Positions 1 through 62,996 of a DNA stretch of 62,996 nucleotides are shown in pieces. The DNA is from Akkermansiaceae bacterium (GTDB lineage: Bacteria > Verrucomicrobiota > Verrucomicrobiia > Verrucomicrobiales > Akkermansiaceae). The translations under genes were made by a program, and so were the position numbers. The stretch covers positions 1-62,996 of the forward strand of contig CANLKN010000004.1 of the NCBI GenBank assembly GCA_947491475.1, in the 5' to 3' direction. The notes beneath the pieces were generated by a model that saw only the letters and a program-made list of their open reading frames with translations, was not told the DNA's origin and searched no databases. How positions within the stretch are numbered: the stretch's first letter is position 1; each line of letters starts with the position of its first letter.

Positions 1-405
1 AACTTCACCGGAGTGGAAGGCCGCTGCCGCGAGTTCGACCAGGCGTTTGCCGCGCTCATCACCGATCTGGAGGCACGCGGAAAACTTCACGAAACGCTGG
101 TGGTCGTCGCCACCGAATTCGGCCGCACTCCGGAAATCAATACCGCACATCAAGGTGGCCGCGATCACCATCCGTCCGCATTCTCATGCTTGCTTGCAGG
201 TGGTGGCATCAAAGGCGGAATCAAATACGGCCTCACCGATGCCGGCGGCAACAAGGTCAAGGATGGCATGGTCACTGTGCAGGATTTCAATGCCACCATC
301 GCCCACTCCCTCGGCATCTCAACCGAGGAGGTCATCATGTCACCAAGCCGCAGGCCCTTCACCATCGCCGACAAAGGCAAGCCCGTGACCACGATCTTCG
401 CCTGA
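1..405 (+). CDS. DUF1501 family protein, C-terminal part (cut by left edge)
   Basis: The reading frame is open from base 1 and ends with TGA at 403-405, so only about 134 C-terminal residues are visible. VVVATEFGRTPEIN, then QGGRDHHPSAFS, LLAGGGIKGG and a final TVQDFNATIAHSLGI match the end of DUF1501 proteins. These belong to the alkaline phosphatase/sulfatase-like fold, are usually exported, and are abundant in Planctomycetota and Verrucomicrobiota, often beside DUF1553/DUF1549 partners. The biochemical role of the family is not established. The partner gene, if any, would lie left of the window. The next gene is on the other strand and convergent, 85 bases away. Confidence 0.85.
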   Translation, partial: NFTGVEGRCREFDQAFAALITDLEARGKLHETLVVVATEFGRTPEINTAHQGGRDHHPSAFSCLLAGGGIKGGIKYGLTDAGGNKVKDGMVTVQDFNATIAHSLGISTEEVIMSPSRRPFTIADKGKPVTTIFA

Positions 406-490
406 CGGTCAATGATCCGGCTCAATGGATCGTCCGCGCTGGAGCGTTCAAAGGAAGCCGGAGAAACGTTTTCCGGCGGCTGCCGGGCGG

Positions 491-949
491 TCAGCGGCTC
501 AGGTCGTCCTGATACATTACCTTGAATCCACTCTGGTGGAGGATGGCTACGGCGAACTCGTAGTCCTCCACATGCATGGCAAGCAACGAGTGGCCGTCGG
601 TGCTTGGCATCAGCGCGTAGGCGAAGTCGATGTTGGTCTCGGCGATCATCAGTGTATCGAGGCACTGGAGCAGGCCGGGGCCGGATTCGCGCAAGGCCAG
701 CACCACCAGATCGCAACTGGTGTGGGGGATGCCTTTTTCCATGAACAACTGCTCGGTGGATTCCGGATCGGAAACCACGATGCGGGCGATGGTGGCGTCG
801 CGCGAGTCCTGCACGCTGAGGCCGATGACCTCGATGGCGGATGCGCGCAACAGCTTGACCATGGCGGCGAGAGCGCCGACCCTGTTAGGCAGCATGACGG
901 AGAACTGGCGCACGGGCTCGCCGTGATCGATGATGGTGTCGGATTCCAT
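491..949 (-). CDS. Tandem ACT-domain protein
   Basis: The 152-residue protein is essentially two ACT modules: about residues 14-75 (FSVMLPNRVGALAAMVKLL, then IARIVVSDP) and about 82-150 (LVVLALRESGPGLLQCL, LLAMHVEDYEFAVAIL). ACT modules bind small ligands, typically amino acids, and regulate partner enzymes. No catalytic domain is attached, so this resembles free-standing ACT regulators and the small subunit of acetolactate synthase. It lies 21 bases downstream of the ankyrin lipoprotein gene on the same strand and is probably co-transcribed with it. The start ATG at 947-949 precedes ESDTIIDHG. The ligand and partner cannot be read from the sequence. Confidence 0.8.
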   Translation of the reverse strand: MESDTIIDHGEPVRQFSVMLPNRVGALAAMVKLLRASAIEVIGLSVQDSRDATIARIVVSDPESTEQLFMEKGIPHTSCDLVVLALRESGPGLLQCLDTLMIAETNIDFAYALMPSTDGHSLLAMHVEDYEFAVAILHQSGFKVMYQDDLSR

Positions 950-970
950 GATTTGCGGGAGTGATTGATT

Positions 971-2455
971 TCAGCCGCGCGGTCCGCGCAGCGGGATGGT
1001 TTGCACAGCGCCCGTGGCGGCGTCTTCGATGATGATTTGATTCTGGCGGACGTCGGAAACAATAAACTCCGCGCCATCGGCGCTCCGGAAGCGCTGGCCG
1101 GGTGTGGCGGTGTAGCGTTGGCCGGTGGCGGCGTCCTCGACGAGCGCTACCGGATCGTGGCCGGTGACGGGCACGCCTGAGATCCACTCGCGAGTGGCAC
1201 CGCTGGCGGAGTCGCGCACTTCCACCACGGAAACTTCCATCGGCTGGCCGAGGTTGAGTTTGCTGCTTTCCATACGGCGCTGCACCCGCACCACGCTGAG
1301 CCGCGTGCCGGGAATGGCCTCGCCGGCCCGGACGCTGACTTCCCGGGCATCGGTGCCGCGGATGGCGATGGTGGCCGTTTCTCCCACCACGCTGCGGACT
1401 TCTAACGGAAGCTCGCGTTCACGGTAATGGCGCATCACCAGCGGCGGCAGCGGAAACGTTTCCTGGGCGCTGGCAGAAGAGCTCGCGGCAGTCGCGGCGA
1501 TGGATTTTACCGAGCGGCTCAAGACGGCTCCCTGGATCAGTCGCGATGGAGCACGTGCAGCCAGCGGCGTGGCGGGTGATGTCTCTTGGGGCTCGGTGGT
1601 TTGCACGGCTGCGGCATCCACAAACGCATCCATCGCCTGCGCCACCTCGGCGGGAGATTCGAGCGAGAGTTCCTGGGGCTTGGGATTGCTGGAAATGAGA
1701 GCTGCGATCTCCGCATGTCCGGCGGCATTTGCCAAGTCGGCGGCATTGCGGCCATCGGCATCGGTGGAAAACCGGCTGGCTCCGATATCCAACAGCAGTT
1801 CCACGGCGGCGGCGTGGCCGTTTTCAGCAGCGATCATCAATGGCGTGCGGCCATCCTCCATGCGGGCATACACCGAGCCACCGTAGTTGGTGAGCGTGTC
1901 GATCGCCTCCGCCTGGCCGACCAGCGCGGCGAGCAGGATGGCCGAGTCCAGGCTGTCCCGGTGGTAGGGAGCGAGCTCGGCGACCGCGCCGGACATGCCT
2001 TCGCGCACGGCCAGCATCAACGGGGCGTAGCCGTCCTTGTCCTTAAGGCGCGGGTCCGCGCCCTGGCGCAGCAGCCAGCGCACCATCACGGTTTGATTTC
2101 CCAGCACGGCGGCCATCAGCGGCGTGCGGCCGTTGGCCCCGGTCTGATCGATGGTGAGCCCGCGGTTGAGCAGGAAATCCGCAGCATTCTTCGCCCCGTT
2201 GGATGCTGCGGCATGCAGTGCGGAATCGCCATTTTCATCGCGCGAGTCGGTGGCGAAATCCGATGCGATAAATTTTTTCAGGGCGGAAACATCATCGCGG
2301 GATGCAGCCAGCATCCAGTCCGCAGTGGTGAGTTGGTAGCCGGCCTCGTTGAGATCGGATTTCACGGCATCCGCCGGTTTCCGGCAGGCCGTCAGCACCA
2401 GCAGACAAAGCGCCATCACCGAACTGCCCCACAAGATTCGTTCGATTCCGTGCAT
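971..2455 (-). CDS. Ankyrin-repeat lipoprotein
   Basis: I placed the start at the ATG at 2453-2455 because it opens a lipoprotein signal (hydrophobic VMALCLLVLTAC with the lipobox Cys). The open frame extends further upstream without signal-like sequence. The mature part holds about five ankyrin repeats (residues about 55-250), with clear units such as GRTPLMAAVLGN, GYAPLMLAVREG and GRTPLMIAAENGH. A Ser/Ala/Pro-rich linker follows. The C-terminal part, about 150 residues, is beta-rich and has two related stretches (REVSVRAGEAIPGTRLSVV and GQRYTATPGQRFRSADGAEF) with a loose look of PilP/GspC periplasmic domains. That comparison is only an impression. The protein is likely anchored in a membrane and faces the periplasm. 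It diverges from sufS across 127 bases. Confidence 0.75.
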   Translation of the reverse strand: MHGIERILWGSSVMALCLLVLTACRKPADAVKSDLNEAGYQLTTADWMLAASRDDVSALKKFIASDFATDSRDENGDSALHAAASNGAKNAADFLLNRGLTIDQTGANGRTPLMAAVLGNQTVMVRWLLRQGADPRLKDKDGYAPLMLAVREGMSGAVAELAPYHRDSLDSAILLAALVGQAEAIDTLTNYGGSVYARMEDGRTPLMIAAENGHAAAVELLLDIGASRFSTDADGRNAADLANAAGHAEIAALISSNPKPQELSLESPAEVAQAMDAFVDAAAVQTTEPQETSPATPLAARAPSRLIQGAVLSRSVKSIAATAASSSASAQETFPLPPLVMRHYRERELPLEVRSVVGETATIAIRGTDAREVSVRAGEAIPGTRLSVVRVQRRMESSKLNLGQPMEVSVVEVRDSASGATREWISGVPVTGHDPVALVEDAATGQRYTATPGQRFRSADGAEFIVSDVRQNQIIIEDAATGAVQTIPLRGPRG

Positions 2456-2582
2456 GGGCGGCAAGCTGCCAGAATGCCTCCGGGTGTTCAATCCCGAAAC
2501 CCGGGCTTTAATTTCCGCTATTGCGGCAGGCGGCCCCCTGCGGCAATCTCTCACGGCGCTGCGAAACACGCCGCTTTTCATC

Positions 2583-3803
2583 ATGTTGGACATCGAATCG
2601 CTCATTGCGGACTTTCCCATTCTCGATCACTCCGTGAACGGGCGCAGACTCGTTTATCTGGACAACGCGGCCACCACCCAAAAGCCGATGGCGGTGCTGC
2701 TCGCTTCGCGGTATTACTACGAGGCGGTCAATGCCAACATCCACCGCGGCACCCATCATCTCGCGCGCGCCGCCACCGAGGCCTTTGAAAAAGCCCGTAA
2801 AACCGTGGCCAGCCACCTCAACGCCGCATCGAGCGATGAAGTGATCTTCACCTCCGGCACCACCGCAGGCATCAATCTGGCAGCGGCGGTTCTTTCCATT
2901 TCGGGGAGACTCAAAACTGGCGACGCAGTGCTCATTTCCGCCCTCGAACACCACTCGAACATCGTTCCATGGCAAATGCTCTGCCAGCGCACCGGAGCCA
3001 TGATCAAGGTGATTCCCTGCCATGACAACGGCACGCTCGATCAGGACGCGTTCCGCGAAATTCTCGCCGTGGGAAATGTGAAAATCATGGCGCTCACCTG
3101 GATTTCAAATGCCTTCGGGACGGTTAACCCGGTCGTCGAAATGACCCGCGCCGCAAAGGCCGCCGGAGCGCTCGTCTTGATCGACGCCGCCCAGTCGATC
3201 GCCCACCAAGCCACCGATGTGCAGGCGCTCGGTGCGGATTTCATCGCTTTTTCCGGGCACAAAATCTACGCGCCCACCGGCATCGGCGTCTTGTGGGGCC
3301 GTGCGGATTTGCTCAGCGAACTTCCACCGTGGCAGGGCGGAGGCGAGATGATCAAGGAGGTCACCTTCGAGCACACCACCTACAACGAGCTGCCATTCAA
3401 GTATGAGGCCGGCACCCCGAACATCGAAGGAGCCATCGCACTCGCCGCCGCCATCAACTACGTCAACGAGATCGGCCTCGGAAAAATCCACATCCACGAA
3501 GCCCGCTTGGTCCGCTCCTCCGCCGAGGCGCTCTCCGGTATCCCCGGCATCCGTTTCTACGGCCCGCCCGACCGCTCGGGCTCGCTTTCCTTCAACATCG
3601 AGGGACTCCATCATTACGACCTCGGCACACTGATGGATCAAATGGGAGTCGCCGTGCGCACCGGCCATCATTGCTGCCAACCGCTGATGGCCCGCTTCGG
3701 CACCACCGGCACCGTGCGTGCTTCCTTTGCCATGTATAACACCGATTCCGATGTGGAAGCTCTCGCCGAAGTCACAGCAAAGGCCGTCGGCATGCTCCGC
3801 TAG
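2583..3803 (+). CDS. sufS: Cysteine desulfurase SufS (group II)
   Basis: A 406-residue PLP enzyme that takes sulfur from cysteine, leaving alanine, and passes it on as persulfide for Fe-S cluster assembly. YLDNAATTQKP near the N terminus, the PLP lysine in SGHKIYAPTGIG (K227) and the persulfide cysteine in RTGHHCCQPLM (C364) are all present; position 364 is also the E. coli SufS position. The usual SufS motif is HHCAQP, so the second cysteine is a small variation. The frame is open upstream of 2583, but only the ATG at 2583-2585 gives the family N terminus (MLDIESLIADFPIL). No sufBCDE genes are adjacent. coaC follows after 16 bases, suggesting a two-gene transcript. Confidence 0.95.
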   Translation: MLDIESLIADFPILDHSVNGRRLVYLDNAATTQKPMAVLLASRYYYEAVNANIHRGTHHLARAATEAFEKARKTVASHLNAASSDEVIFTSGTTAGINLAAAVLSISGRLKTGDAVLISALEHHSNIVPWQMLCQRTGAMIKVIPCHDNGTLDQDAFREILAVGNVKIMALTWISNAFGTVNPVVEMTRAAKAAGALVLIDAAQSIAHQATDVQALGADFIAFSGHKIYAPTGIGVLWGRADLLSELPPWQGGGEMIKEVTFEHTTYNELPFKYEAGTPNIEGAIALAAAINYVNEIGLGKIHIHEARLVRSSAEALSGIPGIRFYGPPDRSGSLSFNIEGLHHYDLGTLMDQMGVAVRTGHHCCQPLMARFGTTGTVRASFAMYNTDSDVEALAEVTAKAVGMLR

Positions 3804-3819
3804 ATATACATTGAATCCC

Positions 3820-4374
3820 ATGAACATCATCCTCGGCATTTCCGGTTCCATCGCCGCCTATAAGGCTGCCGACCTCGCATCGCAACTCGTCAAGCAAGGC
3901 CATGAGGTCCATGCGGTGATGACACGCGCGGCCACCGAGTTCATCTCGCCGCTCACACTGCAAACGCTCACCCGCAAACCGGTGCTCGTTTCTCTGGAGG
4001 ATGAGAAACACTCGTGGAAACCCGGGCACATCGACCTCGCGGACCAGGCGGACCTGTTTCTCGCGGCACCCGCGACGGCGAACTTGCTAGGTGAATTCGC
4101 CAACGGCCTCGCACCCGATCCCCTCACTTCGGTTTATCTCGCCCTGCCGCGCACGATTCCGGTGCTCATCGCTCCAGCGATGAATGGCAAGATGTGGCTG
4201 CACCCGGCCACCCAGCGCAATACGGAAATACTCAAGGCGGACGGCTGCCGCTTCGTGGGACCCGCCGAGGGTGGTCTGGCCTGCGGTTATGAAGGCATCG
4301 GCCGCATGGCAGAGGTGTCCGACATCCTCGCGGCCGTGGCGTGCCAATGCGCCAGCCATGCCAACAAACCCTGA
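3820..4374 (+). CDS. coaC: Phosphopantothenoylcysteine decarboxylase (CoaC-type flavoprotein)
   Basis: A 184-residue flavoprotein of the HFCD family. It decarboxylates 4'-phosphopantothenoylcysteine to 4'-phosphopantetheine in coenzyme A synthesis. The N-terminal flavin-binding GISGSIAAYKAADL, the active-site histidine region KPGHIDLADQADLFLAAPAT, the substrate-binding PAMN (APAMNGKMW) and the CGYEGIGRM loop with its conserved cysteine are all visible. In most bacteria this domain is fused to the CoaB ligase as CoaBC; here the protein ends after the decarboxylase, so a separate coaB must lie elsewhere. The ATG at 3820 is 16 bases after sufS. Confidence 0.9.
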   Translation: MNIILGISGSIAAYKAADLASQLVKQGHEVHAVMTRAATEFISPLTLQTLTRKPVLVSLEDEKHSWKPGHIDLADQADLFLAAPATANLLGEFANGLAPDPLTSVYLALPRTIPVLIAPAMNGKMWLHPATQRNTEILKADGCRFVGPAEGGLACGYEGIGRMAEVSDILAAVACQCASHANKP

Positions 4375-4460
4375 TTCCTGATCGGGCTGCCGACCGCGGA
4401 GGCCCTGCGGGGGAAATACCCCACTGGGCGACCTGCGACACGCAGGCTATCTTTCGAATC

Positions 4461-5018
4461 ATGAAAACAAATCATTCGATCAAACGCATCGTCGGCCTGT
4501 TGGGTTCATTGGTCATCTTGGTGGCTCAGGCGGATGCGAAACCCGGCAAAGGCAACTCAGGCAGCAAGGGCAAGAGCGGCAACTCCCATTCGCAACGGAT
4601 GCACAAGGGCAATGGGCCAAACCACGAGAGCAAAGCCGACCATAAGAACGGCAAGAATCAGAAGAATGACAAACATTCCGAGTTGGACCGCTTCACGCGC
4701 TTCAAGGACCACGAACGCGACGAGATCGTGGATTATTTTGGCCGCTACCGGACCCACGGCAATGGCCTGCCGCCCGGTCTTGCCATGAACCAGCGGCGCG
4801 GCAAGCCGATGCCACCAGGATGGCAGAAAAAACTCGTTCCCGGCTACCGGATCAGCGATCAGGAATGGAGGAACTACTCGCCGGTGCCATCGTCTTGGTT
4901 TCCAAGAATGCGTATGGAGCCAGACACCCGCCTTTACCATTACGGCGACCGCGTGGTGCGGATGTATGAACCGCGCCGCGAGGTGATCGATGTGATCACG
5001 CTGCCCGGCTACAGGTAA
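4461..5018 (+). CDS. Secreted CigR/RcnB-like protein with Lys/Asn-rich N-terminal region
   Basis: The 185-residue product starts with a signal peptide (residues 1 to about 27, ending in AQADA). A low-complexity stretch rich in Gly, Ser, Lys, Asn and His follows (about 28-75), then a folded-looking C-terminal part. The C-terminal part has the paired NGLPPGLA and KPMPPGWQKKLVPGYRI elements and an ending like DRVVRMYEPRREVIDVI, which resemble CigR and RcnB-type periplasmic proteins. RcnB affects nickel/cobalt homeostasis in E. coli and CigR is an anti-virulence factor in Salmonella. The role here is unknown. The His/Asn-rich segment could bind metal, which is inference. Confidence 0.6.
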   Translation: MKTNHSIKRIVGLLGSLVILVAQADAKPGKGNSGSKGKSGNSHSQRMHKGNGPNHESKADHKNGKNQKNDKHSELDRFTRFKDHERDEIVDYFGRYRTHGNGLPPGLAMNQRRGKPMPPGWQKKLVPGYRISDQEWRNYSPVPSSWFPRMRMEPDTRLYHYGDRVVRMYEPRREVIDVITLPGYR

Positions 5019-5051
5019 AACTCCATCCTGCGGTGGTTTCATTAAGCAAGG

Positions 5052-5075
5052 CAGGGCGATCTCCGAATCGCCCTG
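5052..5075. terminator. Hairpin downstream of the CigR-like gene
   Basis: CAGGGCGAT (5052-5060) and ATCGCCCTG (5067-5075) form a perfect 9-bp stem with a 6-base loop, 33 bases after the preceding stop codon. No T tract follows on either strand, so it is either a weak terminator or an mRNA-stabilising hairpin. It lies within the 221-base gap before the next gene. Confidence 0.4.
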
Positions 5076-5239
5076 ACGGTGAGGAGCCAATGAAAAGCCC
5101 TTCGCATTCACTCATTGGCTCGTCATGCGCAACGGCGGAGCGGATTTCGCCGATACTTGTTTTTCTGCATCTGGAGAAAAAATCCCGAATTTTCGTGGTT
5201 TCAAATCCGGTTTTTCGGGTAAAGCGGGTGTCGAATTCC

Positions 5240-6343
5240 ATGCCACACGCCACTCCCTTCGAACACACCGATCCAATTAACGCGCAGATTCTCGCAGTAT
5301 CCGAGGATCTGGTTTCAGGTTTCCAGCGCCAGCCGTTTCACGCGATTGCCGCCCATTCGGGCGTGCCGCTTGAGACGGTGCTGATACGCATCCGGGCGAT
5401 GCTGCAGGCGGGCGTGGTCCGCCGCGTGCGCCAGACGCTGCTTTCCACCAAACTGGCACACGGGGCCTTGGTCGCCTGGAAGGTGCCTGAGGAAAAACTC
5501 AATGATGCATTTGATTTCATGGCCAAGGAGGATCCGTTTTCCGGCCACGTGGTGATTCGTTCGACAGACGGCGAGGTGTCCGGATCCGGCTACCGGCTAT
5601 GGACCACTCTCAAGGTGCCGGTGGGTGAGTCGCTCGATGAGCATGCCCGGGCCTTGATGCGCCTGACGGGAGCGACCGAGTATCTGCTGATGCCGGCCAA
5701 CGGGGTGTTTGCGCTGGGCGTGGGCCATGTGCGTCGCAAGTCGCTGGAGCCCGGTGCAAAGGCGGATGAGCCGGCGGTGATGATGACCACCGCCACCGTG
5801 GAGCTCACGCCGGAGGAGTGGCGCGTGCTGCTGGCACTCAAGGAGGAGCTCACGGCGGAGGAAATCCATGAAAACCCGTGGGACGGCCGCGCCATGATCG
5901 CCGGGGTTTCGCTGGGGCGCTTCCATGAAGTAGCGGAAGGGCTCAACGCAAAAAAGGTGATCGGCCGATTTTCCACGTTTCTGGAGCACGTCAAGCCTTC
6001 GGCCGCCGGCGAGCGGGTCACGCGTTTCAACGGGTTGTTCCACTGGGCGGTGCCCAAAGGTCGGGAAATCGAGGGCGGCGCGGAGGTGGGCCGTCATTTC
6101 TGCATGACCCATTGCTACTGGCGCGAGGGCGGGCCGCAGTTCGGCAACGTCAATATCATGGGGGTCGTCCATGGCACCCAGAAAGAGCGGGTGCTGGCAC
6201 ACAAGGCGGCCATCGACCGGCATCTGGAATCGGTGGGCATTCCGGTTTCCTACACCAATGTGTTTTGGGGCGGGCGCTCGGAAATCAAGCCATCGGAAAT
6301 TTCCCCGCAAGTTTACGCCGAGTGGCACCAGCGGCACAGCTGA
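5240..6343 (+). CDS. Fused AhbA/AhbB-like (siroheme decarboxylase / Lrp-AsnC-like) protein
   Basis: I chose the ATG at 5240-5242 because the family similarity begins right after it, although the frame is open to 5033. The 367-residue protein has two similar halves. The first (about 10-165) has an AsnC-type HTH (PFHAIAAHSGVPLETVLIRI, then GVVRRVRQTLL) and a ferredoxin-like part with RLWTTLKVP. The second (about 175-355) repeats this and keeps THCYWRE, corresponding to the THNYxR motif of AhbA/AhbB and NirD/L/G/H. Those proteins decarboxylate siroheme in the alternative heme and heme d1 pathways, normally as separate or paired subunits. Here both copies lie in one chain, and the first copy has lost the HNY motif. 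No heme genes are adjacent. A DNA-binding role is an alternative. Confidence 0.65.
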   Translation: MPHATPFEHTDPINAQILAVSEDLVSGFQRQPFHAIAAHSGVPLETVLIRIRAMLQAGVVRRVRQTLLSTKLAHGALVAWKVPEEKLNDAFDFMAKEDPFSGHVVIRSTDGEVSGSGYRLWTTLKVPVGESLDEHARALMRLTGATEYLLMPANGVFALGVGHVRRKSLEPGAKADEPAVMMTTATVELTPEEWRVLLALKEELTAEEIHENPWDGRAMIAGVSLGRFHEVAEGLNAKKVIGRFSTFLEHVKPSAAGERVTRFNGLFHWAVPKGREIEGGAEVGRHFCMTHCYWREGGPQFGNVNIMGVVHGTQKERVLAHKAAIDRHLESVGIPVSYTNVFWGGRSEIKPSEISPQVYAEWHQRHS

Positions 6344-6426
6344 AGCGGAGGAGTGGCTGGTTTTTGTTTTGGAAGGCAGGGCCAGGCGCAGCCTAACTCC
6401 CTAGATCTGTGCCGCTTTTGACATGA

Positions 6427-6460
6427 TTTTTCTGACGATTCCAATCCTATTTCAGAAAAA
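6427..6460. repeat. AT-rich inverted repeat between convergent genes
   Basis: TTTTTCTGA (6427-6435) and TCAGAAAAA (6452-6460) are perfect inverted copies separated by 16 bases. They lie between the convergent AhbA/B-like gene (ends 6343) and lpxB (ends 6477). The loop is long and the stem AT-rich, so use as a terminator is uncertain, although the T-rich arm could serve the minus-strand transcript. Confidence 0.3.
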
Positions 6461-6476
6461 CCGATGGGTGGTGGCA

Positions 6477-7604
6477 TCACAGCAGCCAAGCATGAACGGC
6501 GCGTGCGGCGCGTTCGTGGGTACCGGCATCGCCGAGTTTGGCGGCGGTTTCGGCGAGGCGCGCCTGGAGGGCGGCGCGTTTCTCGGGAGACTCGAGGAAA
6601 CCGCGCAACGAGCGCGAGACCGCTGTGGGTTCGGCGTCCGCCTGGACGAATTCCTCGATTACGCGCTCACCGGCGAGAATGTTGACCAGGCCGATGTTTT
6701 CGATTTTCACCAAAATCCTGCCGAGCAGGTAGGTGAGGGGAGCCACCCGATAAACGAGGCAATACGGTAGCCCGTAGCAGGCGGCCTCGAGGGTGGCGGT
6801 GCCGCTGGCAATCACCGCACAGCAGGCACGCTGCATCAGCGCATGGCTGCCACCGGCGGTGACCATGATCCAGCTGTCTGCATTCGCAGCCACCAGCAAC
6901 TGGCGGATTTGGGCGGCGAGCTTCACCGAGGCGGCGGGCACCTCGAAGTTCAAGTCGCCACGCCATGCCCTGAGCAACTTGGCACTCTCGATCATCATCG
7001 GCAACAAGCGGGCGACTTCGCGCTCACGGCTGCCCGGAAACAAGCCGACCAACGAATCATCGCGCACGGCGTTTGGCAGGCGGTTTTCCTGCAATTCGTC
7101 CACCAGCGGGTGGCCCACAAAGGTGGTTTTGAGACCGGCGCTTTCGAAAATCCGTTGTTCGAAAGGAAACAAGCAGAGCATTTCATCGAGCATGCGGGCC
7201 ATTTTCGGGATGCGTCCCTTATGCCATGCCCAGACTTGTGGGCTGATGTAATAGACCAGCCGGGTTTCCGGGCATTCGCGTTTCACCGCCTCGGCGAAAC
7301 GCAGGTTGAAGCCCGGGTAATCGATGAGCAGCAGCACGTCCGGCCGGAAGGTTTTGAGTTCAGCGAGCATTTCCGCGAAGCGCTGTTTGAACCATCCGTA
7401 ACGTTTGAGCACCTCCCACACGCCCATCACCGCCGCGTCCTCCACCCAGTCGCGCAGGCCGGGCCCTGCCACCGAGGCCATCTCGGGGCCACCCACGCCG
7501 TGAATCTCCACGGCGGGCAACATGGTTTTGAGTGAGCGCAACAAGCCCGCACCATGGGCATCTCCACTCAATTCCCCAGCCACCACATACAAACGTTTTG
7601 ACAT
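6477..7604 (-). CDS. lpxB: Lipid-A-disaccharide synthase LpxB
   Basis: A 375-residue GT19 glycosyltransferase. It joins UDP-2,3-diacylglucosamine to lipid X to make the lipid A disaccharide at the inner membrane. The N terminus has the hallmark VVAGELSGDAHGAGLL, followed by GVGGPEMA, the conserved LLIDYPGFNLRFAEA, the YISPQVWAWHKGRI block and the donor-site GSREREVARLLPMM. I prefer the ATG at 7602-7604 to the GTG two codons upstream. It is on the same strand as lpxI, 151 bases further upstream in transcription order. This supports a Gram-negative outer membrane containing lipid A. Confidence 0.95.
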   Translation of the reverse strand: MSKRLYVVAGELSGDAHGAGLLRSLKTMLPAVEIHGVGGPEMASVAGPGLRDWVEDAAVMGVWEVLKRYGWFKQRFAEMLAELKTFRPDVLLLIDYPGFNLRFAEAVKRECPETRLVYYISPQVWAWHKGRIPKMARMLDEMLCLFPFEQRIFESAGLKTTFVGHPLVDELQENRLPNAVRDDSLVGLFPGSREREVARLLPMMIESAKLLRAWRGDLNFEVPAASVKLAAQIRQLLVAANADSWIMVTAGGSHALMQRACCAVIASGTATLEAACYGLPYCLVYRVAPLTYLLGRILVKIENIGLVNILAGERVIEEFVQADAEPTAVSRSLRGFLESPEKRAALQARLAETAAKLGDAGTHERAARAVHAWLL

Positions 7605-7755
7605 GCGCACAGGTTAGAGCCGCCCACCCCGCGCTGGCCATGAAAAACCAGCCGCACCCGATGAGTGCCAATGCTGGGAGCCACGCGAAGCTTTTTTTTG
7701 GGCTAATTCATCGACGTCCCGCACCCGGGGGGGCCACGGCGGTCATGGACCACCG
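7605..7755. other. Spacer between lpxI and lpxB
   Basis: There is no convincing gene in these 151 bases. A GC-rich patch with a run of seven G (cccgggggggcc, near 7718-7733) stands out and could slow transcription or be error-prone in sequencing. I see no canonical terminator with a T tract. Confidence 0.4.
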
Positions 7756-8571
7756 CTACACCGCGTGGATGCCGATGCGGTGCCGGTCACAGAGTGCGGC
7801 GACTTTTCCCTTCTCTAACAAAAGTGTTTTATCCGCCTCGATGGCGATGGCGCAGACGCCGGCGGAAGCGCAGTTTTCGATGGTTTGCGGGCCGACGACC
7901 GGCACGTCGAAGCGCATGTCCTGATTGGGTTTGGAGACTTTGACGAGCATCACGTCCTTGCCGTGGCCGAGATCTCCGCCACGGCGGATGCAGTTGTTGG
8001 TGCCCTCGAAGGCCTCCACGGCGAGCACCGTGCCATGGCGCACCACCACGCTTTGGCCGATGTCCAGCGCGCTGGTTTGCTTGGCGATGCGGAAGCCGAA
8101 GTCCGCATCGGCAAGCTGGCGCTTTTTCAAGGCCGGGCCGCAGACATGGCCGGAACCGGGCAGGTGGTCTTCCAAGAAGGTGGTGGCATTGATGACGGTG
8201 ATTCCTTCCTTGGCGAGTTCGTCGGAAATCGCGCCGAACAAGGTCTCGGCATTGCGCTCTTTCACCCGGGCGAGGATCATCAGCACCCGCAGATCGGGCC
8301 GCATGTCAAAAAGGTTTTTGGGAGAAATCTGGCCCACCATCACCGCCTCGGTGACCCCCTCCCGCTTGAAGAAGCGGATCATTTTTCCGAGCTGGGCGAC
8401 GCGGAACCACTCGATGGCATCCGCTTGATCGGCGAGTTCGGGTTTCGTCTCGTCGTGAAACGCGGCGACGGCGAGTTTCACTCCAGGGGAATTGCGACGG
8501 GCGGCGGCGATGAAGGTTTCCGGATAAACTCCGTTGCCTGCGATGATGCCGATGATGCGGGATGAGGCCAT
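7756..8571 (-). CDS. lpxI: UDP-2,3-diacylglucosamine pyrophosphatase LpxI
   Basis: The 271-residue product matches LpxI (DUF1009), which hydrolyses UDP-2,3-diacylglucosamine to lipid X and UMP and replaces LpxH in some lineages. Visible are the N-terminal IIGIIAGNGVYPETF, the KNLFDMRPDLRVL stretch, TTFLEDHLPGSGHVCG and the C-terminal GKDVMLVKVSKPNQDMRFD with VVGPQTIENC. LpxI supplies the acceptor used by LpxB, encoded just downstream on the same strand. The start ATG at 8569-8571 is 38 bases from the 3' end of tRNA-Leu, also on the minus strand, so the mRNA may be processed from a tRNA-led transcript. Confidence 0.92.
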   Translation of the reverse strand: MASSRIIGIIAGNGVYPETFIAAARRNSPGVKLAVAAFHDETKPELADQADAIEWFRVAQLGKMIRFFKREGVTEAVMVGQISPKNLFDMRPDLRVLMILARVKERNAETLFGAISDELAKEGITVINATTFLEDHLPGSGHVCGPALKKRQLADADFGFRIAKQTSALDIGQSVVVRHGTVLAVEAFEGTNNCIRRGGDLGHGKDVMLVKVSKPNQDMRFDVPVVGPQTIENCASAGVCAIAIEADKTLLLEKGKVAALCDRHRIGIHAV

Positions 8572-8609
8572 GATCTTTTGAAAACCGGAGGCCCCGCGAA
8601 ATGTGAAAG

Positions 8610-8689
8610 TAGCGGCTGTGGGACTCGAACCCACACTCGTTGGAACTCGATTTTGAGTCGAGCGCGTCTACCAATTCCGCCAAGCCGCC
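8610..8689 (-). tRNA. tRNA-Leu (anticodon CAA)
   Basis: On the minus strand the acceptor arms GGCGGCT (8683-8689) and AGCCGCT (8611-8617) pair, with one G-T wobble, followed by discriminator A at 8610. The D arm contains GGTAGACGC. The anticodon stem-loop TCGA-CTCAAAA-TCGA gives anticodon CAA (8653-8655). The T arm GTGGG-TTCGAGT-CCCAC is perfect. The variable arm is about 11 bases, short for a class II leucine tRNA but in range. CCA is not encoded. Confidence 0.93.
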
Positions 8690-8835
8690 TTGGTGAGGCG
8701 CAATGTGGAGACTCCCGCCGCACAGGGCAAGCTGATTTCCTTTCGCAATGATTCGCAGCCTTCATGACAAGCAATGGAATCAAACATTAGGGTGAAAGAT
8801 ACTCATTCTGAGCGGATTGCAGGCGCCTTTCGTGA

Positions 8836-8999
8836 GCCAGCGCGAGTTCCCAACTCGATGAGAAGAAACAAATCATCGAACACGGCCTGCAACGCTGGCA
8901 GCAAGGCTACCAACTGCGGGATCTCACCCGCGAATGGGGCCACCTTCACATGTGCGTGATGATGGAATTGGACCAATATGCGCTGGCGAAAGCGAAGCC
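8836..8999 (+). pseudogene. Remnant of a sensor-kinase N-terminal domain
   Basis: The 490 bases between the tRNA and ppk1 hold no intact gene. In one frame, right after a stop at 8833-8835, a short coherent stretch can be read: QLDEKKQIIEHG, then QRWQQGYQLRDLTREWGHLH and MMELDQYAL. This resembles the helical N-terminal domain of RsbRD-type and related sensor histidine kinases, whose consensus has HGxxRWxQGYxLxxLxRExGxL. There is no start codon in frame, and the frame loses protein-like character after about 8999. A second frame continues with an Ala/Glu/Ser-rich sequence to about 9170. I read it as the debris of a deleted gene. No function is expected. Confidence 0.4.
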
Positions 9000-9179
9000 G
9001 CGCCGCTGGCCCACCAGAATCACGAATCAACCCAAACCGCGCAAGCTGCGGAGGAATCCCACCCCGAGGACGTCACCTCGGCTGATGTTGCAAAGGCCCC
9101 TACCCTGCCCTCCCAGTCGGAAGCTGCGTCGGCTGGCGAGATCTCCGGAGAGGGCGTCGGACTATCCAGACGAGTTTGT

Positions 9180-11276
9180 TCACTCGGCCGGGACGTGGGG
9201 CTCGAAGGTCATGGAGCGCTCGTGCTCGCGCGCCTTGGCAGCCTTTTTCGCCTGCTGATGGAAATGCTCCTGGGCGCGGAACGGCTTGCGGCCCTTGGCG
9301 CGGGTGATGCGCTGCGATGTGCCATCCGGCAGCAACAGCGAGGCCTGGGTGTTGTCTTGGAAAAAGGTGTCGAGAATCCGCACCAGCCGCCGCTTGAGCG
9401 CGGGCTCCTCGATGGGGATCATGAGCTCCAGGCGCTTCTCCAGGTTGCGCGTCATCCAGTCGGCGGATGATATATATACTTTCGAACCGCCGCCATGCAG
9501 GAAATGGAAGATCCGGGCGTGTTCGAGGAAGCGGTCGATGATGGAGACGACCTCGATGTTTTTCGAATGTGTCGGATCGCCGGGCTTGAGGCAGCAGATG
9601 CCGCGGACGTTGAGCTTGATCTCCACACCGGCGCGCGAGGCCTTGTAGAGGGCGTCGATGATGTCCGGGTCCTGCAGTGAGTTGACCTTGGCGGTGATGC
9701 GCGCGGGAAGTCCCTGCTTCGCCCGCTCGGCCTCACCGGCGATGTGGTCCAGCAGCAGCGGCTTCATCGCGGTGGGTGCGGGAACCAGCCGCTGGAAGCG
9801 CAGCAGTTTGGACCTGCCCGATACGGCGTTGAAAAAGAGCGAGGCGTCACTGCCGTATTCCGGCTTGCAGGTGAGGTAGGAGATGTCGGTGTAGAGGCGA
9901 GAGGTGGTCTCATTGTAATTGCCGGTGCCGAGGTGGACGTAGCGGCGCAGGTGGCCGGCCTCGCGGCGGATGATCAGACAAATCTTGGCGTGGGTCTTGA
10001 GTCCTTTCACGCCATAAACGATCTGCGCGCCGGCGCGCTGGAGTTCGTCTGCGCGGTCAAGGTTGCGCGCCTCGTCAAAGCGGGCCTTGAGCTCGACGAG
10101 CGCGGTGACATGCTTGCCGTTTTCCGCCGCGCGGATCAATGCATCGATGATGCGGGATTTTTTGGCGGTGCGGTAGAGAACCTGTTTGATGGCGACCACA
10201 TCGGGGTCGGTGGCGGCCTCCTCCAACAGGCGCAGCACCGGTTCGAAGGACTCGTAGGGATGGTGCAGCAGCAGGTCGTGCTCGGCGATGGTATCAAACA
10301 TCGACGCGCCGGGCGCGATCGCCGGCGATGTTTGCCCAGGCCAATCGGCGTCCCGCAGGTGGTCGTGGTCCGGCAGGAAGGCCAACTCCATGAACGAGGC
10401 AAGGCCGGGCGGTCCGTCCAGCAGATAGGTTTCCTGAGGTCCGGCCGCGGTGACCTCACGAATCATCCGGGCGAGGTCGCGCGGGGCGTCCGAACGCAGC
10501 TCAAGACGCACGGTGTCGGAGAAGCGCCGGGCGGTGAGCACATCCTCCATTTCATCCGCGAGATCGAGGGTGTCATCTTCGCGCACCGCGATGTCACCAT
10601 TGCGGGTCACACGGAAGGTGGTGGTGGCGGCCACGTTTTCACCGGGAAACAGTCGCGCCGCATGCATGGCGACCAGATCCTCGATGAGCAGGAATGCGTG
10701 GGTGCCGTCAGCACCGGTGACGGGCAGGCGCCGCGGCAAAGTTTCCGGGATGGGAATCAGCGCCTGGCGGATCGCCTTTGTTTCCGGATCGACGAGACGG
10801 CAGGCGACGATGAGCTGCAGCGCCGGAACCAGCAGCGGAGCATCTCCGGGATCCACGGCCAACGGCGTGAGCAAGGGAAACACCAGATCGTCGAAGGTGG
10901 CGGAGAGTTGCGCGGATTGCGCGACATGCAACTCCTGGGGTGTAAACAGCGGAATGCCGGCCCGGGCAAGCGCGGGAACCAGTGTGCCGTTGAAAAGCGC
11001 GTATTGGTCCGCCTTCATCTGGACGATGCGCTCGCGCAGCACGGACAGGTTGCGGGCGGGCGTGAGTCCCGAGGCGTCCGGTTTCTTCATGCCACTGCGT
11101 TTCATCGCCAGCAACCCGCCGATGCGAACCTGGAAGAACTCGTCGAGATTCGAAGCCGTGATGGCGAGGAACTTGACGCGCTCCAACAACGGAAGGTCCT
11201 CGCGCAACGCTTCATTGAGCACGCGCTGGTTGAACTCGATCCATGAAAGCTCGCGGTTGAGGTAGGGAGTGGCCAT
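9180..11276 (-). CDS. ppk1: Polyphosphate kinase 1
   Basis: A 698-residue enzyme that reversibly polymerises the gamma phosphate of ATP into inorganic polyphosphate. The N terminus YLNRELSWIEFNQRVLNEA and NLDEFFQVRIGGL are typical. The two phospholipase-D-like C-terminal domains carry the catalytic histidines in KGLKTHAKICLI and FLEHARIFHFLHG. Also seen are QVLYRTAKKSRIIDALI, HLGTGNYNETTSRLYTDI and SSADWMTRNLEKRLELM. Family length is about 690-720, so the gene is complete. I chose the ATG at 11274-11276. The ppx-like gene lies upstream on the same strand, separated by 42 bases of mostly tandem repeat. Confidence 0.96.
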   Translation of the reverse strand: MATPYLNRELSWIEFNQRVLNEALREDLPLLERVKFLAITASNLDEFFQVRIGGLLAMKRSGMKKPDASGLTPARNLSVLRERIVQMKADQYALFNGTLVPALARAGIPLFTPQELHVAQSAQLSATFDDLVFPLLTPLAVDPGDAPLLVPALQLIVACRLVDPETKAIRQALIPIPETLPRRLPVTGADGTHAFLLIEDLVAMHAARLFPGENVAATTTFRVTRNGDIAVREDDTLDLADEMEDVLTARRFSDTVRLELRSDAPRDLARMIREVTAAGPQETYLLDGPPGLASFMELAFLPDHDHLRDADWPGQTSPAIAPGASMFDTIAEHDLLLHHPYESFEPVLRLLEEAATDPDVVAIKQVLYRTAKKSRIIDALIRAAENGKHVTALVELKARFDEARNLDRADELQRAGAQIVYGVKGLKTHAKICLIIRREAGHLRRYVHLGTGNYNETTSRLYTDISYLTCKPEYGSDASLFFNAVSGRSKLLRFQRLVPAPTAMKPLLLDHIAGEAERAKQGLPARITAKVNSLQDPDIIDALYKASRAGVEIKLNVRGICCLKPGDPTHSKNIEVVSIIDRFLEHARIFHFLHGGGSKVYISSADWMTRNLEKRLELMIPIEEPALKRRLVRILDTFFQDNTQASLLLPDGTSQRITRAKGRKPFRAQEHFHQQAKKAAKAREHERSMTFEPHVPAE

Positions 11277-11284
11277 TTGTATCA

Positions 11285-11315
11285 ATCTGAAATTTGAAAT
11301 CTGAAATTTGAAATC
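11285..11315. repeat. 14-bp AT-rich tandem repeat between ppx-like gene and ppk1
   Basis: ATCTGAAATTTGAA occurs at 11285-11298 and again at 11299-11312, followed by ATC. It fills most of the 42-base spacer between the ppx-like stop codon and the ppk1 start. The AT-rich unit contrasts with the GC-rich surroundings. It could help melting, processing or ribosome access between the two cistrons, but I see no defined function. Confidence 0.8.
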
Positions 11316-11318
11316 ATT

Positions 11319-12878
11319 CTAGCGCTCCTCATCGATCACCACGCCGAGGCCGAAGACCTGCTCGAAGAGATCGGCCTTGGAGGCCATGGCGAGACGCTCG
11401 ACTGCGGCATCGGCCAGACCCGGCAGGCGGATGTGGAGTTTGCCGTGATCGCGGCGGATTTCAATTTGGGAAACCCGCTGGGCGTGGGTGCGCTCGAGGG
11501 CGTCGGCGACACGCAGCAGCGCTGCGAGCTTGGCAACGCGGATGCGGTCGTCGGTGCCGAGCGCGGCGTAGCCCGGGTGGTCGAGCACCGGCACCGAGTG
11601 GCGGTGGTAGCGGGCGACCAGTGCGACGATATTGACGTCCATGCGGTCGAGCCCGAAGACCTCCGAGTTCAATATGATGTATTCCGAGTGCTTGTGGTGG
11701 GCACGCGGGCTTACATAAGTGCCCACCTCGTGGAGGATGGCGGCTACCTTGAGCAGCAGCGCGTCATGCGGCGTGAGATGGTGGAGGTCGGCGAGTTCGT
11801 CGAAGAAGCGGGCGCAGAGGTTGGAGACGTGCTCGCAGTGGCCGGGGTCCGATTGATAGCGCTCCGCGAGAATGCGCGCCGAGCGCAGCACGTCCTCGGT
11901 GAAGCTGCCGCTGAGCTCGCGCGAGACGAGCAGGTCATGGAGCAGTCCTTGCTCGTAATTGCTGTCTGGAATGTGCGGCGACTCAAGCTTGAGGGTCTCG
12001 GCCACCGCGAGGTTGATCTCCAGCGCTGGCAGCAACGCCTCGGCGGTCTGGTAGTCGAGGTGGAATCGTTTCACCAATTCGACGTCGCTCATGCGGGACC
12101 CCTCCGCAGTGAACTGCCGCAGTTTCTTGAGCGGGCAGACGCCGCCGGGGTCGGTGAGCGATGCGGCTACGGATTGCAGTTCGTAGCCGATGATCACGAG
12201 CCCGTCGATGGGGACGTCCGAGTAATCAAAACGCAGTTGTGCGAGATTTCCAGAAGCATGCTCGCGGATCAGACGCAGCAATGCCGGGCCTTCCACGTGG
12301 GAGGATTCCACCGCTTCGCGGGTGCGGTGGGTGCCCATGCGGTAGCTGGTGTAGCGGGTGATGCGGCCGTTTTGAAACAACAGCGCGCGGGTGTTGCCCG
12401 GGCCCACATGGACCACCAGCGTGCTGTCCTTGCGCATCGCCGGCAGGTGGTGCAGGCGGCGGCGGGTTTTCAAATAAATCAAGCGCGTCATTTCACCATC
12501 GTCGATGGTGCTGACGCGCAGGCCGCAGGCGATGCGGATGCGGTTCATCACGGTTTCGTGATTGCGCGCCTCGCTGAGGATGTTGGTGGCGGCGGCGCGG
12601 GTGATGCCGTGGGGATCGAGGCCTAGTTCTACCAACGATTTCTGATAACCCTTGATGATCGAGACCACCCGTTCGGCGGTGGCGAGGCTCACGCTGCCGT
12701 GCCGGAAGATGTCCCGGGCGACGGGGGCCGGTTGTTCGAGGAAATCCACCGGGGTGAGCGTGCCGTCCGTCAACCGCTCCGCCACCATCATCGAAACCGA
12801 GCCGGCGCCGATGTGCAGGGCGGTGCTGAGGGCTTGCGCCGGGGCGGCGGATTTCACGGGTTTCCGGATTTTCGGCAT
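11319..12878 (-). CDS. ppx: Ppx/GppA family exopolyphosphatase-like protein with HD domain
   Basis: The 519-residue length fits E. coli Ppx (513). An N-terminal ASKHA-type phosphatase part (about 15-310) is followed by the HD-like C-terminal part with KVAAILHEVGTYVS and HHKHSEYII, close to the LHEVG and HRHSAYI of Ppx. Ppx removes terminal phosphates from polyphosphate. Two phosphate-binding loops look changed: the first reads ALHIGAGSVSMMVAE where an Asp is usual (DxGSNS), and the second reads VVHVGPGNTRAL where DIGGGS is usual. The glutamate region is DDGEMTRLI. It may have altered activity or act as a polyphosphate or nucleotide sensor. The neighbours ppk1 and ppk2 support a link with polyphosphate. 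Confidence 0.85.
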   Translation of the reverse strand: MPKIRKPVKSAAPAQALSTALHIGAGSVSMMVAERLTDGTLTPVDFLEQPAPVARDIFRHGSVSLATAERVVSIIKGYQKSLVELGLDPHGITRAAATNILSEARNHETVMNRIRIACGLRVSTIDDGEMTRLIYLKTRRRLHHLPAMRKDSTLVVHVGPGNTRALLFQNGRITRYTSYRMGTHRTREAVESSHVEGPALLRLIREHASGNLAQLRFDYSDVPIDGLVIIGYELQSVAASLTDPGGVCPLKKLRQFTAEGSRMSDVELVKRFHLDYQTAEALLPALEINLAVAETLKLESPHIPDSNYEQGLLHDLLVSRELSGSFTEDVLRSARILAERYQSDPGHCEHVSNLCARFFDELADLHHLTPHDALLLKVAAILHEVGTYVSPRAHHKHSEYIILNSEVFGLDRMDVNIVALVARYHRHSVPVLDHPGYAALGTDDRIRVAKLAALLRVADALERTHAQRVSQIEIRRDHGKLHIRLPGLADAAVERLAMASKADLFEQVFGLGVVIDEER

Positions 12879-12981
12879 CGGCGGAGTCCAGCGCGGGATG
12901 GGGTCGGATTCAATCCCGAATGTGTGCCATCGTCACCAGTCGGGGCTTGTCATCCACGGGCTCAGCCGGGATAAGCGACTC

Positions 12982-13809
12982 ATGCCAGTCACAGGAGCGT
13001 TGGAAAAATACTGGGTGAAGCCCGGCAGCAAGGTGGATCTATCGAAGATCGACAGCAACGAGAGGAGCCTGTTCCGGGGGAAGGACAAGAGCGAGTTCGA
13101 GCCGCAGTTTCGCAAGCTCCAGCACGAGCTCCAGGAATTGCAAAAACTGCTCTACGCCCAAAACAAGCACCGCATCCTGGTGGTGATGCAGGCGATGGAC
13201 ACCGGCGGCAAGGACGGCTGCATCAAGCATGTATTCTCCCACATCGATCCGCAGGGCATCCACGTCCGCTCGTTCAAGAAGCCCAGCGAGGAAGAGCTGT
13301 CATATGATTTCCTGTGGCGGGTGCATTCCAAGGTTCCGCACCGCGGGCAATTGGTGATCTTCAACCGCAGCCACTATGAGGACATCATCGCAGTCCGCGT
13401 CAAAAAGCTGTTCCCAGACGAGGTGTGGAAACGCCGCCAGCAGCATGTGCTCGATTTCGAGAGAATGCTGGCCGAGGAGGGCACCACCATCGTCAAAATC
13501 TTCCTGCACATCTCCAAGGAAGAGCAGAAACGCCGCTTGGAAGCCCGTCTCAGCAATCCGGAAAAGCACTGGAAATTCAATCCGGATGATCTGGACGACC
13601 GCGCGCGCTGGAATGATTTCATGACGGCATACGAGGATGTGATCTCCAAAACCGCCACGAATTCCGCGCCATGGTTCGTGGTGCCGGCAGACCGCAAGTG
13701 GTATCGCAACCTGTGTGTCGCGCGCATCATGCTCGATACCATGAAGAAGCTTCACATGGAGCTGCCCGATATCGACTGGGACCCGAAATCGATCCAGATC
13801 GGGGATTGA
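12982..13809 (+). CDS. ppk2: Polyphosphate kinase 2 (PPK2)
   Basis: A 275-residue PPK2-family kinase that uses polyphosphate to phosphorylate nucleotides. The Walker A motif MDTGGKDG (residues 72-79), the SFKKPSEEELSYDFLWRVH block, the Walker B-like QLVIFNRSHYEDI, and the lid with KIFLHISKEEQKRRLEARL and KHWKFNPDDLDDR are all seen. A single domain of this size points to class I or III (nucleoside diphosphate or AMP/ADP substrates); I cannot decide which. The ATG at 12982 is chosen because family similarity starts there. The gene is divergent from the ppx-like gene, with 103 bases between the starts. Confidence 0.95.
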   Translation: MPVTGALEKYWVKPGSKVDLSKIDSNERSLFRGKDKSEFEPQFRKLQHELQELQKLLYAQNKHRILVVMQAMDTGGKDGCIKHVFSHIDPQGIHVRSFKKPSEEELSYDFLWRVHSKVPHRGQLVIFNRSHYEDIIAVRVKKLFPDEVWKRRQQHVLDFERMLAEEGTTIVKIFLHISKEEQKRRLEARLSNPEKHWKFNPDDLDDRARWNDFMTAYEDVISKTATNSAPWFVVPADRKWYRNLCVARIMLDTMKKLHMELPDIDWDPKSIQIGD

Positions 13810-13894
13810 AGCTGTCGCTAACCACCCCCGGGGGCGAACTGCCAATGAATCGCTTTGTGCGGTTCATGAGCTCGATGGTCATAGACCGCCGAAG

Positions 13895-14668
13895 TTACAC
13901 TTTGGGTGCGGTGAGCCGTTGTGATCCCCACACCGCGAGGAACGTCACCATCAACAGCAGCGTGCTGAGCGCGTTGATCACCGGGAACTCGCGGCTTTTC
14001 TTGATCATGCTGTAGATCACCACCGGCAGGGTGTCCGCTCCGGGGCCTTTGACAAAGAAGGTCACCACGAAGTCGTCGATTGAGAGAGTGAAGGCGAGCA
14101 GTCCGCCGGCGAGGATGCCGGGTGCGATCAATGGCAGCACCACCTTGCGGAAGGCCTGGATGCGGGTGGCTCCGAGGTCACGCGCGGCATCCACGATTTG
14201 GAAATCGAAATCCTGCAGCCGTGATTGCACGACGAGCGTGACATAACTGATGCAAAAGGTGATGTGTGCGATGGTCACCGTCATCAGGCTGAGCTGGGTG
14301 CCGAGTGAAACGAAGAGCAGCAGCAGGCTCATGCCCATCAGGATTTCCGGCAGCACCAGCGGCATGGTGATGAGCACCTCGTGGGCGGTTTGCAGGCGCG
14401 AGCGGTGGCGGTGCAGGGCGAAGGCCGCGCAGGTGCCGAGGATCATCGCGCCAATGCTGGCGATGGCCGCCACCTGCAGCGAGTTGAGCAGCGCGGCCCA
14501 CAGGTCGTCACGCTCTAACAGGCGCTCATACCACTTGAAGGTGTAGCCCTGCCAGCGCGTGCCGAAACGCGAGAGATTGAACGAGTTGAGAATCAAAACG
14601 CCGATGGGCATGTAGAAAAACGCCAGCACGAGCCAGGTCGTGATCATCGGCAATCGGCTGGACTTCAT
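13895..14668 (-). CDS. potC: ABC transporter permease, PotC-like (spermidine/putrescine type)
   Basis: A 257-residue inner-membrane permease with about six hydrophobic segments, beginning MITTWLVLAFFYMPIGVLIL. The cytoplasmic EAA loop reads DAARDLGATRIQAFRKVVLP, followed by IAPGILAGGLLAFTLSIDDF, typical of PotC. It would pair with the PotB-like permease encoded 16 bases upstream. No PotA ATPase or PotD binding protein lies in the window, so these must be encoded elsewhere or the substrate differs. Confidence 0.9.
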   Translation of the reverse strand: MKSSRLPMITTWLVLAFFYMPIGVLILNSFNLSRFGTRWQGYTFKWYERLLERDDLWAALLNSLQVAAIASIGAMILGTCAAFALHRHRSRLQTAHEVLITMPLVLPEILMGMSLLLLFVSLGTQLSLMTVTIAHITFCISYVTLVVQSRLQDFDFQIVDAARDLGATRIQAFRKVVLPLIAPGILAGGLLAFTLSIDDFVVTFFVKGPGADTLPVVIYSMIKKSREFPVINALSTLLLMVTFLAVWGSQRLTAPKV

Positions 14669-14684
14669 GAGGTAAAAGCTGAGA

Positions 14685-15614
14685 TTAAGAGGAAATTTCG
14701 TTTGATTCGCGGCGGCGGAAGAGCAGCGGAGTAAGCACGGCGAGCGTGAGAATGGCCGACATGGCGGAGGCCGCGGGCAGGTTGCGGTCGGCGAAATTGC
14801 GCTGCGCGATCTTGTTGCCGATCATTTGTCCGTCGGTTCCGCCGACGAGATCCGGCACCACATAGGAGCCGAGCATCGGCACGAAGACGATGACCAGCGC
14901 GGTGGTGATGCCCTTGCGGATGCCGGGAAGAAAGACCGACCAGAACGAGCGGAAGGCGGTCGCGCCGAGGTCGCGCGCGGCGTCGAGCAGGCCGAAGTCG
15001 AACTTCTCGGCGGCGGCATAGAGCGGCAGGATGGCGAAGGGAAGATAGGTGTAAACACTCACCAGCACCACCGCGCCGGAGTTGAAGAGCAGCGAATCGT
15101 TTTCCCCTAACAGATGGATGGCGCGCAGGAAACGGGCGAGGCCGCCTTCGGAATGCAGGATCTGGTTCCAGGCGAAAACGCGGATCAGGAAATTCGTCCA
15201 GAACGGCACGATGATGAGCAGCAGCAGCCGCGGCCGCCATTCCTTGCGGACCCGTGCCACAAACCAGGCCACCGGCAGCGCCAGTGCCACACAGATGCCG
15301 GTGGTCAGCGCGCTGATCCAGAAGGTGCGCCAGAGCAGGACCAGGATGCTGCTTTGGGTGAAGATTTCAAACTGCCCGAGCGTCCAGCCAGCGCCAATAC
15401 CGCCCGCAGGATCCGTCTTCCGGAAGGCGATGGCCAAAACCAGCAGGGTTGGAACCAACACAAAGAAAGCCAGCCAGCCGAAACTGGGCAGCGTGGCGAG
15501 GATTTCCTGGCGGAGTTTCTTCAAGGCCGTTGCGGACGGGACTCCAGCACGGACTTGCGCATGAAGCGACGATTTTCTCGCGGCTGCGCGCTTTGCGAAT
15601 GCCCATTCAGTCAT
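14685..15614 (-). CDS. potB: ABC transporter permease, PotB-like
   Basis: A 309-residue permease with the EAA loop DAARDLGATAFRSFWSVFLP and the typical LIRVFAWNQIL and VPMLGSYVVPDLVGG segments of PotB. An N-terminal basic extension of about 35 residues precedes the first membrane helix. I chose the ATG at 15612-15614. It overlaps the last 8 bases of the PQQ fusion gene, so the two are probably translationally coupled. potC-like follows after 16 bases. The coupling of a polyamine-type permease to a quinoprotein is unusual. Confidence 0.9.
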   Translation of the reverse strand: MTEWAFAKRAAARKSSLHAQVRAGVPSATALKKLRQEILATLPSFGWLAFFVLVPTLLVLAIAFRKTDPAGGIGAGWTLGQFEIFTQSSILVLLWRTFWISALTTGICVALALPVAWFVARVRKEWRPRLLLLIIVPFWTNFLIRVFAWNQILHSEGGLARFLRAIHLLGENDSLLFNSGAVVLVSVYTYLPFAILPLYAAAEKFDFGLLDAARDLGATAFRSFWSVFLPGIRKGITTALVIVFVPMLGSYVVPDLVGGTDGQMIGNKIAQRNFADRNLPAASAMSAILTLAVLTPLLFRRRESNEISS

Positions 15615-18558
15615 CGAGCGTAAAGGCCACATAGGCGTCGCCCATGGGGCCGCCGAGTTTGCCGCCGCCGGTCGCGGCGATCACGATGTATTGCCTGCCA
15701 TCGATCTGATAGGTCGCGGGCGGCGCGTAGCCGCCCCACGGCAGTTTTGCTTTCCAGAATTCCTTGCCCGTCGCCGCATCGAAGGCGCGGATCATTTGAT
15801 CCTGGGTGCCCGCGCAGAAAACCAGTCCGCCGGCCGTTACCATCGCTCCGCCGAAATTTTCCGTTCCGGTGCCGGTGATCCCCTGCGCCGCAAGCTCGGG
15901 ATGCTCGCCAAGCGGGACGCGCCAGATGATTTTGCCGCTCGCCAGGTCGATGCAGTTCAAGGTGCCCCACGGCGGTTTGGATCCCGGATAGCCCTCGTGG
16001 TCGTTCAAGCGCGGGTAGCCATTGTGGGTGAAATTCGGCGGCGCGTTTTCTGCTTCCGATGTCATTGGCCGGTCGCGCATCAGAAGGAAATCGACAAGTG
16101 CGCTGCGGTCCGTATCCGGCATCGGCGGCGCGGGCGGCATGATGTTGCGGCCCTTGGCGAGGATTTCGATGATTTGCTGCTCATTGATCCGGTGCCGCAG
16201 TCCCTGCAAGGGTGGTGCCATGCCCAGGCCTTCCTTTTCCAGGCCGTGGCAGGCCATGCAATACATCCCGTAAATTTCCCCGCCTCTCGTCAGCGGCTCG
16301 CCGGGTTTGCGCGGTGATTCCTCCGAGCGGAAAACAGTGACGTTCCACGGCACGTGGTTCGCGCTCACATAGAGCTTTCCGGCCTTGGGATCGACCGCCG
16401 CGCCGGTCCATTCCGCGCCGCCGTGGATGCCGAAAAGCGCGGTTGGCCGGCCTTCCTCGAAGGGCTCGAACCATCCCATGTTCGCTCTTGAAAGCTGCTG
16501 CCTGACAAACGCGTTGGCCGCCGGTGTGCGTTCCGTCACATCCTCCAGCGAGAAATCCTTTTTGGTGAAAGGCTCGGGCAGCTCGACATCCGGCTGATAG
16601 GGTGAGGTGCGTTCGCCCGGCAGCTTCGAGACGGGTGCGCGCCGCAAGCGGAAGGGATGGAGCAATTCGCCGGTCACACGATCTAACAACAACGTGTTGC
16701 CGATTTTTGTCACCGCCGCCACCGCCGCGATCTTCCTGCCATCGCGGGTCACCGTCACCAGGTTCGGCGGCGCGGCAATATCCAGATCCCAGATGTCATG
16801 GCGGATCTCCTGAAAATGCCAGAGCCGCGCGCCCGATTTCATATCAATCGCGATCAGGCAGTTGGCATATAAATTATCGCCGCGGTGATAAACGCCGAGG
16901 AAGTTCGGCTTGGGTGAGCCGGTCGTCACGTAGGCGATGCCGCGTTCTTCATCGAGCGACATGCCGCCCCAGCAGTTCGCGCCGTGGCCCGGCGCGTTCC
17001 ATGTTTCCGCGCCTGTCTCTCCGGGCTGCGGAACGGTGTGAAAGGTCCAGAGTTTCCGGCCCGATTCGAGATCGAACCCATAGACATTCCGGTCATAACC
17101 GGCGAAGGCGATGATGTTCTGATAGACCACCGGCGCGACGACGCTGGCACCTGAGCGGATTTTCCCACCCTCGCCAAAGCTGGCCACCGGCTGCCCTGTC
17201 AGCGGATCGAGCGCATGAAAAAATTCACCGGCGGCAAAAAACAGCCGGTCATCTCGACCGGCCGGATTTTTCCAATAAGTCAAACCACGGTGGGCAGGTC
17301 GCCCATCGGGCTTGAAGCGCCATTTTTCGATGCCAGTCCTGCCATCGATCGCCACCAGGTGATTGCCCACGGTGGGCGCGTAAATCACGCCATTCACGAT
17401 CACCGGATTGCACTGGATGTTTCCCGTGCCGTCCTTCGAGTGATAGGTCCACGCCGGTTTGAGCTTGGCGACGTTTTGAGTGTGAATCTGCGCCAGTTGT
17501 GAAAAGCGCGTGCTGCCGTGGTCGCCGTGCGAGCGCGTCCAGTCGTTGGCAGCGCCCGGTGTTTCCGTATCGGCCGCTAGAGTGAAGTTTTCCGGATTGC
17601 CTGCCGGGATCACCCTGAACTCCGGCAGCCTTGCCCGCGCCGCTGGGTCTTCCGCATCCCAGTAGGCATCTGTCTTGAGATTTCCTAACAGGTTTTCGAG
17701 GCCTTTGAGATTGCCTTCCAATATCACCTCCGCGTCTTCCATCAAATGGCATAGAATGCCTACCGGCCCCTTCCATCCGCTGTCCAGGACCACCTCGATC
17801 ATCGCTTGCTCCTGATCGCCCGCGCCGATGGGAAGGATCTTTTCGCCTCCCTTGACCATGCCGTTCAGGTTGAGTGCGAGCAAATGCGGTTTCATGCGGC
17901 CGAAGAGCTCCTTGAAGCCGTCGATGTGCGGGTGGCCGTGATGGAAATTGTAAACGATGCCGACGTTCGGCATCTTCAACTCCTCGATGATGGCGATCTG
18001 GTTGTCCGGCTCGCCGAACCAGCCGCCATGGTTGTAGAGCGCGAGCTTGCAGCCGTGCTTCAGCGCTTCCTCCGCCACCGGGCGGATCTGGTCCGCCACC
18101 GCCTTCACTTTCGCCGCCTGATCCGGCGCGGCCGGATCGCCCACCACGGTCCAGAGTTGCGGGCGGATCTTGTGACGCTCGATCACCTCGAAAATCCCGC
18201 GGTTCGTCTCATCCATGGCGGCGGAGACCCACCATGCGGAAATTTCAATTCCGTGGGCCTTCATCGCCTCCACTTCCGCATCGAAGGTCGGGATGTGTTC
18301 GGCGCGCCAATCGTAGGCGAGCTTGGTGATGCCAAGGCGATTGAGCATTTCCGCCCGCTCGACCGGCCCACGCTGTTTCGAGTCAAATGGCACGATGCAC
18401 CACGCGGCGATGTTTTCGCGCTGGAAGATCGAGAAGTCGCGGGCTTGCACGTGTGGAGAGCTCAACAGCAGGCTCGCAAGGGCGAGGACTTTGGCGATGG
18501 TCGCGTGTCGGACAGGAGACGCGCTGTGCTTCTGGAGGGGGCTTGTTGGTGGCTTCAT
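15607..18558 (-). CDS. Exported fusion: TIM-barrel sugar isomerase-like domain + PQQ dehydrogenase with embedded cytochrome c
   Basis: The 983-residue product (ATG at 18556-18558) starts with a signal-like segment (to about residue 39, ending in SSPHVQA). Residues about 45-295 look like a xylose-isomerase-like TIM barrel, with GCKLALYNHGGWFGEP and NVGIVYNFHHGHPHI as likely metal ligands. From about 340 a PQQ beta-propeller follows (WTRSHGDHGSTRFSQLAQI, APGHGANCWGGMS, LWHFQEIRHDIWDLD). A cytochrome c module is inserted near 763-830 with heme motif CMACH (C767 to H771) and likely axial Met in MPPAPPMP. The propeller then closes with CIDLASGKIIWRVPLG and GTENFGGAMVTAGGLVF. It should oxidise a sugar or alcohol in the periplasm and pass electrons to the heme. 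The barrel fusion is unusual. A divergent AraC gene is likely its regulator. Confidence 0.85.
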   Translation of the reverse strand: MKPPTSPLQKHSASPVRHATIAKVLALASLLLSSPHVQARDFSIFQRENIAAWCIVPFDSKQRGPVERAEMLNRLGITKLAYDWRAEHIPTFDAEVEAMKAHGIEISAWWVSAAMDETNRGIFEVIERHKIRPQLWTVVGDPAAPDQAAKVKAVADQIRPVAEEALKHGCKLALYNHGGWFGEPDNQIAIIEELKMPNVGIVYNFHHGHPHIDGFKELFGRMKPHLLALNLNGMVKGGEKILPIGAGDQEQAMIEVVLDSGWKGPVGILCHLMEDAEVILEGNLKGLENLLGNLKTDAYWDAEDPAARARLPEFRVIPAGNPENFTLAADTETPGAANDWTRSHGDHGSTRFSQLAQIHTQNVAKLKPAWTYHSKDGTGNIQCNPVIVNGVIYAPTVGNHLVAIDGRTGIEKWRFKPDGRPAHRGLTYWKNPAGRDDRLFFAAGEFFHALDPLTGQPVASFGEGGKIRSGASVVAPVVYQNIIAFAGYDRNVYGFDLESGRKLWTFHTVPQPGETGAETWNAPGHGANCWGGMSLDEERGIAYVTTGSPKPNFLGVYHRGDNLYANCLIAIDMKSGARLWHFQEIRHDIWDLDIAAPPNLVTVTRDGRKIAAVAAVTKIGNTLLLDRVTGELLHPFRLRRAPVSKLPGERTSPYQPDVELPEPFTKKDFSLEDVTERTPAANAFVRQQLSRANMGWFEPFEEGRPTALFGIHGGAEWTGAAVDPKAGKLYVSANHVPWNVTVFRSEESPRKPGEPLTRGGEIYGMYCMACHGLEKEGLGMAPPLQGLRHRINEQQIIEILAKGRNIMPPAPPMPDTDRSALVDFLLMRDRPMTSEAENAPPNFTHNGYPRLNDHEGYPGSKPPWGTLNCIDLASGKIIWRVPLGEHPELAAQGITGTGTENFGGAMVTAGGLVFCAGTQDQMIRAFDAATGKEFWKAKLPWGGYAPPATYQIDGRQYIVIAATGGGKLGGPMGDAYVAFTLDD

Positions 18559-18677
18559 GATGAAAATTCGACATCCTTTACTTCGGGCATCAGCCGTTTC
18601 TTGCAAATTTTTTCACTATCCATCGGGCTTGCACTGGCGTCCCATTGATTCGGAAGGGTTGCCCCTCACCAGCGCGC

Positions 18678-19625
18678 ATGAAAAAAACATCAGTCCCTCA
18701 GCAGCTCCTGATTGATCGCATGGGGCCACAGGTGGATGTGGCGGGATGCTGGCACTTCGCCAAGCCGGTTCATTTCCGCTACCATGTGCTGTTCCACCAT
18801 TTGATTCTGGTGGAGCGGGGTGGCGTTCTGGCCAAGACGCCCCAGGGAAATTTCGAGGCACGGAATGGCGACCTCCTTTGCCTGCGTCCGGCGCGATGGA
18901 GCGAATACGACACCACGCCGGACACGATCACCTATCAGGCGCAGGTGGCTTTCTCCGCGCCGCCATTCGATCGGACCACGCCGCAATTGCCGGGCCTCGG
19001 TTTATTGCCCGTGCTGATCCGCCTCGGGACCGGCTTCGAACCGGTGCGGAAGGCATTCGAGACAATCTGCAAGGAACTTCCCCAGCCCGGCTTGCGTGCG
19101 CAGGTGCGGGTGAAAACGGCGGTCTATCAGATGCTCGGGGAAATCGTCAACGCCCTGACCGGGGAGGAATACGAGCACCTGCGGGCGGATCCATGGGAAA
19201 AGGTGCGCGCAAAGCTGACGGCATTCGACGGCTCCAAGCCGGATCTCGCCGGGCTCGCCCAGGGCATGGGAATCACCCCGCAGCATTTTCGCCGCCTCTT
19301 CAAACAGCGCTTCGGCATGACCGCCCGGCAATTTCAATTGGCCGCCCGTTTGCACGAGGCCATCCGCCGCCTCCGTGAAGGCCAGGAGCCGGTGAAGGCC
19401 ATCGCCTACGACATGGGCTTCGCCGACGGCAAGACCCTCACCCGCTGCATTCAGAAACACCTCGGTCTCACGCCGCGGCAGATCCGCCGAAATCCGGAGG
19501 AATTGCCACCGCTCAGCCAGGCGATGCTCGAGCCCTTCGCGCTCAACCGCCACCTCCACCGCGTGGGCGAGTCTCTAGACAACGTGATGAAGAGCTACGC
19601 GCCGCAGGAAACCCCGCTCGGATGA
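18678..19625 (+). CDS. AraC family transcriptional regulator
   Basis: A 315-residue regulator with an N-terminal cupin-like sensor (VERGGVLAKTPQGNFEARNG, then GDLLCLRPARWSEYD) and a C-terminal pair of HTH motifs (LAGLAQGMGITPQHFRRLFK, KAIAYDMGFADGKTLTRCIQ, then KHLGLTPRQIRR). I prefer the ATG at 18678 because the 11 residues of the longer frame add nothing recognisable. It is divergent from the PQQ fusion gene (119 bases between starts) and upstream of the glycosidase cluster, so it could control either or both. The ligand is probably a sugar, by context only. Confidence 0.88.
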   Translation: MKKTSVPQQLLIDRMGPQVDVAGCWHFAKPVHFRYHVLFHHLILVERGGVLAKTPQGNFEARNGDLLCLRPARWSEYDTTPDTITYQAQVAFSAPPFDRTTPQLPGLGLLPVLIRLGTGFEPVRKAFETICKELPQPGLRAQVRVKTAVYQMLGEIVNALTGEEYEHLRADPWEKVRAKLTAFDGSKPDLAGLAQGMGITPQHFRRLFKQRFGMTARQFQLAARLHEAIRRLREGQEPVKAIAYDMGFADGKTLTRCIQKHLGLTPRQIRRNPEELPPLSQAMLEPFALNRHLHRVGESLDNVMKSYAPQETPLG

Positions 19626-19746
19626 GTCATCGCCCACCTTCGGGCGAAAATGTTCCATTTCGCCCCTTTTTTGCACGGATTGGGTCCCTTTGATGGATTG
19701 TCCCGCGGATCGGGCGCTCATAGGTTCGCTGCTGCCCCCCGCCATT

Positions 19747-22674
19747 ATGAACCGAACAATCCTTCCAATGAGACTCCAACAGACCGCATTCGCCCTCGGC
19801 ATGTTTGTCTGTGGGCCCTTCACACAGGCGGCAGTGGACTACATCGACAGCTCTTCAATTTCACCACCGCCGACGCCCGTGCCCGTTTCCAAGACGGCCG
19901 TGCACTATGTGGATTTCAATGCCGGCACATGGAATGCGGACCCGGCCTACAGCACGACGGTGTCGGACACGAGATATGTGGCAGTGGAGCCACAGAAGCT
20001 GGCCGGCCAGCCGCTCGGAAGCTATGCGGCCAGGGCAGGCGGCGGCGTGGATGTCATCTGGACCTACGGCGGCTTCAAGAAAGAGGACACCGGCCTGACC
20101 GGAAACTACCAGGCCTTTGCCATGAACCTGCAGGCCACCGGCAACCAGTGGGCGTTCTGGGGCGCGAGGGTCGAGGGTGGCGTCGATTACCTGTATTTCG
20201 ATCCTGCGGTTTCGAAGTATCTCAAATTCGACAGCGCGTGCCTGGGCGATGGGATCTATGCCGCGCTCAGCCCGTCCAAGTCGGGACCAGGCCCGTTGTC
20301 GGCATTCGGGGCGCGGGCCGAAGGCGGGATTGATTTCCTTTATTACAACGAGGGCACCCGGCAGACGGTGCGCCAGACCACCGGGCTGGCTGGGCGGTAT
20401 CGCGCGCTGGCATTCACGGATGACGCCGCCGCGGGAAATGATCCGCCGGGCAACTGGGCGGCGAGGGTGGATGGTGGATTGGATTACTTTTACCTGGAAG
20501 GTGGCGAGGCGAAACTACTGCCCTTGTCAGCGAATCTGGCGGACACCCAATATGTCGCGCTCGAAGCCGTCAAACAATCCGGGTGGCGGGCGGGCGTCTA
20601 TGCGGCACGTGCCGATGGCGGCATCGATGTGATCCTGCTCGAAGGCGACGGCAGCGCCGGGAATCCCCATCGGGCGGCGAAACAAAACACCGCACAGATC
20701 CTGCCGGATGCCTCGTTCGGGGCACTGGCGTGGAATGCCAGCGACCAAGCCTATCCCCAGACGCACGGAGATTTCTGGGCCGTGGAAGCGCCAAGGCCGC
20801 CTGCCAGGCAGATTGGCAACTGGCCGGGTGTCGCAACCGGTGGTGACATCCTGAATCCGGCGCTTTCGCTGCGGCTCGGGGTTTCCGAATCCACTGCGGC
20901 GATTGATGAACTGAGCTGGGATACCGAGGGCGGAAACCGCGCGAAGATGAATCTTCTGCGCGCACCCGTCCATGTCCGCATCCCGTCCGGTGGCCAGGGC
21001 GTCCGGATGGGGAAATCCCAAGCAAGCATTGCCAAAACCGAGGCGACCTATTCCGGGTCCGTGCTCACATGGAAAGTCCGCACGCTTGCCAATGGATTCG
21101 ACATCGAGCTGCGCAACAACAATGCCGCGGGAGCGGTCGATGCCGAGGTCGTTTTCCCATTCGATCCGCGCGCCACGCCAACCTCAATCATCGCCAATGA
21201 CTGGGACGCGCAGGACCGCTTCGCGCTTCCGGCAATCCTCTTCGCGCCGGACTTCGGCGGGTTTGTGGTGACCTGTGAGGGCGGAAACGTGACGGGGACA
21301 TTGATCGGCAGCCGCTTTGGGGTGAAGAAGGCCGATATGGGATTCTCCGTCACGGGAAATAAAACGGGAGAACCCGTGCTATTGAAATTCCGCCAGCATG
21401 TGCTGCCGCCTCCGGATGGTGTGGCTCCCTCGGAGTGGGCTAAAGTCCGCCGGAGCTGGCTCAATATGTTCAATGTGAGCAGCGAGTGGAAAAGGGCGGA
21501 TGGATCACGCGGTGCGCCAGCCGGCATCCTCTCAAACAACGTCATCAGCGACCCCGTTTCCTCCCTCATGTATTGCTACTCGCAGCCCGCGCGGCTGGTT
21601 CCAGAACTCGCTCCCGGTGTGAGCGCCGCCCCTCTCCTGCGCCGCACGCTCGACTTCTGGCTCACCCAGGAAATGAGGCCGGACGGATACATCGCCTACG
21701 TGCCAGGCGGCATCATGGGGGCGATGATGGACAGCAATGCCGCCATCCTCGGCTCGGCCGGGGATTATTATGCCATGACCGGCGACAAGGAATGGCTGGC
21801 CGCCCGGATCGAGCTGCTGGAAAAGGCCGCGGACTATCTGGCTGGGCGCGACACGAATGGCGACGGGCTGGTGGAATCCGAACAGTCCGGCAACCTCGGC
21901 ACCAAGTCGTTTGGAGACACCTACATGGACACCATCAGCAGCGGAGGCATCAACGCCCTCTGCAATGCTTTGATCTACCGAGGCTGGAAAAGCCTTGCCG
22001 CCATGGAAACGGCACTGGGCCGCAGCGAACAGGCGGCGCGCTATGCGGCGCTGGCCGACAAACTCAAAACCGCCTACATCCCGACACTCAAGACTCCCGC
22101 CGGATGGATCGGCTGGTGGAAGAGCACCGATGGCGAGCTCAACGACTACTCGCCGATGATGGTCAACTGCATCGCCGTGGAGACCGGCGTCGTCTCCCCG
22201 GCGGAGGGCAAACCGATGCTCAACAAACTCTGGAAAAAGCTCGCCGAGGTCGGCTTCACAGTATTTGAAGTGGGCCTGCCGAACAACCTCGTGCCCGTGC
22301 GCCGGGATCACCAATATGCCACCTTCGGCGGCACCAAGGAGGACGGCTCGGACACCTTCCCGCACTACTGCAATGGCGGCGTTTTCCTCGAGGACGCCAT
22401 CCGGGGAATTATCGCCTACAACATCGTGGGCGAACCGGATAAAGCCGCCACGATCTTCGACGCGATGATGGCCCGCCACATCAGGGGCAAGTTTGCCAAC
22501 GGCTCCGGCTTCAATGCCGGCGTGACCAACGAGCCGAATACCGGCCCCAGCATCTCCGACTGGAAGGGCGAACCAACCGAATACGAAGGCTTCATCCCCA
22601 AGGACTACACGTTTCTCACCGGCCTCCTGCTGCGTGATCCCGCCTGGCGGAACAAACTCGGCCTCCCGAACTAG
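19747..22674 (+). CDS. Exported glycoside hydrolase-like protein with five N-terminal repeats
   Basis: From the ATG at 19747 the 975-residue product has a signal peptide (cleavage near TQAA). Residues about 70-300 hold five related units of about 45 residues, each with an AAR or GAR followed by GG.D: SYAARAGGGVDVIW, WGARVEGGVDYLYF, FGARAEGGIDFLYY, WAARVDGGLDYFYL and YAARADGGIDVILL. A beta-sandwich region follows (about 370-580). The last 400 residues look like an (alpha/alpha)6 glycosidase barrel (YIAYVPGGIMGAMMDSNAA, RDTNGDGLVESEQSGNLG, FGDTYMDTISSGGINALCNA). The GH family and substrate are not assigned. Another ATG at 19768 is possible. It starts a same-strand cluster with the next two genes. 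Confidence 0.75.
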   Translation: MNRTILPMRLQQTAFALGMFVCGPFTQAAVDYIDSSSISPPPTPVPVSKTAVHYVDFNAGTWNADPAYSTTVSDTRYVAVEPQKLAGQPLGSYAARAGGGVDVIWTYGGFKKEDTGLTGNYQAFAMNLQATGNQWAFWGARVEGGVDYLYFDPAVSKYLKFDSACLGDGIYAALSPSKSGPGPLSAFGARAEGGIDFLYYNEGTRQTVRQTTGLAGRYRALAFTDDAAAGNDPPGNWAARVDGGLDYFYLEGGEAKLLPLSANLADTQYVALEAVKQSGWRAGVYAARADGGIDVILLEGDGSAGNPHRAAKQNTAQILPDASFGALAWNASDQAYPQTHGDFWAVEAPRPPARQIGNWPGVATGGDILNPALSLRLGVSESTAAIDELSWDTEGGNRAKMNLLRAPVHVRIPSGGQGVRMGKSQASIAKTEATYSGSVLTWKVRTLANGFDIELRNNNAAGAVDAEVVFPFDPRATPTSIIANDWDAQDRFALPAILFAPDFGGFVVTCEGGNVTGTLIGSRFGVKKADMGFSVTGNKTGEPVLLKFRQHVLPPPDGVAPSEWAKVRRSWLNMFNVSSEWKRADGSRGAPAGILSNNVISDPVSSLMYCYSQPARLVPELAPGVSAAPLLRRTLDFWLTQEMRPDGYIAYVPGGIMGAMMDSNAAILGSAGDYYAMTGDKEWLAARIELLEKAADYLAGRDTNGDGLVESEQSGNLGTKSFGDTYMDTISSGGINALCNALIYRGWKSLAAMETALGRSEQAARYAALADKLKTAYIPTLKTPAGWIGWWKSTDGELNDYSPMMVNCIAVETGVVSPAEGKPMLNKLWKKLAEVGFTVFEVGLPNNLVPVRRDHQYATFGGTKEDGSDTFPHYCNGGVFLEDAIRGIIAYNIVGEPDKAATIFDAMMARHIRGKFANGSGFNAGVTNEPNTGPSISDWKGEPTEYEGFIPKDYTFLTGLLLRDPAWRNKLGLPN

Positions 22675-22701
22675 GCATCAAATAATCACCCACCATCCCA
22701 T

Positions 22702-22830
22702 ATGAAATTCACTATTATTCCACACCGTTCGCTTCTCACACTTGCCGTGTCCTGCACCCTTGCCGGAACTGCGTATTCCGTCGAGCCGGCCATACCCGGC
22801 TACACGCCCGAGCTGAGGCTCGACGCATAG
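22702..22830 (+). pseudogene. Signal-peptide segment of the GH43-like gene, cut off by an in-frame amber codon
   Basis: ATG at 22702 opens a 42-residue frame (MKFTIIPHRSLLTLAVSC, then TLAGTAYSVEPAIPGYT) that reads as a classical signal peptide plus a short mature start. It ends in TAG at 22828-22830. The next codon continues in the same frame with DAGVILRHGDGPNQCD, the start of the downstream beta-propeller domain. So one former gene, 22702-23751, is interrupted by a single nonsense codon. Confidence 0.75.
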
Positions 22831-22839
22831 GATGCGGGC

Positions 22840-23751
22840 GTGATCCTGCGCCATGGCGACGGCCCCAACCAGTGCGATATCAACGGCGCGAGGGAGCCGA
22901 CCCTCATTTTTGAAGACGGCAAGTATTACCTCTTCTACGACGGCGGTGGCCCGAAGGGCTGGCTGGCATGCCTTGCGACCAGCACGGATATGAAAACCTG
23001 GACGAAGCACGGCCCGGTGCTCGATTTCGGCGCGCCGGGAGAGCCTGATGCCGGAGGAGCGCTCAGCCCGTGGTTCATTAAAGAGGGCGATACGTGGCAC
23101 ATGTATTACGTGACCGCCATGACCACCGGCGGGCCTCCCGGATTTGTGGCGGGGGCCCCCTACAACTCGGGCCATGCCCGGAGCAAATCGCTCATGGGAC
23201 CCTGGGTGAAGACAAAAGGCTATGTGCCCATCAAGCCCAAACCCGAAGGAGCTGGATACCCTCAATTCATGGCCTATCCAGGACATATTGTGAAAAAGGA
23301 AGACGGGGAATACCTGATGTTCTTCGGTTCCCCCGGAGCCATCGGCATTGCCCGCTCGCGGGATTTGCTCGGTGAGTGGGTCCCGGACCCCAAACCGTTT
23401 GTGGACAAGCATTTTGATCTCGAGAACTCGTCCATCTACTACGAGCCGGAAAACAAGACGTGGTTTCTGTTTGCGAATCACATCAGGGCCATTGATCCGA
23501 TGTTCACCGATGCCATCTGGGTGTTCTGGACCAAGGACCTGGAGAAGTGGGAATCGGAGAACCGGGCCATCGCTCTCGACGGCGTGAACTGCACTTGGAG
23601 CAAGCGCTGCATCGGCATGGCCACGGTGACAAGGATCGGCAACCGCCTCGCCATGGTCTATGCCGCGGCCGGCGGCGACAGCACCAGCCACCTCGGCCGG
23701 GATATCGGCCTTGCCTGGTATGACCTGCCGCTGCAATCCCCGGCCCGGTAA
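22840..23751 (+). CDS. GH43-like five-bladed beta-propeller hydrolase domain (lacks its signal peptide)
   Basis: Starting at the GTG at 22840 the 303-residue domain has repeated propeller strands such as REPTLIFEDGKYYLFYDGGG, GALSPWFIKEGDTWHMYYVT, GHIVKKEDGEYLMFFGS and NSSIYYEPENKTWFLFAN, as in GH43, GH32 or GH117 clan proteins. The exact family is not assigned. The matching signal peptide lies upstream in the same frame but is separated by TAG at 22828-22830. Unless the stop is read through or is a sequencing error, this domain would be made in the cytoplasm at best. It sits 55 bases before the next glycosidase gene. Confidence 0.7.
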   Translation: MILRHGDGPNQCDINGAREPTLIFEDGKYYLFYDGGGPKGWLACLATSTDMKTWTKHGPVLDFGAPGEPDAGGALSPWFIKEGDTWHMYYVTAMTTGGPPGFVAGAPYNSGHARSKSLMGPWVKTKGYVPIKPKPEGAGYPQFMAYPGHIVKKEDGEYLMFFGSPGAIGIARSRDLLGEWVPDPKPFVDKHFDLENSSIYYEPENKTWFLFANHIRAIDPMFTDAIWVFWTKDLEKWESENRAIALDGVNCTWSKRCIGMATVTRIGNRLAMVYAAAGGDSTSHLGRDIGLAWYDLPLQSPAR

Positions 23752-23806
23752 CCGTGCGACTTCACCATAACTTGCTCGACACTCCAAACCAACTGGAAGC
23801 AATCCC

Positions 23807-26800
23807 ATGATAAAGACATTCCAAATAGCCACGCTGAGTTTCCTGATGGCTGAACTTCTGGTTCCGGCACGAGCCGCCTCACCCGTTGAAAATGCGGGCT
23901 ATTCGGCAGCCGTGATCGAATCGAGCAAGCCGTCGCTGTATTGGGAATTCAACGAAACCAGCGGCCCTGCAAAGAACACCGTGAGTGGTTCCAAAGATGG
24001 TGTTTCTGACGCCGCAGCCTTCGGTGGTGCCGGGCCTCGGCCGGTGGATGGGCTGTTGCAAATGCCCCCGGAGAACACGTCCGCCGGGTTTGAGCGAACG
24101 GGCACCGTCAAGCATCCTTCCCTGAGGACAGGAGTCGGGGTTCCCACGGACACATACACCGTGCAGGGCTGGTTCCTTTCCACAGTGCCGTTTAGCGCCA
24201 ACGTCGTGCAGAATATCTTCGGACGAGGCAACAGCGCGGGTGAAGCCCGCGATACCGTCGGCGTGGGCGGCACATGGAATTTGAGTCCGGTTGGGAAGCT
24301 GTATTTTTACGAGCCCGTCACTGGCAAAGTCGTCGCCGGCACGACGACGCTTGCACCGAATCGCTGGTATCACGTCGTGCTGGTCCGCGACGGCACGAAT
24401 GTGAGAGTCTATCTGAACGGTCAGTTGGAAATCGACGCTCAGGAACTGGGCTGGCCCGGGGGCGATGGCGAGCAATTCGCCGTTGGCAACCGTGCGGACT
24501 ACCAGAGCAATGGTCAGCCTGCTTACGGGCTGAAGGGATTCGTGGACGAAGTGGGCGTCTGGAATCGCCCGTTGGAGTCGAGCGAGGTGAGCCGGCTTTT
24601 CTCCTTGAGCGGATTCACCCCGCCACCGCCGGCCTTCGCTTTGTTCGCCGATGCGGAAACTCCCCAACCGTCGTTTCTGGCGCAGGGCGGCAAGGCGCAG
24701 GCTGTGATTGTCGTGGGTAAGGAAAGCGATCCCTTTTATCGTTGGGTGGCAGGCGAACTGCAGCGCTATCTGCGGGACCTGACCGGAGCGGAGCTCCCGA
24801 TCGCAACTCACGATGAGGTTCCCGCCGACAAGCCGCTTCTCATCGTAGGTGGCCCGAACGCAAACCCATTGAGTGCCACAGCCGGGGAGAAAAAACTCGC
24901 AGATTTTGCCGGACTAAAGCCTGAGGGATTTATCGTCCAAACCGTGAGCCTCGCCGATCGTCCGGCCGTGCTCATCGGTGGCAATGACGAGGCTTCCACG
25001 ATGTATGCGGCCTACCAATTCCTGGAGGGCCTGGGCTTGGCCTTCCAAATCACCGGCGACATCCTGCCGCAGCAACGCCCGGATCTGAAGCTCCCTGCCG
25101 CCAGTGTGCGGATGGAACCCGATATCAAGCGCCGCGGTTTGCACATGCGGCACTTTGTCATGCCTTGGATGGGACTGGATGACTTCCGCACGATGATCGA
25201 CCAGATGGCCAAGCTCAAAATGAACTACCTGGAGTTCTATTGGTATCTCGGCGGACCGTGGGATGAATACTCCTATCGGGGCGAGAAACGGAGAATTGAG
25301 GAACAGACGACCAAAGATTCCAGCTTCCTCACCTGGCATCTGACTGCCGGACCCAATACGGCGGACGACGTGAAAATTGGAAGGGATCTCTTCAAAGAAG
25401 AGCGGGTGGTTGCCCCGGAGTTTTCAAAAGTGCAAAATCAGGATGATGCCCACAAAGTCGCGCGGGAATGGCTTCGTGAAGCCATTGCTTATGCTCATGA
25501 AAGAAAGATCAAAGTCTGGCTGGGACAGGGCGACTGTCCGCAGGTGGTCAGCAATTTCAAACACTACAGCCCGCTGGCGACCGAGGCGCACTGGGGTTTT
25601 GGCGCAATGCCTCCGGGCGATTCCGTGGGAGCGGAGATTTGGGAAGCGATGTTCAACTCAATGGTCGAAACCTATCCAGAGGCGGATGGCTACTGGCTTT
25701 GGCTGGCCGAGGTGGGGGTCGGAAACACCGCCACCCCGGAAACCCAAAAAGTTCTCCGCCAATACGATGTGGATGGCAAAGCGATTCATAATGATTCCGA
25801 CCTTGCTCTGATTCACTATGGCAGAGAGATGATGACCCGACTCAAGGCGCGCCATCCCAATGTGAAGTTCGGCCTGGCAATGCTGGCGCGATGCAGTCTT
25901 TTCCAGACATTGGACAAATACGTGCCGAAGGATGTCGCCTTTGCGAGTATGGAATCCGGGGCGTGTTGGCATAAAGGGATCCCGGTGCCGATGGAAAACT
26001 TCGGCGGCCTCGGGGCGCGCGAGACGTTTCTCATTCCGAGAATGGATGACGATGTGCATGAATTGGCCATGCAGTTCAATGTGGGGCTGTATGAGTTCGA
26101 CCGCGTCCTGGCTGGCAGCGCCCAATACGATGTCTCCGGCGTGATCCCCCAGGTGGGCAGGCTCAGGGGATTGGAGCAGAATGCCCGCTACCTTGCCGAC
26201 GGCTCATGGGATGGCCGGCTCACATCAGAACGGTTTTACGAATCCTATCTTTTGCGCCTGTTCGGCGGGAAAGCTTTCCCTGATGTCTCCAAAGCCTATC
26301 AGATTCTTCAAGAGAACGAACGTCTCACGGAGTGGCAGGGATATTATAATTTCATCAACTACATGGGGCCATTGGCTATTGATTTCAGCAAATATCAGGC
26401 CGATCCCCTCACCGCCGCTGCAGCTCCGCCCGCCAACTGGAGCGCCCCGGGGATGAATCGCGCGGGATTCTCCGCCATGATTCCCCGCTTGAACGAGGCG
26501 CTTGGCTACCTTGAAAAGGCGCGCTCCAAGGCACTGCCCGGTTCCCTCGGCGAACTGGACTACGTCATATTCAAAACGGAAAGTTATATCCTGCACCTTA
26601 AGACGCTCTGCGCGTGGCTGGATGGAATCGCCGCTTATGACCGCGTGGTCGAGGTGAAAAACTGGAACGACAATGCGGAACTCACCGGTGCCATCAGCCG
26701 CTGCAAGGACGCCTTCCTGAGGGCGCGTGATGTGACCCGTCAAAGTGCCGGACTCATCGCTGACAAAGCCAAACACGGGGATGATAAATACATCCTATTC

Positions 26801-26884
26801 CGTTATAATTTTGGTCTTGTTACACCCATTGACGAGCTTTGCGTGGCGATGGAAAAATGGACAAAACCAGGTGACCGGAAATAG
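23807..26884 (+). CDS. Exported LamG + GH20/GH67-like glycosidase
   Basis: A 1025-residue protein with a signal peptide (residues 1 to about 24). A LamG/concanavalin-like domain follows (about 35-265; WYHVVLVRDGTNVRVYLNGQ, GLKGFVDEVGVWNRPL). Next comes a domain like the N-terminal domain of GH20 and GH67 enzymes (about 285-435; FYRWVAGELQRYLRDLTGAE, PAVLIGGNDEASTMYAAYQ). A TIM barrel follows from about 440 (RRGLHMRHFVMPWMGLDD, KLKMNYLEFYWYLGG, VETYPEADGYWLWLAEVG) and a helical C-terminal part. The catalytic residues and substrate are not certain. It is the third exported carbohydrate-active gene in a row under the nearby AraC gene. The sequence appears less GC-rich than its neighbours, which may hint at transfer. 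Confidence 0.72.
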   Translation: MIKTFQIATLSFLMAELLVPARAASPVENAGYSAAVIESSKPSLYWEFNETSGPAKNTVSGSKDGVSDAAAFGGAGPRPVDGLLQMPPENTSAGFERTGTVKHPSLRTGVGVPTDTYTVQGWFLSTVPFSANVVQNIFGRGNSAGEARDTVGVGGTWNLSPVGKLYFYEPVTGKVVAGTTTLAPNRWYHVVLVRDGTNVRVYLNGQLEIDAQELGWPGGDGEQFAVGNRADYQSNGQPAYGLKGFVDEVGVWNRPLESSEVSRLFSLSGFTPPPPAFALFADAETPQPSFLAQGGKAQAVIVVGKESDPFYRWVAGELQRYLRDLTGAELPIATHDEVPADKPLLIVGGPNANPLSATAGEKKLADFAGLKPEGFIVQTVSLADRPAVLIGGNDEASTMYAAYQFLEGLGLAFQITGDILPQQRPDLKLPAASVRMEPDIKRRGLHMRHFVMPWMGLDDFRTMIDQMAKLKMNYLEFYWYLGGPWDEYSYRGEKRRIEEQTTKDSSFLTWHLTAGPNTADDVKIGRDLFKEERVVAPEFSKVQNQDDAHKVAREWLREAIAYAHERKIKVWLGQGDCPQVVSNFKHYSPLATEAHWGFGAMPPGDSVGAEIWEAMFNSMVETYPEADGYWLWLAEVGVGNTATPETQKVLRQYDVDGKAIHNDSDLALIHYGREMMTRLKARHPNVKFGLAMLARCSLFQTLDKYVPKDVAFASMESGACWHKGIPVPMENFGGLGARETFLIPRMDDDVHELAMQFNVGLYEFDRVLAGSAQYDVSGVIPQVGRLRGLEQNARYLADGSWDGRLTSERFYESYLLRLFGGKAFPDVSKAYQILQENERLTEWQGYYNFINYMGPLAIDFSKYQADPLTAAAAPPANWSAPGMNRAGFSAMIPRLNEALGYLEKARSKALPGSLGELDYVIFKTESYILHLKTLCAWLDGIAAYDRVVEVKNWNDNAELTGAISRCKDAFLRARDVTRQSAGLIADKAKHGDDKYILFRYNFGLVTPIDELCVAMEKWTKPGDRK

Positions 26885-27074
26885 CATGCGATGAACCGCC
26901 TCAAATCCTCTCACAAGGCCAGTCCCGGCGAGCAGGTCGTTGAGAGAGGTGATGTTGGCAAGCCGGCGCGGGCTTATGAGTCTCTTGAAAAAATGGCTGG
27001 TATCGATGTTGGAAATGCCTTGAACGCCCAGGGTTGAGTGGGCTGCTCATCGGCTGGCTTGCCAGCGGGACGCG
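26885..27074. other. Intergenic region with a protein-like minus-strand fragment
   Basis: The 190 bases between the LamG-GH gene and corA have no intact gene. On the minus strand, between a stop near 27050 and the glycosidase coding region, one frame reads smoothly: STLGVQGISNIDTSHFFKRL, then ISPRRLANITSLNDLLAGTG and LVRGFEAVHRML. It has no start codon and I do not recognise it. It may be the tail of a lost gene. Confidence 0.3.
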
Positions 27075-28184
27075 ATGCCCTACACTGTGCTTATGTTCAC
27101 CAAGCGCCACGGACCGCCGGGATCTTCGCCTGCCACACTGATCCCCCATCTGGTTGACGGCCGGAGCAACAAACCCGTCATCCGGATCATCGAGTATGAC
27201 AAGGACGGCGTGGACGACCGTGAAATCTCCGACATCCGCGAGTTGGCGGATCATTTGGACAGCCGCAAGGTCACCTGGATCAACATCGACGGCCTCGGCG
27301 ATGTGGAGGCACTCAATTTCCTCAGCCAGCGCTTCAACCTCCATCCACTGGCACTGGAGGATGTGCTCAACACCGGGCAGCGTCCCAAAATCGAGCTGAC
27401 CGCCGATTATGTCTTCATCTGCGTGCAAATGGTCTATCAGGACAAGAACGGGACGCTGTGCAGCGAGCAGGTCAGTTTTTTTCTCGGCCGGAATTTCCTC
27501 ATCACCGTGCAGGAGGAGGGCGAATATGATGTCTTTGATCCCGTGCGCGATCGCATCCGCGCCGGGCGCGGCTACATCCGCAAATCCCGCGCGGATTATC
27601 TGGCCTACGCACTGCTGGACTCGATCATCGACCACTATTACCCGGCACTCGAGCAACTCGGCGGCGCCATCGAGGATCTGGAGGACCGGTTGTTGGAAAA
27701 ACCATCCCGCGGGATGGTGCTCATGCTCCACGAGCAGCGCCGCCAGCTCACCCACCTGCGCCGCCTCGTCTGGCCGCTGCGCGATGTGGTGAATTCAATG
27801 CTGCATGATTCGTCCGGCTTCATCACCGCGCCCACCAAGGTATTCCTGCGCGATTGTTACGACCACAGCGTGCAGCTGATGGACCTGGTGGAGAGCCATC
27901 GCGAGCTCACCGCCTCGCTGATGGAGCTCTATCACTCCAGCGTCGGCATGCGCACCAATGAGATCATGCGCGTGCTCACCGTCATCACCGCCATCTTCAT
28001 TCCGCTCACCTTCATAGTCGGCATCTATGGCATGAATTTCGCGCCGGAAACCGCGACCGGGGAAAAACTCCCGTTCAACATGCCCGAGCTCTACCAACCC
28101 TACGGCTACCTCGGCATCATGGCTTTCATGTTGTTCATAGCCATTGGCCAGTTGCTCCTATTCCGGAAGCTCAAGTGGCTGTGA
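27075..28184 (+). CDS. corA: CorA-type magnesium/cobalt transporter
   Basis: A 369-residue CorA family protein. The long cytoplasmic N-terminal domain (ALEDVLNTGQRPKIE, YVFICVQMV, QVSFFLGRNFLITVQEE) is followed by helices with LTHLRRLVWPLRDVVNSML. Two C-terminal membrane segments come last, the first ending in the selectivity motif GMN (IVGIYGMNFAPE). It mediates Mg2+ or Co2+ uptake as a pentamer. I kept the ATG at 27075, which has a purine-rich AGCGGGA upstream; ATG 27093 is a possible alternative. It is convergent with serS. Confidence 0.95.
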   Translation: MPYTVLMFTKRHGPPGSSPATLIPHLVDGRSNKPVIRIIEYDKDGVDDREISDIRELADHLDSRKVTWINIDGLGDVEALNFLSQRFNLHPLALEDVLNTGQRPKIELTADYVFICVQMVYQDKNGTLCSEQVSFFLGRNFLITVQEEGEYDVFDPVRDRIRAGRGYIRKSRADYLAYALLDSIIDHYYPALEQLGGAIEDLEDRLLEKPSRGMVLMLHEQRRQLTHLRRLVWPLRDVVNSMLHDSSGFITAPTKVFLRDCYDHSVQLMDLVESHRELTASLMELYHSSVGMRTNEIMRVLTVITAIFIPLTFIVGIYGMNFAPETATGEKLPFNMPELYQPYGYLGIMAFMLFIAIGQLLLFRKLKWL

Positions 28185-28223
28185 AACGGATCCGGCGGCA
28201 AGGTGAGGGGGGCTTCACTCCAA

Positions 28224-29504
28224 TCAACCAATGACTTCCGCACCGAAATACGGCACCAGCGCCTCAGGAATGCGGATCGAGCCATCGGGTTGCTGATATT
28301 GCTCTAACAGCGCGACATAAAGCCGTGGCAGCGCGGTGCCGGAGCCGTTGAGGGTGTGAGGGAAGCGGTTTTTGCCCTCGGCGTCCTTGAAGCGCAGCTT
28401 CATCCGGCGCGCCTGATAGTCGGTGAAGCAGGAACAACTCGAAACTTCGAGATACTTGCCGTGGCCGGGAGCCCAGACTTCGATGTCATAGGTCTTGGCA
28501 GAGGAAAACCCGATGTCGCCGGTGCAAAGCTCGATCACCCGGTAGTGCAGGCCGAGTTTTTGCAGGATCGATTCGGCGTGCGAGGTGAGTTCCTCAAGCA
28601 CGTGGAAGCCGGAGTCCGGATGGACGATTTGCACAAGCTCCACTTTGTCGAACTGGTGCATGCGGATGATGCCTTTGTTGTCGCGCCCCGCGGAACCAGC
28701 CTCGCGGCGGAAACAGGGCGTGTAGGCCACCATTTTCACCGGCAGCGCGGTTTCCGCCAGAATCGTGTCGCGGTAGAGATTGGTCACCGGCACTTCGGCG
28801 GTGGGGGCGAGGAACAGGTTGTTGACGCCATCCTCGCTGGCATCGGTGCCATACATGTCGTCCTCGAATTTTGGCAACTGGCCGGTGCCTTCCATGCACT
28901 CGCGTTTCACAAGGTGCGGGACGTTGACCTCTTCGTAGCCGTTGGAGTTTTGGGTGTCTAACAAAAAGTTGATCAGTGCGCGTTCGAGTCTTGCGCCGCT
29001 GCCGCGATAGACGACGAAACCCGAACCGGCGACGCGGGTGCCGTCGTCCCAGTTGATCAGGCCATGTTGAAGAGCGAGTGAGACATGGTCCTTCGGTTCG
29101 GAAATATCGGGTTTTTCGCCCCACTCGCGCACGACCGGATTGGCCGATTCGTCGGAGCCCACCGGGCAGGCGTCGTGGGTGAGATTAGGAATGTTGAGCA
29201 GCAGGTCGTTCTGTTCCGCAGCGGCGCCCTCCGCCTTGAGGTCGTGGGCGGTGATTTGTTCGTTGATGGAGCGAACTTCGGCCTCGATGGCGGAGGTGTC
29301 CTCGCCCTTGGCCTTGAGCTGGCCGATTTGTTTGGAAATCGTTTTGCGCTGGTTTTGCAGCAATTGTTTTTCGGTCTCGGACTTGCGGCGGGTTTCGTCG
29401 CAAGCGAGCACGGCGTTCACCAGTTTCCAGTGGTCGCCGCCACGGGCTTTGAGTCGTTCCTGAACAGCGGCGGGGTTGTCGCGAATGACGCGGATGTCGA
29501 GCAT
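28224..29504 (-). CDS. serS: Seryl-tRNA synthetase
   Basis: A 426-residue class II synthetase that charges tRNA-Ser. An N-terminal coiled-coil arm (about 30-110; KQLLQNQRKTISKQIGQLKA) is followed by the catalytic domain with motif 2 (TPCFRREAGSAGRDNKGIIR), the HQFDKVELV strand, EVSSCSCFTDYQARRM and motif 3 (TLNGSGTALPRLYVALLE). Full length. The ATG at 29502-29504 (MLDIRVIRDNP) is the standard start, 13 codons inside the open frame. It lies 35 bases downstream of the DUF1080 gene. Confidence 0.97.
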   Translation of the reverse strand: MLDIRVIRDNPAAVQERLKARGGDHWKLVNAVLACDETRRKSETEKQLLQNQRKTISKQIGQLKAKGEDTSAIEAEVRSINEQITAHDLKAEGAAAEQNDLLLNIPNLTHDACPVGSDESANPVVREWGEKPDISEPKDHVSLALQHGLINWDDGTRVAGSGFVVYRGSGARLERALINFLLDTQNSNGYEEVNVPHLVKRECMEGTGQLPKFEDDMYGTDASEDGVNNLFLAPTAEVPVTNLYRDTILAETALPVKMVAYTPCFRREAGSAGRDNKGIIRMHQFDKVELVQIVHPDSGFHVLEELTSHAESILQKLGLHYRVIELCTGDIGFSSAKTYDIEVWAPGHGKYLEVSSCSCFTDYQARRMKLRFKDAEGKNRFPHTLNGSGTALPRLYVALLEQYQQPDGSIRIPEALVPYFGAEVIG

Positions 29505-29539
29505 GGCGCGGCCACTCTCGCGGGCAATGCGTGCCCGAA

Positions 29540-30202
29540 TCAACGCGAAATTTCCGCGGATTCGAGTGGCACGAGTTCCACCTTGCGGAAATGGATTTCC
29601 GCGCCCTCGCTCTGGAGGCAGATCGCGCCCTTGCTGGCGCTCAGGCCGGTGCCCTCGTTCATCAACACGTCATTGACCCAGACGGTGATGGTGTCGTCCT
29701 TGCAGCGGACTTTCATGGTGTTCCACTCGCCGGGTTCGTTCTCGCTGCTTTTTTGCCGTTTTACCCAGCGCCGCCCCTGCGGGCTGGTGCCCTCGACTGC
29801 CACGGTTTCCCCGATCATCCAGAAATCCCCGGCATTTTCATGGCCGAGCTGGACCTCGAGCGACTTCGGCCAGACAAACATTTCGCGCGGGGAGGAGGCA
29901 TGCACCAGCAATCCACTGTTGCCGGGTTTGCTGTCAGGTGCCCATCGCCATTCGAGCGTGAGTTCGTAATTGGAGAAATCATCCTTCACCGTGCGCATCA
30001 CGCCGGGCGGGCGGCCCTTGCAGATCACCATACCGTCTTTGACCGACCAGACGGCATCGGGTTTCACCTCGGGGTCGATGACATCGAAGGTCCAGCCATC
30101 GAGGTTTTTGCCATTGAAAAGCGCCACCGGTTCGGCGGTGGCCAAAAGCGGGGCGAACATGGCAAGGCAACAGGCGTGAAAAATTCGGAACATGTCTGGC
30201 AT
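29540..30202 (-). CDS. Exported DUF1080 (3-keto-disaccharide hydrolase-like) protein
   Basis: The 220-residue product has a signal peptide (cleavage near LLATA) and a single DUF1080 domain, a concanavalin-like beta-sandwich. Typical elements are PVALFNGKNLDGWTF, VWSVKDGMVICKG, NYELTLEWRW, NSGLLVHAS, GEWNTMKVRCKDDTITVWVN and the closing GAICLQSEGAEIHFRKVEL. Some members of this family hydrolyse 3-keto-glycosides; many are uncharacterised, and the family is expanded in Planctomycetota and Verrucomicrobiota. The start could also be the ATG three codons later (30193). It is upstream of serS on the same strand. Confidence 0.9.
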   Translation of the reverse strand: MPDMFRIFHACCLAMFAPLLATAEPVALFNGKNLDGWTFDVIDPEVKPDAVWSVKDGMVICKGRPPGVMRTVKDDFSNYELTLEWRWAPDSKPGNSGLLVHASSPREMFVWPKSLEVQLGHENAGDFWMIGETVAVEGTSPQGRRWVKRQKSSENEPGEWNTMKVRCKDDTITVWVNDVLMNEGTGLSASKGAICLQSEGAEIHFRKVELVPLESAEISR

Positions 30203-30373
30203 CTATCAGAATCCACCCGTAGAAGTAAAGCAAAGATCAAACCCCGCACATTTGAAATATGATTTTTTCCCACCACTGAGCCTTGCAGGGTGGAGAGTCA
30301 TTCAATCGCAAAAATTTCCCAAAAAACCGCAATGAATCTCTCCGATCTCCGGCAGGATCAAGGGACGGGCGGC

Positions 30374-31957
30374 CTAATGTCCGGGCTCTGTGGCCGCATC
30401 CGCGACGCGGAGTCCATCGAGCGCTGCGCTGACGATGCCGCCGGCGTAGCCCGCGCCTTCGCCGCAGGGATAGAGGCCGGAAATTTGCGGATGTTGGAGG
30501 GTGCCGTCGCGGCGGGGGACGCGGACGGGTGAGCTGGTGCGAGTTTCAAAACCTAACAACAATGCGCCGCTGGAGACGTAGCCGTGTATCTGCCGCTCGA
30601 AGAGGCGCAGCCCCTCGCGCATCCGTGCGGTCATCGCCTGTGGCAGCAGTTCATGCAGGGGCGCGGATTTCACGCCGGGAAAATAACTCGTTTCCGGGAG
30701 ATCGGAGGAAATTTTTCCTGTTAGGAAATCGGTCACCCGCTGGCCGGGAGCGACTTGTCCGCCGCCGCCAGTTTGTTTGGCGCTTTGTTCGAGTTGTTTC
30801 TGATAGATCATGCCGGCGAGCACGCCGTGCTCCTTGACGAGTCGCGGATCGAGATCTTCCGGCTCGACGGTGGAGACCATGCCGGAGTTTGCGAAGGGCG
30901 AGTCGCGGCGCGACAGGCTCATGCCATTGACGACCACTTCGTCGTTCTCAGTGGCGGCAGGCACGACCCAACCGCCGGGGCACATGCAGAACGAATGCAC
31001 ACCGCGGCCGCGGATCTTGGTGGCCAGCCGGTAGCGGGCGGCGGGCAGCAGGCGTGGCCGGACCTCGCCTGGTGTGAGATGATACTGCACGCGGTCGATG
31101 AACGGCTGCGGGTGCTCGATGCGGAAACCGACGGCGAAGGGCTTTGCCTCCAGCAGGATATTTTTCGCGGCAAGCAGCCGATAGATGTCACGCGCGGAGT
31201 GGCCGGTGGCGAGGATCACGGCATCGCCGGTAATTTCATCCCCCGCGGCGGTGATCACGCCGTGGATGCGGTTTTGCCGGATGATGAAATCCGTGACCTT
31301 GGATCGGAACCGCACGTCGCCACCGGCGGCGAGGATCGAGTGGCGGATGGCTTTGACGACGTTGGGAAGCAGGTTGGAACCGATGTGCGGGTGGGCGTCG
31401 GTGAGGATTTCCTCCGGCGCGCCATGGGCGACGAGGATTTGATAGATCGCGGCCACCGGTCCGCGCTTGGTGGCGCGGGTGTATAGTTTGCCATCGGAAA
31501 AAGTGCCCGCGCCGCCCTCGCCGAAGCAGTAGTTGGACTCCTCGATCACGCGACCCTCGCGCAGGATGGGCGCGAGATCGAAGCGCCGGGCGCTGGCGTC
31601 CTTGCCGCGTTCCAAGATGATCGGTTTCACGCCGTTTTCCAGACAACGCAGCGCGGCGAACATGCCGGCCGGGCCGCAGCCGATGATGATGACAGTGCGC
31701 GGATGGGCGGGAAGGGGAGGGCATGACCAGCGGGGTTTTTCCTCGGGCGGCAGCGGCCCGTCGAGCGCGACATCGAGGCGGAGTTGCACCTTGACTGCTT
31801 TCTGGCGGGCGTCGATCGAGTGTTTGCGCAGTTTCAAGCCGCCGATGCGGGAGATCGGAAGGTCGAGTTTGACTGCGACGGCTTCGCGGCGGGCGCTGTC
31901 CTCTTCGGAGCGATCGAGAGGCAGGATGATGTCAACGGTCTCGACTGGGGATTTCAC
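30374..31957 (-). CDS. FAD-dependent dehydrogenase (COG2509-like)
   Basis: The frame is open to 32284, but the real start is the GTG at 31955-31957, whose GTGA overlaps the doxX stop. The 527-residue protein has an N-terminal region of about 90 residues (RREAVAVKLDLPISRIGGLK), then the dinucleotide fold VIIIGCGPAGMFAALRCLE, FGEGGAGTFSDGKLYTR, GDAVILATGHSARDIY, SFCMCPGGWVVPAA and the C-terminal FAD segment YPCGEGAGYAGGIVSAALDG. This is the pattern of uncharacterised FAD-dependent dehydrogenases of COG2509. The substrate is unknown. The tight coupling with doxX suggests membrane-linked redox work, which is inference. Confidence 0.85.
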   Translation of the reverse strand: MKSPVETVDIILPLDRSEEDSARREAVAVKLDLPISRIGGLKLRKHSIDARQKAVKVQLRLDVALDGPLPPEEKPRWSCPPLPAHPRTVIIIGCGPAGMFAALRCLENGVKPIILERGKDASARRFDLAPILREGRVIEESNYCFGEGGAGTFSDGKLYTRATKRGPVAAIYQILVAHGAPEEILTDAHPHIGSNLLPNVVKAIRHSILAAGGDVRFRSKVTDFIIRQNRIHGVITAAGDEITGDAVILATGHSARDIYRLLAAKNILLEAKPFAVGFRIEHPQPFIDRVQYHLTPGEVRPRLLPAARYRLATKIRGRGVHSFCMCPGGWVVPAATENDEVVVNGMSLSRRDSPFANSGMVSTVEPEDLDPRLVKEHGVLAGMIYQKQLEQSAKQTGGGGQVAPGQRVTDFLTGKISSDLPETSYFPGVKSAPLHELLPQAMTARMREGLRLFERQIHGYVSSGALLLGFETRTSSPVRVPRRDGTLQHPQISGLYPCGEGAGYAGGIVSAALDGLRVADAATEPGH

Positions 31958-32424
31958 CAGCGGCGTCGTTTGCCTTCCTTGTGAATGGCGGCGTCCAGCG
32001 AGAAGGCCCCGCCGCCGGAGAGGATGATGGTGATCATCGGGATCAGGTAAAGGAGGGCGAGTTCTTTGGCGACCAGCACCTTGGGCGGAGAAACAAACCA
32101 TGGCGCGCTGCCGTGCACGCTGAAGGCTGCCACGACCATGGTGAAACCGAGCAGAAATGCCGCCGGCCGGGTTGCGATCCCGAGGATGATGAGGGCGGAT
32201 GCGCCAAACTCCGCAATGATCGTGGCCATCAGGCTGACTGACGGGCTCATGAAATGAAACGGAAAGAAATCCGGCACATGCCATTGTTTGATGGAGCCAA
32301 AGTTCTGCAATTTCGGCAGACCGTGGCCGATGAGCATCATCAGGCCGATCATCACCCGCAGCGCGAGGATGGCCAGCGATGCCGTGGCGTCTCGCGTGCC
32401 GCAGTCAAAAAAGAATTTTTTCAT
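31954..32424 (-). CDS. DoxX family membrane protein
   Basis: A 156-residue protein with four hydrophobic segments. MIGLMMLIGHGLPKLQNFGS and IAEFGASALIILGIATRPAAF are typical of DoxX/DoxD family proteins, which sit in the inner membrane and are often tied to redox metabolism. The ATG at 32422-32424 overlaps the khpB stop by one base (TGATG), and its own stop overlaps the next start by four (GTGA). The three genes are therefore a strongly coupled operon. Confidence 0.85.
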   Translation of the reverse strand: MKKFFFDCGTRDATASLAILALRVMIGLMMLIGHGLPKLQNFGSIKQWHVPDFFPFHFMSPSVSLMATIIAEFGASALIILGIATRPAAFLLGFTMVVAAFSVHGSAPWFVSPPKVLVAKELALLYLIPMITIILSGGGAFSLDAAIHKEGKRRRW

Positions 32425-32891
32425 CAAGCGGATGGTGAGGGGGATTTTTTGGAAATCGTGATCCGTTTCAGGCGGTCATCGCCCTCAGGGGAGTGGGTAT
32501 GGATTTCCGAATCAGCGATGAGCAGGTTGTGGACCATGCGCCGGTAGTAGGCATTGAGCGGGCGGAGTTGATGCGGCTTGCCGGTGGATTTCACCCGCTC
32601 GGCGATTTCGCGGATCTCGGCAGCCATCTGGTCCTCGCGGATCGTGCGGAAATGCTCGCAGTCCACCTTGATGCGCCCGGCATTGGGGAACTGGCGCCGC
32701 AGGATGCGGTTGACGAGGTATTGCAGGTCATCGAGCCGGTCGCCGTCGTGGCCGATGATCGTCTGACTATCGGTCGAGTGGATTTGCAGGCATGGGCCGT
32801 CATCGGTTTCCTGGATTTCGATGGTCGCTGCCAGACCGAGGTGCCCTAGCATGGTGTCGAGGATCTTGTTGGCTGTTTCCACGGTGGTCAT
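32424..32891 (-). CDS. KhpB/Jag-like RNA-binding protein (KH-II + R3H)
   Basis: The 155-residue product has a KH-like domain (about 25-80; TIIGHDGDRLDDLQYLVNRI) followed by an R3H domain (about 85-150; MAAEIREIAERV, LRPLNAYYRRMVHNLL with the R-x3-H signature). This is the KH-R3H part of Jag/KhpB/EloR proteins; the N-terminal Jag domain is missing, as in many short homologues. KhpB binds RNA and affects cell-envelope growth in Gram-positives. In many genomes it lies next to yidC, but here it leads an operon with doxX and an FAD dehydrogenase. Confidence 0.85.
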   Translation of the reverse strand: MTTVETANKILDTMLGHLGLAATIEIQETDDGPCLQIHSTDSQTIIGHDGDRLDDLQYLVNRILRRQFPNAGRIKVDCEHFRTIREDQMAAEIREIAERVKSTGKPHQLRPLNAYYRRMVHNLLIADSEIHTHSPEGDDRLKRITISKKSPSPSA

Positions 32892-33016
32892 GGCGGCAGT
32901 TTAATCACATCGCGTATCGGGTCAACCATCGCGGCAGGCTTTTGTTGGGATCGTTTTTTCCTTCGAGGATGAAGAGCCGGATTGCGCGGGCCGGAAGTCC
33001 GTCTTAGCTTTGCCGC

Positions 33017-33448
33017 ATGAAAAACCTCCTCATTGCGATTTCCGCCGGGTTGTTCCTCGCATCCTGCGCCCCCACCACGCCGCTCGGCCGCATTCAGCAG
33101 CAGCCGGAGAAATTCGCCGCGTTGAGCCCGAAACAGCAGGAGTTGGTGCAGCAGGGGCAGATCGACCGTGGCATGTCACAGGATGCAGTCTTCATCGCGT
33201 GGGGCTCACCTGCCAGCGTTTTCCAGGGCTCCAACAACGGACGCCCGACCGAGCGCTGGGATTATGCCGGATCGCGCCCGGTTTTCACCAACACGTTTCA
33301 CGGATCCTACGGCCGACATTGGGGGCCTTACCGGCGCCGCGGATACAGCGGCATGGGCTGGGGCCCTGAAGTCGTCTATATTCCGTATCGCACCGGTTCG
33401 GTATGGTTCATCGACAATCAGGTGGACTCCTGGGAGCGCGCGAGATGA
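33017..33448 (+). CDS. Small lipoprotein, BamE/SmpA-like
   Basis: A 143-residue protein with a lipoprotein signal (LLIAISAGLFLASC, lipobox Cys 17). The region SPKQQELVQQGQIDRGMSQD followed by AVFIAWGSPASVF resembles the BamE/SmpA fold core (helix, then G.s.deV...lG.P). A Gly/Tyr/Arg-rich stretch follows and then a beta hairpin ending in VWFIDNQVDSW. It is likely anchored in the outer membrane or periplasmic face. Whether it works with the Bam machinery is not shown. It is 75 bases upstream of another lipoprotein gene on the same strand. Confidence 0.7.
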   Translation: MKNLLIAISAGLFLASCAPTTPLGRIQQQPEKFAALSPKQQELVQQGQIDRGMSQDAVFIAWGSPASVFQGSNNGRPTERWDYAGSRPVFTNTFHGSYGRHWGPYRRRGYSGMGWGPEVVYIPYRTGSVWFIDNQVDSWERAR

Positions 33449-33523
33449 CGGAATTGACCTGATTTTTAGCGAGCTTGCAATTTTCCAAATCGCTGCAATC
33501 CTCGCCTTGATTCCTGACACACT

Positions 33524-34204
33524 ATGAACTTAAAGATCCCTTTGATTCTTGCCGCCGGACTTGGTGCCGTGCTGCTATCGTCCTCTTGTTCCACAACTCC
33601 CGGCATGGGTTCCGGCTTGGCTTCATACCATGCGTATGACCGCCCGACCAAGCTGCCCAGTAATCCGAATAACGTGCGCGTGAAAGTTTCGCTGAGCAAG
33701 CAGCGCACCTATGTGATGGAGGGCGATCAGATGCTGCTGGTGATGCCGGTCGCGGTTGGCGCACCCGGAACGGTTACCCCATCCGGCAGTTTCACCATCT
33801 TTAACAAGGTGGAGAAGAAGCGCGCCAACACCCATGGTTTTGCCTACAATGGCAACCAGGTGAAGCGTTCGATGATCAGCTCACGGCCGACGGGTTGGTC
33901 ATTCAAAGGCACACCGATGCCGTATTGGTGCGAGTTCAAGCCAAACTACGGTTTTCACACCGGCTGGGTGAAGCACCACCCCAGCACCCATGGCTGCATT
34001 CGCATGCATGAAAACCTCTCGCCCAAATTCTTCCGCCTCGTGAAGGTGGGCACGCCGGTCAACATCTCGTATTCGCAACCGGAGGACGCCACCCACGGCA
34101 ACATCCCGCTGCCACCTGATGCCGGCCCGCTGCCGGATTATGATGCCTCGATGTATCTCGGCGATGGCTACTTCAAACAGCACAAGACGCCGCAGTATGA
34201 CTGA
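33524..34204 (+). CDS. L,D-transpeptidase (YkuD) lipoprotein
   Basis: A 226-residue lipoprotein (signal ending in VLLSSSC) with a YkuD catalytic domain (about 50-190). It starts with VRVKVSLSKQRTYVMEGDQM, has the TPSGSFTIFNK strand and carries the catalytic HHPSTHGCIRMH, with Cys 158 as nucleophile. The family consensus is HGxxxxxxxGxxxSHGCIR, so Thr replaces the usual Ser before HGC. Such enzymes cross-link peptidoglycan or attach proteins to it in the periplasm. It ends in a good rho-independent terminator 29 bases downstream. Confidence 0.92.
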   Translation: MNLKIPLILAAGLGAVLLSSSCSTTPGMGSGLASYHAYDRPTKLPSNPNNVRVKVSLSKQRTYVMEGDQMLLVMPVAVGAPGTVTPSGSFTIFNKVEKKRANTHGFAYNGNQVKRSMISSRPTGWSFKGTPMPYWCEFKPNYGFHTGWVKHHPSTHGCIRMHENLSPKFFRLVKVGTPVNISYSQPEDATHGNIPLPPDAGPLPDYDASMYLGDGYFKQHKTPQYD

Positions 34205-34232
34205 GTGCAGGGGGACATCCCGCCCCTCTTCC

Positions 34233-34259
34233 AAGACCCCGCCGCGCGCGGGGTCTTTT
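34233..34259 (+). terminator. Rho-independent terminator of the L,D-transpeptidase gene
   Basis: AAGACCCCGC (34233-34242) pairs perfectly with GCGGGGTCTT (34248-34257) across a 5-base loop, and the run TTTT (34256-34259) overlaps and extends the right arm. It separates the plus-strand lipoprotein gene from the convergent lysE-like gene. Confidence 0.9.
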
Positions 34260-34265
34260 GTTTGA

Positions 34266-34889
34266 TCAACCGAGCAGCAGCCGCAGCGCCAGAGCGAGCA
34301 GCAGCAAGCCGAAAACCACGTCGATCCATGCGGCAGCCTTGCCATAGGCGCGCCTTGCGGGCTGCCACTGCAGGAGGATCACCCATGCCGACCACAAACC
34401 GATGCCCAGCCCGACGATGACCGCCCAGATCGCAAACGGCCACCACGCGGGATGGCTGCCGGCGAGGAAGGGCGCGCACACGGCGGCGAGAAACAGCGCC
34501 ACTTTGGGGTTGAAAAGATTGCACAGGAAACCGCGCACAAACGGCGGGTGGGCATGGGGTTCCACCTGCGTTTCATGGATGATCCCTGTTCTCCATGCGA
34601 CGAAACGTTCCTTCAGGATTCCATAGGCGAGCCACAGCAAGTAGGCGGCGGCCACCCATTGCAGGGCGACTCGAAGCACTGGCAGGCGCTGAAATGCCGC
34701 AGCCATGCCGGCCACCGCGAGGGTCGAGTGCAGGGCCAGTCCGCAGGCGATGCCCGCCGCCATTTGCAATCCCTCGCGCGGTCCCTGCCGCAGCGCCGCC
34801 CTCGTGAGCAGGATCATGTCCGGTCCCGGGCTGAATTGGCCGAGCACGATGACGCCTGCAAACCAGGCTAATTCCACTGCCGTATTCAC
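34266..34889 (-). CDS. LysE/RhtB family amino acid exporter
   Basis: A 207-residue, very hydrophobic protein with about six membrane segments. It has the family signature GQFSPGPDMILLTRAALRQG in the first loop and FLCNLFNPKVALFLAAV in the middle. LysE/RhtB proteins export amino acids or homoserine-type compounds by proton antiport; the substrate cannot be read here. The gene is convergent with the L,D-transpeptidase and diverges from acnA. Confidence 0.9.
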   Translation of the reverse strand: MNTAVELAWFAGVIVLGQFSPGPDMILLTRAALRQGPREGLQMAAGIACGLALHSTLAVAGMAAAFQRLPVLRVALQWVAAAYLLWLAYGILKERFVAWRTGIIHETQVEPHAHPPFVRGFLCNLFNPKVALFLAAVCAPFLAGSHPAWWPFAIWAVIVGLGIGLWSAWVILLQWQPARRAYGKAAAWIDVVFGLLLLALALRLLLG

Positions 34890-35105
34890 GCTTTCTCTGT
34901 CTTTGAATCGGTTTCCATCGTTATTTTTCTACGACGATCCTGCCATTTTCGCCCTTCCCTGCGCAAGGCAGTATGCGCCACGTGATCGGCAAATCCTGCT
35001 GTGGATCAAACGATTTTTGACAAATCCCCCCTTGCCGTTAGCCTCCGCGCGTCCTCACCCTCCTGCAGGGGATTCCTGCCGCACATCCATTCCCGATTAC
35101 CGATC

Positions 35106-37979
<2,874 letters not shown>

Positions 37980-38020
37980 AGCCGGCACTCTGAATGCGGA
38001 GTTCTTGCTTTACCATCCGG

Positions 38021-40695
38021 TCATTCCGCGCCTCCCGCGATGCTTTCCACCAGCAGATTGGTGAGAGTGCGGGCCGCGCGAGGGTCAAGCGCCACAGCAT
38101 CGGTGATGGCGAGGTCGCACACTAACAATTCTCCCCACGGCCGTTTCACAGCGAAGACCGGATAGGTGAGTTTTGATTCGTAAACCTGCTTGAGATCGCC
38201 GCTCCAGTAGAAGTGCTCCTGAAGATAGCGGCCGAGCGGAATGACATCACTGCGGGTGATATCGACGCGGTGGGCGGCAGTGCTGGCAAATGCATACTCC
38301 CCTTCGCCGCGCGCCCACCATTTCCAATCCATCACATCCAGACCGGCGAACATCGGGCGGGCCTCTTCCCATCCGAGCATTTCGACAAACTCGCCTTTGA
38401 CCAGATGACTGCCGGTCCTCGCTGCGGCGGCTTTTTCGAACATGAAATGATCGAGCGGATTGTCATCACCCACCTTGGGCTGGCCCTCACGCGCGATTTG
38501 CAGGCGCTCCACCGCGCCGCCGTCGCCGGGCAGAACTGTTACGGCATACATTGCCAGTGCGTTCGGCACCCCGTTGCCGCCGAGCACGACCTCACCGGCG
38601 GGGAAGGATTTTTCATAAACGTGGAGATTGAAACCGGTGGAAGTCACCAGCGTTTCATCGGTTTTCGTCCATTCCCTGAGCCAGCCCGGCATTATGGTGG
38701 CGCGGCTGTCGAAGCCGACCACGACCGTGCTTTGTTTTGTGAGATGGAAGCGCATGAATGGCATGTCCGGATTGCCCTCCTTGTCGTCCATGCGCGTGAT
38801 GATCGCAGTTGTGCCCGCGAGACGTTCCGGGATTTTTGGGAAGGTGATATCGCGGTCGGTGGCCCAGCGCGCGCCGTCACGGAAACCCTGCGGCAACAGC
38901 TCATAGCCCGTGGGATCCACCCAGGCCAATGGTCGCAACGGGAAAATCTCCGGGCAGAAACGCATGGCCGCGGAGCCTTGTTGGAGCGCGATCAATCGCC
39001 CGCCCGGCTTGAGCGCGGCACGCGCCGCATCCTCACCGATGGCGGTGGCCTTCGGTCCCAGCACCACGGCATCGCAGGAAACTTTTTGCGCAGTGGCTTC
39101 GGCAAGCGTGAGCACTTGCCTTCCGAGCGCGCGCAGATGAGATATTCCATTTTCAGAGCAGCCTTCGGCGGCCACGGTCAGTTCTTTACCGCCGCCAGCA
39201 GACCAAGCGCGGGTGGCGATGCGGATCGGATAGGAGTTTTTGGAAACGATGCCTTCGGCGTTGCTCAAGGTGAGTCTCACGGTCGCCGGAGTCATCGCTT
39301 CACCGGCTCCTTCCACATCGGGGATGGTGATTTTCATCGGCCATTCGTGACTGTCGTCATAGGCGACATCGCCGAGTGTGATGTCGGCGGAGCTTTTCAC
39401 CTGGCCGGAGGCATCCAGCACCTCGCACTTGACTTTGAGTGCTGTTAGATCACGGAAACGGGCGTCATCGTTGACCACGAAGGCGTTTGTTTTCACCTTG
39501 TCGCCCGCGAAGAAACGGGGCTTGTCGGCGCGGATGCCCAGCTCGCCCACCCACGGATGGGCCGAGTAGTAGCGAATGTAGGCCGGATGCACCGCGCCGG
39601 TGTCCGTGTCCTGATAGGGAACTCCGGTTTCCTTGTTGATGAACGGACGCTTGCCATCGGTGAAAAGGCCGCGCTGCGGCGTGGTGAAATCGCGCACGAA
39701 CGATGACGGCTCATACCATCCCCAATAGGAATGCACGTCCTCGATGTCCGCATGGCCACCATAATCGGGCTCGCCGGAGGTCTGGCAGATCGGCCGGGTG
39801 GGATCGACCTCGCGCATGGCGTCCATGATGTCCTTGAAAATCGCGAGTTTCTCCTCGTTGTGATGATCGCCCTGCATGCCCTCGTTGGAAACGCAGTAGA
39901 AGAGGATCGAAGGATGATTGCGGTAACGGCGCACGGATTCAATTTGTTCGGCCTTCCACTGTGCGAGGATCGCGGGCGGTGGCGGCGGCTCCTTGCTCAT
40001 CAGCGCCCACGGCCGCACGCCTTCATTGGCGATACCGACACCTTCCTCATCGGCCACGCGATACCATAACTCATTCCATGGATTGCAGCCGGAGCGCGTC
40101 ACCGCCTGGTTGCCCTCGCGCATGCGGCGCAGGAAACCGCGGGCCGTCGCCTCGTCGTTGGGCTTGTAGCCATAGACCGGCATGCCCGCGCCGCGCGTCC
40201 AATACGGATGGCCGTTGAGATAGAAGCGGTCGCCCTTTACCGACACAGTGCGGTAGCCGACGGCCTGGGTCCATTGATCAATCATGCGCGAGCCATCGGC
40301 GGATTTCCAAGTAATGGTCAGATCATAGAGATTCGGGAAATCCGGCGACCACAGCTTGGGCGAGAGCGCGGATTTTTCGAGTGTGACCATGCGTGATTCC
40401 CCGGCAGCAAGTTCCAGCGCCTGGGCGAGGGTTTGCTCGTGCAGCAGCGCGCCGCCATTCCGCTCGCGCAGTTGATAGTGCAAGCGCCCGGAAACCGCGG
40501 CATCGCCCGGGTTTTCCAGCGTCACATCGATCCGGTGGCCGTCCAGCGCCGGATGGAAAAAGGCATCGGCGACGCGGCCGCCGCTTTGCGAGACTTTGAG
40601 TGTCACCGGTTGCCAGATGCCGAGGAAATTGGAAATCGAGTGCCGGCCGAAGCCGCCGAACATGCCATGATTGAGCGAGTTGAGCACGCCTCCGG
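38021..40695 (-). pseudogene. GH2 glycoside hydrolase, 5'-truncated
   Basis: About 890 residues of a GH2 (beta-galactosidase/beta-glucuronidase type) enzyme can be read. The sequence starts abruptly at SLNHGMFGGFGRHSISNFLG followed by IWQPVTL, which in GH2 proteins is the end of the N-terminal sugar-binding domain. An Ig-like domain and a TIM barrel follow (SVKGDRFYLNGHPYWTRGAG, FYCVSNEGMQGDHHNEE with the SNEG acid/base, PFINKETGVPY), then C-terminal beta domains. The first about 150-170 residues, the start codon and the signal peptide are absent. The open frame runs on to 40909 but loses all GH2 similarity near 40690, where a LacI fragment begins on the other strand. It is probably inactive. 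Confidence 0.75.
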
Positions 40696-40843
40696 CAGAC
40701 TGGGCGCGCTGGACTATCGCTGGGAAGTTCTGGGAGGCACCGCCGTGGAAATGGTGGTGGCCCAGCTTCACCGCAACGACCGCGGCCGTCCCGCCATCCC
40801 GCAAACCGTGATGGTGGACGCCACATGGGAAGAGCGGAGTTGA
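40691..40843 (+). pseudogene. C-terminal fragment of a LacI-family regulator
   Basis: About 50 codons ending at TGA 40841-40843 read LGALDYRWEVLGGTAVEMVV followed by AQLHRNDRGRPAIPQTVMVD and ATWEERS. This matches the C terminus of LacI/GalR-type regulators, where a GxxAVexLvxxLhRNexGxP segment is followed by a short strand with xxVxxxW. No HTH and no sensor core precede it: upstream is the antisense of the GH2 fragment. It was probably the divergent regulator of the GH2 gene. One deletion across the divergent promoter would explain both truncations. Confidence 0.65.
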
Positions 40844-40919
40844 AATGCTATCCCGCCACGCCTCACGAAACGATATTCGTGAATCCATCCTCGCCCGGCG
40901 GCCGCACAAGTCCTAGTGG

Positions 40920-41591
40920 ATGAACATGACACACTGGCAAACCGACACGGAACTTTTCGAGTTGATGAAAACCCGGCTCTACACGCCGGTGGTGGGCGAC
41001 ATTCTCGACCGCCTCGGGTTCACCCACCAGTTCCTGCCACAGCCGGTGCAGCCGATGCTGCCGGAAATGAAACTCGCGGGCCGGGCGATGCCCATACTGA
41101 TGATCGATGTCTATGGTCCGCAGAAAAAGCCGTTCGGCAAACTGACCGAAGCGCTCGACCAATTGCAGCCCGGCGAAATCTATCTGGCCAGCGGCGGTGA
41201 CATGCGCTGCGCCTACTGGGGGGAAATCCTCACCGCCACCGCCCGCATGCGCGGTGCCGTGGGCGCGGTGATCAATGGCTATCACCGCGACACGCCGCGC
41301 GTGCTGGAGCAGGATTGGCCGGTCTTCAGCCGCGGCCGTTTTGCGCAGGACTCCTCGGTGCGCACTCAAGTGGCGGATTTCCGCTGCCCCATCGAAATCG
41401 GCCAGGTTTCCATCGAGCCCGGCGATCTCGTGTTCGGCGATCTCGATGGCGTGGTGATCATCCCGCGCCGGGTGGAGCGGGAGGTCATCGCAGGCGCGCT
41501 CGAAAAGGCCTCCGGAGAAAATCTCGTGCGCAAGGAAATCGAAAACGGCATGAGCAGCACGGCAGCCTTTGAAAAATATGGAATCCTCTGA
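40920..41591 (+). CDS. RraA-like aldolase/hydrolase family protein
   Basis: A 223-residue RraA-fold protein (HMG/CHA aldolase family). Typical are [13 protein letters not shown] near the N terminus, [20 protein letters not shown] followed by GYHRD (the G..RGxxGxVxxGxxRD motif), and [16 protein letters not shown] near the C terminus. The family cleaves 4-hydroxy-4-methyl-2-oxoglutarate-like acids or has related lyase roles; it is also often annotated as demethylmenaquinone methyltransferase. In this locus it precedes an SDR, uxuA and a hexuronate-type transporter, so a role in sugar-acid breakdown is likely. Its end overlaps the SDR start by 14 bases. Confidence 0.85.
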
Positions 41592-42357
41592 GCAATCCCC
41601 CACCCCGTTCCGTCTCGACGGCGAAGTCGCGCTCATCACCGGCGGCGCCACCGGTCTCGGCCTCGGCATGGCCCGCAGCTTCGTCGCCTCCGGCGCGAAA
41701 GTCGTGCTCGTCGGCCGGCGCGAGGCGGAACTGCGCAAGGCCGCCGCCGAACTCGGCTCCGCCGCCTCGTTTGTGGCGCATGATGTGACGAACCATGCCG
41801 AAGCGGATCAACTCGTCGAAGCCGCGACCCGCGCCGCCGGATCAGCGCCCACCATCCTCATCAACAATGCCGGCGTCCACTTGAAGAAACCCGCGGTGGA
41901 AACCACGCCGGAGGAATTTCTAACAGTCCTCAGCACCCATGTGATCGGCGCCCATGCGCTGACCCGCGCGGTCCTGCCCGGAATGCTCGAGCGCAAGCAC
42001 GGCAGCGTGATTTTCATCGCCTCCATGGCCTCGCTCTTCGGCATTCCCATGGTGGTAGCCTACTCCGCCGCCAAGAGCGCCCATGTCGGCATGGTGCGCA
42101 CGCTGGCCGCCGAGGTTTCCGCCGACGGCGTGCGCGTGAACGCCATCGCGCCGGGATGGATCGACTCCGAAATGATGCGCAAGGCGCTGGATGGCGATCC
42201 CGCGCGGCGCGGCAAGATCCTCGGCCGCACGCCGATGAACTCGTTTGGCGAAGCCTCGGACATCGGCTGGGCGGCGGTTTATCTTTGTTCGCCCGCTGCA
42301 AAATTCGTGACCGGCGTGGTGCTGCCGGTGGATGGCGGCGCGAGCATCGGCTTCTGA
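41578..42357 (+). CDS. SDR family oxidoreductase
   Basis: A 259-residue classical short-chain dehydrogenase: cofactor motif [16 protein letters not shown] in [13 protein letters not shown], catalytic Ser in [11 protein letters not shown], and YSAAKS with the catalytic Tyr and Lys, ending in [14 protein letters not shown]. The start ATG at 41578 lies inside the RraA-like gene, giving translational coupling. In bacteria with uxuA, an SDR can replace UxuB as the NAD-dependent fructuronate reductase (related to gluconate 5-dehydrogenase), which fits this locus. The substrate remains inference. Confidence 0.88.
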
Positions 42358-42371
42358 TAGATGCGCTGATC

Positions 42372-43174
42372 ATGAAACTCGGCCTCGGACTCTACCGGCA
42401 TCAGCTCGACGCGCCGCACTATCAGTTCGCGCGCCAATGCGGCTGCACACACCTCATCATCCACATGGTGGATTATTTCCGTTCGTCGCACTCCAATGCG
42501 CCCGGCGACCAACCGCTCGGCGATGATGCCGGCTGGGGCCTCGCGGGCGATCAGGACCGGCTTTGGTCGTTTGAGGAAATTTGCGCAATCAAGGAAGAGG
42601 CCGCCGCACATGGCTTGCAAATCGAGGCCATCGAAAACTTCGACCCCGCTCATTGGCATGATGTGTTGCTGGACGGGCCGAAGAAGGAGCAGCAACTCGA
42701 AAACCTCAAAACCATCATCCGCTCCGTCGGCCGCGCGGGCATTCCCGTCATGGGCTACAACTTCTCGCTCGCCGGAGTGGCGGGCCGCGTCAAGGGCCCG
42801 TGGGGCCGCGGCGGCGCGGAAGTGGTGGGCATGGATGGCCCCTGCGACACGCCCATCCCCAACGGCATGATCTGGAACATGGTCTATGATCCGCAAGCGA
42901 AGCCGTCGAAACCTACGCCCGCCAGAACCGCATCGCCTATGTGCATTTCCGCAATGTGCGCGGCAAGGTGCCGTTCTATCAGGAAACCTTCGTGGACGAG
43001 GGCGATATCGACATGCCGCGCGTGTTGAAGATCCTCAAGGCGAATGGTTTCAACGGCGTGATCATTCCCGACCACGCGCCGCAGATGACTTGTGACGCGC
43101 CGTGGCACGCCGGCATGGCCTACCCCCTCGGTTGGATGAAGGCGGCCTTGCAGGCATTGGAAAAATCCTCATGA
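42372..43174 (+). pseudogene. uxuA: Mannonate dehydratase (uxuA) with an internal out-of-frame deletion
   Basis: ATG 42372 starts MKLGLGLYRHQLDAPHYQFA, followed by AIENFDPAHWHDVLLDGP and AGIPVMGYNFSLAGVAG, up to PIPNGMIWNMVYD near 42890. All are typical of UxuA, which dehydrates D-mannonate to 2-keto-3-deoxygluconate. From about 42900 the family sequence resumes in another frame with EAVETYARQNRIAYVHFRNV, then EGDIDMPRVLKILKANGF and PDHAPQMTCDAPWHAGMAY, ending at TGA 43172-43174. The middle part, which in intact enzymes carries metal-binding residues (HPDDPP region), is missing. The original frame runs on as nonsense to 43028. The product cannot be functional unless the assembly is wrong here. 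Confidence 0.85.
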
Positions 43175-44445
43175 AAAATCCTCCATCCGAGTCATCCGGA
43201 CGCATGACGCGCTTCCGCTGGACGATCTGTGCGCTGCTCTTCGCCGCGACGACGATCAATTACCTCGACCGGCAGATTCTCGGCATACTCGCGCCGACGC
43301 TTGAGAAGGAGATCGGCTGGAGCGAGATGGAATACAGCAACATCGTCACTGCGTTTCAGGCGGCCTATGCCATCGGGCTCGTCGCCTTCGGGCGGGGAAT
43401 CGATCTGATAGGCACCCGCCACGGCTATGCCATTTCAATTTTCTCGTGGAGCCTTGCGGCGATGGCTCACGCGCTGGCCTTTGGCGTGTGGAGTTTCGGA
43501 TTGGCACGCTTCGCCCTCGGCTTGGGCGAGGCGGGAAATTTCCCGGCCGCGGTCAAGGCCGTGACCGAATGGTTTCCGCGCCGCGAACGCGCGCTGGCCA
43601 CCGGCATCTTCAACTCGGGAGCCAATGTGGGCGCGATCCTCGCCCCGCTGTTGGTGCCGTGGATCACGCTGCATTACGGCTGGCAAATGTCGTTCATCAT
43701 TCTTGGCGCGACCGGTTTCTTCTGGCTGATCGCCTGGTATGCGCTCTATGGCTCGCCGGAAAGCTCGACGCTTGTTTCGCCTGCGGAGTTGGCCCACATC
43801 CAGAGCGATCCGCCGGAGCCGTCATCGCTGAAAATCCCCTGGCGCAGCCTGCTGCGCTATCGGCAGACATGGGCCTTTGTCACCGGCATGGCCTTCTCCG
43901 CGCCGATCTGGTGGTTCTATCTCTACTGGTTGCCGAAATTCCTGCACCAGGAACATGGCCTCGATCTGGCCACGATGGGTCCGCCGCTGGTAGTGATTTA
44001 CACCATGACGAGCTTCGGCAGCATCGGCGGCGGCTGGCTGTCCGGCTATCTGCTGCGGCGCGGATGGTCGCTCAACAGGAGCCGGAAAATCACGCTGCTC
44101 ATCTGCGCGCTGGCCGTGGTGCCGGTGGTGTTCGCCGCCAAGGCCTCCAATCTCTGGGTGGCCACCCTGCTCATCGGCCTGGCCGCGTCCGCCCACCAGG
44201 GCTGGGCCGCCAATCTGTTCACGCTCGTTTCCGATTTGTTTCCGAAACAAGCCGTCGCCTCCGTGGTGGGCCTGGGCGCGATGTTCGGCTCGGTGACGGC
44301 GATGGCCTTCGCGCAAACCGCCGGATTCATCCTGCAAACCACCGGCAGCTACTGGCCGCTCTTCATCATGTCGGGCAGCGCCTACCTGCTCGCGCTGGCC
44401 ATCATGCAGGCACTCATTCCGGACATGAAACCGGCTCGCTTGTGA
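43171..44445 (+). CDS. MFS transporter, hexuronate (ExuT)-like
   Basis: A 424-residue transporter with about 12 membrane segments. The N-terminal TINYLDRQILGILAPTLEKE, the GLGEAGNFPAAVKAVTEWFP loop and IFNSGANVGAILAPLLVPWI are typical of the anion:cation symporter group with ExuT and related sugar-acid carriers. It is expected in the inner membrane, importing hexuronate or a similar acid with protons. Its ATG at 43171 overlaps the last codon of broken uxuA (ATGA), so the operon structure is intact even though uxuA is not. Confidence 0.9.
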   Translation: MKNPPSESSGRMTRFRWTICALLFAATTINYLDRQILGILAPTLEKEIGWSEMEYSNIVTAFQAAYAIGLVAFGRGIDLIGTRHGYAISIFSWSLAAMAHALAFGVWSFGLARFALGLGEAGNFPAAVKAVTEWFPRRERALATGIFNSGANVGAILAPLLVPWITLHYGWQMSFIILGATGFFWLIAWYALYGSPESSTLVSPAELAHIQSDPPEPSSLKIPWRSLLRYRQTWAFVTGMAFSAPIWWFYLYWLPKFLHQEHGLDLATMGPPLVVIYTMTSFGSIGGGWLSGYLLRRGWSLNRSRKITLLICALAVVPVVFAAKASNLWVATLLIGLAASAHQGWAANLFTLVSDLFPKQAVASVVGLGAMFGSVTAMAFAQTAGFILQTTGSYWPLFIMSGSAYLLALAIMQALIPDMKPARL

Positions 44446-44669
44446 ACCTGATCCGGTTGTTGCTGGCCGGCACGATGTGCCCATCGTTTTTTGTGAGTTG
44501 GCATTTCATCCGGCTTGGGAGAGATCGGATTGAATGGGCTTGATTGAACCAATTCATCGCAATTTCCAACATGTCCCACGGCATGGATTTCCGCTGTGTC
44601 GAAGACGCTCGCCGCCTTGTTTGTTGATTGAGATTCCGACATTGACCCCTTGTCCACCTGCGGCATGTT
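44446..44669. other. Intergenic region before tamB
   Basis: No gene is apparent in these 224 bases. The short open frames here have no protein-like features. The tamB promoter should lie within it, since the preceding MFS gene belongs to another operon. Confidence 0.5.
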
Positions 44670-47600
44670 TTGGCCAAGTTGGTGGATTCTGAAAATAGCA
44701 ATGAGACCTCGCCGTCATTCCCACGGCGTAAATCCCGCCGTTGGCTGCTGCTGGCTGCGCTGATGGTGGCCTTGCTTGGTGCGCTGGCATGGCTCAATGG
44801 CCCGGGTTTGCGCTGGCTCGCGCCCATAGCTGCTTCCCGTTTCCTCGAAAAATTGGGCATGCGCCCGAGCTTCGTGGTCGAGGGCAGCCTCAGCGGTGGC
44901 TTCACCATCAAAAGCCTCAAACTCTCATCGGATGGCTCTCTCGCCACCTTGTCGGTGGACCGCTTGAAGCCGCTCTATCAGTTTTCCGAACTGTTGCGCG
45001 GGCGCGTCCGGGGCATCGAGATCGATGGCGCGCATGTCGAACTCCGGCTGGGATTGAAAAAATCCGATGATAACAAGGAGCCGGCGGATCTGGAAAAAAT
45101 CGTGCAATCGTTGCGCCAGGCCCGCGGGCAAATTGTGCCGTTTTCCATCGTGGTTCGGGATCTCACCCTCAATGCCAGCCGTGACGGCAAGCCGGTGCTC
45201 ACATTGGGCAAAAGCTCGCTCGATCACGCGGCTGGCGCGGCGGATTTCAAGCTCTCCCTCGGCCCGCTCACCGATGCCTCCGGGCGCGAATGGCCTGCCC
45301 AACAAGCCACCCTCATTTGGGGCGCGGAGAAAATTCTGTTAGACCGGCTTGACCCGCTGCCGGGCGTGGGCTTGCGCGATGTGTTGGTGAGCCTGCCGGA
45401 AACCGGCGGCCCCGCGGCGGAATTGGAGCTGCATCTCAATGAAGCGGTGTTTGTGGTGAACGCCCCGCCCGGATTGTCATCCATCGGCATCGACTTGCGC
45501 GAGGGTCGTCTCGACAGCCGCTGGCTGGCCGAGCGCTTCGCATTGGAGCTTCCCGCCACCGCTGAACTGACATCGCTCTCGCTCACACTCGATGACTTGC
45601 TGCCCGATCCGGAAAACGCCACCGGCACCGCCGGTTTTTTGTTAGAAAATGTCGCTGCGGGGGACTGGATGGTTCCCGAGTTGAGTGTGGATCTGGGTTT
45701 GCAGGCGGACCAAGCGACGCTGGCGGCTAGCGGCCGGGCTCTGGACACGGGATTTTCGATTTCCGCCGGGGCTCCGCTGTCGCGTGAAGGCGGAGCATTC
45801 ACGCCCGGTGAGGTCCGCGGGCAATTCCAGGTGGAGGATGTGCCGGCGCTGGTTTCCTCCTTGTCCGCCCGCATCAAGGCGATCGATCCGCAGGCCACTG
45901 TGCCGCCATCGGTGATGGATGGCCAATTCACCCTTGCCTTGGAAAAACTCCGGCCCGCATCCGCGAAGGTTCAGCTGACATTGAAGCCGCTGGAAAAGGA
46001 TGAGGTGTCTGCCATCGCCGTGAATGCCCGCTGGCAGGACGACGGCCAGCTTGGCACTGATATAGAAATCGACGGCATGAAAGTCACGTCCGATTATGAT
46101 CTCACAAAATCCACCTACGTGGCGAAGGCGGCATTCGATGGTTTCAAAAGCGCGCGCATCGACCGCTGGTTGCAAATCTTCAAGGCGGGAACCCGCGGTG
46201 GTTATTCTCTAACAGGTAATTGGGAAGGCAGCGGCGGAATCAACAGCGCCACGCATCGCGGTGAATTGTCGTTGACGGAGATCAACTTCGCGCAGGATGG
46301 CCGTCCCCCGATCCAGGCGAGGGGGGATGTGTCATATAACTGGCCGGCGGGTTTTTTCACAGAGAATCTAACAATCCAAACTGCGGATCAGAAGGTCACG
46401 GCGGATGTCCGGCTGGCGAATGGCTTGTTAGAATTAAGCAAATTGCTGTGGTTGCAGGACGGACGGGAGATCGCCAAGGGATCGGCCGTTTTGCCGGCAC
46501 CGGAGGATTTCACGAAATGGCGCGAGACCCTGGCCCACGATACCCGTCCGCTGATGGTCGATGTGGAGTCGGGCGTGCTGCCCTTGGCGCTGCTCAAGGA
46601 CTGGCTGCCCGCCGCCGCGAAACTCGATCCGCGCTCGACCGGGCGTGTGAGTTTGAAAGTTTCCGGAAGCTATGCCGAACCGGAAATCGATGCCGTGTTG
46701 GAAGCGAAGGATCTGCGCTCGCCGGAACAAACGAATCTTCCGCCCGCGGATTTGCGCGTCGTGGTTTCCGCAAGGGACAATCAACTCAAGCTCGAAGGCA
46801 ATGCGACTTCGCCGGATTTGCCGGCTGCCACCCTCACGGCATCGATGCCGTTCCGCCCCGCCGCATGGGCGGAAACCCCGGGCTCGGTGCTGGAGGAAAA
46901 CCTCACCGCGCGGGTCGATCTGCCACGGCTGGATCTGGCGAGATATGCATCCTTGGTGCCAGTGTCCCGGAGACTTGCGGGCGTGCTCACCGGCCACATC
47001 GAAGTGGCGGGAGTGGTGGGCAAGCCGGTGATGAAAGGATCGCTCGCGCTCAGCAATGGCATGCTTGAGTTGAAACAAGAGCAGGTTCCCTTGTTCACCG
47101 GCATCGCCGCCACTGCGGATCTCACGCTGGATCGCGTGGTGCTGCGCGAGTTGCGCGCCGATGTCGCCGGCGGCAGCTTGCGCGGCTCGGGTTCGCTGGA
47201 GATAAGTGATGGCAAACCGGGCAATCTGGATTTCCGCCTCATCGGCAGACATGTGCCGGTGTTGCGGAACGAATCAATGATCGTGCGCACCCACGCCGAC
47301 CTGCGCCTGGCAGGCGCTTATGAGACGGCCTCTCTAACAGGCACGGTCTCGGTGGTGGACAGCTTGTTTTACCGCGACATCGAGATCCTGCCGATCGGTG
47401 TGCCTTTCACCACGCCCAACGCCGCGGCCCTGCCGCGGATCGATCCGCCGCCGAATCCCGCCGCGCGTCTGCCGGAGCCATTCGCCTCATGGCCGCTGGA
47501 CCTGCGAGTGCGCACGGAAAGGCCGTTTCTCATTCGTGGAAATTTCGCTTCCGGCAGGGTGGAGGGAGATTTGCGACTGAGCGGAACTTTGGGCGTGCCG

Positions 47601-48140
47601 CTGCCGAATGGCGAGGTGCGCATCCGGGATCTGCGAGCCGCCCTTCCATTCAGCACACTCACGGTAAAATCCGGCATCTTGCGATTCACTCCGGAAACCG
47701 GCTTCGATCCGCTGCTTGAAATCCGCGGCACTTCAAATCCGCGACCCTACCGGGTGAATGGTTATGTCTATGGCCGGGCCTCGGACCCTCAACTCGTGCT
47801 GACCTCCTCGCCGCCGCTGCCGGAAAATGAGATCATGACCTTGCTGGCTACCGGCACCACCACCAGCGGCCTGGAGAACCCGCAGGCGGCATCGTCGCGG
47901 GCGATGCAGCTACTCGCCGAGGAGTTGCGCCGCGGCCGCTTCGGTGTGGGTCGCCAGTTGCGGCCCTTGCTCGGCCTGCTCGACCGCGTGGATTTCACTT
48001 TGGCCGAGGCTGATCCCTACTCGAACGATTCCTACTCCACTGCCATGCTTTCCATCACCGACCGCTGGTATCTTTCAGCTGGCATCGGACAGGAAGGCGA
48101 CTCGCGTTTCCTTGTCATCTGGCGACTTACTTTCCACTGA
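44670..48140 (+). CDS. tamB: TamB-like translocation and assembly module protein
   Basis: A 1156-residue protein with one N-terminal membrane anchor (WLLLAALMVALLGALAWL), a long beta-rich AsmA/TamB body and the C-terminal DUF490/TamB domain (RIDPPPNPAARLPEPFASWP, GDLRLSGTLGVPLPNGEVRI, LTSSPPLPENEIMTLLATG). TamB spans the periplasm and is linked to outer-membrane protein assembly and phospholipid transport between membranes. The start is uncertain: TTG at 44670 opens the frame and a GTG lies four codons later; no in-frame ATG occurs before the membrane anchor. The tamA-like gene overlaps its stop (TGATG). Three words of the dispersed type YCTAACAR cluster at 46209-46431. Confidence 0.9.
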   Translation: MAKLVDSENSNETSPSFPRRKSRRWLLLAALMVALLGALAWLNGPGLRWLAPIAASRFLEKLGMRPSFVVEGSLSGGFTIKSLKLSSDGSLATLSVDRLKPLYQFSELLRGRVRGIEIDGAHVELRLGLKKSDDNKEPADLEKIVQSLRQARGQIVPFSIVVRDLTLNASRDGKPVLTLGKSSLDHAAGAADFKLSLGPLTDASGREWPAQQATLIWGAEKILLDRLDPLPGVGLRDVLVSLPETGGPAAELELHLNEAVFVVNAPPGLSSIGIDLREGRLDSRWLAERFALELPATAELTSLSLTLDDLLPDPENATGTAGFLLENVAAGDWMVPELSVDLGLQADQATLAASGRALDTGFSISAGAPLSREGGAFTPGEVRGQFQVEDVPALVSSLSARIKAIDPQATVPPSVMDGQFTLALEKLRPASAKVQLTLKPLEKDEVSAIAVNARWQDDGQLGTDIEIDGMKVTSDYDLTKSTYVAKAAFDGFKSARIDRWLQIFKAGTRGGYSLTGNWEGSGGINSATHRGELSLTEINFAQDGRPPIQARGDVSYNWPAGFFTENLTIQTADQKVTADVRLANGLLELSKLLWLQDGREIAKGSAVLPAPEDFTKWRETLAHDTRPLMVDVESGVLPLALLKDWLPAAAKLDPRSTGRVSLKVSGSYAEPEIDAVLEAKDLRSPEQTNLPPADLRVVVSARDNQLKLEGNATSPDLPAATLTASMPFRPAAWAETPGSVLEENLTARVDLPRLDLARYASLVPVSRRLAGVLTGHIEVAGVVGKPVMKGSLALSNGMLELKQEQVPLFTGIAATADLTLDRVVLRELRADVAGGSLRGSGSLEISDGKPGNLDFRLIGRHVPVLRNESMIVRTHADLRLAGAYETASLTGTVSVVDSLFYRDIEILPIGVPFTTPNAAALPRIDPPPNPAARLPEPFASWPLDLRVRTERPFLIRGNFASGRVEGDLRLSGTLGVPLPNGEVRIRDLRAALPFSTLTVKSGILRFTPETGFDPLLEIRGTSNPRPYRVNGYVYGRASDPQLVLTSSPPLPENEIMTLLATGTTTSGLENPQAASSRAMQLLAEELRRGRFGVGRQLRPLLGLLDRVDFTLAEADPYSNDSYSTAMLSITDRWYLSAGIGQEGDSRFLVIWRLTFH

Positions 48141-50134
48141 TGACTGCGACCAGGATCATGATCGTGTGGATGCTGGCCTGCCTGGTGGCTGGCGCGGAGA
48201 CGCGTGTGAGCATCACCGGCATGCAGCGCAAGAGCGCGGCGCAGGTGCTCGAGTTAATGGGCGACCGCCTCGAGCATGTGAAAGCATCACCCGCCATTCC
48301 ACCGCTTGCGGATGACGCCGCCTTCATGCTGCGCCGCATCTTGCGAAATGACGGCTATGCCGACGTGCAGGTCGATTGGAGAATCCGCAATCCCCAGGAA
48401 ATCACGCTCATCATCAACGAGGGCAGGCGTTTGTCACTGGGCAGGGTGACTGTTGATGGTATCGACAATCAGAGTGCCCGCCGTCTGGTGCGGATCTATG
48501 CCGCACCAGCGGAAAGAAACCGCTCCTTCGCCCTGGGAGCGCCGCCGTTCCGTGAAGAGGATGTGGCGACCGGTCTCGCCAACATCCGTCAGGAACTCAA
48601 CTCACGCGGCCATTGGTCGGCCGAAGCAGATATCATATCTCGTGCAATTGACAACTCCGGCAGGGTGGATCTCGCCATCCAAGTGAAACCCGGCACGCGC
48701 TACCGCATCGGCGAACCAGTGGTGCGAAGCGTCGATGGCCGCGGCGTGAAACTCACCGGCGGCGCGGTGCGACCGTTCACTGGCCGGCCAGCGACCACTG
48801 CCAATCTCAATGAGATGCGCAAGGCGGCGGAGCAACGCGCGGTGAGCCGCGGTTATCCTGCGGCGCAGATCCGGATGGGACGCAGTTTGGTGAATGGCAA
48901 CTTCATTCCGGAGTTGGACGTGGACCTCGGCACGCGCGTGCGGCTCAACGAAGTGAACATCATCATCACCGGGGAAAAGCAGACCAGGGAGGAGCGGATT
49001 CGCTCACGCCTGCGCGGCATGGAAGGTGATTGGTATGACGAAGGTGCCATGAACGAGCGGCTGCGCGAGTTCCTCTCCACCGGGGCCTTCCAATCGGCCC
49101 GGGTCGAGACCCAAACCGCCGGACACCGCTTGGTGGATGTCACCCTGCACTTCGAGCAAACCCGCGCCCGCGAGGTGAGCCTTGCGGCCGGTTTCGGCAG
49201 CTATCAGGGGTTCATCACCCGCGCGACTTATGCCGACCGCAATCTGGCAGGCAATCTGTGGGGGCTGAATTCCGGAATCGAGATCAGCAGCCGCGGCGTG
49301 CTTGGCGATGTGCGCGTCACTGATCCATGGGTGGGTGGCCATGATGTCGCGGCGACCTCGCGCGCCTATGCCATGATTTACGGACGTGAGGGATATAATA
49401 CTTATGAAAGTGGCCTCGAAGGCTGGCTGAACTGGGAGTTCGGCGATCACTACGGCCTCGAACTCCTGCTCGGCACATCGATTGTCAACCTCACCAGCGA
49501 TGGTCTGCCAAGCTCGGCACTAGGCGAGACCGTCTATGGCCACCCGCGTCTGCGGCTCACACAGACGCTCGATTTCCGGGATAATAAGATCCTGCCAAAG
49601 AGCGGCTGGCATCTGCAAAACCCTCTGCAAATCGGCGCGGCCGTCGGCGATGATTCCACGTCCTATGTAATGACTGGCATCTCCGGCGGTTGGTTTCACC
49701 GACTCAGCCGTCAATATGAGGTTGGCATCGGCGGCGAGTGCCGGGTGCTGGTGCCTTCCGGCGATGGAGGCGACCTGCCAATCGACATGCGGCTCTTCAA
49801 CGGCGGCCCGCGCAGTGTGCGCAGTTTCCCCGAGCGTGAGCTTGGTCCCTCGGTAAACGGCTATGCCACGGGCGGCGAGTTCATGTGGAATACCAACCTC
49901 GAAGTGATCCGAAACATCGGCCAGGCGCTCAATGCCGTGGCCTTCTTTGATGCCGGCGCGCTTTCCAGATATCATGAGGACGCCGGCTCCGCGGATGTCG
50001 AACTCGCCGCCGGTCTCGGTCTGCGACTCAACCTGCCGATCGGACCGGTGCGCCTCGAATACGGCTACAACCTCACGCGGGATGGAGGCGAACCTGCCGG
50101 GACCCTGCACTTCGCCATCGGCAGCGCTTTCTAA
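48140..50134 (+). CDS. tamA: TamA/BamA-like Omp85 outer-membrane protein
   Basis: A 664-residue Omp85 protein: signal peptide (about 1-19), about three to four POTRA units (LSLGRVTVDGIDNQSARRLV, RIGEPVVRSVDGRGVKLTGG, RLNEVNIIITGEKQTREERI) and a C-terminal beta-barrel (about 335-664; AAGFGSYQGFITRATYADRN, LRLTQTLDFRDNKILPKSGW, PRSVRSFPERELGPSVNGYA) ending in Phe. RSFPERELGP corresponds to the conserved VRGF/Y motif region, and GPVRLEYGYNL to the last strands. Its pairing with tamB by a TGATG overlap argues for TamA rather than BamA. Confidence 0.9.
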   Translation: MTATRIMIVWMLACLVAGAETRVSITGMQRKSAAQVLELMGDRLEHVKASPAIPPLADDAAFMLRRILRNDGYADVQVDWRIRNPQEITLIINEGRRLSLGRVTVDGIDNQSARRLVRIYAAPAERNRSFALGAPPFREEDVATGLANIRQELNSRGHWSAEADIISRAIDNSGRVDLAIQVKPGTRYRIGEPVVRSVDGRGVKLTGGAVRPFTGRPATTANLNEMRKAAEQRAVSRGYPAAQIRMGRSLVNGNFIPELDVDLGTRVRLNEVNIIITGEKQTREERIRSRLRGMEGDWYDEGAMNERLREFLSTGAFQSARVETQTAGHRLVDVTLHFEQTRAREVSLAAGFGSYQGFITRATYADRNLAGNLWGLNSGIEISSRGVLGDVRVTDPWVGGHDVAATSRAYAMIYGREGYNTYESGLEGWLNWEFGDHYGLELLLGTSIVNLTSDGLPSSALGETVYGHPRLRLTQTLDFRDNKILPKSGWHLQNPLQIGAAVGDDSTSYVMTGISGGWFHRLSRQYEVGIGGECRVLVPSGDGGDLPIDMRLFNGGPRSVRSFPERELGPSVNGYATGGEFMWNTNLEVIRNIGQALNAVAFFDAGALSRYHEDAGSADVELAAGLGLRLNLPIGPVRLEYGYNLTRDGGEPAGTLHFAIGSAF

Positions 50135-50135
50135 C

Positions 50136-51311
50136 ATGTGTCCGCAAGCCGACAGCCGTGCCGCATCCGCCATCTTCCGAGCTTTCGGTGGATCGAGAAA
50201 ACCATGCCTTGCCGAAGCCTGCCACCACTGCACAGGGCGCGACATGCATTTGGCGGAACAGCGGTTTCTATCACTATGGATACCGCTCACCGTGTGGGTG
50301 GCTACGGGTGCGGTATTGGGCCGCTGGCTGGCCATGCCCATGGCCATGTTGGCAGCGATCCCCACCGGATTCATCGTGCTCAGCTTGCTGCCGCTGGCAC
50401 TCGGCGGCAGGACGCCCGTGGCGCAGTGGCGCATCTGGCTGCTTGCCTGCACGTTGTGGGCGGTGTTCCACCACGAGGCGGGTGCGATCACCGGATGGTT
50501 TGCGTGGTCGTGGATCGCCCTGTTCCTGTTGAATGCCATGGCCTGTCTCTGGCTGGGGCTTCGGAAATTTTCCGGGTTGCTTGAAACACCAGCCATTGCC
50601 TTTCGTTTGGCAGCATTCATCGACCTCCATCTGCTGGCAATCGCCGCAGGTTGGTTCTTTGGCTGGTCGTGGGCCATCGCCGGTGGCGCGCTGATTGCGG
50701 CATGCTATTGCCTCGCCGTGCTGCGCCCGTCCTGCCAGTGGCTCGGACCGGTGCGCCTCACCACCGGCGACCATTCGCTTCTCATCACCATCGACGACGG
50801 CCCGGACCCGCATGACACACCGCTCCTGCTGGACTTGTTAGATAAACATCAGGCCAAAGCCGTGTTTTTCATGATCGGGGAAAAAGTGCGCCGGCATCCC
50901 GAACTCGCACGCGAGGTGCTGCGCCGCGGCCATGAGATCGGCAACCACACCATGACTCATCCGCAAGCCGGTTTCTGGTGCGCCGGACCGTCGCGGACGC
51001 GCCGCGAGATCGCCGATTGCCAGCGGGCGGTCGAGGAAGCCACCGGCTTCACTCCCCGGCTTTTCCGCGCTCCGTGCGGCCACCGCAATCTTTTCACCCA
51101 TCCGATCGCCCGCGAGCACAGCCTCGAGGTGATGGCGTGGTCGCGCCGCGGCTTCGATGCGGTGGAAGCGGATGCCACCAAGGTGCTCAAGCGGATTCTA
51201 ACAAAAATCGAACCGGGCGATATCCTGCTCGTCCACGAGTCCACACCCATCGCGGTGGAGGTGATGGAGGGCGTGCTGCAAGGCACCGGCCGCTTGCTGT
51301 CGAAACACTGA
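50136..51311 (+). CDS. Membrane-anchored polysaccharide deacetylase (NodB domain)
   Basis: The catalytic C-terminal half (about 205-385) has all NodB motifs: LLITIDDGPDPHDTPLLLDL (first Asp pair), GHEIGNHTMTHP (metal His pair), RLFRAPCGHRN and GDILLVHESTP. These enzymes remove N- or O-acetyl groups from cell-wall or surface glycans. The N-terminal half has about five hydrophobic segments, so the protein sits in the inner membrane. The start is unsure: ATG 50136 lies right after the tamA stop and adds a Cys/His-rich leader (CLAEACHHCTGRD); ATG 50244 has a better purine-rich site (CAGGGCG) and gives a 355-residue form. It may share the tamBA transcript. Confidence 0.85.
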   Translation: MCPQADSRAASAIFRAFGGSRKPCLAEACHHCTGRDMHLAEQRFLSLWIPLTVWVATGAVLGRWLAMPMAMLAAIPTGFIVLSLLPLALGGRTPVAQWRIWLLACTLWAVFHHEAGAITGWFAWSWIALFLLNAMACLWLGLRKFSGLLETPAIAFRLAAFIDLHLLAIAAGWFFGWSWAIAGGALIAACYCLAVLRPSCQWLGPVRLTTGDHSLLITIDDGPDPHDTPLLLDLLDKHQAKAVFFMIGEKVRRHPELAREVLRRGHEIGNHTMTHPQAGFWCAGPSRTRREIADCQRAVEEATGFTPRLFRAPCGHRNLFTHPIAREHSLEVMAWSRRGFDAVEADATKVLKRILTKIEPGDILLVHESTPIAVEVMEGVLQGTGRLLSKH

Positions 51312-51494
51312 TTTGGATCACAAGTGATGCAGCCAAAGGTGATCCGTATCGCTCCTGATGGCCCGATCATGATTGCGCGCGTCACGGGAAAGGGCGCGCA
51401 GAATTTTGACAATCCAAGCAGCTGAAAAGGAACTTTTTTCTTTGTTCATCGGTGTCCATCTATGGTTCGTTTCTCTTTTCAGCATCACTCCGCC

Positions 51495-52265
51495 ATGTCC
51501 CGCTTCCGTCCATGCATCGACCTCCACCAGGGAAAGGTGAAACAAATCGTCGGCGGCAGCCTGCGCGACGCGGGCGCGGGGCCGGTTGAAAATTTCGTTT
51601 CAGACAAGCCATCCGAGTGGTTTGCGAAAATCTTCCGCAATGATCAACTCACCGGCGGCCACGTCATCAAACTTGGCCCCGGCAATGAAGCGGCGGCCCG
51701 CGCGGCGCTCGCGGCATGGCCGGGCGGCCTTCAGATCGGCGGCGGCATCACGCCTGCCAACGCCAGCGAGTGGCTTGATGCGGGTGCCAGCCATGTGATC
51801 GTCACCTCCGCTTTGTTTGATGCGGACGGAAACTTTCTCACGGAAACCCTCGATCAATTGGTCAAATTCATCGGCGCGGAAAAACTCGTCATTGATCTTT
51901 CCTGCCGCCGGACGTCGCATGGCTGGACCGTGGCAATGAACCGCTGGCAGACGCTAACGGAATTGGAGGTCACCCCCGCCACGCTCGACCGCCTTGCGCC
52001 GCATTGTGCCGAGTTTCTCATCCACGCCGCCGATGTTGAGGGCCTCTGCCGCGGCATCGATGCGGAACTTGTTTCCCTTTTGGGAAGTTGGGGAAAAATC
52101 CCAGTCACCTACGCCGGCGGCGCGGCAACCATGGATGACGTGTTCTTGGTGGACAGTGCCGGGCAGGGCCGGGTGGACGTCACCGTCGGCAGCGCGCTGG
52201 ATCTTTTCGGCGGCAAGAGCCTGTGCTACCGCGATCTCGTCGCCTGGAACCGCCGCGCCGGGTGA
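51495..52265 (+). CDS. hisA: HisA, eukaryotic-type (ProFAR isomerase)
   Basis: A 256-residue TIM barrel. FRPCIDLHQGKVKQIVGGSL is the N-terminal signature of the fungal/plant type (His6/HISN3), which also occurs in some bacteria. GGLQIGGGITPANASEWLD, SHVIVTSALFDADG and the closing VTYAGGAATMDDVFLVDSA with VDVTVGSALDLFGG are the phosphate-binding and catalytic loops. HisA opens the ribose ring of ProFAR in histidine synthesis. No other his genes are nearby. I chose the ATG at 51495 (MSRFRP) rather than 51462, which adds an unrelated leader. Confidence 0.9.
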   Translation: MSRFRPCIDLHQGKVKQIVGGSLRDAGAGPVENFVSDKPSEWFAKIFRNDQLTGGHVIKLGPGNEAAARAALAAWPGGLQIGGGITPANASEWLDAGASHVIVTSALFDADGNFLTETLDQLVKFIGAEKLVIDLSCRRTSHGWTVAMNRWQTLTELEVTPATLDRLAPHCAEFLIHAADVEGLCRGIDAELVSLLGSWGKIPVTYAGGAATMDDVFLVDSAGQGRVDVTVGSALDLFGGKSLCYRDLVAWNRRAG

Positions 52266-52414
52266 TGGATTATCCGTCCGGCAACACACAGGATGAACCG
52301 GTGCGGCGCGGGCTGCCCACTGCGAGCCTCAGCTGGCAGACCCGACCTTTCAAATCCGGTTGCTTCAGCCCGGATACCATGCGCAGCTTCGACCGCAAAA
52401 TGTTCTTCCTCTGA
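52265..52414 (+). CDS. Small hypothetical ORF after hisA
   Basis: ATG at 52265 overlaps the hisA stop (TGATG) and opens a 49-residue frame (MDYPSGNTQDEPVRRGLP, ending in FDRKMFFL). The overlap is typical of translational coupling, but the sequence has no recognisable domain, so it may be spurious. Confidence 0.25.
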   Translation: MDYPSGNTQDEPVRRGLPTASLSWQTRPFKSGCFSPDTMRSFDRKMFFL

Positions 52415-52522
52415 TTCAAATGCCTGGCTCCCTGCCATCATTGGCAATCAACATTTTACCGCTTGATTTACGCGGAAGCATACAGACTTGCATCTCTCAT
52501 TCTGGCTGGGGAGCATCCTGTT

Positions 52523-54923
52523 ATGGACACGTGCAAATCGTTGATCACCCTTTTTCCGGCCATTTGGCTCACGCCGTCGGTTGATTCGCCAGCTTACGGG
52601 CAAAAGCGGATTTTTCACCGCAAAATCCGCGCGTCAGCCATTGCGTCATTGCTCCTGGCATGCTCCTCGGCCGTCCTGCTGTCCGCCGCGCCGGTGGCCG
52701 CAGATCTCCGGGTGAACGATCTGCGGGAACCGCTTGTCTTCGATCATTTTCCGCTCCGGTTCTCGTGGAAAGTCAGTGGCGACCCGAAGGCCAGCCAGAG
52801 TGCCTATCAAATCGAGCTGCGGCGGCGGGATGTTGCCGCGCAGGAAAGCGGCCGGCTGTGGGACTCGGGCAGGGTCGAAAGCGCGATCAACCGCCGCATC
52901 GGATACACCGGGCCCGCGCTCAAGAGCCGCGAGTTGCTTGCCTGGCGAGTGCGGCTTTGGGATCAAAATAGCGCCGAAGGCCCGTGGTCCCCGTGGATGG
53001 ATTTCGAGACAGGCCTCCTTGACTCCACCGATTGGGCTGCGGCGAAGTGGATCGGGTGCGACCGCGACATGGCCGCTGGCGAAACGGCTCCGGCCGATGT
53101 CATGGGACCGTGGATCTCCGGTCCCAAGGGGGAAAAGAGCAGCCGTTTTGTGCTCGATTTCGACTTGCCCGACAAACCGGTGGTCTGGGCGCTCGGCTGG
53201 TGGGGGGTGAACCGGCCCGCCGGGCATGTGGGTTTGATGGCCAATTTGCGCACAATGCAGGGGGAACTCCGGCGCAATGCCTCGCAGATGGCGCGCGGAG
53301 GCACCGGAGGATTCCACGAACTTTCTTTTGTCCTGGCACCCGGCAAATCCAACCGCTTGGAGCTGATTTTCAAGAACCCTCCCCCGAATGTGAGCGCGTC
53401 CGTGGGCATGCACATCGTGTTTGCCGATGGCAGCGAGCAAATCATCCGCTCCGGTGAGAATTGGCAGGCCGTGGTCGGCGGAGCGAAAAGCGTGCCCGCC
53501 CGCGTAGTGGCGGCTTATGGCAAAGAGGCCGGCGGCCTGGCGACCATCCTTGCCACACCCCGCCTGCCGCCGATCCGCATCGGCACGGATTTCGAGGTGA
53601 AACCCGGTCTCAAGCGGGCACGCCTCTATCTGTGCGGGCTGGGCTGGAACCATCCGCTCATCAACGGACAGCGCACCGATGATCACGTTTGGTCGCCCGC
53701 CCAGACGGATTACGAGGAATTCGCGTTTTACGAGACACGCGACGCGACCTCCTTGCTGCGCGAGGGACAAAACCGCCTCGACGTTCTTCTCGATGCGGGA
53801 TGCTTTCACGATTCCGGCGGTTTCGGTGCGGTGCGGTCTTACGGCCGTCCGGGGCTGATTGCGAGGCTGGCCCTCGACTATGCCGATGGGACCACCCGGT
53901 GGGTCGATTCCGGCCCGAATTGGAAATGGGCGTCGAGCGAAATCACCCAGTCGAACCTCTACCAAGGCGAGTGGGTGGATTTCCGCAAAATCGAAACGGA
54001 GGAATGGCGGCCGGTCCAGATGCTTGAACCGCTCAGTCCGCGTCTCATCGCATCGGACATCCCGCCCGTGCGAGTGATGCAAACCATCGCGCCTAAGAAG
54101 GTCCAGTCCATCGGCCCGAAGTCATGGTTGGTCGATTTCGGCGAGATGATGAATGGTTGCCGGACATGCCCGCGCGCAGGCGGAAAAAATCCACGCGACG
54201 ATCCTTTCATTTCATGACAAGGAAAACTCGCGTTTCGGCAACGGGGCCGAAATGAGTCTGGCGCTGGCCTTCGGCGTGTTTGAGGACGATCCGGAAGAAG
54301 AAAAGCGCCTCGCCGCCTCGCTGGCACGGCATTACCGCGAGCGCGGCCACATCTGGGATGGCGGCTTTCTCGGCCACGAAATTTATCCGCAGTTGTCCCG
54401 CAACGGCTACGTCGGCGATGCGCTCAAAACCTTGACCAACACGGCTGGTGCCGGGCCCGCGCGGTCCATCAAACTCCACGATGCAACAACCTTCCATGAG
54501 GCCTACCACATGGAAAAAGACGTGCAGATGCGGCAGGGACTTAACTTCATCGTCCACTCGCATCCGGCGGCATGGTTGGTCACCGACCTCGCCGGCATCC
54601 GCCCCGATTCCACCGTGCCGCACGGCAGGAAACTGCTGCTCGCCCCAGCCATCCCCGCCAGCGGCGAGCCGACCCGCGTTTCCGCCGAACTCGAAACACG
54701 CCAAGGCAGCGCCATCAGCACCTGGCAGCGCGCCGACAACGGAGCCGTCACGTGGTCGTTCACCGTCCCACCGAACACTGCCGCCACGGTGGCCCTGCCG
54801 GAGGGCGCAAAGAACATCCGGATCAACGGAGAACCTGCCGACCCCGCTTCCCTCGTCGGCAAGACCTTCGGACCGGGTGCCTGCGAAATGACCTTTCAGC
54901 TTGCGCCTGCCGGTGATCAATGA
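52523..54923 (+). pseudogene. GH78 alpha-L-rhamnosidase with an internal out-of-frame deletion
   Basis: The N-terminal part (ATG 52523 to about 54160, roughly 545 residues) has a membrane-type leader, an Ig-like domain (VNDLREPLVFDHFPLRFSWK) and the GH78 N-terminal beta domains (RARLYLCGLGWNHPLINGQR, FHDSGGFGAVRSYGRPGLIA), up to WLVDFGEMMNG. The expected continuation (VDFGQNMAGW and the catalytic barrel with the DERLGW motif) is missing. From about 54165 the family sequence resumes in another frame (AEKIHATILSF, NSRFGNGAEMSLALAFGVFE, then the C-terminal beta domain to TGA at 54921-54923). The first frame ends at 54217 after a short garbled tail. Catalytic function is lost. Confidence 0.8.
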
Positions 54924-55193
54924 CCTCCGGTTTCGATATTATATGAGATAATAATCATCAAGAGACAATCCAACGCGCTTGAACCGTATGTGGGCCAACC
55001 ATTGGCACACTCAAGAAGCCCGTTTCGTCCGGCGCTATGGCATCCAAGATGCCACAGACTTTCTAACCCTATCGGGAGTTCATGGTCATGGCAACCGCTG
55101 AATCCCTCGCCCAATCTGTGTATGACATGTTCCAAGCTCACTTTAAAAACGCGCCGTCACGTATCTGCAAAGTGGTGCTGATGCTCATCCCAT
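54924..55193. other. Intergenic region with small ORF fragments
   Basis: These 270 bases are more AT-rich than the surroundings. ATG 54988 opens 37 codons (MWANHWHTQEARFVRRYGIQ, then DATDFLTLSGVHGHGNR, stop 55099-55101), protein-like but unrecognised. A second plus-strand frame from 55082 starts MVMATAESLAQSVYDMFQAH and runs into the antisense of the fucosidase gene. Both look like gene debris rather than genes. No clear terminator is seen. Confidence 0.35.
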
Positions 55194-56567
55194 TTAAAAA
55201 TCATCTAACAACGAAAGTTGGGGCAGATCCAGCACGATCACGGTGGCGATGGCATCCGGCGCGGTGGCGGGCACTTGGATCTGCAAACCATCGGCGTGGG
55301 GTTTCACTTCGAGTTTGCTCGAGGGATCGGCGAGCAGGGAGGCGGATTCGGCTTTTTGCTTGAGGCCTTTGACCACGAGCAGGCCGTCGGCGGGCCAGTC
55401 GAAGACGTGGAGATAAAGGCGGGTTTTGCCATTCTCAAGCGGACGCGAGGTGCAGCGGCCCCATGCCGGGATTTCCGGAAACGGGCTGGTTTGCGTGCCA
55501 TGGATGGCCTCGGCGTTGGTCTTCATCCATGCGGCGATGGCTTGCAGGCGCTCGATGCTTGCTGCGGGGATTTTGCCCTCTGCGGTGGGGCCGACGTTGA
55601 GCAGGTAGTTGCCGCCCTTGGATGCGATGTCGATGAGGTTGCGGATCAATGTTTCGGCGGATTTCCATGTTTCATCATGTTTGGAAAACCCCCAGGTGCC
55701 GTTCATGGTCATGCAGGATTCCCAATCGACACCCGGCAGTCCGTTGGCGGGGATCTCTTGTTCCGGTGTGCCGTAATCGCCGGCGTATTTGTCGTCCTTG
55801 GTCATGCCGGCCATGCCTTGGCGGCCCTTGTCCACGCGGTTGTTGATGATGAGCTTGGGATGTTCCTGGCGCAGCCATGCGTAGAGGTCCTTGCCGCGTT
55901 CGTGCGTCCAGGCGTCCTCCCACTCGCCGTCGAACCAAAGGATGCCGATGTCGCCATAGTTCGTGAGCAACTCCTTGAGTTGGGCCTTCATGTAGGCGGT
56001 GTAGCGGTCCATGTCTGGCGATGGGTTGAGCGCATTGCCGCGCCACGGCTCCTTTTTCCCCCAATCCGGGTGGTGCCAATCCATGATCGAGTGATAGAAA
56101 CAAAGCTTCACGCCGTGTTTCCGGCAGGCCTCGGCAAGTGGCGCGAGCAGGTCGTTTTTGTAAGGTGTGGATGCGATGTCCCAATCGGTTTCCTTGGAAT
56201 CCCACAGGCAGAACCCGTCGTGATGTTTGCTGGTGATGACGATGTATTTCATGCCCGCGTCCTTGGCGAGGCGCACCCAGGCATCGGCATCGTATTTCAC
56301 CGGATTGAACTGATCCTTGAGAGAGGTGTATTCCGCCACCGGGATTTTTTCGTAGGATTGGAGCCACTCGGCGTTGTCTTTGACGCCTTTACCCTTCCAC
56401 TCGCCGGCGGGCACCGAGTAGGGGCCCCAATGAATGAACATCCCGAAGCGGGCATCGCGGAACCATGCCATGCGTTGATCCGATTCCTCCTTGGTTTCGG
56501 CTTGGACTAAGCCGCTCATGGAGATAAGGGCCGCGAGGATGGTGTTTGTAAATATCCGCGTTTTCAT
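55194..56567 (-). CDS. Alpha-L-fucosidase (GH29)
   Basis: A 457-residue exported enzyme: signal peptide (about 1-23), then the GH29 TIM barrel with MAWFRDARFGMFIHWGPYSV, GMKYIVITSKHHDGFCLWDS, KLCFYHSIMDWHHPDW and the nucleophile strand GDIGILWFDGEW (Asp as nucleophile). ASKGGNYLLNVGPTAEG and a C-terminal beta domain follow. It releases terminal alpha-L-fucose from glycans, probably in the periplasm or outside. It is intact, unlike the neighbouring rhamnosidase gene. The last codons include a TTA leucine within the dispersed word at 55204-55211. Confidence 0.95.
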   Translation of the reverse strand: MKTRIFTNTILAALISMSGLVQAETKEESDQRMAWFRDARFGMFIHWGPYSVPAGEWKGKGVKDNAEWLQSYEKIPVAEYTSLKDQFNPVKYDADAWVRLAKDAGMKYIVITSKHHDGFCLWDSKETDWDIASTPYKNDLLAPLAEACRKHGVKLCFYHSIMDWHHPDWGKKEPWRGNALNPSPDMDRYTAYMKAQLKELLTNYGDIGILWFDGEWEDAWTHERGKDLYAWLRQEHPKLIINNRVDKGRQGMAGMTKDDKYAGDYGTPEQEIPANGLPGVDWESCMTMNGTWGFSKHDETWKSAETLIRNLIDIASKGGNYLLNVGPTAEGKIPAASIERLQAIAAWMKTNAEAIHGTQTSPFPEIPAWGRCTSRPLENGKTRLYLHVFDWPADGLLVVKGLKQKAESASLLADPSSKLEVKPHADGLQIQVPATAPDAIATVIVLDLPQLSLLDDF

Positions 56568-56656
56568 GATGGCGGATACTTTGTGGGACGCCGAGATCTT
56601 GCAACGCGCAAATCATGCTGGAGCAACGCCACTTAACAACCTACCGGTCTCCTGGC

Positions 56657-57763
56657 ATGGAGCCTTTCAAGAACGAGTTTTCCCATCCCAAGGCCCGCCT
56701 TATTGCGGAGGAGGTGAAGCGCGCGCATCCGGCGTTTTCGCTTCCGCGATTCAGCAAGGGGCTGGAGGATGCGTTGGAACCCTTGGAACTGAAACAACGG
56801 ATGCACCTCATCGCCGACCGCATCGAGGCCGGGTTGCCCGCGCATCCGCCGGAGCTGTTTTCCATCCTCGTGAAAACCCTCGCGAAGGATGAAAACGACA
56901 CGCGCGGCTTGCGCGGCTTCCTCGTTTGGCCGCTTACGGAAATCGTCGCGCGCCGGGGACTGGAGCATGTTTCCGAATCGATGGCCGCACTGGCGGAAAT
57001 GACGAATCGTTTCACCGGTGAGTTCGCCATCCGGCAGTTTCTCCGGCGGCACCCGGAGCGCGTATTGAAACAACTTCACGTCTGGTGCGATCACCCGGAC
57101 GAGCATGTGCGCCGCCTTGTTTCCGAAGGCAGCCGCCCGCTGCTGCCGTGGGGCGGCAATCTAACCGAACTTCTGGAGCCGCCGCATCCGACGCTTGCCC
57201 TGCTGGAGAAACTCCACCGCGATCCCAGCGACTATGTCCGGCTCTCGGTGGCGAATCATCTCAACGATTTCAGCAAACATCATCCCTCGCTGGTGATCAA
57301 AACGCTCACCCGCTGGCGCGACGTGAATCCGCACGACCCGCGTTTGGCAAAACTCGCCCGCCACGCATGCCGCACGCTGCTGAAGGCCGGGCATGCGGAG
57401 GCTCTGGAATTTCATGGTTACGGCTCGCCCAAGGCGCTCGAACTCGAAGTTTTCGAACTTGCGGAAACAGCGGTGAAAACCGGCGGCAGCCTCGGCTACC
57501 GCCTGATGATCCGCAATGCATCGAAGCGGTCGTTGAAAGTGATGTTCGACTACGCCATTCACCACCGCAAAGCCAACGGCACCCTCAGCCCGAAAGTCTT
57601 CAAAGGCCGCATTCGCGAGCTTGCGCCCGGTGAGTTATGGGAAATCTCCGGACGCCATTCCTTCAAGCCCGTCACCACCCGCGTCTATCACCCCGGAATC
57701 CACCGCTTCGAGCCGAGGATCAACGGCAAGGAGTTTCCGGCAAGTGAGTTTGTGTTGCAGTGA
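56657..57763 (+). CDS. AlkC-like DNA alkylation repair protein
   Basis: A 368-residue protein made largely of HEAT-like helices (SMAALAEMTNRFTGEFAIRQ, HPDEHVRRLVSEGSRPLLPW, DPSDYVRLSVANHLNDFSKH), as in the AlkC/AlkD glycosylases, which remove 3-methyladenine-type lesions. The last about 100 residues look like an Ig-like beta domain (GSLGYRLMIRNASKRSLKVM), which is characteristic of one AlkC subgroup and contacts DNA. I chose the ATG at 56657 (MEPFKNEF) over the open frame start at 56615. It is divergent from the fucosidase gene, 89 bases between starts. Confidence 0.85.
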   Translation: MEPFKNEFSHPKARLIAEEVKRAHPAFSLPRFSKGLEDALEPLELKQRMHLIADRIEAGLPAHPPELFSILVKTLAKDENDTRGLRGFLVWPLTEIVARRGLEHVSESMAALAEMTNRFTGEFAIRQFLRRHPERVLKQLHVWCDHPDEHVRRLVSEGSRPLLPWGGNLTELLEPPHPTLALLEKLHRDPSDYVRLSVANHLNDFSKHHPSLVIKTLTRWRDVNPHDPRLAKLARHACRTLLKAGHAEALEFHGYGSPKALELEVFELAETAVKTGGSLGYRLMIRNASKRSLKVMFDYAIHHRKANGTLSPKVFKGRIRELAPGELWEISGRHSFKPVTTRVYHPGIHRFEPRINGKEFPASEFVLQ

Positions 57764-57847
57764 TGGATCGAGATATCGGCGGCGGTTCTGACCGCCACGG
57801 CAGGCAAGATGCCCACCTGCCGGGACAGGGTGGAAGCCTATCCTGCT

Positions 57848-60511
57848 TCAGCGCGGCAGCGGATCGGAGCGGAAGCGTTCGTGCTGTCGGCGCAGCAGGG
57901 AATCCTCCGGCGAGTAGTTGATGGCTTTCTGTGACCACTCGAGTGCCTTGGCGCGGTTGCCGCGGGCAAAGTGGATCTCGGCCATGGTATCGAGGTAGGC
58001 GGGTTGGTTCGGATTTGCGGCGAGCGCCTTGTTGAGGTGGCGCTCGGCGGCATCGGGCTTGCGCATGGCGCGGGCGGCGAACCAGGCGGCGGTGTTGCGC
58101 GTGTTGTCGCTTTCCGGGAAGCGCTGGATCACATCTTCGATGAACTGCCAAGTTTTGAGAAACCACGCGTCGTGCTCCTTGATGAGGCCGGCATGGCGCA
58201 GGGCGGGAAAGAAGAAATCGGCCAGAGAGCCATCGCTGGCAAAGCTCCGGTGGCAGTGTTCGAGTGTGGCGAGCGAGCCCGCGCGATTGATTTCCAAGCG
58301 GCTGAGCGCGCGGGCCATGTCCGCCTGCAGGCGCTGGCGGATGAGCGGAAGCTGATTGGACCACTGGTAATCCGAGCCGGAATAAATGGCGGCGATCACC
58401 TCGGAAGTGGCGGCGGTTTCCGGCCATTTCCGCTGTTCCAGCAGCGCGTCGGAGTGCAGTTTGACGGCCATGCCGAAGTCCTCTGAATCCGGATCCGCCT
58501 GGGTCGCAGCGCGAGCCCACCATTCGGCGGCCCGCTGGTAATCGCGGCCGTAGGCATAGCCGTTGCCGGCACGGATGGCAATGGATGCGCTGCCTAGCAC
58601 CATCCGGTCGGCCCACTGGTCATGGAGTTCTGCTTCCTTTATGCGGCCTGCGGCGCGCAAGGCGGACGCGGCATAAGCGTGGAGATCCGCGCCGGGTTCC
58701 TGCCCCGCCTCGGTGATGGCGGAAATTTGCTTGAGGATCAAATCCGCGGCATCGCCCCAGCGTTCGTCGGCCGAAAGATGGACAATTTGCACGCCCCAGA
58801 AGACTTTATCGCGCGCTTCGGGTGGCAGTTGATCCCAAGCCTTGAGACAGCTCACCACATCGCCGCTCTCTGCTGATAGTTCGTAAATGCGCTCGATGAG
58901 TGGCTGGCGCTGGTCGGGTGCTGCGGCCTCCACGGATTTCCAAAGCTGCGCGAGCCACTTCCCGGCAAGGCGCGCGGGATCGGGGCCCATGCGGAAAATC
59001 GCGAGCATCGCCTCCAAGCGCTCGCTGTTGGAGGACTCCTGATTGATCTCGGCCAGCCAATCCCACCAACTGCGGGAGCGGTCGTCATCGCCAAATGCGG
59101 CGACCACCACTTCCTGCCAGCGCTTCTCGTCATCGCCGGCCCAGGCGACACCCACCTTGCTGGCGAGTTGCGGTGCGCCACTGAGGCTCTCGCGACCGCC
59201 GAAAAGCTTGTTGAGAAAATCCGCGAAGGCATTGGGGTCTTTTTCCGCCATCCCTGCCAGCGCATCGCCGAATGCCTGCCACGCCTCGGCATGAAGGCCG
59301 CGGCGCTCAAGGAAATTCGCGAGCGAAACCAGCTCCGTGCCGTAATCCGAAACCTCGGTTTGATCGCCGATGTCTTCTTCGATCAAAAGGCCCACGCGTT
59401 TGGTGACCCAGGTTTTGAAATCCGGTGCCTGTGGGTCGAGTCCGAGCGACTCAAAGGCTTCCGGGATGCGCTCGAGCGCCTCAAAGTGCCGGAATGCTGC
59501 GAGCGGCTGGGATTTCATCAATACCGGCTCGGCAGACTCCAACTCACCTAGCAGGAACAAGGCGTTGAGCGCGGTGCCGCGTTCCTCGAAATCCCGAGAA
59601 GCAAGCATGCGGGTGAGCGGTTCCATATCTGCGGGCCGCTGCCGTTTGTCCTGCCAGCGCTTGGCCATGATGGATGCGTAAATGGCTGATGCCGGCATGT
59701 CTTCGCGCCGGCCCTCGAGCTGGCGCAGGTATGCCAGCGGATCGCCGGCCAGTGCCGCCATCACAGCGGCAATGCCATCCTCGCCAGCGGCGGTGGCTTC
59801 CTGCCTGGCAGCAGCGGGATTTCCGGCGGCGCGTTGGAGTGCCAGCCGCCATGCCGCGGCGCGGCGGTCCTTGCCCTCGGCCGCCTTCTCGAGCTCCGCT
59901 TCCAGCGTGCCTTGGCTGCGGTGGAAATCCGCCAATGCCAGCAAGCCCTGCGAATCCGCCGGTCCCATTTCAAGAAACTCGCGGGCCCCGACGGCATCTC
60001 CCAGCATCAGACGCTCGCGGGCTGCCTTGAGCGACACCGCCTGCATCATCAACTGCAGCTTTTCCCGCAACTCCGGCTGGGTCTCGGACGCATAAAGCTT
60101 GAGCATCTGCCGCCACGCCCGCTTGCCGCGCATTTTACCCAGCAAAGAGGCCTTCTCAGCCGGCGAGGCCGTGGCATAGAGTTCGATGAGCGAAATCACC
60201 GAAGGGTCGGTATCCGGCGTGATGTGCAGCTGGATTTTGCGCAGCAAATCGCGCGCCCGGAATGACTGTTCCGGATCTGCGGAAGCCGCCGCCTCATTCA
60301 GCCCGGGCAACGCGGCAGCGCCCAGCATCCAAAGCTCGCGGGTTGATTCTTCCCTCACCCGGAAACTGTCATCGGCCAGGCCCCGCAGCAGGGTGTCGAT
60401 CTTGAGTTGCAAGGGGGCGGACTCCGGGCCGCCGCCACCTTCCGCAGGTGCGGCTCCCTGCAGGCCCGCGCTGAGCAGGACCGCGATGACCGATGCCATG
60501 AGGATTTTCAT
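57848..60511 (-). CDS. Large exported HEAT/TPR-repeat protein
   Basis: An 887-residue product from ATG 60509-60511 with a signal peptide (MKILMASVIAVLLSAGLQG). An N-terminal HEAT-like segment (about 35-100; LADDSFRVREESTRELWMLG, then AAALPGLNEAA) resembles the DNA/PBS lyase type repeats found in Planctomycetota/Verrucomicrobiota secreted proteins. The rest is alpha-helical with TPR-like units, clearest at the C terminus (AERHLNKALAANPNQPAYLD, MAEIHFARGNRAKALEWSQ). No catalytic domain is seen. It probably serves as a periplasmic scaffold. Two TTC/GAA-rich stretches look typical of the genome, so no sign of transfer. Confidence 0.75.
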   Translation of the reverse strand: MKILMASVIAVLLSAGLQGAAPAEGGGGPESAPLQLKIDTLLRGLADDSFRVREESTRELWMLGAAALPGLNEAAASADPEQSFRARDLLRKIQLHITPDTDPSVISLIELYATASPAEKASLLGKMRGKRAWRQMLKLYASETQPELREKLQLMMQAVSLKAARERLMLGDAVGAREFLEMGPADSQGLLALADFHRSQGTLEAELEKAAEGKDRRAAAWRLALQRAAGNPAAARQEATAAGEDGIAAVMAALAGDPLAYLRQLEGRREDMPASAIYASIMAKRWQDKRQRPADMEPLTRMLASRDFEERGTALNALFLLGELESAEPVLMKSQPLAAFRHFEALERIPEAFESLGLDPQAPDFKTWVTKRVGLLIEEDIGDQTEVSDYGTELVSLANFLERRGLHAEAWQAFGDALAGMAEKDPNAFADFLNKLFGGRESLSGAPQLASKVGVAWAGDDEKRWQEVVVAAFGDDDRSRSWWDWLAEINQESSNSERLEAMLAIFRMGPDPARLAGKWLAQLWKSVEAAAPDQRQPLIERIYELSAESGDVVSCLKAWDQLPPEARDKVFWGVQIVHLSADERWGDAADLILKQISAITEAGQEPGADLHAYAASALRAAGRIKEAELHDQWADRMVLGSASIAIRAGNGYAYGRDYQRAAEWWARAATQADPDSEDFGMAVKLHSDALLEQRKWPETAATSEVIAAIYSGSDYQWSNQLPLIRQRLQADMARALSRLEINRAGSLATLEHCHRSFASDGSLADFFFPALRHAGLIKEHDAWFLKTWQFIEDVIQRFPESDNTRNTAAWFAARAMRKPDAAERHLNKALAANPNQPAYLDTMAEIHFARGNRAKALEWSQKAINYSPEDSLLRRQHERFRSDPLPR

Positions 60512-60567
60512 AAACTTCTGAACGTCGATTGCAGATCCATTCATTCAGGCGCTTGGGGGGAAATATT

Positions 60568-60930
60568 TCATGCCGCGAAACTTTCGCCGCACGAGCAAGT
60601 GACCACCGCGTTGGGATTGCTCACTTTAAAGCCACCTTGCTGCAAGTCGTCGGAAAAATCCAGTTCGCTGCCACTCACGAAGAGGGCGCTTTTGGGATCG
60701 ATCACCACATTGACGCGGTTGCTGGGCACCAGGATATCGCGGTCGCGCGGACCATCCACCAGATCCATCTTGTATTGCAGGCCGGAGCAACCGCCACCGA
60801 CCACTGCGATGCGCAGTGCGCCATCAGGGCGGCCCTGGCGGTCGAGCAGCCCGCGCAGATGGGCCGAGGCACCGTCGAGCACGCGCACGAGCTTTTCGTT
60901 GCCAATCTTGTAATTCACCGTCGCCGTCAT
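60568..60930 (-). CDS. HesB/ErpA/SufA-type iron-sulfur carrier
   Basis: A 120-residue A-type Fe-S carrier. The three ligand cysteines are in VVGGGCSGLQYKMDL and VTCSCGESF, and the fold is complete (VVIDPKSALFVSGSELDFSD). It receives and delivers Fe-S clusters. I chose the ATG at 60928-60930 (MTATVNYKIG) although the frame is open to 61110. It lies 56 bases upstream of the HEAT/TPR gene on the same strand. A terminator of the preceding gene is located just upstream (60986-61017). Confidence 0.92.
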   Translation of the reverse strand: MTATVNYKIGNEKLVRVLDGASAHLRGLLDRQGRPDGALRIAVVGGGCSGLQYKMDLVDGPRDRDILVPSNRVNVVIDPKSALFVSGSELDFSDDLQQGGFKVSNPNAVVTCSCGESFAA

Positions 60931-60985
60931 GCGGGCAAGCTGCATCCGGTGCGCCGCCTCGTCAATCCCGGCCCTGTTGGAAACG

Positions 60986-61017
60986 AAAAACGGACCGTCC
61001 TTGTGAGACGATCCGTT
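60986..61017 (-). terminator. Rho-independent terminator downstream of the H1-like gene
   Basis: On the minus strand AACGGATCGTC (61007-61017) pairs with GACGGTCCGTT (60989-60999) with one G-T pair across a 7-base loop, and the sequence continues TTTCGTTT. It lies 35 bases after the H1-like gene stop. Confidence 0.85.
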
Positions 61018-61051
61018 GATTGAATTTGGGTGGATGAACGCGAACTGCGGC

Positions 61052-61369
61052 TCAGGCCTCCTGAGTCTCCTCAGGCTCGGCGGCTTCAGGCGCTGCGGCG
61101 GTTTCAACAACCGCTTCAGGTGTGGCGGTCTCCACCGCTTCAGGCGCGGTTTCCTGCACCTCGGCGGCCACCTTCTTGGCGGCTTTCTTGGCCGGAGCCT
61201 TCTTGGCGACGGCTTTCTTGGCAGGCGCTTTCTTGGCTGACGCGCTGACGGCGGCTTTCTTGACGGCTGGCTTCTTGATGATGCCGCCGAGTTTCGCCTG
61301 TTCCTTTTTGCGCTTCAAATAGTCGGCGCGACGGCGGCGTTTGATGATCTTGTTCGATTGTTGGCCCAT
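61052..61369 (-). CDS. Small basic Lys/Ala-rich (histone H1-like) protein
   Basis: A 105-residue protein from ATG 61367-61369. The N-terminal third is very basic (MGQQSNKIIKRRRRADYLKR). The middle is a repetitive AKKAPAKKAVAKKAPAKKA region, like the tails of histone H1, bacterial H1-like (Hc) and HU-extended proteins. The C-terminal third is acidic, rich in Glu, Ala, Val and Pro (about 70-105). Such proteins bind nucleic acids and can compact DNA; the N-terminal motif could also suggest ribosome association. It has its own terminator, consistent with a single-gene transcript and high expression. Confidence 0.7.
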   Translation of the reverse strand: MGQQSNKIIKRRRRADYLKRKKEQAKLGGIIKKPAVKKAAVSASAKKAPAKKAVAKKAPAKKAAKKVAAEVQETAPEAVETATPEAVVETAAAPEAAEPEETQEA

Positions 61370-61414
61370 GGTTGGTGCCCATTGGCTAGGGACTCGCCAC
61401 CCGGGTATCAAGTG

Positions 61415-61471
61415 AAAACCCTCTGATGTTGAAAAAGGAAGCGCACTGGAAGCCCTTCCCATCAGGGTTTT
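61415..61471 (-). terminator. Nested inverted repeat at the end of the acetylesterase gene
   Basis: AAAACCCTGATG (61460-61471, minus strand) can pair with CATCAGAGGGTTTT (61415-61428) with a 2-base bulge. The loop holds a smaller GGAAG/CTTCC hairpin followed by TTTTT. The stop codon of the acetylesterase gene lies inside the outer stem. It could end that transcript, but the long loop makes this uncertain. Confidence 0.4.
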
Positions 61472-62996
61472 GCGATTTCGAAGGGAGAAGCGGGTAGGCG
61501 TTCCTGATTTCTGAGATTGGCACTGACCGGGTTGTTTTGCCAGGCGTAGCGGACGTGGACCGGGTCCGGCACGGCCTCAGAGCGCACGACGAGCGAGTCT
61601 TTGCCGGTGATTTTGGCATTTGCAGGATGGAAAACGCCATCAGCCCCGGCGAGGGTGAAGCCAAGCAAGGGCGGGCCGTTGAAGGCACGCAGGCCGCTGC
61701 CGGTCTGGCTGAAGGTGAGTTTCACTCCACCCTCGGCGAAGTCGGCCGCGTCCAACTCGGGGCCGCCGCGCAGGGTGAGCTTGCCATAGACATCGGCAAG
61801 TGCCCAGCGGGCGAGGCGGCGTCCGACGGTGGTCTTGTCGGTCGGGTGGATGTCGTCGGTTTCGCCGATGTCGATGGCGACGACCATCCCGGCGTGCGGG
61901 TCCTTGCGGACGAAGCGGCGCTGGCTCTCGCGCAGATGCGGCCACGGATCATCGGATGGTTCCGATTTCACTGGCATGTATGAGGCGAGCTGGACGATGC
62001 CGACGGCCATGGAAGGGTTTTCAAACCACTTGCGCCAGTCGTTGAACAACACGGCGATGTGCTCATCATAGCGGGTGGGCTTGGTGGCATCGCTTTCGCC
62101 CTGATACCAGATGACACCGCGTAGCGCGGACGGTGCGACCGGGGCGATCATGCCATTGGCGAGCGAACCCGGGCGGTGCGGGCTGGTGGGCTCATAACCG
62201 CCAAACTTTGGCGCGTTGGGATGCTGTTGCGGGTTGATTTGGGTGCCGGGCGCGATGCCATTGGCCTTTTTCCATTCCTCCATGGCCTTTTTCCACTCTT
62301 CCAATTGGGCAGGAAATTTTGCGACGCCCTCTTCCCATGCCTGATGCCGTTCCATCAACTGTGGATGTTGAGGAAATGCCGAGCTGCGGGTCCAGGAGAT
62401 GGCCGGGGTGCCGCCCCACGCGGATTGAATGAGGCCGACGGGCACTCCGAGTGCCGGCTGCAAGGCTTTGCCGAAATGATAAGCGACGGCGCTGAAGCTC
62501 GGCACGGTGGCGGGCGTGCTGTGCGTCCAAGCGGCCTTGGCGGAAAAGCGCGGCTCGGCGGCGGTGGCCTGATCGACCTGATAGAGGCGGATCAGCGGAT
62601 TGGTGGCTCCCAGGGCGTCGAGATCCCCATCCAGTGAATTTCCCATCGTCCAAACCATGTTTGACTGGCCGGAACACAGCCAAACCTCGCCGACGAGCAC
62701 ATCGCGGATCACCCGCGAGGCATCGCCGGATTCCACCGCAAGTTCGGCTGGCGCGGCGGAGGCGGCGAGCGGAGCAAGGCGGGCGATCCAAGCTCCGGAA
62801 GCATCGGCCGTGGCGTCCACCGCTTGGTTTGCGAAGCGCACGGTCACCCGCGCGCCGGCTTGGGCGCGGCCCCAAACGGGCACCGGCATGTCGCGTTGCA
62901 GCACCATGCCATCGGAGAAAATCGTGGGAATCTCCAAGGCAGCCGTTTCCGCGTGAATGGACGGCGTGGCGATGAGCAGGCAAAGAACCGCGCTCA
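61462..62996 (-). CDS. Sialate O-acetylesterase (SGNH), N terminus cut by right edge
   Basis: At least 510 residues are visible. The frame is still open at the right edge, where the minus strand reads SAVLCLLIATPSIHAETA, the end of a signal peptide, so the start lies beyond 62996. The SGNH hydrolase motifs are VLVGEVWLCSGQSNMVW (nucleophile Ser), GVIWYQGESDATKPTRYDE and GETDDIHPTDKTTVG (Asp-x-x-His). This family removes O-acetyl groups from sialic acids or other acetylated glycans. A TTG at 62937 could be mistaken for the start but falls inside the mature protein. Confidence 0.92.
   Translation of the reverse strand, partial: SAVLCLLIATPSIHAETAALEIPTIFSDGMVLQRDMPVPVWGRAQAGARVTVRFANQAVDATADASGAWIARLAPLAASAAPAELAVESGDASRVIRDVLVGEVWLCSGQSNMVWTMGNSLDGDLDALGATNPLIRLYQVDQATAAEPRFSAKAAWTHSTPATVPSFSAVAYHFGKALQPALGVPVGLIQSAWGGTPAISWTRSSAFPQHPQLMERHQAWEEGVAKFPAQLEEWKKAMEEWKKANGIAPGTQINPQQHPNAPKFGGYEPTSPHRPGSLANGMIAPVAPSALRGVIWYQGESDATKPTRYDEHIAVLFNDWRKWFENPSMAVGIVQLASYMPVKSEPSDDPWPHLRESQRRFVRKDPHAGMVVAIDIGETDDIHPTDKTTVGRRLARWALADVYGKLTLRGGPELDAADFAEGGVKLTFSQTGSGLRAFNGPPLLGFTLAGADGVFHPANAKITGKDSLVVRSEAVPDPVHVRYAWQNNPVSANLRNQERLPASPFEIAKP

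Follow-up and report, generated by a model that had tools for sequence, protein, structure and literature searches.

The fusion gene and its surroundings

The window (the whole 62,996-nt stretch analysed here) contains an uninterrupted ATG-to-stop frame encoding, in a single chain of 983 aa, an export-type xylose-isomerase-like barrel and a PQQ propeller with an inserted haem c (Table 1). The order along the chain is a signal-like start, the barrel, the first part of the propeller, the haem c domain with its CMACH motif and the end of the propeller. An alternative in-frame TTG start would extend the product to 999 aa. The fusion gene was the sole match in a search of its own genome at E 0.001. 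The AlphaFold model of the whole chain has mean pLDDT 83.6 and pTM 0.68.

Table 1. Features of the fusion gene and its neighbours, in window coordinates
Feature	Residues	Position	Strand	Evidence
PotB-like ABC permease gene, downstream		14685..15632	-	ORF, Pfam; best NCBIfam match PotB, under cut-off
Whole fusion gene	983 aa	15607..18558	-	Translation, Pfam
PQQ propeller, last part	~842-980	15619..16035	-	Structure matches, model strands
Inserted cytochrome c domain	756-825	16084..16293	-	Pfam PF13442
PQQ propeller, first part	340-748	16315..17541	-	Pfam PF01011, columns
Junction; YWDAEDP segment of propeller module begins	296-300	17659..17673	-	pLDDT, comparison
Xylose-isomerase-like TIM barrel	~43-295	17674..18432	-	Pfam PF01261, model, Foldseek and VIA
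Putative Sec-type signal peptide	~1-39	18442..18558	-	Read from sequence
AraC-type regulator, divergent, adjoins fusion gene		18645..19625	+	ORF, Pfam HTH_18
Three glycosidase-like genes past the regulator		19690..26884	+	Pfam

The three-part anatomy given in the sequence-only reading is borne out by Pfam matches that all exceed their cut-offs. An export-type start, also part of that reading, agrees with the basic start, hydrophobic run and VQA read ahead of the barrel; the model places a helix at residues 17-32, within the putative signal peptide.

The propeller matches Pfam PQQ (PF01011) with E 1.6e-142 (476.7 bits against a cut-off of 26.7) in the better of two stretches. Residues W530, N562, D588 and K618 are invariant in all 28 fused proteins; the first three, which align with 1kb0 at its GDNLY and GDNWD segments, are in place as what we take to be the stacking Trp, the Asn ligand and the catalytic Asp of the PQQ site. 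For the acidic residue that binds Ca in methanol dehydrogenase (Glu177 there), two columns are candidates: column 489 is variable (E in 14/28, D in 1/28), and column 491 has D in 27 of the 28 fused proteins and N in that of the window. The Cytochrome_CBB3 match (PF13442, E 1.3e-10) has the CxxCH and distal Met of a class I cytochrome c, with CMACH at residues 767-771 and M807 as the likely axial ligand; C767, C770, H771 and M807 are kept in 27/28 rows, the remaining row being gapped. Past the haem domain the propeller resumes: residues 857-967 match methanol dehydrogenase 4tqo_B, residues ~903-969 match 1kb0, and the model shows strands in this part.

Type II quinohemoprotein alcohol dehydrogenases (1kb0, 1kv9 and 1yiq, which stand near the top of the sequence and fold matches of the fusion) likewise combine a PQQ propeller and one haem c per chain. 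In these enzymes the haem domain comes after the propeller (in 1kv9 the aligned haem stretch is close to the C-terminus), whereas in the fusion the propeller matches flank the haem domain, which precedes the last propeller part. In the alignment nothing corresponds to the vicinal Cys pair of 1kb0, and the barrel is absent from the type II enzymes. The top NCBIfam match of the propeller is TIGR03074 (glucose/quinate/shikimate; best stretch 328-747), whose 330.5 bits are far under the cut-off of 832.65; since this is the best-matching subfamily, a sugar is a plausible substrate for oxidation. Unlike the membrane-bound TIGR03074 dehydrogenases, the fusion carries an inserted haem c, and its model has the barrel instead of a multi-helix membrane anchor.

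The downstream permease frame shares 26 bases with the end of the fusion gene, and the two are possibly co-transcribed. The glycosidase-like trio comprises a weak six-hairpin/rhamnosidase-like protein, a GH43/GH130-like protein (under both cut-offs) and a protein with LamG and a GH67 N-terminal-like domain.

Recurrence and origin of the fusion

Both parts were found in one frame at 27 other loci, so the fusion is not a merging error; 23 of the 27 are titled Verrucomicrobiota, including Chthoniobacter flavus Ellin428. These loci confirm the fusion as genuine and reject the idea that it is unique to the genome of the window. The domain order, which the sequence-only reading did not recognise as a common one, is thus indeed rare per genome (at least 10 of 384 sampled class genomes, 1/260 in the family and 1/73 in the genus) but not unique. 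Searches of 73 genus genomes, 260 family genomes and a phylum sample of 387 gave no fusion besides that of the window. Domains from genomes of the class proved identical to domains in named Verrucomicrobia records, so the class is taken to be Verrucomicrobiae. In the open-licence literature we found no description of a barrel-quinohemoprotein fusion.

The junction lies near residue 296 (model pLDDT <50 at residues 296-300), with ~10 residues between the last helix of the barrel and the start of the propeller module. The stand-alone propellers compared have a hydrophobic signal-like stretch at the matching position; reading the sequence of the fusion, we saw no second signal peptide there. Two same-genus stand-alone barrels end just beyond the last barrel helix. 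Third-position GC across the frame, taken by blocks, ranges from 0.58 to 0.87. An erroneous merge of two genes near residues 300-335, named beforehand as what could undo the fusion, fails as an explanation. That the joined frame arose through a fault of assembly or sequencing is extremely improbable, and for the architecture already refuted: the genome is a 182-contig draft, no other searched genome of the genus or family has the fusion and two same-genus genomes (G254 and G407) keep the barrel separate from a propeller, but against this stand the same order at 27 other loci, the junction comparison and the nearly identical junction at locus L058.

The two parts also occur in other arrangements. 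Stand-alone barrels of the same family were found in the genus, family and class searches. Separate neighbouring genes also occur: in L028 and L160 the barrel gene precedes the propeller gene and their frames overlap, and in L105 the order is reversed. Propellers of the same group as that of the fusion are also joined to LamG, ThuA or another barrel: in L074, the one long-linker protein scanned, the insert is LamG, and in L071 LamG occupies the place of the barrel. L097 joins this propeller group to a different barrel with, by eye, H-x-H, D, H and E at the ligand positions.

In a barrel tree of 69 of the 74 rows (five long-branch rows excluded) the barrel of the window joins stand-alone barrels from its genus (99/84) and from its family (100/99.9); against a constraint placing it with the rest the AU test gave p 0.0745, and in the 74-row tree the same placing is weakly supported. 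In a quick tree made without bootstrap, the propeller of the window clusters (99) with three labelled as stand-alone. The fusion label changes 10 times on the barrel tree and 17 times on the propeller tree (corrected labels; 16 earlier), or 9 and 16 times with the window not counted. We favour, without regarding it as proven, the view that the fusion of the window arose independently; an old fusion with repeated splitting is possible because the L058 junction nearly matches that of the window. No locus common to the window and the same-genus barrels was seen: the blastp matches of L120 and L126 cover the barrel region only, on either strand.

The surroundings of the other fused genes (26 of the 27) revealed no constant partner; of the 72 neighbour frames scanned, at most 3 shared any one Pfam family (95 frames were listed and 23 excluded by hand; gene calls were crude longest frames). 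The chosen neighbours have mixed functions.

An altered site in the barrel

The barrel belongs to PF01261 (AP_endonuc_2) by profile score (residues 140-268, E 2.4e-8, 34.4 bits against a cut-off of 31.1) and by fold. The model of the barrel alone has pLDDT 93.4, and its top solved-structure matches (Foldseek and VIA) are xylose-isomerase-like barrels; UlaE (3cqi_A) gives Z 21.6 and 3.1 A over 245 residues (VIA). By sequence, the best match of the barrel profile among solved structures is 4ovx (E 0.0093), the next having E 1.5.

In metal-dependent sugar isomerases and epimerases the ligands E/H-D-H-E lie on strands 5-8. Three of these four positions are replaced in all 74 barrels compared, with Y in 74/74, N/T in 74/74 and N/T/S in 74/74, and the fourth column has H in 66/74 and E in 5/74; the positions were set by weak alignments, to 4ovx and to L180 of the same genome, and accord with the strand order of AtOGE in PMC10628242. 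The conserved residues are Y175, H177, N204, H206, H207, H209, N230, N232 and H271. Tyr175 is kept in 74/74 barrels and His177 (73/74), His206, His207 and His209 in 71-73 of the 74; these five sit at or just past the ends of strands 5 and 6.

The genome of the window also encodes a paralogue with Tyr, Asn and Thr at the three ligand positions; by eye, it follows a frame resembling an exported Gfo/Idh oxidoreductase. Barrels of this family are also joined to DUF6797 proteins, with a cupredoxin at the end in 4/6.

What the fused parts may do together

We tentatively propose, giving it somewhat less than an even chance, that the propeller oxidises a sugar, haem c takes the electrons and the resulting keto-sugar is bound by the barrel or undergoes elimination there, the chemistry being inferred. 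A propeller loaded with PQQ, probably from outside, would oxidise a carbohydrate hydroxyl, and electrons would pass through haem c to a respiratory acceptor. The barrel, with a Tyr/Asn/His site replacing the divalent-metal site, would receive the oxidised sugar and either hold it or promote proton transfer; the likeliest form would be beta-elimination, freeing the rest of the glycoside. The fusion would then put into one chain the oxidise-then-eliminate route for glycosides, where 3-keto-sugars are processed by xylose-isomerase-like barrels that are proteins of their own.

The comparison with this pathway draws on PMC10628242, PMC7676230 and PMC9007349. AtOGE, a 3-keto-O-glycoside eliminase, has the fold class of the fusion barrel (8bvk ranks 46 among its fold matches) and a ligand set H-x-H, D, H, E, given in PMC10628242, that equals the set seen by eye in L097. 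His177, which follows Tyr175 by two residues where strand 5 ends, lies at about the place of the essential His134 of AtOGE, by strand position only; AtOGE likewise has a histidine two residues past the strand-5 ligand position (PMC10628242). AtOGE and PuCGE require Mn and own Mn sites (PMC10628242), whereas of a Mn site with an adjacent catalytic His the fusion barrel has the His equivalent and lacks three of four ligands; 3-keto-glycoside elimination is a putative activity. LgdB1 is insensitive to added Mn but may bind a metal tightly. In that pathway AtOGE, PuCGE and LgdB1 are separate proteins, and oxidation is by NAD or flavin enzymes, not PQQ/haem c (PMC7676230, PMC10628242).

The oxidise-then-eliminate reading is supported by the recurrence of the fusion, the adjacent separate genes, the barrel of L097 with its AtOGE ligand set, the position of His177, the retained propeller and haem residues, the paralogue behind the Gfo/Idh-like frame and the DUF6797/cupredoxin fusions. 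It is weakened by the Mn requirement of AtOGE and PuCGE, by the chance that LgdB1 too has a tightly bound metal, by the varying neighbours, by N at column 491 and by the result for PqqC given below. Regiochemistry and substrate, moreover, are unreadable from sequence. TIGR03074 includes enzymes whose substrates are aldoses, attacked at C1, or acids of the cyclitol type, which also weakens it.

The strongest form of the proposal seems rather unlikely: that one exported chain, built several times with at least two barrel subfamilies in Verrucomicrobiota and neighbours, cleaves glycosides without hydrolysis by PQQ/haem c oxidation and then elimination in a metal-free Tyr/His/Asn barrel. If oxidation followed by elimination is true, the non-hydrolytic route of glycoside breakdown described in recent work would reach the periplasm and the respiratory chain.

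The barrel may instead lack catalysis and serve as a carbohydrate-binding or docking module, holding the dehydrogenase near a polysaccharide, as the LamG modules of sister proteins may. The LamG domains of L074 and L071 and the replacement of three metal ligands fit such a role, but Tyr175 and the histidines are kept, so that the site looks used rather than decayed, and same-family stand-alone barrels exist; we consider it possible, with less than an even chance by a clear distance. Even a barrel that merely binds sugar would mean that a PQQ/haem unit has been repeatedly combined with carbohydrate-type modules.

A search for PqqC found none in the genome of the window, so its organism probably scavenges PQQ; no PqqC was found in 25 of 26 genomes checked, that of the window among them. 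The same result could mean that the quinoprotein part is mostly unloaded in its host or uses another cofactor. This appears improbable, as the search itself works (a match in the Chthoniobacter flavus record; above cut-off in 21/384 class genomes), the four invariant propeller residues are intact and non-producers such as E. coli are known to take up PQQ. That hosts of such combinations mostly lack a detected PqqC points to reliance on PQQ from other organisms.

Quite improbable, finally, is the earlier proposal that the barrel is a classical metal-dependent isomerase or epimerase supplying the dehydrogenase. Its fold is common to UlaE, tagatose 3-epimerase and YcjR (a 3-keto-glucoside 4-epimerase), but in the dehydrogenase-linked barrel the usual ligands are replaced, which makes ordinary metal-dependent epimerisation unlikely, and the substrates of classical isomerases are free sugars or sugar phosphates. 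The label 'isomerase-like' thus stands for the fold and falls for the metal site; judged from its residues, the barrel suits the name 'isomerase' by fold only.

Anatomy and reality of the fusion

The gene on the minus strand is an uninterrupted frame translating into 983 residues. The sequence-only reading had described a sugar isomerase-like barrel, a PQQ propeller and a cytochrome c domain in one exported chain, and this anatomy holds: Pfam finds all three parts (see the table) and propeller sequence resumes C-terminal of the cytochrome c domain (857-967 against the solved structure 4tqo_B, ∼903-969 against 1kb0). The N-terminus is Sec-signal-like, in the manner of an export-type start. The AlphaFold model of the whole chain has a mean pLDDT of 83.6 and a local drop at residues 296-300; that of the barrel alone reaches 93.4. 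By Foldseek, the propeller has PQQ alcohol and methanol dehydrogenases as fold neighbours; those of the barrel are the 3-DHS dehydratase AsbF, UlaE, tagatose 3-epimerase, YcjR and the 3-keto-O-glycoside eliminase AtOGE (UlaE 3cqi_A by VIA: Z 21.6, 3.1 Å, 245 residues aligned). With 13 above-cut-off matches, this Pfam barrel family is well represented in the window's genome; the unusual feature is the fusion.

Features and their coordinates (residues are those of the fusion protein; L-numbers are loci of relatives in other genomes, L179 of the window's own)
Feature	Location	Remark
Fusion gene	window 15607-18558 (-)	
Xylose-isomerase-like barrel	residues 140-268	Pfam, barely above cut-off
PQQ propeller	residues 340-748	Pfam, strong
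Cytochrome c domain	residues 756-825	Pfam
AraC-type regulator, divergent		one side of fusion gene
Three glycosidase-like genes, weakly assigned		same side as regulator
PotB/PotC-like permeases		opposite side; first overlaps end of fusion gene
PPK1, Ppx/GppA, PPK2 (polyphosphate)	window 9180-13809	adjoining
Two left-end genes	window 2340-4371	relatives near PQQ gene of L121
Other-clade PQQ gene region, genome G254	L121:7570-13320	
Two PQQ/haem propeller genes	L071:7455-12970	in tandem
ThuA-bearing PQQ/haem module	L080:6978-10067	
PQQ/haem module with different xylose-isomerase-like barrel	L097:6849-10070	Opitutaceae UBA6669 record; barrel apparently metal-competent
Cytochrome (planctomycete-type, DUF1585-1595 set), PQQ, barrel and GDSL-DUF7133-cupredoxin genes	L105:1046-13156	one strand
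Barrel C-terminal of alpha-L-fucosidase domain	L125:6685-9072	distant, long-branch member of window's barrel family
Barrel-DUF6797 proteins with C-terminal cupredoxin	L114:3967-8034, L115:3106-7668, L116:4651-8124, L119:5780-9271	barrel at N-terminus; 1158-1521 aa; LamG too in two
Stand-alone barrel paralogue	L179:829-2238 (contig C17)	Tyr, Asn, Thr at three ligand positions
Frame preceding that paralogue	L179:101-1360	resembles exported Gfo/Idh oxidoreductase

Searching a collection of 84,980 species genomes with the fusion protein as sole query brought up 56 relatives. Of these, 27 have both parts in a single open frame, which in some is truncated at a contig end; by record, 23 of these fused loci are from Verrucomicrobiota and two from Hydrogenedentota. 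The fused frame of L102, in the record named Chthoniobacter flavus Ellin428, has 992 residues. That two genes were merged by error, the doubt raised earlier for residues 300-335, is very unlikely in view of these 27 loci and of the junction, where ∼10 residues lead from the barrel's last helix to the propeller module without a second signal peptide; the stand-alone propellers compared carry a signal-like stretch at this place, and two stand-alone barrels of the same genus end just past the last helix. The window's genome has a single match to the fusion protein. Elsewhere, the two parts occur in split frames (L083) or as separate adjoining genes in reverse order (L105), and L097 has a barrel of a different kind on the module. 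Metagenome records labelled Akkermansia muciniphila (L074, L075, L092 and L101) carry these genes; the labels look wrong.

Distribution, history and modularity

Searches of drawn genomes with the same fusion protein found the fusion in 1 of 387 genomes of the phylum sample (the window's own), 1 of 73 of the genus, 1 of 260 of the family and at least 10 of 384 of the class sample, window included (G820, G688, G660, G835, G839, G841, G706, G765, G739 and G000); two or three candidates were scored per genome in most searches, so the counts are lower bounds.

The fused label requires 10 changes on the barrel tree (74 rows) and 16, or 17 with corrected labels, on the propeller tree (106 rows, quick method), where one main group of 43 rows is without any barrel fusion and the other 63 rows hold all fused ones. 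With five long-branch rows dropped, the window's barrel groups with barrels from its own genus and family that stand alone, and its propeller lies beside three propellers labelled alone on the quick tree, thus suggesting a separate fusion event in this lineage; an AU test on the barrel placement (p 0.0745) and the similar junction of the fused relative L058 point to caution.

The gap between the barrel and propeller matches is 21 residues in the window, 235-264 in 11 of the 27 fused loci (for L084 as read from its coordinates) and 36-81 in most of the rest; the long insert of L074, the one long-gap protein scanned, is a LamG domain. LamG alone (L071, second gene) or ThuA (L080) takes the barrel's place on the PQQ/haem module; ThuA is tied to 3-keto-disaccharide metabolism in rhizobia. 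The window's barrel family also occurs stand-alone (∼300 aa) and in long proteins with DUF6797, which in L118 scores under its cut-off. A cupredoxin is present in four of six such proteins scanned. With haem c in the fusions, the barrel has repeatedly been joined to proteins with a small electron-carrier domain.

Conserved sites, cofactor and possible function

Arg414, Trp530, Asn562, Asp588 and Lys618 are invariant in all 28 fused proteins, and Cys767, Cys770, His771 and Met807 are kept in 27, the remaining one being gapped. Column 491 is Asp in 27 and Asn in the window; an acidic Ca ligand has no confident assignment. The nearest NCBIfam model to the propeller, TIGR03074, scores under its cut-off. 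Among quinohemoprotein dehydrogenases this architecture is a new variant, of which the open-licence literature searched yielded no description.

A search without positive control found no PqqC in the window's genome. PqqC occurs in one of 26 genomes selected for these proteins or their separate parts (the C. flavus record) and, above cut-off, in 21 of the 384 class-sample genomes, among them none of the ten fused ones; of the 21, G714 alone has a propeller that passes the threshold used in the class-sample fusion search. PqqE gave sub-cut-off matches only, of a kind seen in all 14 control genomes too. Uptake is the likely source of PQQ.

Ordinary members of the barrel fold carry Glu or His, Asp, His and Glu on strands 5-8. 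Weak alignments place Tyr175 and Asn204 at the first two ligand positions (with the structure 4ovx), or Tyr175, Asn204 and Asn230 at the first three (with the own-genome barrel L180); the fourth is Leu269 or His271. Among 74 aligned barrels of the family, column 175 is Tyr in all, 204 Asn in 70 (Thr in 4), 230 Asn in 69 (Thr in 4, Ser in 1) and 271 His in 66 (Glu in 5); Trp136 (74), His177 (73), His207 (73), Asn232 (73), His206 (72) and His209 (71) are near-invariant. Judged from these columns, the site is kept but unlike the ordinary one. By eye, L097 and L180, the latter with an export-type start, have the complete H-x-H, D, H, E set. In AtOGE, His132, Asp163, His189 and, weakly, Glu233 bind Mn on strands 5 to 8, and His134 is the essential base (PMC10628242). 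His177 of the window lies at the place of His134, as judged by strand position only.

The fusion, its export-type start, the conserved sites and the recurrence across loci are firm. Beyond them, we tentatively favour a joint reading in which the propeller would oxidise a sugar, electrons would be handed over to haem c and the barrel would act on the oxidised sugar. A barrel that serves binding only seems somewhat less likely. A classical isomerase is improbable: the fold expected by the sequence-only reading is there, but Tyr, Asn and Asn stand in place of the ordinary metal ligands.

Surroundings of the gene

The glycosidase-like neighbours fit a carbohydrate role for the fusion gene; the permeases do not help. 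No constant neighbour emerged across the other fused loci. The two genes at the window's left end, one a class V aminotransferase, share 68% and 74% identity with their relatives in G254, a genome of the same genus.
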